From Sporolactobacillus sp. Y61 (lineage in GTDB: Bacteria; Bacillota; Bacilli; Bacillales; Sporolactobacillaceae): DNA of 64,000 nt. Shown here piece after piece: positions 1 to 64,000 of the stretch. The position numbers and the translations under genes are program-made. The notes beneath the pieces were generated by a model. It did not search any database, was not told where the DNA came from, and was given only the letters and a program-made list of their open reading frames with translations. The first letter of the stretch is position 1; the number at the start of each line of letters is the position of its first letter. The stretch spans positions 124,001 to 188,000 of the forward strand of contig NZ_CP159510.1 in assembly GCF_040529185.1 (NCBI RefSeq). The letters are read 5' to 3'.

Positions 1-586
1 TTTTCATTTTAGCATTTTTTCTATCGAGATGTTTTTTGCTGAAATAAGAAATCTTTCTTCCCTTCATAACAGGATCATTAATAAACTCTGAGAATTTAGT
101 GGCATCTATCTCTGCTAACAAATCACATGTTTGCAGCAATGCATCCTTCCAGTCTTTTGCTGGATACCGATTATTATTAAATGAAAACGCAACCACTTTT
201 TTATGGGTAAAATCTTCATAAAGGGTATGAGGTATTGAAGAATCAACTAAATAATTGGAATAGTTTGGTATGGATCTCCGTTCCTCTATTTCGCCTGGTT
301 CTTCTTCAGGCTCTTCTTCATCAATTTCAGCATCTATACTTATCGAAGTTGAATATTCATTGATTTTGTCCTGAATCTCTGACACTGATTTAGAAAACTC
401 CAGCAATTCCATACCTTTGTCATAATCTTTATTCTTAAGGAATTCTACAATAGTCGTATTTGTGCTACTCAGTAGTCCGTCTAAGGCAAGGTTTAGTAAA
501 TCCAATGCATCAGAGATTTCGGTCGCATCCTCTGGAAAGTATAGCTTGATAAAATCAATTAATCTGTTGATATCAATCTCAACCAT
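1..586 (-). CDS. Unknown acidic protein, 3' end cut by window edge
   Basis: An open frame on the minus strand starts with ATG at 584-586, preceded by a GGGGACGG stretch, and runs off the left edge, so only about 195 N-terminal residues are visible. The product is hydrophilic, with a Glu-rich linker near residues 95-115 (DEEEPEEEPGEIEE) followed by a basic segment rich in Lys. I see no signal peptide or membrane segment and do not recognise the family. It lies downstream, in the same direction, of a gene remnant at 677-807. Confidence is in the open frame, not in a function. Confidence 0.6.
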   Translation of the reverse strand, partial: MVEIDINRLIDFIKLYFPEDATEISDALDLLNLALDGLLSSTNTTIVEFLKNKDYDKGMELLEFSKSVSEIQDKINEYSTSISIDAEIDEEEPEEEPGEIEERRSIPNYSNYLVDSSIPHTLYEDFTHKKVVAFSFNNNRYPAKDWKDALLQTCDLLAEIDATKFSEFINDPVMKGRKISYFSKKHLDRKNAKMK

Positions 587-676
587 TTTACACCGTCCCC
601 TTTTCAACAAATGCATAATGATTATACCTTTTTGGTTCTATGATTTATCCCAAATATACATTCTCATTATGTCACT

Positions 677-807
677 CTAAGTAGTTTGGAAATCATAAAT
701 AGTCAATTCTTCGTTATTATCAAAGCCTTCTCGCACATATCTTTTTTCCTCATCATCCAAATCATTTATATGGCCAACAATTAATGCTTGCTGTTACAAC
801 TTTTCTG
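677..807 (-). pseudogene. 3' remnant of an unknown gene
   Basis: The minus strand encodes about 42 residues with ordinary protein character (KALIVGHINDLDDEEKRY, then EGFDNNEELTIYDF) ending at a TAG at 677-679. The frame has no start codon and is disrupted upstream by a stop near 810. It looks like the C-terminal tail of a lost protein; a resemblance to the ends of DUF4263 (Shedu-type) proteins is a weak impression only. Confidence 0.4.
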
Positions 808-867
808 CCATTCATGAACCACACTCCAAAACTTATCAATTTTTCCCAAAATTATAGATCACCGCCA

Positions 868-1686
868 CTAGTACTTTCTTAAATCAATCGAGCCTCTATT
901 CAACAATTTTTTCAGCCAAACTGTACAATCATGAAAAACGGTCTTGATATCCTTTGTTTCATTTCCGAAAACTCGTACGATAACTCCCTGGGTATTCAGT
1001 CGAGAAAAACCAATTCTGCAGGTTTCATGATAACGATCAAGGATTTCCATCAATTCTTCCGTTTTATTTTCTACTTTTTTATTGATCATGAATAATGTAC
1101 CTAAATGGGTGTAGCCCTCGAGAAAACCGGTATTCTTCATATACTGCATTTTAGGAATTAATGACAAATGATCTAGAACCACTAATTTCCCATCAACATA
1201 AATCTCGGTTTTCATTCGAATATTCCGGTATGGAAACAATTGATCATTGTCCGACCATCCAGGGGTAATCATATCCTCATACAAAAGCATTGCTTTAGTA
1301 GACATACGAATCACACTTTTTTGATAATAGGAAGCATCACGATAAGCGATGAGTGGTTCCGGTTTATATTCAAGTAAACTATCATCGTGCAGCTCAAAAA
1401 AATTCTCTTGATAGACGGTTTTTGTTGGCGTTCTATAAACTTTCGTCGCGGCCTGTGTTGTCAGAAGCAGTTCAGACCCGTCTTTTAAAACGACATCCAT
1501 TTTATACTTATCTTGGTCAACATAACCACCCCCAGGGTTAATGACAATGTAGCAAGCCTGACCGCTATTATCCAAATATAAAGGGCGCATCACTTTCAAT
1601 GCTCCCCGGAAATAAACAGATGAGGGTACTGTTTTCCCTTGTTTTCCGCTCATCTCCAGCCTTAACTCACCCGTCCATTCGCTCAT
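868..1686 (-). CDS. ureD: Urease accessory protein UreD (UreH)
   Basis: Last gene of the urease operon. UreD (UreH) is the scaffold that, with UreF and UreG, delivers nickel and CO2 to the apo-urease active site. The product is about 272 residues, the usual family size, and has the typical beta-rich pattern with the motif PGGGYVDQDKY. I choose ATG at 1684-1686 (MSEWTGEL...) because it is preceded by GAGGGG and leaves a 48-bp gap after ureG; the longer frame reaching 1734 would need an unusual N-terminus. No terminator hairpin is obvious after 868. Confidence 0.93.
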   Translation of the reverse strand: MSEWTGELRLEMSGKQGKTVPSSVYFRGALKVMRPLYLDNSGQACYIVINPGGGYVDQDKYKMDVVLKDGSELLLTTQAATKVYRTPTKTVYQENFFELHDDSLLEYKPEPLIAYRDASYYQKSVIRMSTKAMLLYEDMITPGWSDNDQLFPYRNIRMKTEIYVDGKLVVLDHLSLIPKMQYMKNTGFLEGYTHLGTLFMINKKVENKTEELMEILDRYHETCRIGFSRLNTQGVIVRVFGNETKDIKTVFHDCTVWLKKLLNRGSIDLRKY

Positions 1687-1734
1687 ATCCGCTATACCCC
1701 TCTTTATTGTCAACCATATATAGCACTTCCTCAC

Positions 1735-2346
1735 TTAATTCATCCCCGAGAGCATTGCATTATGATTCAGCCAATCGATAATTTCATTAAGTCCGGTGCC
1801 ATCCAGTAAATTCGTAAATACAAACGGTTTCTTCCCTCGAAAAATTTTAGTATCACGTGCCATGACATCCAGATTAGCGTGAACATATGGCACAAGATCT
1901 GTTTTATTAATAATAAACAGATCAGATTTTATCATCCCCTGCCCTCTCTTACGTGGGATTTTTTCACCTTGTGCCACATCAATAACATATATTGAAAAAT
2001 CCGCGAGTTCCGGGCTGAATGTTGCAGCTAGATTATCTCCGCCGCTTTCAACAAAAATCAATTCGAGATCCGGGTGATCTTTTTTTAGTGTTTCAATGGC
2101 TTCCACATTCATCGAGATATCTTCCCGAATCGCCGTATGCGGGCACCCGCCTGTTTCCACACCGACAATTCTGTCTTTTGACAGCACACCGCGTTTTATT
2201 AAAAACTCAGCATCTTCTTTAGTATAAATGTCATTTGTTACGACAGCCATGCTGAAATGATCTTTTAAATGATTTGTTAATTGATCGACAAGCATTGTTT
2301 TCCCAGCACCTACCGGACCACCGACCCCGATAATTACAGGTTCCAT
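1735..2346 (-). CDS. ureG: Urease accessory GTPase UreG
   Basis: A 203-residue SIMIBI-class GTPase that powers nickel insertion into urease. The P-loop GGPVGAGKT is at about residues 8-16, the nickel-binding CPH motif ([11 protein letters not shown]) near residue 67-77, and the base-recognition NKTD near residue 147. Length and motifs are all typical. It sits 20 bp after ureF and 48 bp before the chosen ureD start, in the normal order ureABCEFGD. Confidence 0.97.
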
Positions 2347-2366
2347 AATAGTTTCCCTCCCACAAT

Positions 2367-3056
2367 TTAACTCATAAAAATTCTGACTGTCAGATGTTCA
2401 TGTCGCATCTGAGCTATCTCCAAACCAGGAGGAGTGGCTCCCAGGTCATCCATTGACAAGGATTTCATTTTCAACACAAGGTTTTCCAGTCTCTTTCCCA
2501 TATTCTGAAGCAAAAGCTGTCCTTCTGTCTGACCGAGTGGAATGCCCCTAACGGCATTTTGAATCAAGCTGGACGCTATACTGTACAAAAATGCCAATGT
2601 TGTCTCAAACTTATTTAGATCTAAAGAGTATCCAATGATAGCAAAAACAAGAGCGGGATGAGCCATCATTTGTCCTGCTTGAATCTTCTCCTCAAATTGA
2701 TCAAGTAGTGAATCAGGAAACAGTTTACGGCCCAAAGTCAAAAAACGGACACCAATTTTGCGATTAGCCTCGCGCACCTCCCGGGCTAATGCCATGGCTT
2801 CCAATCTCTCGCTCACCTTCAAAAAGGACGCATCATTTTGCGTTTTCAATGCTTCGCAGGCGAGAAAACAACCCAGACCATCTGATTTCAGCATCAATTC
2901 CCCAAAATAAACCGAAAGCCACTCACTCATCGTTTGCCTGTCTTTGATTTTTTCCTCCTGAATGTACGTTTCAAGTCCATAGGAATGGCTGAAGTTGCCA
3001 ATCGGAAAATTGGAATCAACTAATTGCATTAATGATAGAACTTGAGCATTATTCAT
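2367..3056 (-). CDS. ureF: Urease accessory protein UreF
   Basis: UreF is an all-helical chaperone that joins UreD and UreG in the urease activation complex. The characteristic opening is [21 protein letters not shown] take ATG at 3054-3056 (MNNAQVLSL), which overlaps the ureE stop by 8 bp and gives 229 residues, a normal length. The open frame extends upstream to 3182, but that extension lies inside ureE in another frame and has no UreF character. Confidence 0.95.
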
Positions 3057-3507
3057 GATGATGCCCAATATGCCGAAAAGCGGTATGAACCTTCCTTTTC
3101 TGGCGAATATAAGGAATCGATAATTCATTAAGAAGGTCTTCCACGAGATAGTCATACTGAACCAACATCTCATTCCCCTCAAACTGTACCGGTAAATGCC
3201 TGTTCCCTAACTGATAAGCGATTTTCCCCATTTCCTGTATAGAACCTGGGTGTATAGCGAGCACTTCTTCCGGTAGGACATCCACAATGATTAATTGATT
3301 GTCTTTCTGATACAAAATATCGCCTGTATGTAATTCCGTATGTGCAGAAAGACGGATTCCGATCTCACGTTCATGATCCGTTTTTACACGTTGAATACGT
3401 TTTAATAAATCACTACTTTCCAAAAACACCTTTTCAATATGAAAAGCTTTCTGTTTCTCAGGTAAAATTGTATTAATATTGCCTTTTATTTTTTCAATAA
3501 TCATCAT
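3049..3507 (-). CDS. ureE: Urease accessory metallochaperone UreE
   Basis: UreE binds Ni2+ and supplies it to the activation complex. The product of about 152 residues has the N-terminal peptide-binding-like domain, the nickel-binding segment around YQLGNRHLP, and ends in a short His-rich tail (FRHIGHHHE). Start is taken as the ATG pair at 3502-3507 ([10 protein letters not shown]); a TTG at 3550-3552 would add 15 untypical residues. A GAGGAGG near 3541 lies rather far upstream, so the exact start is uncertain. The gene is separated from ureC by a 190-bp gap holding a repeat-like element. Confidence 0.92.
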
Positions 3508-3595
3508 CCAGCAACGATAAGTTAATACCGTCGCGCCCACCTCCTCAATCAAAAATACCCTAGTGAATCTCTCCGTTTATTTTCACTAAAAAAGT

Positions 3596-3740
3596 CCGTT
3601 CAAAAAGGAAGACAAAAAGAGCCGAGAAGGTCAAGGAAGCGCAGCTTAGAGCGCCGGATCGAATAACAGAAATACGTGAGGAGCGCATAAACAAGATAGC
3701 GATGAGATTCGACAGCAATTTGTCCCGGACTTTTTGAACA
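3596..3740. repeat. Repeat-like element with inverted ends between ureC and ureE
   Basis: This approximately 145-bp stretch fills the ureC-ureE gap and codes for nothing convincing. Its ends are inverted: GTTCAAAAAGGAAGACAAA near 3598 on the plus strand, and GTTCAAAAAGTCCGGGACAA when 3739 is read on the minus strand. It is purine-rich (GAGCCGAGAAGG..., GTGAGGAGCG). The form fits small multi-copy intergenic elements (MITE or bcr-like) seen in Bacilli. Only one copy is in this window, so repetitiveness is inferred. Confidence 0.5.
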
Positions 3741-3744
3741 CCCT

Positions 3745-5457
3745 CTAAAAAAGAAAATACCTCTGCGCCATAGACAATCGATCCAAGGGCTCGCATGTGA
3801 TCCGTTCTCCATCAACCGCAACGTCATAGGTTTGGGGATCAACCTTTATATCCGGTGTTTTATCGTTAAATTTCATATCTTTCTTTGACAAATTCCGAAT
3901 ACCCTCAACAGGCAAAACCTGCCTTTGAAGCCCTAATTGTCCCTTAAGATCATGGTCATAGGCATATCGGGAGACAAACGTTGCACATGTTGATGGCAGT
4001 GCTTTACCAAAAGAGCCAAACATCGGTCGATAGATACCCGGCTGCGGTGTTGGAATAGATGCATTTGCATCACCCATGATACTATAAGAAATCATCCCGC
4101 CCTTGATAATCTTATCAGGTTTCACACCAAAAAATTTAGGATCCCAGATCACCAGATCAGCCATCTTCCCAACTTCGACTGAACCGACATATTTAGAGAT
4201 GCCATGCGTAATCGCCGGATTGATTGTGTATTTCGAAACAAAGCGTTTTACTCGAGTGTTATCGCCGATCCCTTTGTCCTCACTTAATTTTCCCCGCTGT
4301 TTTTTCATCTTATCCGCAGTTTGCCACGTACGAATGATCGTTTCGCCGATTCGTCCCATGGCTTGCGAATCCGAACTGGTCATACTAATGACACCCATAT
4401 CATGCAGCACATCTTCTGCAGCAATCGTTTCCGGCCGAATACGAGAATCAGCAAACGCAATATCTTCTGGCACACTTGGATTCAAATGATGGCAAACCAT
4501 TAGCATATCTAAATGTTCATCAATCGTATTGACCGTGTAAGGCAAGGTTGGGTTGGTTGATGAAGGCAAAACATTGGAATAACTTGCTATTTTGATAATA
4601 TCCGGCGAATGGCCGCCGCCTGCGCCTTCCGTATGATAAGTATGGATAACACGATTTTTAAATGCTTCAACTGTGTGTTCCATGAACCCGCCTTCATTAA
4701 GTGTATCCGTATGAATAGCCACTTGAACATCATATTCATCAGCGACATTTAACGAATGATCTATAGCTGCAAAGGTTGCACCCCAATCCTCATGTACTTT
4801 AAGCCCAATAGCTCCTGCTCGGATCTGTTCAGCTAACGGTTCGTCTGCAGACGCATGTCCTTTTCCTAAGTAACCTAAATTAACCGGCAATCCTTCAGAA
4901 GCCTCAATCATTCGATGAAGATTCCATTCACCGGGCGTAATCGTCGTGGCATTTGTCCCTTCTGCCGGTCCTGTCCCGCCGCCAAGCAACGTTGTGATAC
5001 CGGCCATCAATGCAGTCTCTACCAGCTGGGGGCTGATAAAATGGACATGGGAATCAATCCCGCCGGCTGTTACGATCTTCCCTTCACCGGAGATCACTTC
5101 AGTTGATGCACCAATCATAATATCCACACCATCCATGACCAGCGGATTGCCCGCCTTACCAATCTTAAAAATATTACCATCACGAATAGCCAAATCCGCT
5201 TTGTAGATGCCTGTATAATCGACAACGACTGCATTTGTGATTACTAAATCGGGTACCTGATCGTTCCGGACAACAAGAGGATGCTGCCCCATACCGTCAC
5301 GGATCACTTTCCCACCACCGAAAACAATTTCATCTCCATAATGTGTATAATCCTTTTCAATCTCAATAAACAAATCCGTATCTGCTAAACGAATGGCATC
5401 GCCAACCGTCGGGCCATACAAACCTGCATATTGTTTTCGAGTCATTTTAAGAGACAT
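3745..5457 (-). CDS. ureC: Urease alpha subunit UreC
   Basis: Catalytic subunit of urease (urea + H2O to ammonia + carbamate), 570 residues, cytosolic. The di-nickel site is complete: HVH (His137/139), the carbamylated Lys220 in [12 protein letters not shown], His222, His249 (AIHTDTLN), His275 and Asp363. The mobile-flap Cys322 is present in [13 protein letters not shown]. The protein ends in the family-typical [11 protein letters not shown] at 5455-5457 directly follows the ureB TGA and has GGAGG upstream, so the longer frame to 5487 is rejected. Confidence 0.98.
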
Positions 5458-5458
5458 A

Positions 5459-5779
5459 TCACTGCAAGCCTCCATCTGTTTTCCCATTTGTTTTATCGTT
5501 CAAGCCATATACTCTTTTCTCTCCGCCCAGCTCAACTAATTCAATCGTTTTACCATCACCCGGTTCAAAACGAACAGCTAGTCCAGCGGGAATATTCAAT
5601 CGATAGCCAAATGCCGCATTTCGATCAAATTTTAGCGCTTCATTGACCTCATAAAAGTGATGATGAGAACCTACCTGTATCGGACGATCTCCTCGATTGA
5701 ATACTTTCATTCGTTTCGTTTGATGACCTGTGTTACATTTAATCTCTCCTTCTTGTAACATATACTCTCCTGGAATCAC
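5459..5779 (-). CDS. ureB: Urease beta subunit UreB
   Basis: Structural beta subunit of urease, 106 residues, with the typical opening [13 protein letters not shown] and the motif [17 protein letters not shown]. It starts with GTG at 5777-5779, in frame with family homologues, and is preceded by GAGGAG. It lies 18 bp after ureA and abuts ureC, so translation of the three structural genes is probably coupled. Confidence 0.97.
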
Positions 5780-5797
5780 GCTGCATCTCTCCTCGCC

Positions 5798-6100
5798 TTA
5801 TCGAATAGGATCGTGAACCGTCACTAATTTTGTCCCGTCCGGAAAAGTTGCTTCAACCTGAACGTCGGATATCATCTCCGGAATGCCCTCCATGACATCT
5901 TCCCTTGCTAAAATTTGCATTCCATAAGACATCAGTTCAGCCACGCTCATACCGTCCCTTGCACCCTCCAAAATTTCATAGGTGATTAATGCTATCGCTT
6001 CGGGATAGTTGAGCTTAAGCCCCCGTTTTTTTCTCCTTCTCGCTAAATCGGCTGCCACAACAATGAGCAGTTTTTCCTTTTCTCTTTCCTGTAACCTCAT
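5798..6100 (-). CDS. ureA: Urease gamma subunit UreA
   Basis: First structural gene of the urease operon, 100 residues, full length. It has the family features [19 protein letters not shown] and ends [11 protein letters not shown] at 6098-6100 is preceded by AGGAGTG at 7-8 bp spacing. No nickel or urea transporter gene lies next to the operon. Before the IS256-type insertion, the 3' end of the sigma-54 regulator would have been only about 140 bp upstream in the same orientation. Confidence 0.97.
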
Positions 6101-6258
6101 ACTTTACACTCCTGTTCAGTAATTTAATTTCAAGAAACACTTATGACACCTAACATAACTAGTTAGCCATTCTTCTTACTGATTGATACAATCTCCATTA
6201 ATAAGTGGCAAAAAATAGCCGCATGATGCACCATGTTTACTTATATGACGATCTCTTA
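6101..6258 (-). promoter_or_regulatory. Upstream region of ureA
   Basis: About 150 bp between the IS256-type element and ureA. Read on the minus strand, TTGCCA (near 6210) and TATCAA 17 bp further on could be a weak sigma-A promoter; this is a reading by eye. The nearest -24/-12-like match has the wrong spacing, so I do not claim sigma-54 control of urease. No clear GlnR/TnrA box is seen. Confidence 0.3.
6251..6258. repeat. Target-site duplication, left copy (IS256-type)
   Basis: ATCTCTTA directly abuts the left inverted repeat and is repeated exactly at 7763-7770 beyond the right end. Removing the IS and one copy restores a continuous reading frame for the regulator's C-terminus (...NIEIKRSSYK-stop). 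Confidence 0.9.
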
Positions 6259-6307
6259 GGTCAAGTCTTTTTTTATGTGTAAATTATCTCAGCCAGGATA
6301 GGGTTGA

Positions 6308-7540
6308 TTATCCTGGATAAATGGCTGTCACTTTACTGGAATTAGCCACTTTGGGTTGTTTCGCTTTCCAGTCAAAATAGTCATCCATTCTCAGGTAGCG
6401 CCGGCCGTTCGACCACTTTTCGTCCTGCTCCATGAGAACAGAACCCATGAGGCGGATGACTGACTCGCGGTTAGGAAAAATACGAATGACCTGCTCCCGA
6501 CGGCGAAATTCTTCATTGAGGCGCTCCATACCGTTTGTCGTCCGCAGGCGGCGACGATACGGCTCCGGAAGTGAAAGGACTGCAGTGACATCATCAAAAG
6601 CTTCCTCCACCATTTCAGTCACTTTAGACGCTTTCTCCTGATAAGTATCCAGAAAAGACTGAAGGAGCGTACGAGCGGTTTCGATGTCTGGGGCGTGCAG
6701 AATCGCTTTTACCTGTTCAGCTCCTTCTCGCTGTAAATCATCTGGGAACCGATCGTTTACGTTGCGCAGAAAGTGAGCCTGGCACCGTTGCCATGTGGCT
6801 CCCTGAAACGCTTTTTGAACGGCACCGACGAGACCCCCATGATCATCACTGACAATCACATCGACGCCCTTCAGACCACGAGACTTCAGCCAATCGAAAT
6901 AGTTCTTCCACGCCTCCGTGCTTTCGCTGTCATCGACTTTCAGACCCAGAATCATGCGATACCCTTTCTCGTTGACGCCATAACTAATCAATACACCACG
7001 AGAACGAACACGGCCATTTTCACGCACCTTTGTATAAATCGCATCAACAAACAGAAACGGATAGCTGCCCTCCAGAGGGCGGTCATTCCAGCCATGGACC
7101 AGTGGATCCAGATGTCCGCAAAGATCCGATACGGTCGACTTCGAGAAGTCTGTGCCGCAAAGCTCTTCAGTGATGTGACTGACACGGCGTGTTGAAACCC
7201 CATTGATCACCATTTCCATCAAAGACAAAACGAGCGCTTGTTCACTGCGCTGATAGCGTTTAAAGAGATCGGTTGAAAAATGACCGTTGCGTAGTCGAGG
7301 AACGTTCAGCGAAAGCTTGCCCACACGGGTCGTTAGTTGGTGGGGATAGGAGCCGTTTCGGTAATCGGTCCGGGCCTCACTACGTTCATATTTTTCGGCT
7401 TTCAGTTGCTCACTGGCCTGCGCCTGAAGTACTTGATCTAAAATCGCCTCCAAAAGGGCATTCATGCCAGATTCTTTTGAATCGCCAAGAAATAATTGAT
7501 GCAAAAGTTGTTCATCTAGAGTAATATGTAGTTGAGCCAT
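6308..7540 (-). CDS. IS256-family transposase
   Basis: A 410-residue mutator-type transposase, intact and of normal length. It shows the RTDYRNGSY and RVGKLSLNVPRLRNG signatures of the N-terminal region, a catalytic core beginning FLFVDAIYTKVRENG (first Asp), VIVSDDHGGLVGAV (second Asp), the CQAHFLRN motif, and a C-terminal TTNGMERLNEEFRRRE containing the catalytic Glu. With clean ends and target duplications, the element is probably still functional. Confidence 0.97.
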   Translation of the reverse strand: MAQLHITLDEQLLHQLFLGDSKESGMNALLEAILDQVLQAQASEQLKAEKYERSEARTDYRNGSYPHQLTTRVGKLSLNVPRLRNGHFSTDLFKRYQRSEQALVLSLMEMVINGVSTRRVSHITEELCGTDFSKSTVSDLCGHLDPLVHGWNDRPLEGSYPFLFVDAIYTKVRENGRVRSRGVLISYGVNEKGYRMILGLKVDDSESTEAWKNYFDWLKSRGLKGVDVIVSDDHGGLVGAVQKAFQGATWQRCQAHFLRNVNDRFPDDLQREGAEQVKAILHAPDIETARTLLQSFLDTYQEKASKVTEMVEEAFDDVTAVLSLPEPYRRRLRTTNGMERLNEEFRRREQVIRIFPNRESVIRLMGSVLMEQDEKWSNGRRYLRMDDYFDWKAKQPKVANSSKVTAIYPG

Positions 7541-7657
7541 CCCTGAATCTCTCCTTTAGAATTTGGTTTTTGGTTAACTCTATTCTAACTGAGATGATGG
7601 GCTCCGGCTCATTTTCTATGAAAAAAATGACAGAGACGAGAGAGAAATGAAATCCCG

Positions 7658-7699
7658 CTGTTTTTTTGGAGGGGCTGGCCAGCCCCTCCAGAAAAACAG
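7658..7699. repeat. Long palindrome inside the IS256-type element
   Basis: Centred on GGAGGGGCTGGCCAGCCCCTCC (7668-7689), with T-rich and A-rich arms that also pair (CTGTTTTT at 7658, AAAAACAG at 7692). It lies between the right inverted repeat and the transposase start, so it is in the 5' leader of any transcript entering from outside. It could dampen read-through expression of the transposase; it lacks a 3' U-tract on either strand, so it is not a standard intrinsic terminator. Confidence 0.7.
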
Positions 7700-7760
7700 A
7701 TTCCCTGCTCACCATTTTCTCATATTCAGAAACCCTTTTTACACAATTATACGGACTCAA

Positions 7761-9071
7761 CTATCTCTTAATTTCAATATTGTATAAATGTAGTTTTTTA
7801 TATAACGTGGTTCGAGACATATTTAACCTTTTGGCCACTAGGCTAACATTGGAACCTGTTTCTTTTAAAGAATTAAGTATAACGTCCTTTTCAGATTCTG
7901 CAGAATCAATGACAATTTTTCGATCCCTATTCTCCATATTTTCATTAGGCGGTCGATAAATATAGGAATCAATATTGTGGGCGTCAATGGTTGTTTGGAA
8001 ATGTGACAAGTAATAACTTCGTTCGACAATATTGCCTAGTTCTCGAACATTCCCGGGCCATTGATGTTTTTGAAGAATTTCCAATGCCTCTTCTGAAAAC
8101 TTCTTTTTTGTGAGATATTTCCGATTTAATTTCTCCAAAAAATCCTGAGCTAACTCAGGTATATCATCTCGTCTTTCCCTTAAGGGAATTAACTCTAATT
8201 GAAACACATTTAAACGATAGTAAAGGTCTCGACGAAAATTACCTTTATAAGCGATTTCATCCATGATATTTTTATTTGTTGCAGCAATAATTCTTACATC
8301 AATCGGAATCGGTTTAAAGGATCCAATTCGTGTGACTTTCTTTTCTTGAAGGACTCGCAATAAAGTCGCTTGCAAATCCAGTGGCATTTCTCCAATCTCA
8401 TCTAAAAATACGGTACCTCCACTGGCTGTCTCGAATAAACCTGGTTTCCCTCCCTTCTTCGCACCGGTAAAAGCGCCATCAACATAGCCAAAAAACTCTG
8501 AATAAATCAGCTCCTTTGATATTGCGCCGCAGTTAACAGCCACAAACGGATTTTCTCTGCGCTCACTCTCATTGTGAATTGCATTTGCAAATAGTTCCTT
8601 TCCGGTACCACTCTCTCCAATGATGAGAACATTCGCATCTGTCTCAGCAGCCGTTCTAGCAATATTAATAGTGGTTACAAACTTACTGTTCATGCCAATA
8701 ATATCTTGAAATTTAATTATTTTATTCTCTTTGGAATTTTCTGCTTTTTTAATGTGAAAAGGTTTAATGTGGATAAGATCTGTATCCATGAAATGTTGAA
8801 GATTAATATCAAACACTTCATCTTCTACTCTCCTGCGTAAATGTTTTTCCATTGTACTGTCAAGGTGTTCTAAATGTTCGAGAAGAAGTTTAATTAATGA
8901 AGGTTTTTTACTCTGCAAATAATCAGCAACCACATTTGAAAAGATGATTTGTTGATTATGCACTAAAAAAAAGCCTTCGGTATTTTGATTCGTTTCCCTC
9001 TCCAAGATATTCTTAAACAGATTCAGTTTCTTTTGGACATTGATAAATTTAATAAAAGAATTGATAAACAT
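7761..9071 (-). CDS. 3' half of split sigma-54 activator (AAA+ and HTH)
   Basis: The open frame is 436 residues. Residues about 1-100 are linker or PAS-like ([14 protein letters not shown]). A sigma-54 AAA+ domain follows: Walker A GESGTGKE 152-159, the sigma-54 contact loop GAFTGA 199-204, Walker B VFLDEIGE 221-228. A Fis-type HTH ends the protein ([17 protein letters not shown]). The frame is open upstream of the ATG (...SSELDSLK) as far as the IS4-type element at 9084. Joined across that element it continues the sensor gene at 10695-12245, so the intact gene encoded about 955 residues. The last four residues were removed by the IS256-type insertion. Its presumed target is the divergent amiE operon. 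Whether this half is made and active without its sensor is unknown. Confidence 0.93.
7763..7770. repeat. Target-site duplication, right copy (IS256-type)
   Basis: Exact second copy of ATCTCTTA, lying inside the last codons of the regulator's 3' half. Confidence 0.9.
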
Positions 9072-9074
9072 TTT

Positions 9075-9083
9075 AAGCGAATC
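9075..9083. repeat. Target-site duplication, left copy (IS4-type)
   Basis: AAGCGAATC abuts the left end of the IS4-type element and recurs exactly at 10704-10712. On the coding strand it reads GATTCGCTT (Asp-Ser-Leu) in both regulator halves, in the same frame. Confidence 0.93.
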
Positions 9084-10703
9084 CAGCTCTGAGGAGTAAA
9101 AATTCTTCGCGATAAAATCAACAACAGCCCCCTAAATAATGCTATATATGAGATAATTTAACAGTAATAAATCCCATAATAGTGCTATTTTTTTAGGAGG
9201 TTCTTATGATTACACGGAAAGAGAAACGAGAGCAGGAGAAGAACGTCAATTATTTTCTCGAGTTTCAGAAAATATGCCATCATTTCTTTAAAGGATTCAC
9301 CAACAGGCTCAGAAAGGTCAAAGATCCGAGACATCAGAGTTATGTCACCTATGATTCAGACTTGTTGCTCTGGATGATGATCCTGAAAAATGTCTGTCAG
9401 TTCACCAGCATGCGCAGCCTGAGCAACGGACTTAATCGTGAAGAATGTATCGATAACCTGCAAAAGATGCTCGCTACTCAAGAGCTTCATGAACTGCCCC
9501 ACTATGACACGATCAACGATTTCTTGTCGCGGCTTGATCCGAAGGAGCTGGAAAACATTCGCATCGGTTTAATCCGGGAGCTCCTCAAAAAGCGGTGTTT
9601 TGAGGCCGAACGGATCGAGGGGAAGTATTGGGGGATTATCATTGATGGGACCGGGCTTTTCCACTTTAACAAGAAGCATTGTGCACATTGCCTGAAACGC
9701 GAACATACCCACAAAAAGACCGGAGAAACCTGGACGGATTACCAGCATCACGTTCTGGAAGCCAAACTGGTCGTTGGGGACATGGTGCTGAGTATCGACT
9801 CGGAATTTATAGAGAACGAGCACGAGGACGTGACCAAACAGGACTGTGAACGTCGCGCCTTCGAGCGCCTGAGCACCCGATTGAAAGCGACCTTCAAGCG
9901 TCTGCCCATCTGTATCCTGGCGGATAGCCTATATGCGTGTGAATCAGTCTTTCAGCGATGTGAGGCTAACCGCTGGAAATACATGTTTCGCTTCAAAGCA
10001 GGCAGTATTCCGAGTGTGGCGCAGGAATTCGAGGCGCTGAAAGCGCTGAAGTATCGGGGACAATCTGCAACGACCTACTGGGTGGATGACATCGCCTACC
10101 AGGAAAGAAAACTAAATGCCCTGGAAGCTACGGTTCAGGAAAAAGAAAAAGCGCACACCTTTCTGTTTCTGACCAATCTGCCCATCACGGAGAAAAAGGC
10201 AGAGGCGTTGGTAGCAGTTGGGCGAAGGCGCTGGAAGATTGAAAATCAGGGGTTTAATCGACAAAAGCACGTACAGTACGCCATTCAACACGTGAACAGC
10301 CAGAATCATCAGGCGATGAAGAATCACTATCTTCTTACACAGATTGCGGATATTTTGATGCAGTTATATGAAAAAGGGTCAAAGCTGCTCCGTACGCAAA
10401 AAAAGACGGCAAAAGAAATATCCTCAGCCCTGTTAGAAGCGATTCGGACACGCAGATTAACAGAGGAGGATATGGCTAGCCTGGTGAAACCGATGCAAGT
10501 CCGGTTCACCGGTTAAGAACAGTATATCAGAAAGGGGGAATGCCAGGCAAAGCTACAGTCAAAAAAAATTAAAAAAGGCCATCAAAATTTGGCTTGTCCC
10601 TTTTTCAAAAAAAGCGGAAAAGCAGAATTGGAAATATATGTAAAATTTAATCAGCTATTCGCATGACACGGAGGGCCTCACAAAAATTTACTCCTCAGAG
10701 CTG
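9084..10703 (+). mobile_element. Complete IS4-type insertion sequence
   Basis: A 1620-bp element with terminal inverted repeats: left end CAGCTCTGAGGAGTAAAAAT, right end read inward CAGCTCTGAGGAGTAAATTT. It is flanked by a 9-bp direct repeat (AAGCGAATC) and contains one intact DDE transposase gene. It splits a sigma-54 regulator gene between its sensor and AAA+ halves; the stop codon of the upstream half (TGA in CTCTGA) lies within the IS end. Confidence 0.93.
9206..10516 (+). CDS. IS4-type DDE transposase
   Basis: A 436-residue intact transposase preceded by TTAGGAGG (9192-9199) and ATG at 9206. It has DDE features: IIIDGTGLFHF (first Asp), ILADSLYACESVF (second Asp), and a C-terminal RRRWKIENQGFNRQK carrying the catalytic Glu. 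A HCAHC segment follows the first Asp motif. The A+T-rich stretch 10517-10683 after it is untranslated IS tail. Family placement as IS4 is by motif only. Confidence 0.93.
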   Translation: MITRKEKREQEKNVNYFLEFQKICHHFFKGFTNRLRKVKDPRHQSYVTYDSDLLLWMMILKNVCQFTSMRSLSNGLNREECIDNLQKMLATQELHELPHYDTINDFLSRLDPKELENIRIGLIRELLKKRCFEAERIEGKYWGIIIDGTGLFHFNKKHCAHCLKREHTHKKTGETWTDYQHHVLEAKLVVGDMVLSIDSEFIENEHEDVTKQDCERRAFERLSTRLKATFKRLPICILADSLYACESVFQRCEANRWKYMFRFKAGSIPSVAQEFEALKALKYRGQSATTYWVDDIAYQERKLNALEATVQEKEKAHTFLFLTNLPITEKKAEALVAVGRRRWKIENQGFNRQKHVQYAIQHVNSQNHQAMKNHYLLTQIADILMQLYEKGSKLLRTQKKTAKEISSALLEAIRTRRLTEEDMASLVKPMQVRFTG

Positions 10704-12245
10704 AAGCGAATCAAGTTGACTTGACAATTCTCTAAAGTCATCTAAATCTGCTAATATCCCTATAACACCTAAACAGTTTTTATCATGTATGATGGGAATT
10801 CCTGCAGTAACCGAATCATTTAATGATGCATAGTCATGCTGTTCCCCCTGCATAATGTAAGTTTTTTTACACGCTAGCGCCATTCCAAACCCATTTTTTC
10901 CCTTGAAATCAGATAACCAATTCGTTCCCATTCCTATTCCCTTGTTACTCAAAGGGACTTGATCATTATTCAGCTTATCGATTAATATACCGTCTGGATC
11001 CAAAAGAAAAAATTGATATTGGTAAAATTGAGGAAGCTGATATAAAAAAGGCATATAATCCTTCCATCGACTCTGCCGTACTTTCAATTGATCATCTGAT
11101 ATCACTCGCTTTTTAAATTTATTGTTAAAGAAAGATTTTTTGATAGGGAGATTCGACTGCGCATAGGACATGAACGGTGTGGGAGCAATAAGGGAATCGG
11201 ATTCCCAAACGATTTCAAAATTGCCTCTTTCAGTGATATGCCCTATTCTTGAACCTTGCCAAAGATGGTGATTATTTTCGTCAAACCGAATATAACCCTG
11301 AGGCGAATCGAAACTCGACTGGTTTAAAGATCTTCTAATTGAATCTGTATCTAATTTGTTGGCTCTTTGCACAGCGTCCTTTAATAGATAGATACTATTA
11401 TACGTATTTTGCATCACCGAACTGATAACTTTGGAGCTGTATTGTTTTTCATAGGCTTGAATAAATGTCTTATTAGACAGCGATTTCACTGTATTGAAAT
11501 AGGGAAAAGAAGAAAAAATATTTTTGCTATACTCATGATGCATGGCAGTGATTTCCGTTTCCGCTGTAATCGGACTACAAATGGGCTGTTCAAAACCATT
11601 CTGATAAAACTGTTGATAGAACGATACAGCACTGTCCCCAACTAGTGTCGAAAATACAACATCCGGTTTTAAATACTCGATTTCACTTAATACTTGTTCA
11701 AAATTCTGTGTTCCTAATGAAGCATACGATTCTTCGTTCACTCTACCACCATTTATTTTTAACAACTCATGCATATGCTGATTTGTAATTCTTGGAAAGA
11801 TATAGTCTGATCCTACAAGATAGAATGACATCCCCAAATGAGAGATAATCCAAGGAATAAAAAATTGCAATTGCTGATTGGGAAGAGCACCAGTGTAATA
11901 AATCCAGTTATTTTGTTCGTTTCCTTCATATAGAGTTGGATAAAACAGAAGAATATTGTATTGTTTTAGAACAGGAATGACTTCCTTTCTGCATGCAGAA
12001 GTATAAGGCCCAACAAGAATTTGAACTTTGTCTTGTTCAATCAATTTTCTAGCCTTTTCTCTAGCAAGAATTGGATCAGAAGCAATGTCTTCTACAAAAG
12101 CTTCAATCGGAAGATCATGAATTCCACCGGTTTGATTAATTTGCTGAATAGCTAGAAGGGCTGACCGATATTGTCCCACCTCGGTAATCGCTGTACAACC
12201 TGTTAAAGAAAACAAGATCCCAACTCTTATACTCTCGCTATGCAT
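10695..12245 (-). CDS. 5' half of split sigma-54 regulator (amide sensor and GAF-like)
   Basis: A 516-residue frame. Residues about 6-370 are an AmiC/UrtA/FmdD-like type I periplasmic-binding-protein fold (RVGILFSLTGCTAITE..., VGPYTSACRKEVIPVL). There is no signal peptide, so it should work in the cytosol, as AmiC does. Residues about 400-510 resemble the GAF input domain of AcoR/DhaR-type activators (FFLLDPDGILIDKL, NSVTAG-like, GVIGILADLDDFRELSS). The last residues QL and the stop come from the IS4-type element; the true protein continued into the frame now at 7761-9071. The ligand is inferred to be a short amide or urea derivative from the fold and the neighbouring amidases. ATG at 12243-12245 diverges from amiE. 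Confidence 0.9.
   Translation of the reverse strand: MHSESIRVGILFSLTGCTAITEVGQYRSALLAIQQINQTGGIHDLPIEAFVEDIASDPILAREKARKLIEQDKVQILVGPYTSACRKEVIPVLKQYNILLFYPTLYEGNEQNNWIYYTGALPNQQLQFFIPWIISHLGMSFYLVGSDYIFPRITNQHMHELLKINGGRVNEESYASLGTQNFEQVLSEIEYLKPDVVFSTLVGDSAVSFYQQFYQNGFEQPICSPITAETEITAMHHEYSKNIFSSFPYFNTVKSLSNKTFIQAYEKQYSSKVISSVMQNTYNSIYLLKDAVQRANKLDTDSIRRSLNQSSFDSPQGYIRFDENNHHLWQGSRIGHITERGNFEIVWESDSLIAPTPFMSYAQSNLPIKKSFFNNKFKKRVISDDQLKVRQSRWKDYMPFLYQLPQFYQYQFFLLDPDGILIDKLNNDQVPLSNKGIGMGTNWLSDFKGKNGFGMALACKKTYIMQGEQHDYASLNDSVTAGIPIIHDKNCLGVIGILADLDDFRELSSQLDSLQL
10704..10712. repeat. Target-site duplication, right copy (IS4-type)
   Basis: Exact second copy of AAGCGAATC, within the last codons of the sensor half (LDSL). 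Confidence 0.93.
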
Positions 12246-12327
12246 TTTTTAACACTCCTCTAAAATGAATAATCGATTAGCTTAATTATAATCTATTCAT
12301 CTAAATAATCATAATATTTTACTAATT

Positions 12328-12366
12328 TGAACGAATGTGAACAAATTGTGTCCACATGTGTCCATA
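12328..12366 (+). promoter_or_regulatory. Candidate upstream activator site for amiE
   Basis: About 40-75 bp upstream of the -24/-12 promoter is TGTGAACAAATTGTGTCCAC followed by ATGTGTCCATACG. It contains a direct repeat TGTGTCCA and a CACATGTG palindrome. The spacing is suitable for an enhancer-binding protein dimer, and the nearby split sigma-54 regulator is the obvious candidate. This is inferred from position and symmetry. Confidence 0.4.
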
Positions 12367-12404
12367 CGATATTTTAAAAATAGCCTAAAATCTGAATTTT
12401 AAAT

Positions 12405-12420
12405 TTGGCACGTTTCTTGC
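12405..12420 (+). promoter_or_regulatory. Sigma-54 (-24/-12) promoter of the amide operon
   Basis: TTGGCACGTTTCTTGC matches the RpoN consensus TGGCAC-N5-TTGC, with exactly 10 bp between the invariant GG (12407-12408) and GC (12419-12420). The amiE start codon is 57 bp downstream. A sigma-54 activator gene diverges immediately upstream and rpoN is about 8 kb away. Confidence 0.9.
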
Positions 12421-12476
12421 TTATATAAATTTAAGTGAAAAAATCACTTTATTAATCAACAATGGAGGGATTATCG

Positions 12477-13472
12477 ATGCCAGTTGGTACTATTTCTAGT
12501 TCAAGGGATACTGTTGGTATTGCTGTGGTGAATTATCGCGTACCGGTTCTAGAGTCAAAGGAGGAAGTCTTAGCAAATTGTCATCGGATTGCAGATTTTG
12601 TTGAAGGCACAAAGTTAGGTTACCCTGGATTGGATTTAATTGTATTCCCTGAATACTCCACACAAGGTTTCCACCCTACTAAATGGAGAGACCTCTGCAC
12701 CACTGTTCCTGGACCCGAAACCGATATTTTTTGTGAAGCTTGTCGGAAGAATAAGGTTTGGGGTGTTTTCTCAATCACCGGAGAAATAAATCCTGTCGGT
12801 AATCCATTTAATTGTTTTATTCTTATTGATGATAAAGGAGAAATCAAGCTCAATTATCATAAAATTAATCCTTGGGTCCCAAAAGAACCATGGTATCCTG
12901 GCGATGAAACGATGGTCATTAAGGGGCCAAAAGGGCTAATGATCGGCGCAAATGTCTGCTACGATTCCAACATGCCGGAAATTGTGCGTGACACAGTTAT
13001 GAAAGGTGCGGAACTCGTTGTTCGAATCCAGGGCTATATGTATCCTTCAAAGGAACAGCAAATAAAAGTAGCCAGTGTTCGTGCTTGGGAAAATAATGTT
13101 TACTTCGTTGTTGCTAATATGGCTGGCCGTGATAAAGTGTATTCTTATTTCGGTCATTCTAACATTATTAATTTTGATGGCACGACATTAGCAGAATGTG
13201 GCACAACACCTGATGAGGTAACTTATTCCGAACTGTCCATTTCTGCCATCCGCAATGCGAGAAAAAATTGGACTGCAGAAAATCAAATCTTTAATTTAAC
13301 ACACAGGGGCTATACTGCCGTTAAAAACGGTGTCGCAGAAAGTCCTTATACCTTTTATAAAACCTGGGCTGAAGATCCAGAAAAAGCCAAAACGATTTGC
13401 GAATCTTTGACACGCAATACACCTGGACAACCTGTTGAAGAATTATCTGATAATACGCTGCTAAATAGATAA
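12477..13472 (+). CDS. amiE: Aliphatic amidase AmiE
   Basis: Nitrilase-superfamily amidase hydrolysing short aliphatic amides to the acid and ammonia. The catalytic triad is Glu59 (VFPEYSTQG), Lys129 (NYHKINPW) and Cys161 (ANVCYDSNMPE). The N-terminus ISSSRDTVGIAVVNY is very close to known AmiE proteins. I choose ATG at 12477 (331 aa) because GGAGGG at 12464-12469 is well placed; the frame's ATG at 12462 lies on the Shine-Dalgarno itself. First gene of the operon amiE-permease-amiF behind the sigma-54 promoter. Exact substrate range (acetamide, propionamide) cannot be read from sequence. Confidence 0.95.
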   Translation: MPVGTISSSRDTVGIAVVNYRVPVLESKEEVLANCHRIADFVEGTKLGYPGLDLIVFPEYSTQGFHPTKWRDLCTTVPGPETDIFCEACRKNKVWGVFSITGEINPVGNPFNCFILIDDKGEIKLNYHKINPWVPKEPWYPGDETMVIKGPKGLMIGANVCYDSNMPEIVRDTVMKGAELVVRIQGYMYPSKEQQIKVASVRAWENNVYFVVANMAGRDKVYSYFGHSNIINFDGTTLAECGTTPDEVTYSELSISAIRNARKNWTAENQIFNLTHRGYTAVKNGVAESPYTFYKTWAEDPEKAKTICESLTRNTPGQPVEELSDNTLLNR

Positions 13473-13671
13473 TCTAATCTTCTTTTTCAGATAAAGAAAA
13501 CTTGTGATATCATCTCTGGAGAAGGCTGAGCCTTAGTTACGCTTATGCCGTTTTCTTTTTATACTTTCCTAACTGTATAAAAAAGCTAAATTCAATATTG
13601 ACTTGCGCTTATGTCTCTACTGTTTTCTTTAGCAAAAGATCAGAATTTAGAGAAAGCGAGGATTTATAGAC
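13473..13671 (+). other. amiE-permease spacer with an imperfect direct repeat
   Basis: The 199-bp spacer contains two similar tracts, ACGCTTATGCCGTTTTCTTT and GCGCTTATGTCTCTACTGTT followed by TTCTTT, and a possible weak hairpin near 13510-13540. I recognise no riboswitch and no clear terminator. GAGAAAGCGAGG supplies the ribosome binding region for the permease. Confidence 0.3.
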
Positions 13672-15384
13672 ATGGAAACTACAACTCCTGTTAAAATAAC
13701 AAGAACGTTTAATAAATGGGTAAACAATCCCGTATTAGAGGACTACGCGTTACGTTATGCCCCTCGATCCTTCCGGAAATTTTCAGAATCCGCTGTTGCA
13801 AATTCAGCACTTGGTGGGATTGCTTTTCTCGCTAACTTTGCCATCGGAGCATCAGTTACTATTGCTTATGGTTTTTCTAGCGCATTTTGGGGAATCCTCG
13901 CTGCCGGACTTGTTATTTTTCTAACAGGCATTCCAATTTCTTATTATTCAGCGAAATACAACGTGGATATGGATCTTCTAACACGCGGGTCAGGATTTGG
14001 TTATCTAGGATCCACACTGACATCACTCGTTTACGCGACCTTCACTATCATCTATTTTGCTACAGAAGGGGCTATCTTAGCCCAGGCATTGGATCTCTAT
14101 TTTGGAATTCCCCTTGGAGTAGGCTATCTAATCGGTGCGATTGTCGTTATTCCAATCGTTACCTATGGTATGACTTTACTTTCTCGGGTGCAAACGTGGA
14201 CTCAGCCTTTATGGATTGTTCTGATGATTGCACCACTAATTGGTATCTTGGTGAAAGATCCACAATCATTAGCAGCATGGACAAATTTTGGTGGAAATTC
14301 ACCTTCAGGATCAGCTTTTAATCCATTGTTTTTCGCTCTGTCCGCCGGCGTTGTTTTATCCCTTATTACACAAATAGGCGAACAAGTGGATTATCTGCGA
14401 TTCATGCCGGAACGAAAACTAAAAAATCACAAAATTTGGTTATGGGTAGTCATCCTTGCAGGTCCAGGTTGGGTGATTCTCGGTGCCTTTAATATGCTTT
14501 GTGGTTCATTATATGCTTCTTATATTGCACCATCAGTTGGGCTTACCGCTGCCGTTGAACCTATACAACAATTTATTCATGGATTTGGAACATTTATACC
14601 CGGCACATTTCTTGTTTTAACAATCGCAACACTTTTCGTTGTATTATCCCAGATGAAAATCCAAGTCACTAACGCCTATTCCGGTTCGTTGTCTTGGTCG
14701 AACTTTTTCTCTCGGCTCCTTCATTTCCACCCCGGGAGAGTCGCGTGGCTTTTCCTGCAGGTAGCGATTGCTTTAGCAATCATGGAAGCAGGGATGTTTA
14801 ACTTTCTAAATGCTGTTCTTGGCTTCTACTCGAATGTGGCGGTTGCATGGATAGGTGCTATCGTCTCTGATCTTGTCGTGAATAAATCAATACTTAAGAT
14901 AAGTCCAAACTATATCGAGTTTAAAAGAGCGCATCTTTATAATTTCAATCCGGTAGGTTTTGGTTCGATGATTATTGCTTCTATTGTTTCAATCATCGCC
15001 TATTTTGGATTGCTCGGGCCAGTTTTGCAGGCCTTCTCACCATTCTTGTCACTCGTATTAGCCTTTATATTAGCACCCATTTTTGCCATCGCTACAAAGG
15101 GTAAGTATTATATTGCACGAGAAAATCCAATGTACGCTACCAATCAAGAAACAGCTTCAACCATTCACAAGCCTTTAGAACACGGACATAATCATGTCCA
15201 TTCAAATAACGATGGCGTCGAAACCTATACTTGCTCCGTTTGTCACTATGATTATGAACAAGAAGATATGACATTCTGTCCATTTCATGATGGGATGATC
15301 TGCTCTCTCTGCTGCAGTCTTGAAAAAAATTGTCACGATATGTGTAAGACTGAAAAAGTGTTGAATGATTTATCTGCGAAATAA
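13672..15384 (+). CDS. NCS1-family permease with Cys/His-rich tail
   Basis: A 570-residue membrane protein of the nucleobase:cation symporter-1 (purine/cytosine permease) family with about 12 hydrophobic segments. The opening WVNNPVLEDYALRYAPRSFR and SESAVANSALGGIAFLANF are family-like. From about residue 495 the protein continues into a soluble tail with a His cluster (EHGHNHVH) and Cys pairs (TCSVCHYDY, CPFHDGMICSLCC, CHDMC) suggesting a zinc- or metal-binding module. NCS1 proteins are usually about 420-500 residues, so the tail is extra. Lying between amiE and amiF, it may import amides or another nitrogen substrate; this is inferred from context only. Confidence 0.9.
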   Translation: METTTPVKITRTFNKWVNNPVLEDYALRYAPRSFRKFSESAVANSALGGIAFLANFAIGASVTIAYGFSSAFWGILAAGLVIFLTGIPISYYSAKYNVDMDLLTRGSGFGYLGSTLTSLVYATFTIIYFATEGAILAQALDLYFGIPLGVGYLIGAIVVIPIVTYGMTLLSRVQTWTQPLWIVLMIAPLIGILVKDPQSLAAWTNFGGNSPSGSAFNPLFFALSAGVVLSLITQIGEQVDYLRFMPERKLKNHKIWLWVVILAGPGWVILGAFNMLCGSLYASYIAPSVGLTAAVEPIQQFIHGFGTFIPGTFLVLTIATLFVVLSQMKIQVTNAYSGSLSWSNFFSRLLHFHPGRVAWLFLQVAIALAIMEAGMFNFLNAVLGFYSNVAVAWIGAIVSDLVVNKSILKISPNYIEFKRAHLYNFNPVGFGSMIIASIVSIIAYFGLLGPVLQAFSPFLSLVLAFILAPIFAIATKGKYYIARENPMYATNQETASTIHKPLEHGHNHVHSNNDGVETYTCSVCHYDYEQEDMTFCPFHDGMICSLCCSLEKNCHDMCKTEKVLNDLSAK

Positions 15385-15447
15385 TTTTCAAGGAATTTTT
15401 TTAAACAGTATTCTGAAAAATATTAACTATATAAGGAGAGATTATTT

Positions 15448-16449
15448 ATGGGAAGTATTGGAAGCATGACGAAACCAAGTGAAGGATTTCTTGCCGCTCT
15501 TATTCAATATCCGGTGCCAGTTGTTGACTCTCGAGCAGACATTGACAAACAAATTAAACAAATCGTAAAAATCCTTCATTCAACGAAGGCCGGATATCCC
15601 GGAGTTGAACTCATAGTATTCCCAGAATACAGTACCCAAGGATTGAATACGAAAAAATGGACAACTGATGAATTTCTCTGTTCGGTACCAGGTCCTGAAA
15701 CAGACATCTATGCCAAGGCCTGCATGGATGCCGGAGTGTTTGGTGTCTTTTCAATTATGGAAAAAGATCCAGAAGGCGGTGCCCCTTTTAATACCTCAAT
15801 AATTATTAATCCCGAGGGAGAAATCGTATTAAAATATCGAAAACTTAACCCGTGGGTTCCTGTTGAACCATGGCAAGCAGGCAATTTAGGGTTGCCGGTC
15901 TGTGAGGGACCGGGTGGAAGCATATTATCAGTTTGTATTTGCCATGATGGGATGTTCCCGGAAATCGCGAGAGAAGCAGCTTACAAGGGTGCCAATGTGC
16001 TGATCCGAATTTCCGGATATAGCACACAAGTCAACGATCAATGGATATTAACGAATCGTTCAAATGCATGGCAAAATTTAATGTACACACTGTCTGTCAA
16101 CTTGGCCGGATACGATGGGACATTCTATTACTTTGGAGAAGGTCAGGCGTGCAATTTCGATGGAACAACATTGGTGCAGGGTCACCGAAATCCATATGAA
16201 ATTGTCACAGCAGAAATTTATCCGAAATTAGCTGACCAGGCTCGATTAGACTGGGGACTAGAAAACAATATCTATAATTTGGGGACACGTGGGTATGTAG
16301 CAACCCCTGGTGGAGTCAAAGAAAATCCTTATACCTTCATCCAGGATTTGGCTGAGAACAACTACAAATTACCTTGGGAAGACAAAATTAAGATTAAGGA
16401 TGGTTCAATTTACGGCTATCCAGTTAATAAGGAAATGAGCAATAAATAA
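15448..16449 (+). CDS. amiF: Formamidase AmiF
   Basis: Nitrilase-superfamily formamidase (formamide to formate and ammonia), 333 residues. It opens [14 protein letters not shown], as in Helicobacter AmiF. Triad: Glu60 ([15 protein letters not shown]), Lys132 (KYRKLNPW), Cys165 ([11 protein letters not shown]). Long stretches such as [19 protein letters not shown] are AmiF-specific and separate it from AmiE. AAGGAGAG precedes ATG at 15448. Third gene of the amide operon. Confidence 0.96.
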
Positions 16450-16568
16450 ATAACGAAAGCTGAAGAGAGCAAACATCGTCTCTCGTTCCTATCAACCTGT
16501 TGATTGAATAGAATTACCTACACCTATTCTCTATGATTTATTTACTAGACTATCCTATATCTTCATTT

Positions 16569-16604
16569 CCTGGTTCTGCGAACAAGCCATAACCGGGATT
16601 TTTT
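16569..16604 (+). terminator. Probable terminator after amiF
   Basis: CCTGGTT and AACCGGG form an imperfect stem across a 16-nt loop, followed by ATTTTTT. It is 120 bp after the amiF stop and before a decayed transposase. Confidence 0.5.
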
Positions 16605-16619
16605 ATGGAAAATTTAAGA

Positions 16620-17340
16620 AGCATTATTGCTGCTAGCGTTTATTATCGTTGCATCTTCTACTAGAGCGTATAGTACCACACTTACCTGGAAGAAGAAAAA
16701 GCTTTTCAATTCAGATCCGCATGCCTTTAAAATGCGTTACATTTACCAGAAATTCCGGATTAATTTTCAGCCCTTATCTCACCAATCGCCGAAAAAGCCG
16801 AGGGTCAATCTGTCCCAAACACAGTGCTCTGCCAACGTACTGGACTCATCCTGACGTATCACCTCAATCACGGCCTTTCGGCCCGTCGGACCGCCGCCTT
16901 GATGAAGGATGTACATGGCGACTCGATCTCGCATCAGATTGTTTTTCTTTTTCGATACCATGAAAAAGATCCCGGAGGATCTGGTTTTCATCGTCGACGG
17001 GAATCCGTTCTATCTTATGGCTCAGCAATTCTTTGCCCAACACGGGATTGTCTTCGACATCAAGCAAGCAAGTGGTTGGCTCTAGACCAACGAAGATCCA
17101 GTAACGGCCGATGAAACAGATTATCGAGCGGCTCAATCGTATCAGTAAGGGCAACTACCGGGCAACTCAGGGCTTCAGCTCCAGTGCAGGATCCGTCTCG
17201 GTTTGACAGTCTGCTTACTTCAACTTTCTCCGGCCACACGCAGCCCTGGATGGTCGGGTCCCAGTGGTTCTACTATAGAGATGGAGGAACCAGGAAATAT
17301 TCTGAGACGCTGGGTCAAGCTGCTTGGTTTATCCCAGGGA
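16620..17340 (+). pseudogene. Decayed DDE transposase
   Basis: Pieces of one transposase can be read in several plus-strand frames. LILTYHLNHGLSARRTAALM is near 16840, a FFDTMKKIPEDLVFIVDGNP-like segment near 16955-17000, FFAQHGIVFDIKQ near 17030, MKQIIERLNRISKGNYRATQ near 17110, and YFNFLRPHAALDGRVPV near 17220. Frameshifts and internal deletions separate them. The family is a DDE element I cannot name with confidence. Confidence 0.65.
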
Positions 17341-17593
17341 TGGCTGAAGGATCCGGTTACCTAACTTTTTTGTTTTGCAGAGCCCGGAAACAGCAATCGG
17401 CAAAGCGAACACTTGACAAACCAAACAAGCCAATGGTTTATAATGAACAGACTAAGGGTGGCTTTGTTGTGCCAGCTTTTCTGTCCCCTCGTCGTCCTTG
17501 ACACCTACCATCCAAATTATGGGCCTGTATGCCAGGACGATTACGGGACTCACCACATCCCTTATGCCGAAAGTCATTATCCGCCATGCTTTT

Positions 17594-18160
17594 TCAAAAA
17601 ACTTTTGACACTACCTGTATTTGTAATGCAGTCGTTAAACACTCCGAGATAGCTTTCGCCATATTCATAACTAAATTTAATCTCGTATTTTGCAATACAA
17701 TCGATTCTAAATAATTCGCTGCATTAACGACTCCTGATAGGCTTATATCACCTACTATTGGTAATTTTTTATTTAACGCTGCTCCTGGATTAATCGGTTC
17801 ATTATCTGCATAAATCATTCCTATATTGGCTTTATCCCCTAGACAAGAATCAACGCCAATAACGAATGGATTATCAAATGATTTATATATTTTCCGCATA
17901 ACATCTTTAAGATTAACGGCGTGTACGGGACTGCTTAAGGTTCCATAAACAATTACATTAACCAAATTTTTCTGACTAAGCATCATACCGGTTAGTGGTC
18001 CTAGTGAATCACCTGTTGATCGATCTGTGCCAATACAAACAATAACGATTGATCTATTGCATGGGATTAGATGATGAATAAATTTAGATAAATGATAAAG
18101 TTCTAACTCATTTTCATAATAGGCATTTGCATTTTTGTAATCCTTAATATTTAATTTCAA
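17594..18160 (-). CDS. yyaC: Spore protease-like YyaC (DUF1256)
   Basis: A 188-residue protein of the YyaC/DUF1256 family, related to the Gpr germination protease fold and found in endospore formers. Recognisable segments are VCIGTDRSTGDSLGPLTG, YGTLSSPVHAVNL, GVDSCLGD and GDISLSGVVNAANYLES. Length is slightly under the usual 200 or so. Translation starts at 18160, with ATG and a weak upstream GAAGTGATG. It is isolated between two ruined transposases, and is the best marker here that the host sporulates. Confidence 0.9.
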   Translation of the reverse strand: MKLNIKDYKNANAYYENELELYHLSKFIHHLIPCNRSIVIVCIGTDRSTGDSLGPLTGMMLSQKNLVNVIVYGTLSSPVHAVNLKDVMRKIYKSFDNPFVIGVDSCLGDKANIGMIYADNEPINPGAALNKKLPIVGDISLSGVVNAANYLESIVLQNTRLNLVMNMAKAISECLTTALQIQVVSKVF

Positions 18161-18419
18161 CGTAACATCACTTCCTTACATAAGAAGTACTAAGATCTAT
18201 TATAGGATCCTATTATAATTTTATTTTTCCAGAGTATTTCCGTTGATCATTTTATTTATCCTTCTCGCATGATGTATGCGCTTTCATTAATTATTGTATT
18301 ACATTAGAAATATTATTTCCACTGGAAGTGAAAAGTTCTCCATGAGAAATTCAACAAAAAGATAACTCTTTTGTTGGATTTTATGGTATCCTCAATATCT
18401 GCTAAGAAAAAAGGAGTAT
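18161..18419. other. Upstream region of yyaC
   Basis: About 260 bp of A+T-rich DNA. I see no gene, and no promoter I can assign with confidence. Confidence 0.3.
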
Positions 18420-19680
18420 AAAATCGCCAAGGGTTATCGGGTTCCCAGTTTACCCCGTTCTGCAGCGATTGACTAGTGCCATGTTCTTGATTCTGTTTTT
18501 ATGTTTCCGTTCCTGTTTCCATGGATTTGCTGCTTTCAAATGGTTTGTTGTTGTTATTACTGGGATGATGATCCATTCTGATTGTCTTGGCGCTACCTGT
18601 GTGATTCGTGATTTAGCTCAGATCCCCAAGGGGTATGAATCGATAATTCATTCTTTCCGCTCATCTACCTGATCGCTCGATTCCCTCTAGCAAATGTGGC
18701 TCCAAGTTGTTCTGAAAAACACGCGCCTCTTCGCCGAGTAGGCGATGCAGTGATTCTCGTTGGCGATGGCGTCAAATATACGAAAGAAGCACGGCGCATG
18801 CCAGGCGTCAAGAAGCTTTGTCAAGAGTCTGAGGATGTGTCCAGAGCCCGCTTCATTTTTGGCCATCTCTGGGGCGCCGGCGGCGTCCTGGTAGGAACCT
18901 TCGGCAAAGTCTTTTGCCTGCCTCTGTTCCTCAACCTTCAGGATGGCGTCAAAAACATCTCTAGTTGGGCGGACGAACACAACACACGCGAAGACTCACA
19001 TGTGGTTCAGATGGTTGACCATGGGTACGCCACGCCGCAGCTAAAGCTCTGGAGCATGTTCTTTTTCTCCTTGATCATTATTTTTTATCTGTTCCTGCGC
19101 TTCAATATGACTCGATCGGCTGAATTAGGAAGGAACGGTCAAACTCGATCTGGTGACTCGGGCTAAAGCTTCTGCTGCCGCCTATACTTATCCCGTTCAA
19201 ACAAGGCGAAGGGGGGCATCCGAGAAAGAAAGGTGAGAAAGTCAAAGCCAGGAGCGACGCGTTTCAGACAATCACGCTCCAACTGTATGGTAAAGAAGAA
19301 CTTGTGTCGTATCTTTGTCGAGATCTGTTATGAGATTTGGGATTATACCATGACATGCGCTTGTACTGGCTAAGAATGTGTTAGACGGCAGGAAATTCTG
19401 CCAAAACACAGACCAGTCATGGGCTTCTGAAGCAATCATTCGCCTCTATGCCTGACGCTGTACCATAGAAGCCACCTTTCGGACGATAAAGCAATCCATG
19501 GGCTCTTTTGCGTATCATGTTTAGATCCGCTCGATACCAAAACTGAAGCGCTACTTTAAAAAGGGTTGAATCCAGTGGTTGGATCAGGTGATCAACCAAA
19601 CAACCAGAAAGGAATTCTGAAAACCATAAACGCTATGGAAGTCTACATGATATGCAGTGTATCGCATTGAGACTCCTTCA
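18420..19680 (+). pseudogene. Decayed transposase (DDE type)
   Basis: Several plus-strand frames hold pieces of one transposase: RRGRPRKKGEKVKA near 19205, ITLQLYGKEELVSYLCRDLL near 19270, and EAIIRLYACRCTIEATFRTI followed by KQSMGSFAYHVWIRSIPKLK, with in-frame stops, around 19430-19550. The 5' half, from 18420, is heavily frameshifted. A hairpin-like GAAAAGGGTGCCGCAGCTCC near 19699 follows. There is no intact product. Confidence 0.65.
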
Positions 19681-19978
19681 GATGATGGCTTTAAACTATT
19701 CGAAAAGGGTGCCGCAGCTCCTTTTTCGATATTTGCGTACGCCGGTCGAAAGGCGTTGTTTCTGAAGCGAACGTATGGCCTATTTACGCCGTTCAATTTT
19801 TTGCCTGTTTGCCCGAAAACTTCGTTTAACTTAACGCAAATAATTCGAGAAAGGTAGGAAAACATTAGCAACAGACAAGAAATTGATGGTTTCTTAGATG
19901 CTTAGGACTTTTGACTGTCCAAGAACTAAGAAGCAAAAACTTATACCCATTTTTTCGGTTTTGCAGCAAAATCTTTTA

Positions 19979-21286
19979 TTACCTGATCTCTCTCCGCTCA
20001 ACAGTTGAACCTATCCCGCATTCTCGGCGATATTTTGATACAACACGTCTTGAACATTGCAATCCTTGTTCCCCGAGCAAGTCGACCAGTTTTATATCGG
20101 CAAGCGGTTTTTTCTTATCTTCATTATTAATCCATGTCCGGATCAAAGACTTGATCTTAAAAACTGAAGCAGTACCTGTTCGTGTTTCAATCCCTTTGAC
20201 AAAAAATCTTTTTAACGGATAAAGGCCGTATGGCGTCTGAACATACTTATTAGCTACAGTCCGACTGACAGTCGATTCAGCCACTTGAAGTTGTTTCGCC
20301 GCTTGGTTCATTGTTAATGACTGGAGATATTTTTCGTCTCCGGACAGAAAATAAAGTCGCTGATGCTCCATGACCAGTTGAGCAAGAGCAATAATCGTTT
20401 GTCTACGTTTGGAAAGACTTGACACCAACCAGTTGGCTTCATTCATTTTTTTACGCAGATAACTCTTGGTTTCATCATCTGCATTCTTAAAATACAACTC
20501 GAACTCAGAGCGAGCAATCGTCACTTTTGGCAGGTAACGATCTTCTAATTCCAATGCTAGATTATCCCCATTCTTAATAATTGACATATCAGGAACAACA
20601 TACTGGACTGATTCTTTATGAAAATTACGGGCAGGTGCAGGATCAAGCCTCCGGATCTCCGAGACCGCTTTCTTAACTGATTCCTCCGTTACATTCAACG
20701 ATTGACAAAGCCCCGTCCAGTCTTCTGTCAAAAAGTAGTTACTATATTCTGAGATAATCGTCTCTGCTAGTTGATTGCGGGTTTCTCTCCTCCTGAGCTG
20801 AAGAAGCAGACAATCGGTAAGAGACCGGGCACCAATGCCAGCCGGATCAAGCGACTGAACAGCCACAAGCGCCTGTTTCATACCGTCCCGATTCAATCCG
20901 GAATTTCTGAGTACCTCTTCAGGCTCCACATCTAAGTATCCATTATCATTCAGACTATCGATCAGTAGATCCGCAGCCATTAAGTATTCTTTGTCGACCT
21001 TCAACATATGAAGATCCCGATGCAGCCGTTCACGAAAATCAACCGTCTGAGCCAGTGTTTCTTCAAGCACATCGGTTGTACTTTTAGTTTGGTCTCTACC
21101 CGAATAGGAGAAATAATCAGCCTGGCGATCCGAATCTGCAAAGTTAAGTAATGGATTCTCAAGACTCTTTTCAAGAAGAATGTCTGCCAATTCCAGATTA
21201 TTATATTGCAGCAACTTCACTGACTGATACATCGCGGGTGCCATTCTTAATTGCTGGGACTGTTTCTGAACGAGTTCCAGGCTCAT
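19979..21286 (-). CDS. rpoN: RNA polymerase sigma-54 factor RpoN (SigL)
   Basis: Sigma factor recognising -24/-12 promoters and requiring AAA+ activators. The 435-residue product has the Gln-rich region I (QKQSQQLRMAPAMYQSVKLLQ), the core-binding region and DNA-binding HTH (TMNQAAKQLQVAESTVSRTV), and a C-terminal RpoN box variant (SRRVVSKYR; consensus ARRTVAKYR). ATG at 21284-21286 (MSLELV) is preferred because AGAGGTGA is then 7 bp upstream; the ATG two codons earlier touches that site. It lies between the sigma-54-dependent amide and prd operons. Confidence 0.96.
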   Translation of the reverse strand: MSLELVQKQSQQLRMAPAMYQSVKLLQYNNLELADILLEKSLENPLLNFADSDRQADYFSYSGRDQTKSTTDVLEETLAQTVDFRERLHRDLHMLKVDKEYLMAADLLIDSLNDNGYLDVEPEEVLRNSGLNRDGMKQALVAVQSLDPAGIGARSLTDCLLLQLRRRETRNQLAETIISEYSNYFLTEDWTGLCQSLNVTEESVKKAVSEIRRLDPAPARNFHKESVQYVVPDMSIIKNGDNLALELEDRYLPKVTIARSEFELYFKNADDETKSYLRKKMNEANWLVSSLSKRRQTIIALAQLVMEHQRLYFLSGDEKYLQSLTMNQAAKQLQVAESTVSRTVANKYVQTPYGLYPLKRFFVKGIETRTGTASVFKIKSLIRTWINNEDKKKPLADIKLVDLLGEQGLQCSRRVVSKYRRECGIGSTVERREIR

Positions 21287-21469
21287 CTTCATTCACCTCT
21301 TTGCTTACCATTATATCAGAAAATAGTGATAATTTTTACAGGATACTTGTGTAATGTTTTTTATAAACGCAGAATGTTCCAACTACCAAACAGTAGATTA
21401 CTTGAATATATTCACCAGCTGGTTGTTATCTATACCGGCGTTAGAAAAACTAGCCCTTACGAAGTGCGG

Positions 21470-21620
21470 AGTTAAGACCGTGTAATTGTGTAAAAAGACT
21501 ATCTGAATAAGAAAAAATGAAGAGCGTGGGGTTCTGTTTTTTTCCGGAGGGGGCCAGTCCCCTCCTCAATCGATCAAAGTTTTTCATTTCATAACTTTGT
21601 CATTTTGAATGTATGTCAAT
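21470..21620 (-). mobile_element. Orphan end of an IS256-type element
   Basis: AGTTAAGACCGTGTAATTGT followed by GTAAAAAG matches the right inverted repeat of the complete IS256-type element (AGTTGAGTCCGTATAATTGT). About 130 bp of subterminal sequence is also similar, including the palindrome-like GGAGGGGGCCAGTCCCCTCC. No transposase remains. It is the relic of an older related insertion just upstream of rpoN. Confidence 0.75.
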
Positions 21621-21656
21621 ATATTGGACACAAAAAAGTTGCCAGATGATGTGAAC

Positions 21657-21693
21657 CCCCTAAAGTTGAATTTTGTTCGTCCAACTTTAGGGG
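21657..21693. repeat. Hairpin between IS relic and permease
   Basis: CCCCTAAAGTTG and CAACTTTAGGGG form a perfect 12-bp stem across a 13-nt loop. It lies 50 bp after the permease stop and could stop minus-strand transcripts, but there is no U-tract on that side. It could instead be an IS end. Confidence 0.5.
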
Positions 21694-21743
21694 CTCAGTT
21701 TCAAAAAAAGGATCTTAGTAAATGTCTGCTCATAAAAGTGTGC

Positions 21744-23348
21744 CTACATCTGTCTAACTCGATTTATAGGCACTTCTTCCTCCGTTTCATCCGAAACATC
21801 ATCAATAATGGCTTTAGGCAAACCAGTATATGCGCCCCAATAATATGAGGTAACTGAAATAGCCGTCACCACAATAAAATCCCATGGCTGAGAGACCATT
21901 TCATTTCCGCCGAATGTCCCTAAGTAAGAAATAACCATCATTGCAGCGTAATAGAAGATCAACCATAGTGATGACTTGATTTGCTGAGCAAAAGATGTCT
22001 TGTCTGTTGGGACAACACGTTTAAACAGTAGATAAATAAGAAACATCACTATTTGCGATCCGAGCAGCCAGAAAATGGTATTCCAACCAGACCAATAAAC
22101 AATTAGAGAAGCAATGATAAAGGATAAGGGACCAATAATAGCCATTCCTTTTAAATAAAACGGGCGCGACAGATCGGGAGCATTTTTTCTTAAAGCAGCA
22201 GCCGATATCGGAGCAATGGCATAACTCAAGACTAAAGCAGCAGAAACAACGCTGATTAATTTCTCCCAGGAAGGAAAAGGCAAAGTCCAAAAAACAGAAA
22301 GCAGGAAAGAAAGCCATAAAGCTGAACGAGGGACACCTGATTTTTTATCAATTTTTTGAAATACCTTAAATAATGTTCCGCTTTTTGCCCAACCATACAC
22401 GACTCGGGAAGATGCTGACAGAAAAATGTTACCCGTACCCGTTGGTGAAATAATGGCATCGGATATGATAAACCACGTGAGCCACCCAAGGCCGAGACTC
22501 ACCGCAATATCTCTGAATGGAAGACTGAATTCGCTGGAAATACCACTCCAGCCTGAAGAGAGTATATTCGTTGGAATGGCACCTATAAAAGCGATTTGTA
22601 AAAAAAGATAGATAGCAGTAGCTAGGATGGTTGATAAAATCAGCGCAATAGGAATGGTTTTTTGCGGATTTTTTACCTCGCTAGCCACAGACACAATCGG
22701 CGTTAACCCAAGATAGGCGAATATAATGCCACCGACGGAAATAGCTGACTGGATACCATTAATACCAAAGGGAGAAAAACCACTCACTGTGAAATTCTCA
22801 AACTTGATTTGAGTTAACAGAACAACGATTGTCAGTAAGGGAACAATAAACTTAAATAGCGTAATTATCATATTAGATCTTGCAAAGATCTTCACACTCC
22901 AGTAATTTAGGACAAAGAATAAAATCAGTAGCAGAAATTGAAATAGCCATCCGGAAATGGTTGGCATCGTAGATCCCTCCTCAGTGAGAAAGGGTGCCCA
23001 TGAAGCCGCGTATTGGCGGGCAGCTTCAACTTCTATAGCGACAAGACTGGTATTAGCAATGAGTGTGATAAAACCCATAAGATAGCCCATTATAGACCCA
23101 TGAGAATAGACGGGGAAACGAACTATAGCGCCTGCCTGGGGAAGAGCTGCACCAAGTTCAGCAAAAATTAACCCAAGTAAAAGAATGGAAATGCCGCCGA
23201 TAACCCATGATATCAGTCCAGCTGGCCCGGCAATTGAGGCGACATGACTTGACGCGAAAAGCCATCCTGAACCAAACATAGAACCGAATCCGATAAAAAT
23301 AAGGTCTGATAATGTAATTTCTCGTTTAAATTTTCCTTGATTTAACAA
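21744..23348 (-). CDS. APC-superfamily amino acid permease
   Basis: A 534-residue inner-membrane transporter with about 12-14 hydrophobic segments. The conserved APC opening is GFGSMFGSGWLFASSHVA, and SVASEVKNPQKTIPIALILS is the usual consensus helix. It is longer than standard APC permeases (about 450-500) and resembles YveA-type aspartate symporters in general layout. It follows the prd operon in the same direction but is 480 bp away, beyond a terminator, so it is probably transcribed separately. Proline uptake or 5-aminovalerate exchange is possible from context; the substrate is not established. GAGAGGTG precedes ATG at 23346-23348. Confidence 0.88.
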   Translation of the reverse strand: MLNQGKFKREITLSDLIFIGFGSMFGSGWLFASSHVASIAGPAGLISWVIGGISILLLGLIFAELGAALPQAGAIVRFPVYSHGSIMGYLMGFITLIANTSLVAIEVEAARQYAASWAPFLTEEGSTMPTISGWLFQFLLLILFFVLNYWSVKIFARSNMIITLFKFIVPLLTIVVLLTQIKFENFTVSGFSPFGINGIQSAISVGGIIFAYLGLTPIVSVASEVKNPQKTIPIALILSTILATAIYLFLQIAFIGAIPTNILSSGWSGISSEFSLPFRDIAVSLGLGWLTWFIISDAIISPTGTGNIFLSASSRVVYGWAKSGTLFKVFQKIDKKSGVPRSALWLSFLLSVFWTLPFPSWEKLISVVSAALVLSYAIAPISAAALRKNAPDLSRPFYLKGMAIIGPLSFIIASLIVYWSGWNTIFWLLGSQIVMFLIYLLFKRVVPTDKTSFAQQIKSSLWLIFYYAAMMVISYLGTFGGNEMVSQPWDFIVVTAISVTSYYWGAYTGLPKAIIDDVSDETEEEVPINRVRQM

Positions 23349-23829
23349 AAGACGTCACCTCTCAAATATAAACTAAACATAACATGCACAATGAATTGGA
23401 TACTCGCTGTTTCATTGTTCCGTTTCTCTGAACGTTTTCAAACGTATGATTCTATCCTATCGATATCATGGTAATAAAGAAAACTTCATGTATTGGTGTA
23501 ACTTTAGGCATCAACGCTGGCTAGACTTTGTGGTTTTAAAAAAAACTTCAAACCCCTTCATCAAGAGCATCTTAAAAGTACATTTAAAATACATGAATTA
23601 GTCGTCTGTCATTCATGAATTAACAGAAAAGCAGAATTCAATATACAAAATAATCTGTATTCTCCAGGCAAGAGGGGGCTTGTCCCAAATAGCCCCACCA
23701 ATATCAAAAAGAGGCTTTTTTGGAAAGCCTCATGAATCAACAATACTTAGCCTTTCTTTCATTTTACTAACATGAATAAAAGATTCTAAGTACCGGAGGA
23801 TTTTGACAAATCAACATGAAATTTCAGAA
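23349..23829. other. Spacer between permease and aminotransferase
   Basis: About 480 bp without a gene. It contains the terminator at 23706-23732, a short inverted repeat around CATGAATTAGTCGTCTGTCA (near 23590), and A+T-rich DNA where a permease promoter should lie. I searched it for -24/-12 matches on the minus strand and found none. Confidence 0.4.
23706..23732 (-). terminator. Rho-independent terminator of the prd operon
   Basis: Read on the minus strand, GAGGCTTTCCAAAAAAGCCTC is followed immediately by TTTTT. It is about 100 bp after the aminotransferase stop and separates the prd operon from the permease gene. Confidence 0.85.
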
Positions 23830-25059
23830 TTAGCTTTGATAATTGATCTCTGTACTTGCTGCAACCGAATCTTTTAAAATTTCATAGGCCTTATCACAGT
23901 CATTCTTGCTGGCAATAAGCGGTGGTATCAGTCGAATGATACGGTCACCTATAAGCGTGACAAGCATGCGACGGTCGAAGCACCCATGCTTCACGGCGTA
24001 ACCGATCGGAGCATCAAATTCCACACCAATCATCAGACCCTTACCTCTGACCTCCTTTACATGAGGCAATGTTTGCAGCTTTTCTACTAGATATGCCCCG
24101 ACTTCCTTCGCGTTTCCAGCAAGATCCCGATCCAGCAATTCTTTTACCTCTGCATAGGCCGCCGCACAACAGACTGGATTACCGCCAAATGTGGTTCCAT
24201 GCGAACCCATTGTAAACGCCTTGCCGACTTGCTCAGTAGCGCAAATAGCAGAAATCGGCATCCCGCCGCCGAGTGCCTTGGCCATTGATACAATGTCCGG
24301 CTTAACGCCGTAATCCATGTAGGCCATAATTTTACCGCTCCGGCACCAGCCGCACTGTACTTCATCAAAAAGCAACAGCAGCCCCTTCTCTTGACATAAC
24401 GCGACAATTCCCTTCATAAATTCTGGAGTCGCCGGCTTAACGCCACCTTCACCCTGGATCGGTTCTAGCATAATCGCAATAGTATCATCCGTAACCTTGG
24501 AACGAAAATCATCCACATTGTTAAATTCAGCATAGCTGAACCCAGGGAGCATTGGTTTGAATCCAATCTGGCAGGCATTGTCTGGCTGTCCTGTCGCTGA
24601 CAGAGCGCCATAAGTTCGTCCGTGGAAGCTGCCTTTAGCGGTCACGATGTGGTATTTGTTCGGTCCATATTTTGTCACACCATACTTGCGGGCCATTTTA
24701 ATCATGGCTTCATTGGCTTCGGTCCCTGTGCTTTGAAAAAAGATTTTATCCATGTGCAATGTCTCGCAGATCAGCTCCGCAAGCAATGCCTGGGGTATAG
24801 TATAGGGATAATTGAAGGTATGCATGATCTCGCCGACTTGATCACGAACAGCCGCTACAACCTTCTCATTGCAGTTACCCGCACTGTTTACGGCAATCCC
24901 GCCGTAAAAATCAAGGTAACCATTTCCCTGTTCATCGTAAAGATACATTCCCTTGGCACTTTGGGCCACGAAATCATAGCGTTCATACGTCTCAATCATA
25001 TACTTTTTTGTTAATGCTTTTATCTCGTCCGACGTTTTATGGACTTCAGATAGTTTCAT
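23830..25059 (-). CDS. Class III (PLP) aminotransferase
   Basis: A 409-residue class III aminotransferase of the acetylornithine/ornithine/4-aminobutyrate group. Features: YLDFYGGIAVNS near the N-terminus, QSTGTEANEAMIKMAR (phosphate-binding), LLFDEVQCGWCRSG (PLP-pyridine Asp) and the Schiff-base lysine in VSMAKALGGGMP. It is the last gene of the prd operon, 75 bp after prdB. The common label would be ornithine aminotransferase, feeding ornithine carbon towards proline. Because D-proline reductase makes 5-aminovalerate, a 5-aminovalerate aminotransferase (DavT/GabT type) is an equally logical role. The sequence alone does not decide. Confidence 0.9.
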   Translation of the reverse strand: MKLSEVHKTSDEIKALTKKYMIETYERYDFVAQSAKGMYLYDEQGNGYLDFYGGIAVNSAGNCNEKVVAAVRDQVGEIMHTFNYPYTIPQALLAELICETLHMDKIFFQSTGTEANEAMIKMARKYGVTKYGPNKYHIVTAKGSFHGRTYGALSATGQPDNACQIGFKPMLPGFSYAEFNNVDDFRSKVTDDTIAIMLEPIQGEGGVKPATPEFMKGIVALCQEKGLLLLFDEVQCGWCRSGKIMAYMDYGVKPDIVSMAKALGGGMPISAICATEQVGKAFTMGSHGTTFGGNPVCCAAAYAEVKELLDRDLAGNAKEVGAYLVEKLQTLPHVKEVRGKGLMIGVEFDAPIGYAVKHGCFDRRMLVTLIGDRIIRLIPPLIASKNDCDKAYEILKDSVAASTEINYQS

Positions 25060-25133
25060 AGCTTCTCACCCATCTTATATATTCTTATACACGATTAATC
25101 AGGCTTTCGATCATCCGGTTTTGCTTATCACCA

Positions 25134-25856
25134 TTAATTGTGTCTATATTCATAAGGAAGAACTCTCATCTGTCCAAATGTATCCATTTCTTCAACTGCT
25201 TTGAGCGTATCCTTCAAAATCGCTGTCTGCATCTCAATGTTGTTAGGCTCACCTGCGTTGGAACCAATTGGGACATGGGGTGCAGTGATTCGAGGCGCTC
25301 CCTGTTGTTTCGCTATCGGAGGCAGAGCAGCAATGATTGCCGTTGCAATGCCGGCGGCTTCAACAGCCCGTTCAACGATGGTTGCCGAACGATGACACGT
25401 CCCGCAGCCGCCAGTAAATAGTGCGATATCTACCCCCTCATCCTTAAGGATTTGCGCAATAGCTGGCCCGGTTTCACTCTTGAATTTTTCCACGTTGCCA
25501 CCGCCGCCCATAAAGCCAATCATTGTTGGTGCAAGTTTGCCAATATATCCTTGGGCTTGTAATTCTCTCAGACGATCAATGGGTAACATCGAATTGATAT
25601 CTTTATTGACATCACTGTTATCATATCCGCCATGACTTACCATCATTTCTGAGGTCGGTACCTCTGATGGAATCTTTCGGAACGAATAATCTCCTGATAG
25701 AACAAATCGTTTCTGAGATTTCAGATGGACACCTCCTGCGGTACATAAAGCCACTGTACATTGATTTAATGGTTTATTTAAGTCTGTCCATACTGGTTTT
25801 GGTGTAATTGGAACAAAAATCTCCGACTTTATACCTCTAGCAACTGTTAATGTCAT
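25134..25856 (-). CDS. prdB: D-proline reductase subunit PrdB, cysteine form
   Basis: A 240-residue homologue of PrdB, which with the two PrdA-derived chains reduces D-proline to 5-aminovalerate. Typical segments are GKLAPTMIGFMGGGGNVEKF and HVPIGSNAGEPNN. The redox motif reads GGCGTCHRSA with Cys151 and Cys154; in clostridial PrdB the second position is selenocysteine. The codon for Cys154 is TGT (complement of 25395-25397), not TGA, so no recoding is needed. The C-terminus is complete. It lies 17 bp after the small gene. Confidence 0.95.
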   Translation of the reverse strand: MTLTVARGIKSEIFVPITPKPVWTDLNKPLNQCTVALCTAGGVHLKSQKRFVLSGDYSFRKIPSEVPTSEMMVSHGGYDNSDVNKDINSMLPIDRLRELQAQGYIGKLAPTMIGFMGGGGNVEKFKSETGPAIAQILKDEGVDIALFTGGCGTCHRSATIVERAVEAAGIATAIIAALPPIAKQQGAPRITAPHVPIGSNAGEPNNIEMQTAILKDTLKAVEEMDTFGQMRVLPYEYRHN

Positions 25857-25873
25857 TATTTTTTCCCCTTTCT

Positions 25874-26074
25874 TTATAAAACCTGAATATAGCTTAGATA
25901 CACTTGAATCGTCTGACCAACCTGAAGCTGTTTATCAGTGATGACACATCTCATCGGAACTTGAATGATCCCCATACGACCCTTAAGCGTTACCTTGACA
26001 CCGAGATCGGTAACTTCTATGATTTTGCCAGGTAACAGGGTTGGTGTGAGTTCATAATTCACAGACAGCCACAT
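25874..26074 (-). CDS. Small prd-operon protein (CBO2463/CBO2479-like)
   Basis: A 66-residue protein (IIEVTDLGVKVTLKGRMGII, then QVPMRCVITDKQLQVGQ). It resembles the short beta-rich CBO2463/CBO2479-type proteins found in clostridial proline reductase clusters. It sits 8 bp after prdA and 17 bp before prdB, so co-translation is likely. No catalytic residues are evident and its role in the complex is unknown. Confidence 0.8.
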   Translation of the reverse strand: MWLSVNYELTPTLLPGKIIEVTDLGVKVTLKGRMGIIQVPMRCVITDKQLQVGQTIQVYLSYIQVL

Positions 26075-26082
26075 CCTTTATC

Positions 26083-27816
26083 TCAGTTATGAACAAGTTT
26101 CTGGTTTCCCTCAACCACGTCCACTGACCATTTATGGTTTGCTGGTTCGATCGGAATTCCTGCCATTTTCGTTTTCAACATGAGTAGAGCACGTTCGGCA
26201 TCCGACTGGCACAGCGTACTGTCGCCAAGAATTTCATTTTCAAATCCTTCTTTGTCTTTATTCAGTTCAACCATGGCATCCATATATTTGTTGCCGACGA
26301 CTAATTGTCCCTGATAAGCACTGAAAGAAACGCCCACGACTTCTATACCTCGGCTGCCAATCTGTTCGATATTTTCCGCAAAATCGATATGATTGTTTCC
26401 AAACCCTTCAGTTGTAACGATGGCTCCTTCTACATTCAACGCTTCTGCTAAAGCACCTAACCGAGCGGAAACAAAAGACTTTTCGTCATTTACCTGTGGA
26501 CTGCCGATAAAAACGATACCAGCCAGATCAATTTCATCATCATTTGCCATCAAATTAACCAATGGCTCCCGGAAATAATGACGGGTGTCCTCTTTTGTAG
26601 CGGGGCCGATACACGTCAGCGCATGAATCCCACCATCTCGTACTTCATTCGGAGAAAGAACGACGGGAACATTGCCAAGGTCAACATTGCGTCGCCCGCC
26701 TTTAACGCCTGCCGGCTCAACTGGAAGGATCACATTGTCATGCATCGCCCCCTGACCCATAATTTCCTTGACAAGTACGACACGTGGTCTGCCTGGCTTT
26801 TTCCAGTCATGAAATACATCCTCTTTGATACAGGCTTTAGATGGCGCCTTTTTCAGAACTTCACGGATTTCCTGAATAATATAATCACAGGCTTTATGAG
26901 CAGCGTAAGGACCACGTCGCTCCATACCGGTATTTGCTTGCACCGTTACATTGACCCGGACAATAATATCATTTACATCCGGGCAACCCGGGCGTCCGAA
27001 GCGAATCTTCTCATCAAGATACCCTTCGCAAGAACCAAACTCGTGGACTTGAACGCCTTCTTCATCGATACCGGTCAGTACGACGACGACACCATTCATC
27101 ACGTGAGTCCTTCCTGCCCCTAACGTGCCCTCCACCTTAGTTGCAATTGGAATAACGTCCATGATCGTGTTCGAATATACATGACGATTTTCCGGTGTTA
27201 TTATGTCCATGTCTACTTTCTTAACGAGGGGATCTGCTTTCAGGGATTCTTTACAGAGTCCCTTACGAATCGTCAGAATGCCGTTTTCATAATCCGTCTG
27301 TGACCCTAGATTAACTTGCTTGACTTTAAATTCTCTTTGAGTCAGCGTGCGAAGTGCTTTTTTCTCTTTTTTCTCCGGCTTTTTCTCAGATGTCTGCGGA
27401 GGAACGAAGGACAATCCGTTATTTATCCAATCAGTAGGAAGTTCAATTTGTCCTTTCAGTTCATTAATATTAAACTTAATAACGCCCTTTTGATCTTGTC
27501 CTTGTTCTGTTGCCACTGTTATAGAGTGTTCAGACCCTTGCGTTTCTGCTTTGTGAGTTATTTCGGTATAATGGCTGACTATTTTCGGTGTTAAAGGGGT
27601 CATTGCATCTGCATCTTGTTCCAAGGTCGCTCCTATGACTTGTCCGATAGCTAACGAATCATCAGGTACCGTCAGGAGACCAGATTCCTCGAGTTCGAGG
27701 AAAAGAGTCGGATCCTCGAGATCGGACGCAGAAATAATGGTTCCCTTTTGTCTCAGGCAACAAAGTACCGCTGGATCGTTTTTATGCTGGTTGACTGTTT
27801 CACTGGAAATTGACAT
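26083..27816 (-). CDS. prdA: D-proline reductase proprotein PrdA
   Basis: A 577-residue precursor that is cleaved to two chains, with a pyruvoyl group formed from cysteine at the cleavage point. The site is visible: GGIHALTCIGPATKED with Thr401-Cys402, giving chains of about 401 and 176 residues. Other conserved segments are GTLGAGRTHVMNGVVVVLTG and EIMGQGAMHDNVILPVEPAG. A Lys/Glu-rich linker lies at about residues 143-155. ATG at 27814-27816 has AAGGAGAAGG upstream. It follows prdC by 59 bp. Confidence 0.96.
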   Translation of the reverse strand: MSISSETVNQHKNDPAVLCCLRQKGTIISASDLEDPTLFLELEESGLLTVPDDSLAIGQVIGATLEQDADAMTPLTPKIVSHYTEITHKAETQGSEHSITVATEQGQDQKGVIKFNINELKGQIELPTDWINNGLSFVPPQTSEKKPEKKEKKALRTLTQREFKVKQVNLGSQTDYENGILTIRKGLCKESLKADPLVKKVDMDIITPENRHVYSNTIMDVIPIATKVEGTLGAGRTHVMNGVVVVLTGIDEEGVQVHEFGSCEGYLDEKIRFGRPGCPDVNDIIVRVNVTVQANTGMERRGPYAAHKACDYIIQEIREVLKKAPSKACIKEDVFHDWKKPGRPRVVLVKEIMGQGAMHDNVILPVEPAGVKGGRRNVDLGNVPVVLSPNEVRDGGIHALTCIGPATKEDTRHYFREPLVNLMANDDEIDLAGIVFIGSPQVNDEKSFVSARLGALAEALNVEGAIVTTEGFGNNHIDFAENIEQIGSRGIEVVGVSFSAYQGQLVVGNKYMDAMVELNKDKEGFENEILGDSTLCQSDAERALLMLKTKMAGIPIEPANHKWSVDVVEGNQKLVHN

Positions 27817-27875
27817 TTTCCTTCTCCTTTTACAAAGTGATTGGTAAATAATTAAAATGATACGATTTCACTTTT

Positions 27876-29159
27876 TTAGTGAAGCTTCCGAATAAGATGT
27901 AGACCCATGGCACGCATCGCACTGTCCGTTACGTGATGCACATGAAGATGGAGCTTGGGTGCAATCTGCATCACTGTATTGGTACAATCGCTGCAATTGC
28001 CAATCAATACTGCTTTTGCCCCAGCCTTTCTTAGTTTGAGCAGTCGATCAGCCTGGCCGGGGCAGACACCGGGATTTTGGCATCTGAGCGCACCACGGGC
28101 TTTTACAGCATATTTACATTTTTGCACATCGACGACGTCTCCCCCCATCTCATAGGCCATTTCCTTCATCCGAGTTTCATCGGCACTACAAGCACAAACG
28201 AGTAGGCCAATGGGTGAGCGTTCTTTCAGGAAGGGCATTGTAACGATAATGCCACCACTTGTCTTAGTCACCACATCATCCAGTGTCACTCTGTGGCCGG
28301 TAAATGGACCACCCATCAGAATTTCACCATAATCTCCATCGATTCCACCGACCGATTCGATTAAATCACCGATGCGCGTGCCAATAGGTACATCCATAAG
28401 GGGAATTGATTTAGCCCCTCCATACAATTTTCCAGCAATCGTTAAATTTTTGGAAACGGCCGGCCGACCAAGTTCGACAGCCTGTGTAACACGAGAAAGG
28501 GTTTCCGAATTAATGACAATAGCATTAGCGGTAATGACACGTTCCTCCGGAGGAAGCAACTTGCCGAGAATATCACGAATCAGTGCCCTTTCCTCACCCA
28601 CAGGGTATAAGTCAGGCATGAGAAAAACGGATACACGGTCATCGTTAATGGCTTCTTTTATAAGCGATACGGCTTTTTTATGTTTGGCCTTGATCGCAAT
28701 GACGCCACGTGCCGCATCCACAGCTTCCATAGCGTAGAGCAGTCCACGATAGACTTCATCGGGGTTCGATTCAATCTGAGCAATATTGTGTAAGAGTATT
28801 GGCTCACATTCGGCCGCGTTAACAATCACCGTTCCGCCGGATATCTTCTGGCTTAGTTTGATTCCGGTTGGGAATCCTGCGCCCCCCATCCCGACGATCC
28901 CTGCTGAACGGACCCGCTCTGCAATCGTTCCAGGCCGGAGCGATTCAAACTCGTCTTTCTCGGGTTTGTCTCCCTTGATTAGAATCGCTTCGGGCGTCAC
29001 CTTGATGACTTTGCCGGAAACACTTGCGTGCAAATCTGCTCCCAGACCATTTGCGCTAGCAATCCGACTGCCCCTTTTAACGACATCTCCCTCCTTTACG
29101 CACGGACTATCCGGATTACCGATGTGCTGTTTTAAAAGGAGTTTATAAATTTGAGTCAA
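27876..29159 (-). CDS. prdC: Proline reductase electron transfer protein PrdC
   Basis: A 427-residue RnfC-like protein thought to pass electrons to proline reductase. The N-terminus has a biotinyl/lipoyl-like barrel (GDVVKRGSRIASANGLGADL), then the nucleotide/flavin region (GIVGMGGAGFPTGIKLSQK). The C-terminal part has Cys clusters (LLVCACSADETR, VQKCKY, GALRCQNPGVCPGQADRL, GNCSDCTN). In clostridial PrdC one cysteine-type position may be selenocysteine; here all are Cys codons. It overlaps prdF by 4 bp (ATGA). Confidence 0.93.
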   Translation of the reverse strand: MTQIYKLLLKQHIGNPDSPCVKEGDVVKRGSRIASANGLGADLHASVSGKVIKVTPEAILIKGDKPEKDEFESLRPGTIAERVRSAGIVGMGGAGFPTGIKLSQKISGGTVIVNAAECEPILLHNIAQIESNPDEVYRGLLYAMEAVDAARGVIAIKAKHKKAVSLIKEAINDDRVSVFLMPDLYPVGEERALIRDILGKLLPPEERVITANAIVINSETLSRVTQAVELGRPAVSKNLTIAGKLYGGAKSIPLMDVPIGTRIGDLIESVGGIDGDYGEILMGGPFTGHRVTLDDVVTKTSGGIIVTMPFLKERSPIGLLVCACSADETRMKEMAYEMGGDVVDVQKCKYAVKARGALRCQNPGVCPGQADRLLKLRKAGAKAVLIGNCSDCTNTVMQIAPKLHLHVHHVTDSAMRAMGLHLIRKLH

Positions 29160-30184
29160 CTATGTACCTCCCTTCCGACTATGCTCGTTAAACCATATTC
29201 AAATGGATCCTGGTCATCAAAAAGCAGTCTGTTTTCTCCCGTTACATAAGCTCGCCCAGTAATTTCGGGAATAACCGCCGGATAATCTTTAACAGTCGTT
29301 TCTTTCAAAGCGCATCCCTTGAACCGGGTACCTGTAATACTTTCATTCACAAGATATTCACCGATCTTCAGCTTTCCTTTTGCAAAGAGCTGGGCAATTT
29401 TCGCACTCGTTCCTGTCCCACAGGGTGAACGATCAACCTGCTTTTCCCCAAATACAACAACATTCCGCATGGTCGCGTCGGCTGATTGCGCCGGCCCATA
29501 GAATTCCACCAGATCGACTGAGTGAATGTCGGGAAGCAGAGGATGCCGGATTTTAACTTGTCGGTTAACGGCATTTCGTATGGCAATGCCTTCCTCCAGT
29601 AGTTTGTTTAAATCGTCTCTTACAAGCGAGATACCCATTTTCTCCGCATCGACCAGCGCGAAAAAGTTACCACCGAACGCAATGTCTAACTGAATTTTCC
29701 CTAATTTGGGAACATGGATGTCTACATCTGACCTGTAAAGAAAAGCCGGCACATTAATAATACTGACTTCCTTTGCCCTGCCATTCTCCACTTTGACCTT
29801 TGTGTGGATCAAACCCGCAGGTGCCTCCAGTGTTACGTACGTAAAAGGCTCAGTAACCGGCACTAATCCGCGATCAACAGCTACTGTTGCGACACCCATC
29901 GACCCATGACCACACATGTTCAGGTAACCCCCGCCATCTAAAAATACGACACCTAAATCCGCTTCTCGGCGAGTAGGCATCAGAAGCACGGCACCGAACA
30001 TATCCTTATGTCCCCGTGGCTCGTTTATGACGGCACAACGAAGATGGTCATAATACTTCTTGAGATAATTTTTCTTTTCCATCATGGTCTCCCCGTCAAC
30101 TTTCGGAAACCCCTCCAAGATAATTCTTGTGGGTTCGCCCATTGTATGCGAATCAATCGCAAAAAGGCTTTTTCGATAGAGCAT
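29156..30184 (-). CDS. prdF: Proline racemase PrdF
   Basis: Interconverts L- and D-proline, supplying the reductase substrate. The product is 342 residues from ATG at 30182-30184 (MLYRKSLFAIDSHTMGEPTR), preceded by GGGAGG 7 bp away. Both catalytic cysteines of the racemase family are present: Cys91 in NMCGHGSMGV and Cys255 in SPCGTGTSAK. The longer frame to 30241 is ruled out because it overlaps the -24/-12 promoter. First gene of the prd operon. A 4-hydroxyproline epimerase is the alternative within the family; the operon argues for proline. Confidence 0.94.
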   Translation of the reverse strand: MLYRKSLFAIDSHTMGEPTRIILEGFPKVDGETMMEKKNYLKKYYDHLRCAVINEPRGHKDMFGAVLLMPTRREADLGVVFLDGGGYLNMCGHGSMGVATVAVDRGLVPVTEPFTYVTLEAPAGLIHTKVKVENGRAKEVSIINVPAFLYRSDVDIHVPKLGKIQLDIAFGGNFFALVDAEKMGISLVRDDLNKLLEEGIAIRNAVNRQVKIRHPLLPDIHSVDLVEFYGPAQSADATMRNVVVFGEKQVDRSPCGTGTSAKIAQLFAKGKLKIGEYLVNESITGTRFKGCALKETTVKDYPAVIPEITGRAYVTGENRLLFDDQDPFEYGLTSIVGREVHS

Positions 30185-30230
30185 CGATGTCCTCCCTTCC
30201 ATCCTGACTAGCGGGTTCATAATTAAATAA

Positions 30231-30246
30231 GCAACTTTCATGCCAA
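30231..30246 (-). promoter_or_regulatory. Sigma-54 (-24/-12) promoter of the prd operon
   Basis: On the minus strand, TTGGCATGAAAGTTGC fits TGGCAY-N5-TTGC with 10 bp between GG and GC. The prdF start codon lies 47 bp downstream. The sigma-54 activator gene prdR diverges from this region. Candidate activator sites, A+T-rich repeats such as GTGTATAACATGATTAAACA, lie at about 30285-30325. Confidence 0.9.
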
Positions 30247-30363
30247 TTATTAAATCATGGTTAAATACTCATTTTTCAGATTAAAGTGTATAACATGATT
30301 AAACAAATGTGTATAAATAATTCTAAATTTTACAAGTATGTAAATTACCGAGGAGTGATCGTT

Positions 30364-31971
30364 GTGTTTTCGAACGTTCCCATTTCTTCACTCGCTTTGC
30401 CATGTGATAAAATGCCGGACATCCATCATCTGCAGGCAGTGCCTGAACATTTGTCTCTATCCGACCTTGATGACTTCTCCTCTAAAAAAGACTTAGTCCT
30501 TGTCAATAGGGAGGGTAGACCAGTTAGCTGGATTCCCTTTGAAAGACTGACAACTTTTCTTTTTCATAGACTAATAGAGGTTTCCGCGCAATATGAAGCA
30601 CTTCTTGAATCTGTAGACGATGCAGTCACTGTCGTTGACAAAAAGGAAAATATAACCGGTTGGAATAGCGGTGCTGAACGTCTTTATCATTATGTTGAGA
30701 AAGATGCAGATGATCAGCCAATCACTCATTTCTTTAAAAAAGATGCACTTATTTTGATGTCCGTATTACATGACGGGAAAAAAGTCAACAGAAAATATAA
30801 TCAGCCAGCGCCCAATGTTCATGTGCTCATTAACTGTCATCCGATTATCCTCGGTAAACAAATTATCGGTGCTATCTCTGTTGAGCGAAACATTAATGAT
30901 ATCGTAAAATTAAATGAAAGTTTATCCTCAACATCAGCCTACATACAGCATTTGGAAAGTCGGCTGAATAACGATCAAAAAAATATGCCCTTTCATAAAA
31001 TCAAAGGTAGAAGTCCCGCACTTCACACATCCATCAAACTCGCGAAAAAAGTGGCCTCAACTGAAGCATCCGTTTTATTAACAGGAGAAAGCGGTGTTGG
31101 CAAAGAACTATTTGCACAAGCCATTCATCAGTCAAGCAACAGATCTGCTCACCCTTTCGTTGCGATCAACTGTGGAGCCATACCGGCTAATCTTTTTGAA
31201 AGTGAATTATTTGGCTATACAAGTGGCGCATTTACCGGTGCCGCGAAAGAGGGAAAAACAGGAAAAATGGACGCTGCTAAGGGGGGCACGTTGTTTCTTG
31301 ATGAGATCGGAGAAATGCCGATGGAGCTACAGGTCAAATTACTCCGTGTATTACAAGATAATAAATTCTATCGAGTTGGGGGAAACCGTCCGATACCCAT
31401 GAATACAAGGATTATCGCCGCAACCAATCGTGATTTGGAACAGATGATTGCCCAAGGTCAATTCAGAGCGGATCTCTACTATCGCCTAAATGTTGTTTCT
31501 ATAAGAATCCCGTCGCTGCGTGAACGAATTGAGGATATCCCGGAACTCGTGCAGATTTATATGAAACGATTTGCTTTAAAATATAAAAAAAGAGTCCCCG
31601 TACTTGACCCTGAAGTCATGGTGCGCTTCATTCAGTATCCTTGGCCAGGAAATATCCGTGAGCTTTCCAACACGCTTGAAAGACTAATTATCCTCTCAGA
31701 GAAAAACCGGATCACGAAACATTTGCTTCCTGAGGCCTTCTACAAAGATGAAAAAGTAAATCAAAAAAATGAACCAGCACTTGTACAAGCAAGGTCACAA
31801 AAAATCACAGAAGTCTCCGACAAAGTAAAGATACGGGATGCCTTACAGAGAACATACGGAAATAAGGCCGCTGCAGCCCGGCTCCTGGGTATCTCTAGAG
31901 CAACACTGTACAATTACTTAAAAAAATACTTTCCAAATGGCATTCAGATATTAGGGAAAAACACAAGATGA
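30364..31971 (+). CDS. prdR: Sigma-54-dependent activator PrdR
   Basis: A 535-residue enhancer-binding protein. Residues about 1-70 are an unassigned N-terminal (CBS-like) region. A PAS domain follows at about 79-174 ([20 protein letters not shown]). The AAA+ domain has Walker A GESGVGKE 241-248 and GAFTGA 288-293, with Walker [11 protein letters not shown]-terminal Fis-type HTH follows ([19 protein letters not shown]). GTG at 30364 with GAGGAG upstream is the likely start; the frame also has an ATG at 30286 without a good ribosome site. Divergent from prdF, it is assigned as PrdR by architecture and position. Confidence 0.92.
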
Positions 31972-32050
31972 GCGAGTCATTCATTGTATCCCGGCAAACA
32001 CAGCCCTCCCTTGGCGCCTTTCTCGCCACCACTTTGACATTTTGTAAAAA

Positions 32051-32983
32051 ATGAGGGGATTCGGCAATCGAACATTTAAATTACTGGTCGTTCCTGCCAA
32101 CATGCAAACGATTATCAATGAAAACATCACCATCGTTTAAACCGAGAAGGGTTATTTCTATATTATGCATCGATGTCATTCGGAGAAACGTCTGAACTTT
32201 ATCAAGGACATGCACGCCTGCGGTTTATATGCTTCGATCAGTGTCGTTGTAAAAGAAGGTAAATACAGCAGCTTCATTGAAAAGCTGGCGGAAAACCGTC
32301 TGGTTCCGGAATATATCACGATCGATGTCACCCATAGCCATGCCGACTCGGTTATTAGGATGATTCACTATATCAAAAGCCATTTTCGGATGATTCACTA
32401 TATCAAAAGCCATTTACCGAATAGTTTCGTTATCACCGGAAATGTCGGTACTCCGGAGGCCGTATGGGAACTGGAACATGCCGGTGCAAACGCCACGAAA
32501 GTTGGGATCGGTCCCGGAAAGGTATGCATTACGAAAATCAAGACTGGTTTTGGAACCGGTGGCTGGCAATTGTCAGCCCTCCGCTGGTGCAGTAAGGCAG
32601 CCAGCAATCCCATTATAGCCGATGGTGACATCCCGACACACCGCGACATTGTGAAGTCGATTCGGTTTGGCGCTTCCATGGTCATGATCGGCTCTCTGTT
32701 CGCCGGGCATGAGAAATCTCCGGGAAAAGTGATTGAGAAAGACGGGAAGATTTACACAGAGTATTTCGGGTCCGCTTCTGAGTTTCAAAAGGGTGAAAAG
32801 AGAAACGTCGAAAGGGAAAAAATGTACCTCGCTTATCGAGGGCCGCTGAAAGAAACATTGGACGAAATGAAACAGGACCTTCAATCTTCCATTTCCTATG
32901 CATGCAAAAAAATTGGATGCGATCCTCAATGTGGATTATATTATTGTCAAAAATTCAATCTTCAACGGCGATATGAAATATAG
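32051..32983 (+). pseudogene. guaC: Decayed GMP reductase gene
   Basis: Clear GuaC sequence ([48 protein letters not shown]), but broken in several ways. The N-terminal region is truncated, with a stop before [10 protein letters not shown] 30-bp tandem duplication adds ten residues ([11 protein letters not shown]). The conserved IIADGGIRTHGD reads [12 protein letters not shown]. The last 30 or so residues are frameshifted into [11 protein letters not shown]. The catalytic Cys remains. The open frame 32165-32983 is 272 residues against about 326 for GuaC. Confidence 0.85.
32358..32417 (+). repeat. 30-bp tandem duplication in the guaC remnant
   Basis: GGATGATTCACTATATCAAA followed by AGCCATTT occurs twice in direct succession (32358-32387, 32388-32417), in frame, differing only at the last bases. 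Confidence 0.95.
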
Positions 32984-33046
32984 TTATTGAAACTAAATCG
33001 TATGAAGAAATCGACCCCTCAATAACCCAATCAATTAATGAATGGT

Positions 33047-33085
33047 AAGACCCGAGAAACTTTAGAAACGGTTTCGGGTTTTTTT
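33047..33085 (+). terminator. Terminator after the guaC remnant
   Basis: ACCCGAGAAAC, a short loop, then GGTTTCGGGT followed by seven T. A good Rho-independent terminator, with one bulge in the stem. Confidence 0.8.
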
Positions 33086-33089
33086 GATC

Positions 33090-33655
33090 ACGTTACATCA
33101 CGCCAATATCGGTTATATCTTTTTTAAAGCACTGAAGCAGGTCCGCTACGATAAGAATAAGGACCATGATCCGCTGTCGCATATTAACCTGGCGCTCCTT
33201 TATGGAGAGATCTCCGGTCTGCCGGGGGATATTTATGATGTCAAAACCATACGGAACTCGCTTATGTGGACTTCCTCAAACAGAAGAAAGTGAAAGTGAT
33301 CATGGATCGTGGCTTTTACAGTGAGAAGAATATTAATGCTTTTTATCGGGATCATGTCAAATTTTTGATGGGTACCGAGTGTCACTGAAATTCGTTCATC
33401 AAAAGTTAAACGATGTCCGTCAGAGCATGATTACCATGATTACCAGTGCCCATTATGTTTCCGACTGCAATCTTTATTATCAATCTTTCCTGACCGACTG
33501 GGACTATACCGAGGTCAAAAAGCGATCAGGTCAAATCATCGCTGGCAAGAAAAGGCTGCACTTTCATCTTTTCTATAATGACCAAAAAGCAGCCGACGAT
33601 AAGATGGCGTTCAATAAACTGTTGGATCGTCTGGAAGGAGGGCTGCAGTCCGCAT
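33090..33655 (+). pseudogene. IS1634/IS4-like transposase fragment
   Basis: Plus-strand frames give IGYIFFKALKQVRYDKNKDH, then LALLYGEISGLPGDIYD, then KKVKVIMDRGFYSEKNINAF, then a shifted frame with HLFYNDQKAADDKMAFNKLL. The order and motifs fit the middle of an IS1634-type transposase with at least two frameshifts. Confidence 0.65.
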
Positions 33656-33660
33656 GAACT

Positions 33661-33852
33661 GAACTAGCTGAAAAAATTCATGTTAGTCGCCAATCATTTT
33701 CAAAATGGGAAACTGGTAAGAACTATCCCAGTATCGAAGTTATCATTGCTTTGGGTGATTTATTCGGTATTACAATAGATGAAATGCTGCGGAGTGACGA
33801 AGAATTGAAGGAAAAAGTCATTCGAGATATTCCAAAATGGAACTTGATTTGA
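33661..33852 (+). pseudogene. Truncated Xre-type HTH regulator
   Basis: The frame encodes ELAEKIHVSRQSFSKWETGK and IALGDLFGITIDEMLR, the HTH and following helix of a Cro/C1-type regulator, and ends with a normal stop at 33850-33852. The first 10 or so residues and the start codon have been lost at the junction with the transposase fragment. Confidence 0.7.
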
Positions 33853-33870
33853 TTGCAGAATTTTATTTTG

Positions 33871-34488
33871 CTATTTGAAAAACGTATTTAATATCACTCC
33901 CAATTTTTTGGGAGCATCCAAATTCACTTCATGCCCTGCATTTTCAATAATCGAAATTTCTGCATGAGGTATCTGTTCTTTGAGTTGTAATGAAGCCCGC
34001 TTGTTTACATTATCTTTCTCTCCGCATATAACAAGTACAGGACAGCTTATATTCTGCAAATTCTGTCTAAAATCCAAATTCATCATTGACTTTGAAAGAT
34101 TAATAAAATCTTTCTTTCCAAATCCCATTTTCTTAAATGTACTATTAGGCATAATATGAAAAACTACATTTTGAAGTTTCAATAATCCTTTTGGCATAAC
34201 ATACTGTGTCCCAATTAACACCATAGAATTTATCTTATTTGGATTTTCAATGCCATACTGTAAGGTAAGAATACCACCTAATGATAAACCACATATATTG
34301 AGCGGTTCAGTAAAATTCATGCAATATTCAGAGAACACTTTATACAGATTAGAATAATTAACTTCTTCATCACGAAGCAAATCAGATAAATTAGGACAGA
34401 GTATATCTGATTTCTTTTCCATAACTTCAATAGTATCATTCCAACTTGACGAAGTTTGCCCTAAGCCATGAAGTAGAATATATTTCAC
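33871..34488 (-). CDS. Alpha/beta hydrolase
   Basis: A 205-residue alpha/beta-hydrolase-fold protein. The oxyanion-hole region is LLHGLGQTSSSW, the nucleophile elbow GLSLGG (Ser near residue 69), the acidic residue in ICGEKDNVNK and the catalytic His in ENAGHEVNLDAP. It is small but complete. Substrate unknown; such proteins include esterases and lactonases. It is A+T-rich compared with the core genes, and its neighbours are all remnants, so horizontal acquisition is likely. Confidence 0.85.
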   Translation of the reverse strand: MKYILLHGLGQTSSSWNDTIEVMEKKSDILCPNLSDLLRDEEVNYSNLYKVFSEYCMNFTEPLNICGLSLGGILTLQYGIENPNKINSMVLIGTQYVMPKGLLKLQNVVFHIMPNSTFKKMGFGKKDFINLSKSMMNLDFRQNLQNISCPVLVICGEKDNVNKRASLQLKEQIPHAEISIIENAGHEVNLDAPKKLGVILNTFFK

Positions 34489-34559
34489 TGTTGCACATCC
34501 TTTGCAAATTCTAATTGTACAAAATCGTTGCGCGACGGCCTGTTAGTTTGCGGTATAGC

Positions 34560-34780
34560 GATTTTATGTGGGCATCCACCGGGCCGTCATTACGGTTTAT
34601 TACGGTTGCTTTGATTACCTCGTGATGTTCAGCTCTACCCATTGGCCATCTGCCATGACGATTGATGATATTGCACAAAAGGTGGGGCTTAACAATGTCT
34701 GTACCTTTTACAGGCTCTTCAAAAATGAAATGTCTGTCTCTCCCGCAAAATACCGGGGTCATAAATTAGAACAATCGTAA
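34560..34780 (+). pseudogene. AraC-type regulator C-terminal fragment
   Basis: TIDDIAQKVGLNNVCTFYRL followed by FKNEMSVSPAKYR is the second HTH of an AraC-family regulator. Only the last 45 or so residues are coherent; the upstream sequence is frameshifted and the ligand domain is missing. Confidence 0.6.
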
Positions 34781-34799
34781 GCGTTGACTTTCTATTTCT

Positions 34800-35440
34800 T
34801 ATCCCTCTTCATGTCATTGCCGCAAGTCCTTCGCCTAAAAGGCGAAGGGTTTAGACCTAGTGTATTCTTCGGCGCCTCTTCCGGCCGGCTTTCAGCCAGA
34901 TTTTCCGACGATCCGGCTGGAAGCTCCTGCATCACCAGCCATTCGTTGATTTGATTGATGTCCTTTTGCTTCAGACGCTTGCGAAAACGAGACGTCATCG
35001 AGTGATGAAAGGGCGGTTTCTTTCTCCTGGAAGGCCCAGAAAGTACTGCATGTACGGGTTTTCCGTGATCTGCAGGACGGTTTCCCAGTCCGTAGTTCCC
35101 TGGCGTTGTTGAATGATCAGCGCTCCGAGAGCCAAACGGGCTGACAACGGTCTTGTGCCTTTCGCCGTAGCCTTTTTAAACGTCGTAGCGTAGTACTCCT
35201 CAACCTTCCACCAAGGGATGATCTGAGCAAGCTGTACCTAGCGGTTATCTTTATTCAATGTACCTCCGAAGGGGAGGAAAAAAGTCTTCCGACATGATGA
35301 TTTGCTGTTCCTGATATCGATACATTTGAATCGGCTTGCAAAGTTTTTTCCGGGATTGCCCGGAAATCTGGTATTTTTCCTTGAATATTTCGACAAAAGT
35401 GCCCGAAAATCCTGCTGAATCAACATTTTTTATTTATTCA
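34800..35440 (-). pseudogene. IS1182/IS5-like transposase, N-terminal remnant
   Basis: Minus-strand pieces in different frames read FFLPFGGTLNKDNR, VQLAQIIPWWKVEEYYATTF, LSARLALGALIIQQRQGTTD, ITENPYMQYFLGLPGE and MTSRFRKRLKQKDINQINEW. This is the DUF772-type N-terminal part of an IS1182/IS5-like transposase. The catalytic part is absent. The 5' edge near 35440 (AGGGCTTGCTGAATAAATAA on the minus strand) looks like the IS end. Confidence 0.65.
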
Positions 35441-35510
35441 GCAAGCCCTAATTAATGGTCTCTTTCCTTTACTGGAATCCAGATTTCGCTTCTTTTCTTA
35501 TCTGACCCTG

Positions 35511-36350
35511 TCATTGAATATTGGCTCCTTTCAGGTGCTCAACCTCATTTACTAGTCTTTGGAGAATCTCTATTCCTTTTCTTGTACAATCTTCATCAGT
35601 TGATATTAAGGAAATAACCTTATCGACCCTTTCCTTGTAATCGCTTGGCTTGATCTTAAAATCATCAATCATTTTAACAGCCTTTTTTTCATTTATACAG
35701 TATTCTTTATTTACTGCAAATAAGACTTGATTAAGGGAAGCTATGCTTCGAAAGCAATGTCCGCAAACATAGGATACATCGTCTTTATCTATATTGTTCT
35801 CAGCAAACATTAAAGAGAAACCAGCCTCAAACATAAAAAATTCAGTTAATTCTTTCTGCAAAGCGGTTGGATAACGTTCTGCTTGCTTTTTAAACTCATA
35901 AAAGCTTTCATCATTAGCATATTGTATCTTGCTGATTGCCAATTCTCCACGATACATAGCACTTATATAACCATGGGGATGCCCAGTCTGATAATTGGCA
36001 GTAACAATTCCTTGCTCCGTATCTTTCATTATTTGTTCCACCCGTTTTATATCACGTAAAATTAAGTCAACATGATACCCATTTATGACTAACCATCCAC
36101 CGCCATTAACCCAATCGCCCCACGCTCCGGGAGGTACAACAAGGTTGCTTCTATGCTCATCATCCAACTCTGTAGCAACTTGATTAATGGTAACCAGGTC
36201 AAATGATTCTGAATTGTAATAGATTCCGATATCTATATCAGAATCCTCTGTATGGGTGCCTCTTGCACGTGAGCCACCTAATACAACGCCTTCTATATAA
36301 GGCAAAGAGGATAGTTTCTTTGTTACTAATTGAATAATATTATCCACCAT
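35511..36350 (-). CDS. Nucleotidyltransferase-domain protein
   Basis: A 279-residue protein with a pol-beta-type nucleotidyltransferase motif near the N-terminus (VVLGGSRARGTHTEDSDIDI), including the GS and DxD metal ligands. The rest is helical, with NGYHVDLILRD supplying a likely third acidic residue. It resembles aminoglycoside-nucleotidyltransferase-like and DUF4037-type proteins; a resistance function is not established. It lies among resistance-type debris (an MFS efflux fragment), suggesting a mobile origin. Confidence 0.85.
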   Translation of the reverse strand: MVDNIIQLVTKKLSSLPYIEGVVLGGSRARGTHTEDSDIDIGIYYNSESFDLVTINQVATELDDEHRSNLVVPPGAWGDWVNGGGWLVINGYHVDLILRDIKRVEQIMKDTEQGIVTANYQTGHPHGYISAMYRGELAISKIQYANDESFYEFKKQAERYPTALQKELTEFFMFEAGFSLMFAENNIDKDDVSYVCGHCFRSIASLNQVLFAVNKEYCINEKKAVKMIDDFKIKPSDYKERVDKVISLISTDEDCTRKGIEILQRLVNEVEHLKGANIQ

Positions 36351-36389
36351 ATAAAAGCGCTCCTAAAACCTTTTTATCTTGAATCTAAT

Positions 36390-36645
36390 TTTCTTATCTC
36401 CGTTATCATCGGGCAAACTATAGCAATTCCAATGATTAAAATATCTGATATTAAAAACCAATGGTTTATACCAATTCTATCAGCAAAGGACCCACAAAGG
36501 ATTAAGTGTGCATTTATGGGGCATTCAGTTCCATTTTACAGTGGTGTACAAACAGCACTATTTCAGGAAAAATCAAACCTGAATATTTAGGATGTGTATT
36601 TTCCTTGACCGGCAGTATCATGTCACTTGCTATGCCACTTGAAGG
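36390..36645 (+). pseudogene. MFS efflux transporter fragment
   Basis: The plus strand reads IIGQTIAIPMIKISDIKNQW, then GHSVPFYSGVQTALFQEK, then after a one-base shift IKPEYLGCVFSLTGSIMSLA. This matches the C-terminal half of Mef-like major-facilitator proteins. It stops abruptly where the IS1380 remnant begins. Confidence 0.55.
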
Positions 36646-37267
36646 GTAAAATCGACGACACCACGGGAGGTGTAGACATTGCCAGAACGTAGTTCGGCTT
36701 TCAGGCAGTAGCCGGTCAGCGAGTCAAACAGGAGAAGTGGGTGGTAGCTGGTGTCCTGGTAATGTGCATTGTAGGCCGCCCCTTCCTGATGCCCGTCGGT
36801 CTCAAAATTGGCTGAATCCACGTCAAGCACTACCTGCTGACTGGGCCTGAGGGCATAGAGTCGATCCAGATAAGCTTGATTGACGGCTTCCAGCGATTGA
36901 ACGGTGTCGGTATCCCGGTATCCACGCGTTGATTAAAGCGGGACAGCCGCGGTTGGGAGGCCAGGTGCTTCTTCTCAAGCACGATCGTGAATATGGGATC
37001 TGTTCCCAACTCATCGGCCTGGTCGTCGGTGTGATAGCCAGCCGGGTGCTGATAGATTTTCTGAATCACCACCTTTGGGTTGGTGTGCCTGGCATGAGTG
37101 ACCGGATCGTTCACGTACAGTTTTTCCTGGATCAACTCACTGAGGCCAGTCTTTTCATCGAATTCTCGATAAAGTAATAAGCCGGAATCGGAAGAAAGCG
37201 CGCCGCCTGAGAAACTGGCCTTAATCTTTTTATTGAAATGGAACGTTGATTCCTTTACACTGGACAT
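36640..37267 (-). pseudogene. IS1380-type transposase, N-terminal remnant
   Basis: Two minus-strand frames give MSSVKESTFHFNKKIKASFS, GGALSSDSGLLLYREFDEKTGLSEL-type sequence, then LYALRPSQQVVLDVDSANFE with ETDGHQEGAAYNAHYQDTSY. This is the N-terminal third to half of an IS1380 transposase, including the first catalytic Asp, with a frameshift near 36910 and the rest lost. Confidence 0.75.
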
Positions 37268-37339
37268 ATGAGGAGCCCCTGTATGTTTGGTTTCGCTTAA
37301 CTTAATCATACAAGGAATGAGCTCCTTTTTCATTTCCTT

Positions 37340-37367
37340 TTTTCACTTTTCAGGTGAAAAGTGAAAA
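37340..37367. repeat. 13-bp-stem palindrome beside the IS1380 remnant
   Basis: TTTTCACTTTTCA-GG-TGAAAAGTGAAAA lies about 70 bp before the transposase start. It is probably part of the IS1380 end, or a terminator between the remnant and its neighbour. Confidence 0.6.
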
Positions 37368-37509
37368 TGGCTGTAAACCCTGGTGGCTCAACGACAAGTA
37401 AAGTTCATACCGCGGGCTATGAATATTCTAGGATACAGATTGTCCTCATAATCTCATCGATAAATTGAAATCTGACTGCTCCATATTATGCTTATACTGC
37501 TACTGCTCG

Positions 37510-37902
37510 TCAATGACTCGCTAAACGTTTTTCAAGATCTTCCTTAAACAATAGAATAGCATCAATATTTAAAGCAAAATCGTGGTCGCTGATATTAAAA
37601 TTGGTTATAAACTCGCCAGATCTCTCACGAACCATAATTGTCGAACGGCTATTGTCGCCAATATCATCCTGAGTTACAGCACTTCCGTAGAAATACCAGT
37701 TAGTTTCGGTAGGGGTATGAGCAGCGTTCTTGGATAAGTCTTTTTTTATTATTTCGCATAGATTATTCATTAAACTTTCATTAAGCCCAATGACTTTTCC
37801 GTACTCACCATCAACATAGATATCAGCATCTCCATACCAAATATTCCTGCTCGCTTGCTTTCCGTCATTTGAAGCATATGTTTCATCAAAAAGAATCTTC
37901 AT
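37510..37902 (-). CDS. Unknown 130-residue protein
   Basis: ATG at 37900-37902 is preceded by GGAGG at 8 bp, so this is likely a real gene. The product is acidic, soluble and without recognised domain (MKILFDETYASNDGKQASRN...). It contains SRSTIMVRERSGEFITNFN and ends in a charged helix. Small soluble proteins of this type in accessory regions are often immunity-like, but nothing here proves that. Confidence 0.65.
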   Translation of the reverse strand: MKILFDETYASNDGKQASRNIWYGDADIYVDGEYGKVIGLNESLMNNLCEIIKKDLSKNAAHTPTETNWYFYGSAVTQDDIGDNSRSTIMVRERSGEFITNFNISDHDFALNIDAILLFKEDLEKRLASH

Positions 37903-38014
37903 TTTCTTTATCCTCCATATAATGTGAATAATTTGCAGTTCAAAACTGGCGTTCAAATTCTAATTTGTTTTATCTGAATTATATAAAAGCTCTTTACTGA
38001 ACATAATTCTATAC

Positions 38015-38388
38015 CTATGCATATGAATCTAAAAGAAGTTTCTTTGTTCCTTTTTTATTTTCATCATCAATTATTAAATCACAAGTTAATTTGTCTATGT
38101 CACAGAAATCCATATCTGGTAACCAATGATTCATCATCAATCTGTCAAATGCTGCTTCACAACTTCTCCTAGGGGATCTTCCTATTGTTGTTGTAAAAAA
38201 GTTTGGTATGAATAATGATGCGTATGAATAAAATCGTCCCACGATTTGATAACTTCATCTTCATCACACAAATCAACTATTTCTATTTCTTCAAACTTCC
38301 TGTCTTCCACCGCACCCCATGCATTTTTCAACATTGCAATAGCTTCTACATCACTTTTTGGTGCGCTATATCCAAAAATAGTAACCAT
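38015..38388 (-). pseudogene. Frameshifted unknown gene
   Basis: MVTIFGYSAPKSDVEAIAML...IHTHHYSYQT in one frame continues as NFFTTTIGRSPRRSCEAAFD...NHWLPDMDFCDIDKL in another, the shift being near 38190-38200. Joined, it would be about 125 residues. I do not recognise the family. The start at 38388 has no clear ribosome site and overlaps the end of the small gene upstream. Confidence 0.5.
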
Positions 38389-38549
38389 TTTGGTTTATAG
38401 GTTTGTGATGCTTTTTCAAAAGTCTTTGCAATACACCAACGCATACAGCTTTCCACTGCGGTGTTTTGTGTTTCATTTGTTACATTCAATGCGATGCAGA
38501 ATTTCTCGGACACATCTGCATCCACTGTAAAGGTCACGCTCTGGTTCAC
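38346..38549 (-). CDS. Small ribbon-helix-helix-like protein
   Basis: A 67-residue frame starting MNQSVTFTVDADVSEKFCIA and containing NETQNTAVESCMRWCIAKTF. The pattern, a short strand then two helices, fits a ribbon-helix-helix DNA-binding or antitoxin-like protein. The last 15 or so residues overlap the next gene and may be an artefact of truncation. Confidence 0.4.
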   Translation of the reverse strand: MNQSVTFTVDADVSEKFCIALNVTNETQNTAVESCMRWCIAKTFEKASQTYKPKWLLFLDIAHQKVM

Positions 38550-38706
38550 CGTTTACGCCTCACTGTTTACTCTATAAAAAATTATATCTGTGATTTGTAT
38601 TTTGTGAATATTAATAATCTAATTTGTATTAACTCATCGCAATAAATATGAAAACACCCTGTATTTCAACAAGGTGTCAGATCCTAATAATATTTAGTTA
38701 TTCAGT

Positions 38707-38836
38707 TCAATTTTCAACATCTATACTAATGCCTGACCTGAATTCCACCTCAATTTTGTCATCATGCACTGTAACTGTCCGCAGTAAACAATAGTCGATT
38801 AAGTGCCTGACGTTAACATAGCTCAGACCCTGCTCT
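38707..38836 (-). pseudogene. Serine recombinase C-terminal scrap
   Basis: The minus strand encodes VRHLIDYCLLRTVTVHDDKI then EVEFRSGISIDVEN and a stop, matching the end of the serine recombinase remnant at 42151-42800 (VRQFIEKVTVHGNNFEVEFK). Only about 40 residues survive. Its 3' side has a hairpin AACACCCTG...CAAGGTGTC (38651-38676). Confidence 0.55.
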
Positions 38837-39455
38837 AGCCATGAACTTCTTCTGCAGCTATAGCGTCTTCTTTGGTAACATGAACTGTGGCAAATGGATG
38901 ATTAGGCGGAGCATAAATTGAATAAAGTTTCAGTGGAACATTACCTGTATTGATTAAATTATGCCAAGTTCCTGCGGGTATCATAATAGCAGAGTCATCA
39001 AATACCCTTCTCTCAAAGTTCAAATTCTCTGGACTATTCCCCATGCGAACAATCCCTTGACCTTGTTCAATTCGTAAAAATTGATCAACGTCTGAGTGCA
39101 TTTCCAGACCAATATCTTCACCAACATTAAGACTCATTAATGTTACTTGCAAGTGTGTTCCAGTCCATAAAGCGGTACGAAATGTATTGTTTTGCTTTGA
39201 TGCTTCATTGATATTTATGACAAATGGCCCTGGTCCATAATCTGTTAGCAAAATAGTTCCATTACCATTGGAAGAGCGAAAAGAAGCAAACCCGTTTATC
39301 TGCTCATTCTTTTTAGAATAAGGGCAGTAAGCGGAATGTCTTTCATAGTTATACACAGGTACATTAGCATAATTAGGATACTGATATTGATACCCATATG
39401 GGTTATAGTACATTTTTCTCATTCCCTCATCAGTTTTTCTAATTATCTTATGCAA
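38835..39455 (-). CDS. Cupin-domain protein
   Basis: About 190-206 residues with a Tyr/Asn/Pro-rich N-terminus (YYNPYGYQYQYPNYANVPVY) and one cupin barrel. The metal-ligand motif is GLEMHSDVDQFLRIEQGQG; the second motif is PAGTWHNLINTG. The start is uncertain among ATGs at 39455, 39422 and 39413; GAGGGA favours the last two. The N-terminus resembles coat-type spore proteins in composition, so a spore-associated role is possible but unproven. Confidence 0.85.
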   Translation of the reverse strand: MHKIIRKTDEGMRKMYYNPYGYQYQYPNYANVPVYNYERHSAYCPYSKKNEQINGFASFRSSNGNGTILLTDYGPGPFVININEASKQNNTFRTALWTGTHLQVTLMSLNVGEDIGLEMHSDVDQFLRIEQGQGIVRMGNSPENLNFERRVFDDSAIMIPAGTWHNLINTGNVPLKLYSIYAPPNHPFATVHVTKEDAIAAEEVHG

Positions 39456-39475
39456 TTGTTATCATGACTGTACTT

Positions 39476-39850
39476 AGGGTTTGTTGCACCCATCCCGATT
39501 TTCAGCAATTATAATTTTCAGACATATTTAGGCCTGAAAATTACCGAAAAACCTGCGAAAATAGAATCGACGTTCGGAAAAGCCATAAAAAAGCACAGAG
39601 AAACCCTGAGGCGTCTCTCTAAGTTCAAAACCAGAAACTTGAGCGCAATCACCGTTTCATTCCTGAGCATCGCGTAGATCTTGTCCAGCCCAAAGAGGTG
39701 TTTGGCCTGGCCCAAACTTTCCTTCAACCGGGATCCGGCCTTTAAAGTCGCTCTGCTCCACCCTTCGATCTGTTTTCCGGGCTTGTTTATCTTTCGGCTT
39801 CCGGCCGAGTTTCGGTCCGCTGAGCAAGATGTTACGTGCCTTGCAGAAAG
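39476..39850 (-). pseudogene. IS1182/IS5-like transposase, C-terminal remnant
   Basis: Frames on the minus strand read KARNILLSGPKLGRKPKDKQ, RRVEQSDFKGRIPVEGKFGP and NETVIALKFLVLNLERRLRV, the end of an IS1182/IS5-like transposase. At its outer edge GGGTTTGTTGCA (39478-39489) resembles the IS end GGGCTTGCTGAA seen near 35440. It may belong to the same IS type as the N-terminal remnant at 34800-35440. Confidence 0.6.
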
Positions 39851-40165
39851 CCCGATTCTTCCGATTGCGATAGAGTGTGTGGCCAGGACGGCTTCCGGAT
39901 AAAAGCCATAGCACCTTCGATAGGCTTCGACAGAGTCCTGAAGGGTTTTCCCCTCGTTGAAGTTGTCCCAGCCCAGTTATTCGACCAACAATTTTTCGTG
40001 TACACAGGTCCATGACTGAGGCCAGGTAGCACGAGCCCTCTTTGATCGTGTGAATATAAGTGATATCAGCCACCCATTTTTGGTTGATTTTTGTGGCTGT
40101 AAAGTCTTGAGCAAGTACATTTTTCTGTTCTCAACCGGTCTATAATTCTGCAATTTTTCACACAA
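39850..40165 (-). pseudogene. IS3-type transposase OrfB fragment
   Basis: Minus-strand frames give MCEKLQNYRPVENRKMYLLK, then MADITYIHTIKEGSCYLASV with MDLCTRKIVGR: the start of the rve integrase core of an IS3-family OrfB, including its first catalytic Asp. The sequence fuses into the IS1182-like remnant. Confidence 0.6.
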
Positions 40166-40302
40166 AAGGAGGCGCCGGCCTTTGGGTTTTGGCCTATAGA
40201 GATTTGGACCGCCCCTGCTCCTTCTTGTGGAAGTTTTGATTTTGTATTGCTAATCGTTATACAAAAGAATACAATAAAGAAAAAAGAAAGGTGGAATGAT
40301 TT

Positions 40303-40602
40303 ATGGCAGCTAAAACCGCAAATGTCCTTGCACGTGTTGAACCGGAAATAAAAGAAAAAGCTGAAGCAATTATGTCTCAATTGGGAGTGCCTGCTTCTGT
40401 TGTCATCAATATGCTTTACAAACAAATCATCATGACAAGGAGCATCCCTTTCTCTCTGTCCGTTCCCACTGCACCGATTGCTCTCGATGAAATGGATGCA
40501 GCACAATTCGATGCCATGATGCAAGCTGGGTTTGAAGATGCTAAAGCAAACCGTTCCCGTCCTGTAGCCGATGTATTTGCCGACTTAAGACGGGAGTTAT
40601 AA
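40303..40602 (+). CDS. RelB/DinJ-family antitoxin
   Basis: A 99-residue antitoxin. The N-terminal ribbon-helix-helix (NVLARVEPEIKEKAEAIMSQ, LGVPASVVINMLYKQIIM) is typical of RelB/DinJ. The C-terminal tail, rich in Asp/Ala/Arg, is the toxin-binding region. AGGTGG precedes ATG at 40303. The toxin gene follows 4 bp downstream, but it is clipped. Confidence 0.88.
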   Translation: MAAKTANVLARVEPEIKEKAEAIMSQLGVPASVVINMLYKQIIMTRSIPFSLSVPTAPIALDEMDAAQFDAMMQAGFEDAKANRSRPVADVFADLRREL

Positions 40603-40606
40603 AACG

Positions 40607-40846
40607 ATGGCTGAAACCTACGCTGTAAAAATTACCACTCAGGCAGAGGAACAGATGCAGGAAATCACACACTACATTGCTTCTAAACTGAAAGCCCCGA
40701 ATGCAGCACTAAATCTATTGGATGCGTTAGAGGATGTGATTTCCTCTTTCTCCGAATTTCCACAGCGAATTGCCCTTACTGAAGAAGAACCGTGGCACAG
40801 CTTCTGTTCAACATCAGAAAACATAGTAAACACCTCCGTTATTTGA
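40607..40846 (+). pseudogene. Truncated RelE/ParE-family toxin
   Basis: MAETYAVKITTQAEEQMQEI ... FPQRIALTEEEPWHS is the N-terminal two-thirds of a RelE/ParE toxin. After residue 65 or so the sequence changes to FCSTSENIVNTSVI. The expected final beta-strands, with the catalytic Arg and Tyr region, are missing. The pair probably no longer acts as a toxin-antitoxin system. Confidence 0.75.
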
Positions 40847-40856
40847 AACTCTTACT

Positions 40857-40985
40857 TCTCCTCAGTATCTTCTTTAATGCCAAATAGAACCTTCAGGTCA
40901 TTGAAGTTGTATGGATAAGAATTATCACCGTCAAAACGAACATTCCTGTGTCCGTTGTCATATTCAATTTCAACTTCCCACTGTG
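40857..40985 (-). pseudogene. 3' remnant of a paralogue of the 41094 gene
   Basis: The minus strand reads TQWEVEIEYDNGHRNVRFDG followed by DNSYPYNFNDLKVLFGIKED, then TEEK and a stop. This is nearly the same as the C-terminus of the neighbouring gene (TQWELEFEYDNGHRPVRFDG). It is the tail of a tandem duplicate whose 5' part is gone. Confidence 0.8.
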
Positions 40986-41093
40986 TACTGATAGGTTACA
41001 CCTAATTGAACGGATGAGTTAAGGTCATATAAACTTGGTTCAACGATACTATCCGCCTGGATCATAGGTATGTATTTTGACAACATATCGTAT

Positions 41094-41777
41094 TTACTCA
41101 TCCTCGTCCTCCTCCTCAGTATCGTCAATGCCAAATAACATCTGGAACTTATCGAAGTTATATGGGTATGAGTTATCACCATCAAACCTTACCGGTCTAT
41201 GGCCGTTGTCATATTCAAATTCCAGCTCCCACTGCGTACCATCACACACTGTGAATCCAAAGCGCTTAGTTGAATATCGTCTGCTCCATTCACCGATGTG
41301 TAGATCCTGAAGTGCGGCTATGAAAGTATCCTTTGTAAATGGCTCCTTATTATCATAATTTAACAATAAGAGTGGTTCTTCATCTTCCCATAATTTTGTA
41401 TAGGCTTTCAATCCATCTGATAGTTCTACAACATAACTACGGTGGCCAACAAAGAAACCGCCAATGCTAAAGGTAATCTTGCAGATAGCATCCATATTTG
41501 CGTCAAAGTCGGCAACCTTTTCTTCTGCCTTTGATAAGGTATAAGTTCCACCAGCTTCAGCATAGGCTTGCCTGGCTCCTTCCAAGTATTCACGAGTCCA
41601 GTGAAGGCACGTTTCTTTACTTGGATGCACAATAGGTACTATGCCATAGTCTGGGTTTTCCATTGTATTTTTAAGGCGGCCTATTTCTTGCTTAAGCCCA
41701 CGTATAACGGTCAGAATTTGTTCTTTAGTTTTTCCTTTGAGATACTCTTCATAGTATCCTTCCGGGCTGATCATCAT
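41094..41777 (-). CDS. Unknown 227-residue acidic protein
   Basis: A soluble protein with a predicted coiled N-terminal helix (YLKGKTKEQILTVIRGLKQE) and a mixed C-terminal half ending in an Asp/Glu run. I do not recognise the domain. The middle resembles small solute-sensing folds only in having alternating strands. The ATG pair at 41772-41777 lies 16 bp after the Xre gene, so the two form an operon. A partial paralogue remnant follows at 40857-40985. Confidence 0.75.
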   Translation of the reverse strand: MMISPEGYYEEYLKGKTKEQILTVIRGLKQEIGRLKNTMENPDYGIVPIVHPSKETCLHWTREYLEGARQAYAEAGGTYTLSKAEEKVADFDANMDAICKITFSIGGFFVGHRSYVVELSDGLKAYTKLWEDEEPLLLLNYDNKEPFTKDTFIAALQDLHIGEWSRRYSTKRFGFTVCDGTQWELEFEYDNGHRPVRFDGDNSYPYNFDKFQMLFGIDDTEEEDEDE

Positions 41778-41792
41778 ATTAGGTCGCCTCCT

Positions 41793-42017
41793 TTACTCAT
41801 TTCCTGTCTTTATTTCATTGCCATTGGGCAGAATGAAAGCCTGCTCAAACTTAACATCCATCACATCTGCTATGGCCTTAAGTTCTTCTAATGTAATAGT
41901 CTCACGCTTCAGCTTCTTCCCGAAGTTCTGTGGTGACTGGCCTAACCGTCTGGCCAATTCTGAAACGCTGATATTCATTTGTTCACATAGCTGTCGAATC
42001 ATGTCCGAAGTTTTCAA
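41793..42017 (-). CDS. Xre-family HTH regulator
   Basis: A 74-residue, single-domain Cro/C1-type DNA-binding protein. The helix-turn-helix is ISVSELARRLGQSPQNFGKK, with the usual LEELKAIADVMDVKFE helix after it. It is the first gene of a two-gene operon with the unknown 227-residue protein and probably controls it. Confidence 0.88.
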   Translation of the reverse strand: MKTSDMIRQLCEQMNISVSELARRLGQSPQNFGKKLKRETITLEELKAIADVMDVKFEQAFILPNGNEIKTGNE

Positions 42018-42150
42018 TATAATTCCTCCAAACCTTAATAGGAATATTGTAAATCATTTGGTTTCAATTTGCGATATTAACATATAAATGTTTACAAACA
42101 ACAAACCCGCAATTTAGGTACGTGAGTTACGAATTTTGTTGTGTTACTAA

Positions 42151-42800
42151 TTATTTATCGATTTGGATTTCGATTCCTGATTTGAATTCTACTTCAAAGT
42201 TATTACCGTGTACTGTAACTTTTTCAATAAACTGCCTTACCAACTGTTCATCATATTCCTCCAACTCGCAGGATTGTTCATTCAAAAAATCAGTCATTTC
42301 ACTGATTCGTCGTCTTTTCCCTTCTCGCTCTGCATTTTCAACCAGTGCATTTTGCTTCAATTCTCGAAGGCGGTAAATTTCATCAGCTACATCTTCATAG
42401 TCATTCATGACTTTGCTTGGAGAAACTGTTGTTGTAATTCTTCCAATTTGCTATCAATGTCATCGATGGCATTATCATTTTCTTCATTAAATACAGTGGT
42501 TATTTTTTTCTGCAACGCCTGGAGGAAGGGTTCTTTGTTAGCTAAAAGTTCGTTAATTGCCTTGACCACTGCTGTCTGCAATGTTTCTTCGTTTATGGTA
42601 GGGGCATGCCATAATGGTCAGCAGGACTTCACCCTTAGAATCCATGGTGTTAATATTCTCTTTCTCAAAGAATACAGCGGTGCTTTTATCCTTTAACTGA
42701 CGAATGTACTTAAGGCAGTCCAACGTGTTTCTGGCAAATCGGCTACACATGTTTATCCGTTCGACCTGTTTCCTCAATAAATAAAATAAGGATTTCCACG
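42151..42800 (-). pseudogene. Decayed large serine recombinase
   Basis: Fragments on the minus strand include [40 protein letters not shown] (catalytic-domain end), then [20 protein letters not shown], and in another frame DYEDVADEIYRLRELKQNAL through VTVHGNNFEVEFKSGIEIQI. The N-terminal Ser region is missing and there are frameshifts near 42408 and 42600. It marks the end of a former mobile island next to rlmCD. Confidence 0.75.
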
Positions 42801-42886
42801 GCAAAAGACACTGCCAGACATTGGGCAGAAAACCCTTCACTCTTAGAAACCCTTTATTTATCAATGTTTTGCGTAGTCCTGTAGTA

Positions 42887-44266
42887 CTATTTCTCCACCC
42901 TAGACATCAATACCACGCACTCCACATGTGTCGTCTGTGGGAACATGTCCACTGGCTGAACTTTTTTAATATCATATCCGCCTGGTACCAGCATTTTCAG
43001 ATCGCGGGCAAGGGTTGCCGGATTACACGATACATAAACGATCCGATCAGGTTTCATGTCCAGCATGGTCTGAATCAGGGCAGCGTCGCAGCCTTTGCGC
43101 GGTGGATCCACAACGATTACGTCCGGTTTAATACCCTGATCACGCCACTTCGGTATAACTTCCTCCGCCTTACCGGTTTCAAAGCGGGCATTCGCAATCT
43201 GGTTCAGTTCGGCATTTTTTCGTGCGTCCTCAATCGCCTCGGGGACGATTTCCACACCGTAGACCTGTTTCGCTTGTCCTGCAAGGAAAAGGGAGATCGT
43301 ACCGATGCCGCAATAAGCGTCAATCACTGTCTCCTCTCCGGTGAGTCCCGCAAATTCGAGTGCTTTACCGTAGAGCACTTCCGTCTGCTGCGGATTAACC
43401 TGAAAAAAGGAACGGGCGGAAATAGCGAATCTGACCGTGCCAATCTGGTCATAGATGACGTCGCGCCCCCACAGCGTTTTCGTTGTTTCTCCGAATATAG
43501 CGTTCGTCCGTTTCAGATTGATATTCTGCATGATTGACTTGATCTGCGGGTATTTGCCGATTAACGTTTTGATCAGTTTTTTCCGGTGCGGGAGGTCTTT
43601 GGTTCGTGTGACAAGAACAACCATGACTTCACCGGTATTCCGGCCGGTCCGCGCCATGACATGACGGAGAACGCCGTGGTTTTTCGACTCATTGTAGGGT
43701 TCGACTCCCGCCGTCTCCATAAATGTCCTGGCTGTCTGTACGATTTCGTCAATCAGCGGATCGGTGATCAGACAGTGATCCATCGGAACAATATCGTGAC
43801 TGCGTTTTCGATAAAAGCCAAAAGCAAAGGAACCGTGCTGAATCGCAACTGGAACCTGAATTTTATTCCGGTAGTACCATGGATTCGCCATGCCGAGTGT
43901 CTTTTCCACATTAATTTCTTTAAACCCGCCGATATGTGCAAGGGCATCCCGCACCAGGCCGCGTTTGAAGTCGAGCTGAGCGCCGGCCGCAACGTGCTGA
44001 ATGGCGCATCCGCCGCACTGATCGAAAATCGGGCAGGGCGGATCGGTTCGCATGCGGCTTCGCTCAGTCAGCTCACAAATCCGGGCAAATCCATAATTTT
44101 TCTTTGTCTTCACTACCTGTACCCTGGCCTTCTCACCAGGCAGCGCCCCCGGAACGAACAAAGTGTAGCCGCCTGTTGTTTTTGCTACACCCGATCCATC
44201 CTGAGTCAGATCGGAAAATGAGACCTCTATTTGATCATTTTTTGAAACAGGCAGGGTTTTGGACAT
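42887..44266 (-). CDS. rlmCD: 23S rRNA (uracil-5-)-methyltransferase RlmCD
   Basis: A 459-residue TrmA/RlmD-family enzyme using SAM to make m5U in 23S rRNA. A TRAM domain comes first (residues about 5-65). The Fe-S cysteines are in [16 protein letters not shown] plus Cys in MDHCLI. SAM motif [13 protein letters not shown] and the catalytic [12 protein letters not shown] with DPPRKGCD follow. In Bacillus-type genomes the single YefA/RlmCD protein modifies two sites, which is the basis of the name. The gene position after dagK and gatB matches Bacillus. Confidence 0.93.
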
Positions 44267-44370
44267 GATTTATTGCTCCTTTCCGGTTAAAAAGCCACGG
44301 CTTTGTTAACCCCATGAAAAAAGTGTACCCGCCCAGGTCATGCGGACACACCTTAGTCACTCCATTCCTT

Positions 44371-45309
44371 TTACTGCAGCGATTGCTCAATCTGTGTTAA
44401 TAACGCTGACTGCTCCTCAGAGACTTTCTTCGGTACCATTAACTGAAGATGTTGACGAAGATTAACGATTTCTCCGGGAAGATCACCGCCGTATTCCCCG
44501 TCAATGTTCAGTTGCATCTTTTCATTTGTTTCAATTTTGATCCGGCTCGCCTGAGCGTAGATCACTTTTGGATCTTTCATATGTTCACCGCGTGAAGCAA
44601 GTGAAGCCAGGCGGATAAATTCAGCCAGATTAACCGCTTTTAAAATGATCAGGTCAAACAGACCATCATTCAGCCGGGCATCCGGTGCAAGCCGTTCGAA
44701 ACCACCGACGGAATTTGTATTGGATACAAGAAAAAGCATGATATCCCCGGAGAAGGTCTCCTGATCATAGTGAATCGTACAGTTTGTCGGGCGAAGTGAA
44801 GGCAGCATTTCAATGCCCTTGATATAATAGGCCAGCTGACCGAGCATCGTCTTCAGTTTGCTCGGAACGTCGTAGCTGAGTTCCGTCAATTTTCCGGCAC
44901 CGGCAATATTGATGAAATAGCGGTCATTCACTTTTCCGATATCAACGGGCATTTCGTAACCTGCACACAGCACGTCGCAGGCTTTGACTATATCGCGCGG
45001 GATATTTACTGCCCGGGCGAAATCATTGGTCGTACCCATCGGAAGAACACCCAGCCTTGGCCTGTATTCATTCTCAGCAAGTCCGTTAATGACTTCATTA
45101 ATCGTCCCGTCTCCACCTGCTGCAATCACCAGATCGAACTTCCTTTTCACTGCCAGATGTGCACCACGGGTTGCATCACCCTTACCTTTTGTTGCATACG
45201 CTGATGCTTCATAGCCCGCGCCTTCCAGTCTGTCCAGTATATAGGCGATGCTCTTTTTCGCCATCTCTCGCCCGGAAGTTGGATTATATATCAATCTTGC
45301 CTTCTTCAT
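44371..45309 (-). CDS. dagK: Diacylglycerol kinase DagK (YerQ)
   Basis: A 312-residue soluble lipid kinase recycling diacylglycerol to phosphatidic acid. The catalytic-domain signature IAAGGDGTINEVINGL (GGDGT) is at about residues 62-77, and GVLPMGTTNDFARA follows. Opening MKKARLIYNPTSGRE is standard. The gene is downstream of the gatCAB region, as in Bacillus, although ackA, a DedA-like gene and gaps intervene here. Confidence 0.95.
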   Translation of the reverse strand: MKKARLIYNPTSGREMAKKSIAYILDRLEGAGYEASAYATKGKGDATRGAHLAVKRKFDLVIAAGGDGTINEVINGLAENEYRPRLGVLPMGTTNDFARAVNIPRDIVKACDVLCAGYEMPVDIGKVNDRYFINIAGAGKLTELSYDVPSKLKTMLGQLAYYIKGIEMLPSLRPTNCTIHYDQETFSGDIMLFLVSNTNSVGGFERLAPDARLNDGLFDLIILKAVNLAEFIRLASLASRGEHMKDPKVIYAQASRIKIETNEKMQLNIDGEYGGDLPGEIVNLRQHLQLMVPKKVSEEQSALLTQIEQSLQ

Positions 45310-46022
45310 GCTTTATCACCCAATCACTCTCTGTATAGCAAGTACCGTCGGACACACCCGTGGGGATCCTCCGTTATTTTTATCTGAATAAAAGCTAACT
45401 ACGATAATTATATTTGAATCCTTTTTTAAAAGCAAAGCATCAATGACAACTGCTCGATCACGTAAATTCAGAGGGTACGAAAAAAAAGAGAAGGTGATCC
45501 TTCTCAACCCCTTACAAAAGAAGGGGACTTCCCTCCATTATGGTAAAAAAACAGGCGGAGTGAAACACAGACCCCCTGCTCTCTCTTCTTATTTATTTTC
45601 GGCATTTTTTTCAGATCAGCTGATCAACGGTCTCCAGCCTTTTTTATTATCTGCTGAAATAACAGGTAGCCCCCGGCAGAAAAGGGGAGAACAAACAGAG
45701 AAAGAAGCAGAACGATACCGGTCGAAGTGAAGCCAGAGTGAGCCTTCAGTACCGAAGCCGGCTGACAGGGGTTATTCCCTCCTGATAACAGATCATCCAT
45801 AGTTTATTTCATCTTTCGGCACCGTAAATTTAAAATGAATCCGGCAGAAAACGGCCAAACCCCTGTTTTTTCACTTCTGATCGTCATATGATAATGATTT
45901 ACGAAACAACGGAACAGCCGTCTTCTCGTTTTTTCGATACTACTCTTTTCACCTGCTCTGTTTTCTGAACACTTCTGTAAGTGTTTCATTAATAGCCTAT
46001 CGAAATCCTTCTGATCCCCGGT
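45310..46022. other. Gene-free stretch between dagK and ackA
   Basis: About 710 bp without a convincing gene on either strand. Short open frames here lack ribosome sites and protein-like composition. Small inverted repeats are present (for example CCCCTTACAAAAGAAGGGG near 45509-45527), but I can assign no function. Confidence 0.5.
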
Positions 46023-47392
46023 TTATTGATGATACTCTGTCCCACCGGCCTGATTGCCTTCGTTTTCGTCCTGAAGGGAAGAGTTATAGGTATTTTTTAT
46101 TAGAAACCGCTTACATTTATCTGCTTTAATCATCCGCTCTTTAAGTGAAGAGCTGACCTGCAGGTTGTTTCGTACCGGGTAGTCAACCATGACATCCGTT
46201 GAACCGGCCTCCCGCAGCAAGTGAAAGGTCTCGCGGGCAATCACCAGCTCTTCATCAGTCGGAATCACCAGAACGGCCGGTTCCGATGCCTCTGACTGGA
46301 TAATTGGCCCGTTCTGTTCATTTTTTTCCGAATCAAGATAAATATGCAGCCCTTTCAGCTTATCGCAAACCTTTTTTCGTAAAAAAGGAGAATGTTCTCC
46401 GATACCGGCCGTAAACACAAGCGCATCCAGTTTTCCAAGTTCTGATTTGTAGCGTTCAATAAATGAACAAATTCTCCTGGTGAACATCTCGATAGCCAGA
46501 ATGGACCGTTTGTCACCTTTATTTGCGTATGCAAGGACGTCTCGAAAATCGTTAGAGACACCTGACACGCCCATGATCCCTGATTTCCGGTTAATCACCT
46601 CTTCTGTCTCATCGACTGTCAAATGCAATTTCCGCTGCAAATAGGTCAGGATGGTCGGATCAATATCTCCTGATCGCGTCCCCATCATCAGTCCCGCGGT
46701 CGGTGTAAATCCCATCGATGTGTCGATGGATTTCCCCGGTCGATACAGCAAATACTTGAACCGTTACCGAGATGACAGGTAATGATTTTCAGTTCGGTGA
46801 TCTTTCTCCCCAGAATTTTTGCTGCTTCTTGGGCAACATATTCGTGGCTGGTCCCGTGAAAGCCGTATTTTCTGATTTTATATTTTTCATAATACTCGTA
46901 CGGGATCGGATACATATAGTTTTCTGCCGGCATCGTCTGATGGAACGACGTATCAAATACCGCAACCTGAATGGCCTGCGGCAGCGCCTCGGAAAAGAGC
47001 CTGATTCCTGCTGCATTCACCGGATTGTGCATCGGCGCAAGATCGCTTAGCCTGTCAATCGTCTGCAGCACATACTGATCGACCCGAACCGGATGTTTGA
47101 AGATTTCGCCCCCGTGTGCAATCCGGTGCCCGACACCTTTAATTTCATCGAGTGAATGCACAACATGGAGATTAAGCAAAAGATTCAGTAAATGATCTAC
47201 TGCCTTCTCATGAGAAGTGACAGCGAGCGCTCCACTTGCCCTGAAGTTTTTAAAGTTCATCCTGAACGCCGCATTTGGGTTCCCCAGGCGCTCATAGGCT
47301 CCACTGAGGATCAGATGTTCAGAAGGCATGTCAAAGAGTTTGTATTTCAGCGAAGAACTTCCTGAATTAATCGCCAACAGTTTGTCACTCAT
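46023..47392 (-). pseudogene. ackA: Acetate kinase gene with one frameshift
   Basis: Acetate kinase (acetyl-phosphate + ADP to acetate + ATP) is encoded in two overlapping frames, 46688-47392 and 46023-46751. The first has LLAINSGSSSLKYKLF, GHRIAHGGE and TCHLGNGSSICCIDRG; the second continues GKSIDTSMGFTPTAGLMMGT and TAGIGEHSPFLRKKV. The break is at a GGGGAAATCC run at about 46733-46739, where one base seems missing. All motifs are otherwise present, so it is either a recent pseudogene, a sequencing slip or a programmed shift. The second frame also carries about 50 residues beyond the usual C-terminus (RNNLQVSSSLKERM...). Confidence 0.85.
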
Positions 47393-48056
47393 TCTTTTAT
47401 CCCTTTCCTGATTTGGCTTTTTCTAACCGTCACCGTCCGGAATCGTCTGATTTTCTGCTTTTCGCCCTTCTTATCTCCTGTTATGTTATTTTACGGTTGG
47501 TCGGGGCATCTGCACACCACATTGCAAAGAATTTCGATACGAACGTTCAGTTATCCTGCCGGCCCCGCCCTTTTTATTTTTCCGGTCCGTTCTTTTGTTA
47601 ATTGATCTCCTTGTCCTGATGGCCCGTTTATCCTGTCAGAAAGCCATTTTATCAGTATGAAGGACCCATTTCCGTAAAACAGAATATTTTTCGACATGTG
47701 CCTGTTATCCTGACCCTGACCCGCTGCAGCAGAAAGAAAGGACCCGGGAAGGTAAGCAGAACCCGCAGACTCGTGGAACCCTTATCGAAAAAGATAATAG
47801 AGCGATAAATAGAATGAAACTTCAATCAGTGGAGGTTTTGGGGCGCACAGGACGCCCTTATTTTTAGCCTGCGCGCATTCCCGCGGATTGTCGTTGCCCA
47901 TCAGGCGTCTGCGGGCCTGGGCCTGTTCGTTTGTCCTCTTGACCCTGAGGGGCACTGCCCGTTCATGCGGTAAATAAAATTTTAACTGACGTCATCAGCC
48001 TGCAGTACGATTTAAAGATCCTGCCAGGTCTATTCTATTTTTCAGATTTTTTGTCT
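47393..48056. other. Gene-free stretch between ackA and the DedA-like gene
   Basis: About 660 bp with no convincing gene. It should hold the divergent promoters of ackA and the DedA-like gene, but I cannot place them. The plus-strand hairpin at 47839-47866 is listed separately. Confidence 0.45.
47839..47866 (+). terminator. Small hairpin with T-rich tail
   Basis: GGGGCG-CACAGGA-CGCCC followed by TTATTTTT. It has the form of a weak intrinsic terminator, although no gene clearly ends upstream of it on the plus strand. Confidence 0.4.
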
Positions 48057-48854
48057 ATGATAGAATATGTAATCAATAAAACAGATGACAGCAGAAGGAA
48101 GGGAACTGCTATTCGCAGGGGACAAAAAGGACCGCTTATATTTAATCTTATCGTTTTTCTGCTGATTACGGTCGGCATTATCTGGCTGAGCTGGCTGTAC
48201 GGACCTGCATTGACCAGTCTGGCCGCAAACCCCGGCAAGCTGGAGAGGTTCCTGAATTCGTTCGGCGGGATCAGTATTTTAATATTTATCGGGTTACAGA
48301 TGATTCAGGTAATTATCGCGGTTGTTCCCGGCGAACTTCTGGAAATTGCCGGCGGCTACATATACGGCACCCTCGCCGGATCTCTTTTTTCCATCATCGG
48401 TATCGCACTCGGTTCTGCCGTGAACTTCTTCCTTGGCAGACTGTTTGGCATGTCCCTGCTGCAGCTGTTCATCTCTAAAGAAAAGCTAATAAAAATGAGT
48501 ATCCTGCTGAATGGACAAAAATCGAAATTAGCCATACTGATTCTCTTTTTACTGCCCGGGATCCCGAAGGACATTCTCTGTTATGTCGGCGGACTCCTGC
48601 CCGTCAGGCCGCTTTATTTTCTGAGCGTTTCCGCTGCCGCCAGGATTCCCGCGCTTCTTATCAGCTGTTATGTCGGTGCAAACCTGCGCAAGGAAAATTT
48701 TCTGCTTGCGGCCATCGTCACAGGTTCGTCAATCATTATTATTGTTCTTGCTTTTCTCCTGAAAAAGCGGATCACGGCACTTTTGCACCGGCATCATCAG
48801 TCAGAGGAAAAAGACAAATATCCTGATCTTCCCCGGGCGATTCACCGAAAATGA
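48057..48854 (+). CDS. TVP38/TMEM64 (DedA-like) membrane protein
   Basis: About 265 residues with six or so hydrophobic segments and the SNARE-associated/VTT domain features: IAVVPGELLEIAGGYIYGTL, GSAVNFFLGRLFG and LLPGIPKDILCYVGGL. Such proteins act as lipid scramblases or transporters in the inner membrane. ATG at 48057 has only a weak ribosome site; TTG at 48051 is the alternative. A basic cytoplasmic tail with HRHHQ ends the protein. Confidence 0.85.
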   Translation: MIEYVINKTDDSRRKGTAIRRGQKGPLIFNLIVFLLITVGIIWLSWLYGPALTSLAANPGKLERFLNSFGGISILIFIGLQMIQVIIAVVPGELLEIAGGYIYGTLAGSLFSIIGIALGSAVNFFLGRLFGMSLLQLFISKEKLIKMSILLNGQKSKLAILILFLLPGIPKDILCYVGGLLPVRPLYFLSVSAAARIPALLISCYVGANLRKENFLLAAIVTGSSIIIIVLAFLLKKRITALLHRHHQSEEKDKYPDLPRAIHRK

Positions 48855-49044
48855 TCAAAGAGGGTATCTCAAAAGTCAGCTTTATGACAATGATATACCC
48901 TCTCTTTAAATGTGGCTCTGTTTATCTGTCTGTTATTTTCGCCAGGTGTTTGACTTTCGGCGGGCGCACCTTTATCCTTCAAGCCTTCACGTCCGTCCCC
49001 TCGCTTGCGCGGCCAAAAATGAGTGCTTCTTAAGATAAAAAAGG

Positions 49045-49085
49045 AGTAGGGCACCGAAAAACCTCAGTTTTTCAGTGCCCTGCTC
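49045..49085. terminator. Bidirectional terminator after gatB
   Basis: GGGCACCGAAAAAC-CTCA-GTTTTTCAGTGCCC forms a long stem (one mismatch). On the minus strand it is followed by a T-rich tract (TACTCCTTTTTT) and ends the gatCAB operon; on the plus strand by TGCTCTTT. Confidence 0.85.
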
Positions 49086-49098
49086 TTTGTGTCCTTCT

Positions 49099-50538
49099 TT
49101 AAAGCTTTTCAATTTCTCCAAGAATGATCTTATTGACCATCTTCGGATTGGCCTTGCCACGGGACTGTTTCATCACCTGACCGACGAGAAAGCCGAGTGC
49201 ACGATCCTTGCCGTTTTTATAATCAATCATGGATTGTTGATTGGCTGCAAGGATCGGGTCAATCAATTCGTGAAGCGCCTTTTCATCAGAAATCTGAACA
49301 AGCCCTTTGGCTTTAACGATTTCTTCCGGATCGCCGCCTTTTGTAATCAACGTTTTAAAAACTTTCTTGGCAATCTTGCTGGAGATTGTCCCTTTCTCAA
49401 TCAGTTTAACCAGTTTGGCCAGATCTTCCGGCTTCATCGGCACCTGATCGATCGTGATATATTTACTGTTCAGGTAAGCTGAAACGTCACCCATCAGCCA
49501 GTTGGCGACAAGTTTCGGATCAGCGCCTTCATCGATCGCACGCTCAAAGAAGTCAGACATCGTTTTCGCCTGAGTCAGAACCATCGCATCGTATTCAGGA
49601 AGTCCAAGTTCTTCAATATAGCGTTTCCGACGGGCATCCGGCAGCTCAGGGATCTCATCCTGAATCCGTTTGATCCATGCATCATCAATTTTCAGCTTGA
49701 TAATGTCCGGTTCCGGGAAGTAACGGTAATCGTCCGAGCCTTCCTTGCCACGCATCAGCGTCGTTGTCTTCGTGGCATCGTTATAGCGGCGGGTTTCCTG
49801 TTCCACTTTACCGCCGGAAAGCAGGATTTTCTCCTGACGCCGTTCTTCATAGGAGAGTCCTTTTTCTACAAAGGCAAAGGAGTTGATGTTCTTCAGCTCT
49901 GTTTTCGTACCGAACGTGGTCTGACCGTACGGACGGATGGAGAGGTTGGCATCACAGCGCAGCGATCCTTCCTCCATCTTCACATCGGAGACGCCAATAT
50001 ACTGCATAATGGCCTTCAGCTGATCAAGATAAGCATAAGCTTCCTGCGGCGAACGCATATCTGCTTCAGATACAATCTCGATCAGCGGTGTACCGACACG
50101 GTTGAAATCGACAAGCGAGCCGGAGCCGTCTTCCAGGTGACTCAGTTTCCCGGCGTCTTCCTCCAGATGGAGGCGGTGCACGCCGATCTTTTTCGGCTTT
50201 CCATCGACTTCAATTTCGATATAGCCGTTTCTGCCGATCGGCTGGTCGAATTGGGAAATCTGATAGGCCTTCGGATTGTCCGGATAGAAGTAATTCTTCC
50301 GATCGAATTTGGTCTCGCGGGAGATGTCGCAGTTTAAGGCGAGTGCCGCTTTAATGGCATAGTCTACGGCCTCTCTGTTCAGAATCGGCAGGACACCGGG
50401 GTGCCCCAGACAGATCGGACAGGTATGTGTATTCGGCGGTGCGCCAAATTCATTGGCACAACCGCAAAAGGCTTTCGTTTTTGTTTTCAGTTCAACATGG
50501 ACTTCGAGGCCGATTATCGTTTCAAAATTGCTGCTCAT
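49099..50538 (-). CDS. gatB: Aspartyl/glutamyl-tRNA amidotransferase subunit B
   Basis: A 479-residue kinase/tRNA-binding subunit of the GatCAB complex, which converts Glu-tRNA(Gln) (and Asp-tRNA(Asn)) to the amide. It opens [20 protein letters not shown], has the zinc-binding Cys in CGCANEF and CPICLGHPG, and ends with the YqeY-like helical tail ([16 protein letters not shown]). The ATG overlaps the gatA stop (ATGA), indicating translational coupling. Confidence 0.97.
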
Positions 50539-51998
50539 CAGTCATTCGCCCCTTTGAATGCCGGCTCCAGTTTAAACCCGGCAGTCTGTTCATAAGCATG
50601 TGCCGCGCGGTAAAGTGTTTTTTCACCAAACGGCCGGGCAATCATCTGCAATCCGACAGGCAGTCCATCCGCAAGTCCGCACGGAAGACTGATCGCCGGT
50701 ACGCCGGCAAGATTGACAGGTATCGTCAGAATATCATTGGCGTACATGGTCAGCGGATCATCAATAATCTCACCAATTTTGAAAGCCGTCGTCGGTGTCG
50801 TCGGGCCGACGATGATATCGTGATCTTCAAGAACTTTTTCAAAATCCTGTTTGATCAGCGTACGTACCTGCTGTGCTTTTTTATAATACGCGTCGTAATA
50901 GCCGGAACTTAAAGCAAAGGTTCCAAGCATGATCCGGCGTTTCACTTCGTCACCGAATCCTTCACTTCTCGACTTTTTATACATCTCGATCAGATCATCG
51001 GAATCCGCACGTACCCCGTAGCGGACCCCGTCAAAACGGGCGAGGTTCGCCGAGGCTTCCGATGACGCAATCAGGTAATAAGCCGGCACCGCATATTTGG
51101 TATGCGGCAGCGAAACTTCTTCACAGACCGCGCCAAGCGCTTCAAGCTGACGGACGGCCGCCTTAATTTTGTCCTTGACCGGCTCGCTGACGCCTTCGCC
51201 CAGATATTCTTTTGGGACTGCCACGCGCAGGCCTTTAATGTCACCCGTCAGCGCATCTGCATAATGCGGCACCGGGATATTCGCACTCGTCGAATCCCAC
51301 GGATCGAGTCCGGATATGGCCTCGAGCAAGTAGGCGTTGTCTTCAACGGTCCGGGTAATCGGTCCGATCTGGTCAAGAGAGGAGGCAAAGGCCACCAGTC
51401 CGTAACGGGAAACGCGGCCATAGGTCGGTTTCATCCCGACAACACCGCAGAAGGCCGATGGCTGGCGGATGGATCCGCCTGTGTCGGATCCAAGAGAGAA
51501 GAGGACTTCCCCGACTGCGACGGAGGCTGCGGAACCCCCGCTTGATCCACCGGGAACCCGCTCAAGATCCCATGGATTATGTGTGATCGCCATGCCTGAA
51601 TTTTCTGTTGAGGACCCCATCGCGAACTCGTCCATATTCAGCTTGCCGGCCACGATCCCTTTCTGATCAGAGATCTTTTTAACCACTGTGGCATCGTAGA
51701 TGGGATCATAGTTTTCAAGAATATGGCTCGCACACGTGGTTTTCAGCCCTTTGGTCACGATATTATCCTTGAGGCCGATCGGCATGCCGAAAAGCAGCGT
51801 ATCGGAAGGAGTCCCTCCCTCATCTATCTTTCCTGCTGCCTTTCTGGCTGCTTCTTCGTTTAAAGTCAGAAAAGCTTTGATTTTATCATCGACTTCATTA
51901 ATGCGTGAGAATGCTTCATCAACGAGATCGGATGCCTTAATTTCCTTTTTATGTATCTTTTCTTTAAGAGACACAAGGCCTTCTTCAAAAAGTGGCAT
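50538..51998 (-). CDS. gatA: Aspartyl/glutamyl-tRNA amidotransferase subunit A
   Basis: A 486-residue amidase-signature enzyme that releases ammonia from glutamine in the GatCAB complex. The Ser-Ser-Lys triad is present: Lys in [10 protein letters not shown], and the two Ser in the [16 protein letters not shown] and [14 protein letters not shown] signature. AAGGAGGAAAACGG precedes ATG at 51996-51998. Middle gene of gatCAB. Confidence 0.97.
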
Positions 51999-52024
51999 CT
52001 TCCGTTTTCCTCCTTCTGTATCGC

Positions 52025-52321
52025 TCAGTCTGCTTCCATAATCTGCGGTACTTTAATCTGTCCGTCTTCCTGGACAGGGGCGTTCTTGAGCGCTTCCTCT
52101 CTTGGCAGAGACGGGACAACGACATCGTCACGCATCACATTATGCATATCGAGCACGTGCGTTGTTGGTTCAACACCCTCGGTATCGAGTTCATTCAGCT
52201 GTTCAGCAAAACCGATAATATCATCGAGCTGTGTCGTAAACGTGCTGATTTCCTCATCATTAAAAGAAAGCCGTGCCAGGTTAGCGACATATTTCACTTG
52301 TTCTTCAGAAATCCGGCTCAT
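52025..52321 (-). CDS. gatC: Aspartyl/glutamyl-tRNA amidotransferase subunit C
   Basis: A 98-residue stabilising subunit of GatCAB with the standard opening [20 protein letters not shown] and the conserved [21 protein letters not shown] at 52319-52321 is preceded by GGAGGTGATTTT, a strong ribosome site. The open frame reaching 52396 would include a GC-rich hairpin and is rejected. Confidence 0.95.
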
Positions 52322-52345
52322 AAAATCACCTCCGTCAAAAAGTTG

Positions 52346-52381
52346 GCCCGGGGGCGCGTCCAGCGTTCCGCGGGCCCCCGA
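52346..52381 (-). terminator. GC-rich hairpin upstream of gatC
   Basis: On the minus strand CGGGGGCCCGCGG...GCGCCCCCGGGCC folds into a strong stem, followed after AA by CTTTTT. It lies just before the gatC ribosome site and could be an attenuator or the end of an upstream transcript. The T-run is offset, so the assignment is tentative. Confidence 0.4.
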
Positions 52382-52556
52382 CAATGCCTCTATCATACCA
52401 AATTAGAGGGTTATGATGCAATGACAGCGCCGATCAATCCGCCGCCTGTTTTTGTGGCCTGCAGAACCTTTTTATCATCAATCCGGCGGAAGAAACCCCC
52501 GCTGATTGAAGCTTCACTTTATGAGAACATCATCGCGATCCTGATGACGCGCGGGG

Positions 52557-53762
52557 TCAGTTATTATAAACAGAGACATAGGCATCATCCATGTCAGGTG
52601 TCCTTTCAATCAATGCTTCCTGCACATCGCCTGTTGTCAGATAAATGTGTACACTGACCGTGCGGGGAAAACGGAAACGCGTGTTGAGCACAGAGGCAAT
52701 ATAGTTGGTAAAGCCGATGATTTCCGTCTTGTCCCGGAACTTATCCAGATTGACGGTCAACGTAAGATCCTGAAGCTTTTTATCCCGATAAAAACCTTTA
52801 CCGATCACATCTACATAATCCGGATAATAACTCTTGATGTCATCTACAAAGACGTTAAACTTGTCCAGGTCGGCTTTATATTTTGATGAAGCCTGACTGG
52901 AAGGAAACAGGACGTGGTCCTCATTTACATTGGTCCATTTATTAATGGATGAGGACCCCTGTGGAATTTCAGTATGGGCAAAGAAGTCTCCGGAAACAAG
53001 TGAATCCGGGGCCGCCGTCATATAAAGTGCGAGAAAAATCGGTACCTTTTCCAGACCTTCGACACTACGGATGCGCTGAATAATCTGCGGCGCATGGGCT
53101 TTTCCCCACACCTGCACGTCGGAGGCTTTCAAAGGGACATTGACATTATGAATCATCTTCTTATTGTCCATAATTTTATCGGCATAGACCGAATTAAGCG
53201 AAATGGCGATAGATACCCCGCTGAGTGTATATTTCCCACCGGACCCCTTTTTCAGATAATCCTGTTCCAGAACATAGTTGATCATTTTCGGACTGTTCCT
53301 GGACTGCTCTACTTTGTTTTTTCCCTTTCCGAGCGCCGGATTGAGACCTGGCAGAGGTTTGATCTTTTTTCCCTGATCATTCAGTTTCCGGGGTTCCTGA
53401 CCGCGCCGGTAAAGTATACCGTTAATATCGTCTTCTTTCAGATACTGCCCGCTTTGAAAGACGTAATCATCCGGGCTGAAAACGTCTTTTGACATCTGCA
53501 TTAAACCCGTTTCCAGCTGGTCGCTGTCCGCCTGATTCTTAGCTCCGTACTGGATATAACCACGTACTCGGTCATTGCCGAGCGGGCGAAGTGAGGTATA
53601 TTCTTTATCGCTTGCTCCCGGAACGAGCTGAGCGGTCTTCGTTTTTCCGTTTTTCTGATCAACCACTTTACTTTGATCACTGCCGCCAAATCCGCAGCCG
53701 GCTACGACCAGCTGTATGCTGATCAGGACGGATAAGACGGCTGCTGCTTTTTTGCCTTTCAT
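52557..53762 (-). CDS. camS: CamS-family lipoprotein (YerH)
   Basis: A 401-residue exported lipoprotein. The N-terminal signal peptide ends in the lipobox VAGC (Cys near residue 22), followed by a polar linker. The body (DDYVFQSGQYLKEDDINGIL, IPIFLALY-like, FFAHTEIPQGSSSINKW) is the CamS/YerH family named for sex-pheromone-like peptides released from its signal sequence in Gram-positives. Position after ligA matches Bacillus yerH. It acts outside the membrane; its cellular function is unclear. Confidence 0.92.
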   Translation of the reverse strand: MKGKKAAAVLSVLISIQLVVAGCGFGGSDQSKVVDQKNGKTKTAQLVPGASDKEYTSLRPLGNDRVRGYIQYGAKNQADSDQLETGLMQMSKDVFSPDDYVFQSGQYLKEDDINGILYRRGQEPRKLNDQGKKIKPLPGLNPALGKGKNKVEQSRNSPKMINYVLEQDYLKKGSGGKYTLSGVSIAISLNSVYADKIMDNKKMIHNVNVPLKASDVQVWGKAHAPQIIQRIRSVEGLEKVPIFLALYMTAAPDSLVSGDFFAHTEIPQGSSSINKWTNVNEDHVLFPSSQASSKYKADLDKFNVFVDDIKSYYPDYVDVIGKGFYRDKKLQDLTLTVNLDKFRDKTEIIGFTNYIASVLNTRFRFPRTVSVHIYLTTGDVQEALIERTPDMDDAYVSVYNN

Positions 53763-53779
53763 CCGGATACCTCCTCAGT

Positions 53780-58032
<4,253 letters not shown>

Positions 58033-58068
58033 TTTTTCCAAAAAACCACATCCTAATATATAAGTCTC

Positions 58069-58392
58069 TCAATGATTTTTATCGTTTAGCCGTTTGAGGG
58101 TCATCTGATAACCGTCATTACCAAAATTTATGCAGCGTTTGACACGGGAAATGGTTGCTGTGCTGGCGCCGGTATCCTCTTCAATGCGATGATAGGTCAG
58201 ACCGGCCATCAGCATTCGCGCCACTTCCAGCCGCTGTGAAAGCGACTGAATCTCGCCCATGGTGCATAAATCATCGAAAAAACGGTAGCATTCCTCACGG
58301 TCTTTTAAGGTCAGAATAGCATCAAACAGCTGATCCAGTGTTTTACCTCTCAATTTATCGATCTGCACATTGTCCATTCCTTTCAGGTTCAC
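58069..58392 (-). CDS. yerC: TrpR-like protein YerC/YecD
   Basis: A 107-residue TrpR-superfamily DNA-binding protein. LTLKDREECYRFFDDLCTMG leads into the helix-turn-helix LTYHRIEEDTGASTATISRV. The family is found next to pcrA in Bacilli. Regulatory targets are not known from sequence. ATG at 58390 is uncertain; the family often starts nearer MQIDKLRGK-type sequence a few residues in. Confidence 0.9.
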   Translation of the reverse strand: MNLKGMDNVQIDKLRGKTLDQLFDAILTLKDREECYRFFDDLCTMGEIQSLSQRLEVARMLMAGLTYHRIEEDTGASTATISRVKRCINFGNDGYQMTLKRLNDKNH

Positions 58393-58430
58393 TAAATATT
58401 CAGTGAGAATGATTCATCTTCACTGCTCAC

Positions 58431-60140
58431 TTATTCGGGCTCCACGAGGCTTCTGCGCATGACATCATACAGCCCCTTGGGTGTCAGCCGGATATAGGGC
58501 AGATGGGTGGAAGACAGGAACAGCAGGCTGAAATATGGATTGCCGGCTCCGCAGCCAAAGCGGCGCAGTACCTGCTCAAACTGCCCCGCATCATGCATGA
58601 GCCGCTCCATTGGCTCCTCGGACATGCATCCGAGAAGCGGCAGACTGAGTTCCGCAAGCACCCTTCCGCCCTCGGCAATGACGAGGCCGCCTCCAATCTC
58701 CTTCAGCCTTCTGAAAGCTGTGATCATATCGCTTTTATTTCTGCCCATCAGCAACAGGTCTCCTGTAGCCGTGAAACTGCCGGCAAAGCCGGACAGGCGC
58801 GCCGCAAAGCCGCGCAGATACGTATTGCGGATCCAGGTGCCCTTTTTATCTAAAAGTGTCAGGTACAATACAGAGTCCGGGAGCTGTTTTCCAGGCTCCA
58901 GTTCAAAGGATCTTGTGATCACATCATTAACCATGTCGATGCCGGTCCGCGTCGATGCCTGAAGGCTGTCTGTATCAGGCGATGCCGTAATCTCCAGCGG
59001 CGTAAGATCCTCAGTGAGGTCATATCCGGAGAAGGCGTCTGCAACCATTTTGTTGTGGCGCCGCACCCAGCGTCCCTTGGCAAGTACCGAAACCGGTCGC
59101 GGATCAAGTGAATCATTCAGAAAATTGATATTTGCGATCCGTCCCGGCGCAATATGCCCGATCCGGTCGCCAAGATGATAGTGAGAAGCGATATTGGCGG
59201 AAACCATCATATAGGCGTCTGCGGGCGTGATGCCCGCTTCAAGTGCAATCTGAATCAGCTGATCGCACACGCCTTTCTTTAAAAAGCCGGGGGTTGCCCC
59301 GTCAAGGGTCATCGTTACATGATCAAAAGATCTCACGCCTTTTTTTAACAACGTGCGAAGAATCTCCGGTAAATCCGGGCGGATCGGTGAATAACGCAGC
59401 GAGACCATATAGCCCAGCTTCAGACGCGCCAGCGCTTCATCTCCGGTCATCGCTTCGTGGTCACCATCGGCCCCGAACAGTTTCAGCCGGGTCAGTGTCC
59501 GCTCGGAAGCCCCGGGCAGATGGGACTCAATCGGCTTTCTTAAATGCTTGGTCGCACGCATCCACGAGAGCATCTGATCATCACCATGAACGACACGCGG
59601 CCAGCCTGTCAGTTCTCCGCCCTGCACCACGCGCGGGTGGTGCAGCCAGCGGTAAATACGCTCATCAGTAAAAGGAGAGTGATAAACCTCCGATTGCGGA
59701 TCATACCGGCACCACCAGTAGAAGGTCTCCGGCAGCCGTTCCAGTTTTTCGATAATCTGAAAGGCCTTTTCATCTGTGAGACTTCTGACCAGAAGCGCAT
59801 TGTCACAGATTAATGCGGTCGTACCCAGCGGGGCGGCATATTGTGCCAGTGTCTGCGGGTTATACAGCTGCCCGGGGTGGACATGCGGTTCAATATACCC
59901 GGGCACAAGTGTCAGTCCTGAACAATCAATAATCTCTGTCGACTCCGTTTTCACCGGCATGTTATTGCCGACGTAGACGATCCGGTCTCGGTCTGTCCAA
60001 ATATTCGCTTTGATCCAGGTTTTCAGATACGTATTCAGATAAACCGCAGACTGCAGGACTAAGGTCGGCGCTACTGTACCACTGAGGATGGCCGAATGCC
60101 TGCGCATGTCACCTATTGTCCAATACCCGTTCCGATCCAT
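58431..60140 (-). CDS. yerA: Adenine deaminase-like amidohydrolase YerA
   Basis: A 569-residue member of the amidohydrolase superfamily close to adenine deaminase and to Bacillus YerA. The metal motif is LTLVPGYIEPHVHPGQ, and the middle metal-binding segment SFDHVTMTLDG and the helical C-terminal cap (GCMSEEPMERLMHDAGQF) are present. YerA proteins lack some adenine deaminase residues, so deaminase activity is not assured. It is the first gene of the yerA-yerC-pcrA-ligA block on the minus strand. Confidence 0.9.
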   Translation of the reverse strand: MDRNGYWTIGDMRRHSAILSGTVAPTLVLQSAVYLNTYLKTWIKANIWTDRDRIVYVGNNMPVKTESTEIIDCSGLTLVPGYIEPHVHPGQLYNPQTLAQYAAPLGTTALICDNALLVRSLTDEKAFQIIEKLERLPETFYWWCRYDPQSEVYHSPFTDERIYRWLHHPRVVQGGELTGWPRVVHGDDQMLSWMRATKHLRKPIESHLPGASERTLTRLKLFGADGDHEAMTGDEALARLKLGYMVSLRYSPIRPDLPEILRTLLKKGVRSFDHVTMTLDGATPGFLKKGVCDQLIQIALEAGITPADAYMMVSANIASHYHLGDRIGHIAPGRIANINFLNDSLDPRPVSVLAKGRWVRRHNKMVADAFSGYDLTEDLTPLEITASPDTDSLQASTRTGIDMVNDVITRSFELEPGKQLPDSVLYLTLLDKKGTWIRNTYLRGFAARLSGFAGSFTATGDLLLMGRNKSDMITAFRRLKEIGGGLVIAEGGRVLAELSLPLLGCMSEEPMERLMHDAGQFEQVLRRFGCGAGNPYFSLLFLSSTHLPYIRLTPKGLYDVMRRSLVEPE

Positions 60141-60415
60141 ACTGCACTCCCTCTGAACGATTGTCGCACACTAATCCGTAAAAGCATTTCATTTATCATT
60201 TTACATCAAATAAAAGATCATTGGAAACCGCGCTTTTTGCGATATTGATTTTTTTATCACGCCAATCTGAGTGGCGCAACTTTTCCAGATGGTCAAAGGT
60301 TTGCCTTCTGATTCGATGGGATTTTTTCAATGATCCACCCAATCAACCCATCTTGCAGGGGCTTTCATCTCACTTACTTGTCATAAGCGGTTTTATACTG
60401 AGAGCAAAAAGTAAA
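60141..60415. other. Region between yerA and the palindrome series
   Basis: About 275 bp of A+T-rich DNA with no convincing gene. It should contain the yerA promoter, which I cannot place. A degenerate ATAAGCGGTTTTATA at 60383 may be a further, decayed palindrome half. Confidence 0.4.
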
Positions 60416-60605
60416 ATAAGCGGAGATTTTCCGGTTAGGAGGCAGAACGGCACGCTTTTCGGGAGGGATATAAGCGGAATTTTTCCGCTTATGCCAGACA
60501 ACAAGCGCCATTTTCCCATTCCTCCAGTCAATAGACGGAATCTCTCCGTCTATTCTAGCTGTTTTTAAATTGAATGACTTAAGTAACCGGAAGTTTTCCG
60601 TCTAT
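60416..60605. repeat. Series of four spaced 23-bp palindromes
   Basis: Four related palindromes occur at 60416-60438, 60470-60492, 60531-60553 and 60583-60605. Their cores are AAGCGGAGATTTTCCGGTTA, AAGCGGAATTTTTCCGCTTA, AGACGGAATCTCTCCGTCTA and AACCGGAAGTTTTCCGTCTA. Consensus: ATARRCGGAANTTTTCCGYYTAT. Start-to-start distances are 54, 61 and 52 bp. Base changes in one arm are often matched in the other (GC versus AC). They could be operator-like sites, REP-type repeats or a processed hairpin RNA. Confidence 0.85.
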
Positions 60606-60762
60606 TCATCTGATCATGCGCTTAACTCGATCCCCCAACCGATAAGGGCGGACTCCCTCTGTATTTTTCAGCAAACCCGAAACGCCAGGAACAGAGTTAT
60701 TATATAATGAACACAGACGACAAAGATTTTTCTGATCCCGCCTTAAGACATGGAGCTGACTC

Positions 60763-61332
60763 ATGATGCATATACTATGGGATTTTGATGGTACACTTTT
60801 TAACACCTATCCGATCTATCAGAAGTTGATGAAGGAGGTCCTGCCCGACCGGTCTGAACAAGAAATTCTCGCCCATATTAAAATTTCATTCACCCACGCC
60901 TTCAGCTATTTCCACATGACGGTGTCACAGATCCGAGCGTTCCGTGACCTCATGCACCAGGTCCCCGCGAAAGCAGTCCAGCCTTTCGATGGCCTGGAAA
61001 ATGTCCTGTCCTCTGCCGAAAAGCATGTCATCATGACACACAACAACCGACATGATGTGCTCCAGGTACTGAAATATCATCAGCTTGATTCATATTTCAA
61101 TGATATCGTCGCCTATGAGGACGGATTTCCTAAAAAACCGGACCCCGCTTCCTATGTTTATCTCGACAGAAAATACGGCATCGATCTCGTGATCGGTGAC
61201 CGGTTGCTTGACATTATTTCCGGGCGAAAAATTGGAAGCAGGACCTGTCTCTTCCAGAACAGACAACCCGGAGCAGATTTTTATCTGGAGGATTACCGGG
61301 AGTTTTTCAATGTCATAAATAACAATTTTTAA
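60763..61332 (+). CDS. HAD-family phosphatase
   Basis: A 189-residue haloacid-dehalogenase-like hydrolase, phosphoglycolate-phosphatase type. Motif I is LWDFDGTLFNT (nucleophile Asp near residue 7), motif II VIMTHNN, motif III Lys in FPKKPDPASYVYL, motif IV VIGDRLLDIISG. A small helical cap lies between motifs I and II. Substrate unknown. The first two codons are both ATG; either may start translation. It sits just after the palindrome series. Confidence 0.9.
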   Translation: MMHILWDFDGTLFNTYPIYQKLMKEVLPDRSEQEILAHIKISFTHAFSYFHMTVSQIRAFRDLMHQVPAKAVQPFDGLENVLSSAEKHVIMTHNNRHDVLQVLKYHQLDSYFNDIVAYEDGFPKKPDPASYVYLDRKYGIDLVIGDRLLDIISGRKIGSRTCLFQNRQPGADFYLEDYREFFNVINNNF

Positions 61333-61390
61333 GTCCTTCATAAGGATGAATTTATTTTTTTCAATAAATGGATAAAATAAAGGAATTTCT

Positions 61391-61573
61391 ATGTTTTTCG
61401 TCGAATATAATCTCTTGGTTCAACTTTTTATAAATAAAACTTCTTTTTATCCTTTTGATCTTATTGATGCAAGCCTTTATGATAAGAAACAGACTCCACT
61501 ATATAGATATACATATCCTGAGAGAGTACGACAGGTAACACGTAGGGGAATTATTTTATTTATGAGGATTTGA
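61391..61573 (+). CDS. Small ORF in front of the methyltransferase
   Basis: A 60-residue frame from ATG at 61391 with AAGGA 6-7 bp upstream; it ends with TGA 2 bp before the methyltransferase ATG. The tight spacing suggests translational coupling. The product (MFFVEYNLLVQLFINKTSF...) matches no family I know. It could be a leader peptide, a small subunit or a chance frame. Confidence 0.35.
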   Translation: MFFVEYNLLVQLFINKTSFYPFDLIDASLYDKKQTPLYRYTYPERVRQVTRRGIILFMRI

Positions 61574-61575
61574 TT

Positions 61576-62892
61576 ATGTTGAATACTATAGATTTTCTAC
61601 CAAGGACCCCAAAAAGAAGTCATTTAAACAAGAAGGGGAAAAGCGGCTTCTATGATTATTATGCAGGATATTCATCAGAATTCGTTGAGGATGTCCTTAA
61701 TTTCTGGAATCTTCCACATGCTTCAGTCATTCTGGATCCATGGAATGGGAGCGGAACCACAACGAATGTTGCGGCAGCTCATGGATACAAAGCACTTGGG
61801 TTTGACATTAATCCAGTCATGCTGATTGTAGCAAAATCCAGAGAGATCTCACCTTCTGCTGCGTCAAGGCTGGAGTTTTTTAAAAGGTTAATTATCGAGA
61901 GATATAATTCACATCGTTCCAATCAGTTTCCGTACTCCGACCCGCTCGAAGGTTGGCTGACTCTTGAAACGAGTACAGCGATTCGCAACATTGAAGCTTT
62001 GATCCAGACGATCATTATCAAGCATAAAACTCCTTTTCTGCTTTATCATAATCTGGGGGAATTAAAAAACCTGTCAGCTGAAGCCTCTTTTTTTTATGTT
62101 GGTCTTTTCCGGTTGCTCAGAGAAATTTCTCTCCCGCTTCGCTCCTCGAATCCCACTTGGATTAAAAGGCCAAAATTGGGTGAGCGGAAAATCAGTATAA
62201 GTGACAATAGCATACTTGAGATTTTCCAAGATCAGGTAGAAGAGCTCATTGAGTTACTTCATCAGGAACAGAACATAAATGGACCGCGACAAGTTCGATT
62301 AGATATCGCCATGTCTGAAAATCTTCCACTTGAAGACAAATCGGTCAATGCCATTGTAACCTCCCCACCTTATTGCACGAGAATCGACTATGCTGTATTA
62401 ACCAGTCTTGAACTTGGTCTCCTGGGGTGTAGTCAGAAGGAAATGAAACATCTTCGTCAAAACTTCATGGGCACTCCTGTGATCAGTAAAACAAAGCCCG
62501 TCGTGAGTCAAAAGTGGGGACAAGGCTGTCTGAAGATTATAGACGCAATTGGAAATCACGAATCTAAAGCGTCGCAGACGTATTATTTAAGAACATATCT
62601 TCAATATTTTGATTCGCTGAACCATTCTTTGAGAGAACTGAATCGCGTTCTGAAAAATGATGGTCAGTGTGTGCTTGTGGTCCAGAATTCATATTACAAG
62701 AATGTTTATATCAATCTGGCTGAAATTATTAAGGATATGACTGAACCTTTCCACTGGGAAATCGTTCAGATATTTGACTATTTATCACCTCAAAATATGC
62801 TTCAGATTAATTCAAAAAGCAAAAAATACAGGGTGGACGGAAAAGAAAAAGAATTTGTACTTTTTTTCAAAAAGGAGGGATCCGATGACTAA
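61576..62892 (+). CDS. DNA methyltransferase (N4-cytosine/N6-adenine type)
   Basis: A 438-residue SAM-dependent DNA methyltransferase. The SAM motif I is ILDPWNGSGTTTNVAAAHGY (about residues 53-70), and the catalytic motif IV is VTSPPYCTRIDYA (SPPY) at about 260-272. This order, with SPPY after the SAM motif, is the form seen in many N4mC and N6mA enzymes. ATG at 61576 with GAGG upstream; TTG at 61570 is the alternative. Its stop overlaps the next gene by 8 bp, so the two are an operon. Recognition sequence unknown. Confidence 0.9.
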   Translation: MLNTIDFLPRTPKRSHLNKKGKSGFYDYYAGYSSEFVEDVLNFWNLPHASVILDPWNGSGTTTNVAAAHGYKALGFDINPVMLIVAKSREISPSAASRLEFFKRLIIERYNSHRSNQFPYSDPLEGWLTLETSTAIRNIEALIQTIIIKHKTPFLLYHNLGELKNLSAEASFFYVGLFRLLREISLPLRSSNPTWIKRPKLGERKISISDNSILEIFQDQVEELIELLHQEQNINGPRQVRLDIAMSENLPLEDKSVNAIVTSPPYCTRIDYAVLTSLELGLLGCSQKEMKHLRQNFMGTPVISKTKPVVSQKWGQGCLKIIDAIGNHESKASQTYYLRTYLQYFDSLNHSLRELNRVLKNDGQCVLVVQNSYYKNVYINLAEIIKDMTEPFHWEIVQIFDYLSPQNMLQINSKSKKYRVDGKEKEFVLFFKKEGSDD

Positions 62893-64000
62893 TCGTGGAA
62901 AATCAGCACCAGTTGAACTAATTGAAAAAGTTGACTCAAAAATTGAAATGGTAAGAACTCGAAGCCTTGACCTTTCTTTTAACGAACTACTGGATATGTA
63001 CCAAAGCGAGGAATTAGAGATTGCTCCGGAATATCAAAGGTTATTTAGATGGTCAGAAGAAAAGCAGTCTCAATTTATTGAATCACTCATTCTTGAAATG
63101 CCGATACCCCCAATATATGTTATTGAAACCGAGGAAGGCGTTTATGAACTGATTGACGGCTTACAGCGTATTTCCTCCTATCTGCATTTTCGCGGTGCTC
63201 TGAAAGATTCTGATTTTTTACGTCTGATTGACTGTGATATTGTTACCGAATTGAATGGTTACACGTATGACGAACTGCCAAAGGCCTTACAAATCAAATT
63301 AAAAAGAAACTTTATCCGGGTAGAAGTTATTAGAAAAGGCAGCGATCAGCGCCTTCGTTACTATATGTTTAAACGGCTCAATACTGGCGGGGAGTTGCTG
63401 AGTGAACAGGAATTAAGAAATTGTACCATTCGTTTATTGGATGAAAGGTTCAATGATTTCATTATTGAATTGAGCCGGAATAAAGATTTCAAGGCCTGTA
63501 TGACGCACCTTTCGGCCCAAAATTTTAATTTGAAAATTGATCAGGAATATGTGTTAAAGTTTTTTGCTTTTAAAAATGATCGGGAACATTATCAAAAAAA
63601 CATTGCCTCTTTTGTCACTTCATACATGGAAGGTGTTTCTTACTCTCCTGGCGAAGAGGAACACATTCCTTTTGATTATCAGAAAGAGAAAGCTATCTTT
63701 AACAAGACATTTGCTGTTCTTCATTCATCTCTTGGAGAATATGCTTTTGCCCGTGTTAACAATCATGGAAACTGGGTGTCCTCTGTTTCGCCGACCCATT
63801 TTGATGCGATAACACTTGGTATTCAGCCGTACATTGAGGAACTAAACGCAGAAGACCCCCGGCAAATGGGGCATCTCAATCAATTGTTGAAACAGATCAA
63901 ACAGAACTCTGACTTTTTGAACGCAACTCTTGGCGGCGGTAAAAATACCAGAAGTTATCTTGAACAGCGCATTAAACTCGTGGAGGAGAGAGTTGGTGAG
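62885..64000 (+). CDS. DUF262 (GmrSD/ParB-like) protein, cut by window edge
   Basis: The frame starts with ATG at 62885, overlapping the methyltransferase stop, and is still open at 64000 (372 residues visible). The N-terminus has the DUF262 signature APEYQRLFRWSEEKQSQFIE with ELIDGLQRISSYLHF, a DGLQR variant of the DGQQR motif, then FKRLNTGGELLSEQELRN. DUF262 is the NTP-dependent ParB/Srx-like domain of GmrSD-type restriction enzymes and occurs in several phage-defence genes. Any C-terminal nuclease domain lies beyond the window. Association with a methyltransferase suggests a restriction-modification-like or defence role; this is inference. Confidence 0.85.
   Translation, partial: MTNRGKSAPVELIEKVDSKIEMVRTRSLDLSFNELLDMYQSEELEIAPEYQRLFRWSEEKQSQFIESLILEMPIPPIYVIETEEGVYELIDGLQRISSYLHFRGALKDSDFLRLIDCDIVTELNGYTYDELPKALQIKLKRNFIRVEVIRKGSDQRLRYYMFKRLNTGGELLSEQELRNCTIRLLDERFNDFIIELSRNKDFKACMTHLSAQNFNLKIDQEYVLKFFAFKNDREHYQKNIASFVTSYMEGVSYSPGEEEHIPFDYQKEKAIFNKTFAVLHSSLGEYAFARVNNHGNWVSSVSPTHFDAITLGIQPYIEELNAEDPRQMGHLNQLLKQIKQNSDFLNATLGGGKNTRSYLEQRIKLVEERVGE

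Follow-up and report, generated by a model that had tools for sequence, protein, structure and literature searches.

We wanted to understand whether two neighbouring minus-strand frames of Sporolactobacillus sp. Y61 are the remains of one gene, and what this gene would control. The window, by which we mean the whole analysed stretch of 64,000 nucleotides (contig NZ_CP159510.1, positions 124,001 to 188,000), carries the frames 10695-12245 (516 aa) and 7761-9071 (436 aa) on the two sides of an insertion sequence (IS), as the first-pass annotation had reported. The features of the locus are listed below.

7761..9074, minus strand: 3' part of the regulator gene, with the rest of the linker helix, a PAS-like region, the sigma-54 AAA+ domain (GAFTGA) and a Fis HTH; the longest ATG frame is 7761-9071
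9075..9083: target duplication, copy 2, 9 bp, AAGCGAATC, direct repeat
9084..10703, plus strand: insertion sequence, 1,620 bp, perfect 17-bp inverted ends, one of 8 genome copies
9206..10516, plus strand: transposase, 436 aa, DDE_Tnp_1 type (open reading frame and Pfam), IS4-like but under the curated IS4 cutoff
10704..10712: target duplication, copy 1, 9 bp, AAGCGAATC, direct repeat
10704..12245, minus strand: 5' part of the regulator gene, with the AmiC/UrtA-like binding domain (residues 1 to about 363) and a GAF-like region, 514 native residues (open reading frame, profiles, alignments and the model of a relative)
12406..12420, plus strand: sigma-54 -24/-12 match TGGCACGTTTCTTGC, perfect 10/10, before the amidase
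12462..13472, plus strand: aliphatic amidase (NCBIfam PRK13286, 454 bits against 427)
13672..15384, plus strand: putative transporter, no Pfam or NCBIfam match at E 0.01
15448..16449, plus strand: formamidase (NCBIfam PRK13287, 605.9 bits against 406)

The regulator gene is split by an insertion sequence

The two frames are one broken gene. The element that separates them (9084-10703) has perfect 17-bp inverted ends, CAGCTCTGAGGAGTAAA, and is flanked at 9075-9083 and 10704-10712 by a 9-bp direct repeat, which reads GATTCGCTT on the coding strand. Both the complete element and its duplication had been proposed earlier and were found as described. The final two residues (QL) of the 516-aa frame are encoded by the IS. 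The joined frame has (1542 + 1314)/3 = 952 codons including the stop, which gives 951 residues (514 native + 1 + 436) and not the 955 that had been suggested. The IS sits after native residue 514, that is at about residue 518 of the intact relative L015, within a long helix. The perfect ends, the target duplication and the uninterrupted homologues over the same junction (see below) agree with a single gene cut by an IS. Genes are commonly lost in this way, and as a disruption the case is an ordinary one. We found no second copy of the regulator elsewhere in the genome of the strain, where the sensor half has one match.

This genome (one contig, 3,224,419 bases) contains 8 copies of the element, 98.6-100% identical to the window copy. 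In-register direct repeats of 9 bp were present at seven of the eight copies and of 10 bp at one (L003). Each flanking repeat has its own distinct sequence, which excludes chance. Among the other copies three share one and the same sequence, while 17-22 aligned differences separate the window copy from each other copy. The element therefore moved recently, and the window insertion is not necessarily the latest.

The transposase passes the cutoffs of Pfam DDE_Tnp_1 and DDE_Tnp_1_assoc, and the element thus combines a DDE_Tnp_1 transposase with inverted ends and a target duplication, as expected in the IS4 family. With NCBIfam IS4_1 it scored 43.9 bits against a cutoff of 115, so we regard it as only loosely IS4-like. 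The former label "IS4-type" is therefore right in domains, ends and duplication, but not at the curated cutoff. No match to the same IS was found in the plasmids searched. Another transposase, of the IS256 type (about 6257-7762), lies inside a repeat whose end, at 7762, falls within the stop codon of the regulator; pieces of this repeat recur in a same-species genome at 96-100%, one piece at 72%.

Intact homologues are widespread in Bacilli

Uninterrupted homologues, on which the single-gene model of the first-pass annotation depended, were found, and their single frames span the junction. Searching 58 genomes, including that of the strain itself, with the first half, we obtained three relatives in which the gene is a single frame (958, 947 and 950 aa) and, as in the window, stands divergent to an amidase. 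The alignment of the intact relatives was continuous across the window break. A protein database search with an intact homologue, confined to proteins of about 526-1,670 aa, gave 210 relatives, 120 of them listed; with this size range stand-alone receptors could not appear among the 120. Both halves were matched by 117 of the 120 listed homologues. The closest protein among the matches listed has 955 aa and is 77 and 78% identical to the two window halves. In 9 of the 12 long homologues that could be measured the gap between the halves was exactly one residue, as the empty site predicts; in the remaining three the spacing was 1, 2 or 4 residues longer.

Further, we scanned 397 genomes of the order with the sensor domain (E<=1e-60) and obtained 55 places in 50 genomes. 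Of these, 18 are single frames (768-990 aa), 36 are shorter (343-454 aa), and one, in the window, is the sole split gene. Both halves were matched in all 17 of the single frames that were examined as loci (17 of 18). The 14 short-frame loci that we inspected (13 distinct genes) look like UrtA transporter subunits. A search with the truncated first half (E<=1e-120) gave 9 proteins, among which only the window's own was near-identical; one of them, P0123 of Fodinisporobacter (415 aa), is a stand-alone receptor without an obvious signal peptide. Damaged copies of the regulator occur in two Terrilactibacillus genomes: that of sp. S3-3, with a completeness rating of 75% and 10% contamination, has several breaks in the frame, and that of T. 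tamarindi has a rearranged remnant.

Judging from these sequences, the fusion of an AmiC-like sensor with a sigma-54 AAA+ domain and a Fis HTH is widespread in Bacilli, so its description as an unusual architecture did not hold. It exists in a long form of about 950 aa with a GAF/PAS-like middle and in a short form of about 760-820 aa, and most of the proteins are labelled "transporter substrate-binding protein" in the database. Among the matches listed from open-access literature, judged by titles and the starts of abstracts, there was no description of the fusion. On balance we favour the view that Bacilli control many amidase operons, and some nitrile operons, by an undescribed family of one-chain AmiC-type sensor/sigma-54 activators, which would replace the AmiC-AmiR antiterminator pair. 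The family would come in two sizes, of which one has a GAF/PAS-like relay and the other has none, and the strain with the IS-split gene would be a natural knock-out.

Domain composition and predicted structure

Residues 1 to about 363 match Peripla_BP_5 (Pfam, 384.6 bits, cutoff 27), and by eye the N-terminus has no signal peptide, which agrees with the earlier description of a ligand domain of the AmiC/UrtA kind that lacks a signal peptide. The predicted activator part was recognized as well: the Sigma54_activat AAA+ domain scored 228.7 bits (cutoff 20.2) and contains GAFTGA, and the C-terminal Fis-type HTH scored 36.9 bits with HTH_8 (cutoff 22). The best NCBIfam match of this half is PrdR, below the PrdR cutoff. 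PADLOC matched the second half to RtcR/PspF-type CARF activators, through AAA+ and HTH only.

We used a structure model of L015, an intact relative of 956 aa (mean pLDDT 83.4, pTM 0.47); given the pTM, the folds of the single domains can be trusted more than the way they are placed relative to each other. In the predicted order the binding domain comes first and the AAA+ and HTH come last; between them lie two mixed domains, at about 388-504 and at 551-624, with a long helix (505-547) between the two. Foldseek related the modelled sensor to AmiC and urea-binding proteins and the engine to sigma-54 activators. Pieces of L015 matched GAF with E 0.0056 and PAS with E 0.003, both under the curated cutoffs, and the window's own protein pieces gave no GAF or PAS match at that level. 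The middle domains are thus weakly assigned as GAF-like and PAS-like. The GAF-like domain proposed earlier is retained in this weak sense, from the relative only, and a PAS-like part, which had been missed, follows it.

The divergent amidase operon and its sigma-54 promoter

Sites were scored with the sigma-54 -24/-12 consensus. The site at 12406-12420 is the sole 10/10 match in the window; five further sites reach 9/10. The likely true start of the amidase is ATG 12477, which follows GGAGG and is where homologues begin. We take the putative transporter at 13672-15384 to be NCS1-like.

We compared 25 loci of relatives, 16 from named organisms and 9 further short forms; the nine short and most of the long forms are genes of the order scan. 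An amidase, aliphatic or GatA-type, is present in the divergent run of 23 of the 25 loci, in 20 of them an aliphatic one, though the loci are mutually related (two from one genome, two from one species) and counts over them are therefore not independent. The link between the regulator and an amidase, assumed from the window, thus extends to its relatives. Only a GatA-type amidase was seen at L126, L129 and L131; the loci without an amidase nearby are L098 (none found) and L105 (a remnant). Both regulator halves lie in one frame in 23/25 loci. The regulator frame of L104 is broken, and that of L092 ends early, its protein P0009 having no HTH_8 match.

On the divergent strand, 22 of the 25 loci have a near-consensus sigma-54 sequence match (at least 9/10) no more than about 1 kb away, against 0.75 expected by shuffling; loci without it are L099, L100 (best 8/10) and L105. 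The order amidase-transporter-formamidase is common to the window and five loci, those of Terrilactibacillus laevilacticus, Heyndrickxia ginsengihumi, Weizmannia acidilactici and two H. coagulans. Genes that we take to be AmiB-like and AmiS-like occur in the divergent runs of 13 and 7 of the 25 loci, respectively. The 7-mer ATGAACA was found in 11/21 intergenic regions (1.55 expected). As a shared activator site it is a lead only, since it was picked as the second best of all 7-mers and counts of the related TGAACA/TGTTCA miss most short-form loci.

In Aneurinibacillus danicus (L095:5132-8358) a GatA-type amidase stands in the divergent run behind the fused regulator, and two further genes there are presumably nitrile hydratase subunits. 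This gene content suggests that nitrile use is under the same regulator in this species.

Amide or urea as the ligand of the sensor

By overall score the sensor is closest to urea-binding proteins (8tg1, 281 bits; UrtA, about 230; AmiC, 210). With the curated UrtA profile TIGR03407 it scored 350 bits, below the cutoff of 492.75. The pocket motifs are YTS and YPT in the window and YMS and YPT in AmiC. At the two positions where the alignments are in register, the window and AmiC have Y and T, and UrtA has W and V or I. Y81 and T104 of the window protein align with Y83 and T106 of AmiC. We assume that the residues equivalent to AmiC Y83 and T106 line the pocket, and AmiC T106 reportedly tunes specificity for amide size. 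All 14 UrtA-like frames (13 distinct genes) have WTS and YPV, a urea-type pair that the window regulator lacks.

Motifs were counted in the 79 of the 120 listed proteins with an exact match to GAFTGA or GEFTGA; the remaining 41 were left out. The first motif is YTS in 33/43 long forms and YTS or YMS in 33/36 short forms; the other cases were unmatched or mis-hit by the search pattern, save one short form with WTS. The second motif is YPT in 31/43 long and 24/36 short forms and YPA in 4/43 and 8/36. The pocket residues of the sensor are of the AmiC type and not of the UrtA type, with a signature that is not uniform among homologues.

The sensor half could instead read urea, or some other small molecule similar to an amide, in which case the regulator would couple the use of urea and amides. 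The top scores of the sensor agree with this, as does the urease operon just downstream in the window; urease genes also lie in the divergent runs of L092-L094. We consider it unlikely, however, because the pocket residues agree with AmiC and differ from 14/14 UrtA-like frames, and because the divergent run contains an amidase in 23/25 loci and ureC in only 3/25.

Consequences of the insertion

Taken together, the split, the intact homologues, the domain identity, the promoter match and the gene order make it likely that the regulator is an activator of the amidase-transporter-formamidase operon from its sigma-54 promoter, which would respond to amides and would be inactivated here by the IS. 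In the intact protein the cytoplasmic AmiC-type receptor part would bind short amides, and the change on ligand binding would be relayed through the GAF-like, long-helix and PAS-like parts to the sigma-54 AAA+ engine. The Fis HTH would position the activator upstream of the divergent -24/-12 promoter, and the AAA+ ring would open this promoter and switch the operon on. With the gene cut within the linker helix, the operon would most likely no longer be inducible, since sigma-54 promoters need an activator; a passage of PMC7057263 describes the ATPase activity of the activator as essential for opening them.

The first half has its own ribosome site (GAGGAG) and may still be made, without AAA+ and HTH. 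No ribosome-binding sequence is visible before ATG 9071 of the second half. A promoter scan of 8900-12500 gave 7 promoter-like sites where shuffled sequences gave 9.8 on average, which is no more than chance. As for an outward promoter from the IS to the C-terminal half, we saw two weak chance-level matches inside the element (minus strand, 9663-9635 and 10550-10521, 9/12 each) and none at its end, and this candidate was rejected. With no visible ribosome site before the second half and promoter matches at chance level, the operon is probably not inducible.

The first-pass annotation had left two outcomes, silencing of the operon or release of the AAA+ half from its sensor. Silencing is the likelier. 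Release would mean that the C-terminal half (PAS-like, AAA+, HTH) is made alone and drives the amidase operon without amides, the sensor being gone. N-terminal truncation makes some sigma-54 activators constitutive, and the C half is an open frame with AAA+ and HTH; its ATG is three bases beyond the duplication, and the two weak sites in the IS point towards it. These sites are, however, at chance level; they lie about 0.56 and 1.45 kb away from the ATG, on the strand opposite to the transposase gene, and ATG 9071 has no visible ribosome site, so that we consider release improbable. That the halves still cooperate as two proteins is very improbable: both stay open and the break falls in a helix predicted to link two domains, but the second half lacks a clear expression signal, and neither the two-protein form in any other genome of the order scan nor the truncated first half in any other database entry was found. 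We therefore keep to the reading of an amide-responsive activator that the IS has inactivated.

Comparison with known regulators

The regulator resembles AmiC of the Pseudomonas amiEBCRS system in being a predicted cytoplasmic amide receptor with the same fold (from the model of the intact relative), agreeing pocket residues and a likely part in amidase control. It differs in its wiring: AmiC is a separate protein, which, according to a passage of PMC5259723, releases the antiterminator AmiR when acetamide binds, whereas here receptor and sigma-54 activator form one chain (one frame in 23/25 loci). UrtA shares the Peripla_BP_5 domain and the fold. The UrtA-like proteins, however, look like transporter subunits, with WTS/YPV in 14/14 and three N-termini that look exported, while the regulator has YTS/YPT and, by eye, no signal peptide.

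With sigma-54 activators of the PrdR, AcoR and DmpR types the protein shares AAA+ with GAFTGA and the C-terminal Fis HTH, next to a -24/-12 promoter sequence match. The sensors of those types are PAS, GAF and V4R, whereas here a type-I periplasmic-binding-protein domain leads the chain. The same receptor fold thus seems to be wired to two outputs before the same enzyme, antitermination in Pseudomonas and sigma-54 activation in Bacilli. The comparison suggests a likely role for a protein mostly labelled as a transporter component. The fused regulator looks like a widespread, little-noticed switch, with a potential use in Gram-positive strains as a switch that responds to amides.

The locus lies in a strain-variable region

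The same-species genome G220 matches the first ~38 kb of the window only by repeats and short pieces. A 173-bp match at 33657-33829 may mark the region edge. The flanks match G220 at 97-100% on different contigs, on the left up to about 123,312 of the strain's contig (G000:C1) and on the right from window position 42920. Since G220 lacks the region and keeps the flanks, we place the urease, the regulator, the amide operon and more in a strain-variable region of about 34-38 kb. G220, the one same-species genome compared, lacks the locus and hence offers no uninterrupted allele or empty site.

The same-genus genome G006 keeps the amidase block at 78 and 74% DNA identity. It gave no match to the sensor half, and the 13-kb contig with the block has no regulator and no such sigma-54 site, so the amidase operon can exist without the regulator. 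Upstream of the G006 amidase (L054:3795-5811) there is a 448-aa frame, transposase-like by eye, and a small gene that we take to be XRE-type.

A second rpoN (sigma-54) gene, 19979-21292 on the minus strand, also lies in the strain-variable region. It is 46% identical to the other one at G000:C1:1701491-1702789; none of the other 57 genomes searched has more than one rpoN. The genes at 25134-31971 are presumably a D-proline reductase cluster, in which 30286-31971 would encode a PrdR-like sigma-54 activator. A 9/10 sigma-54 site lies by this cluster at 30245 (minus strand), with the extra rpoN nearby.
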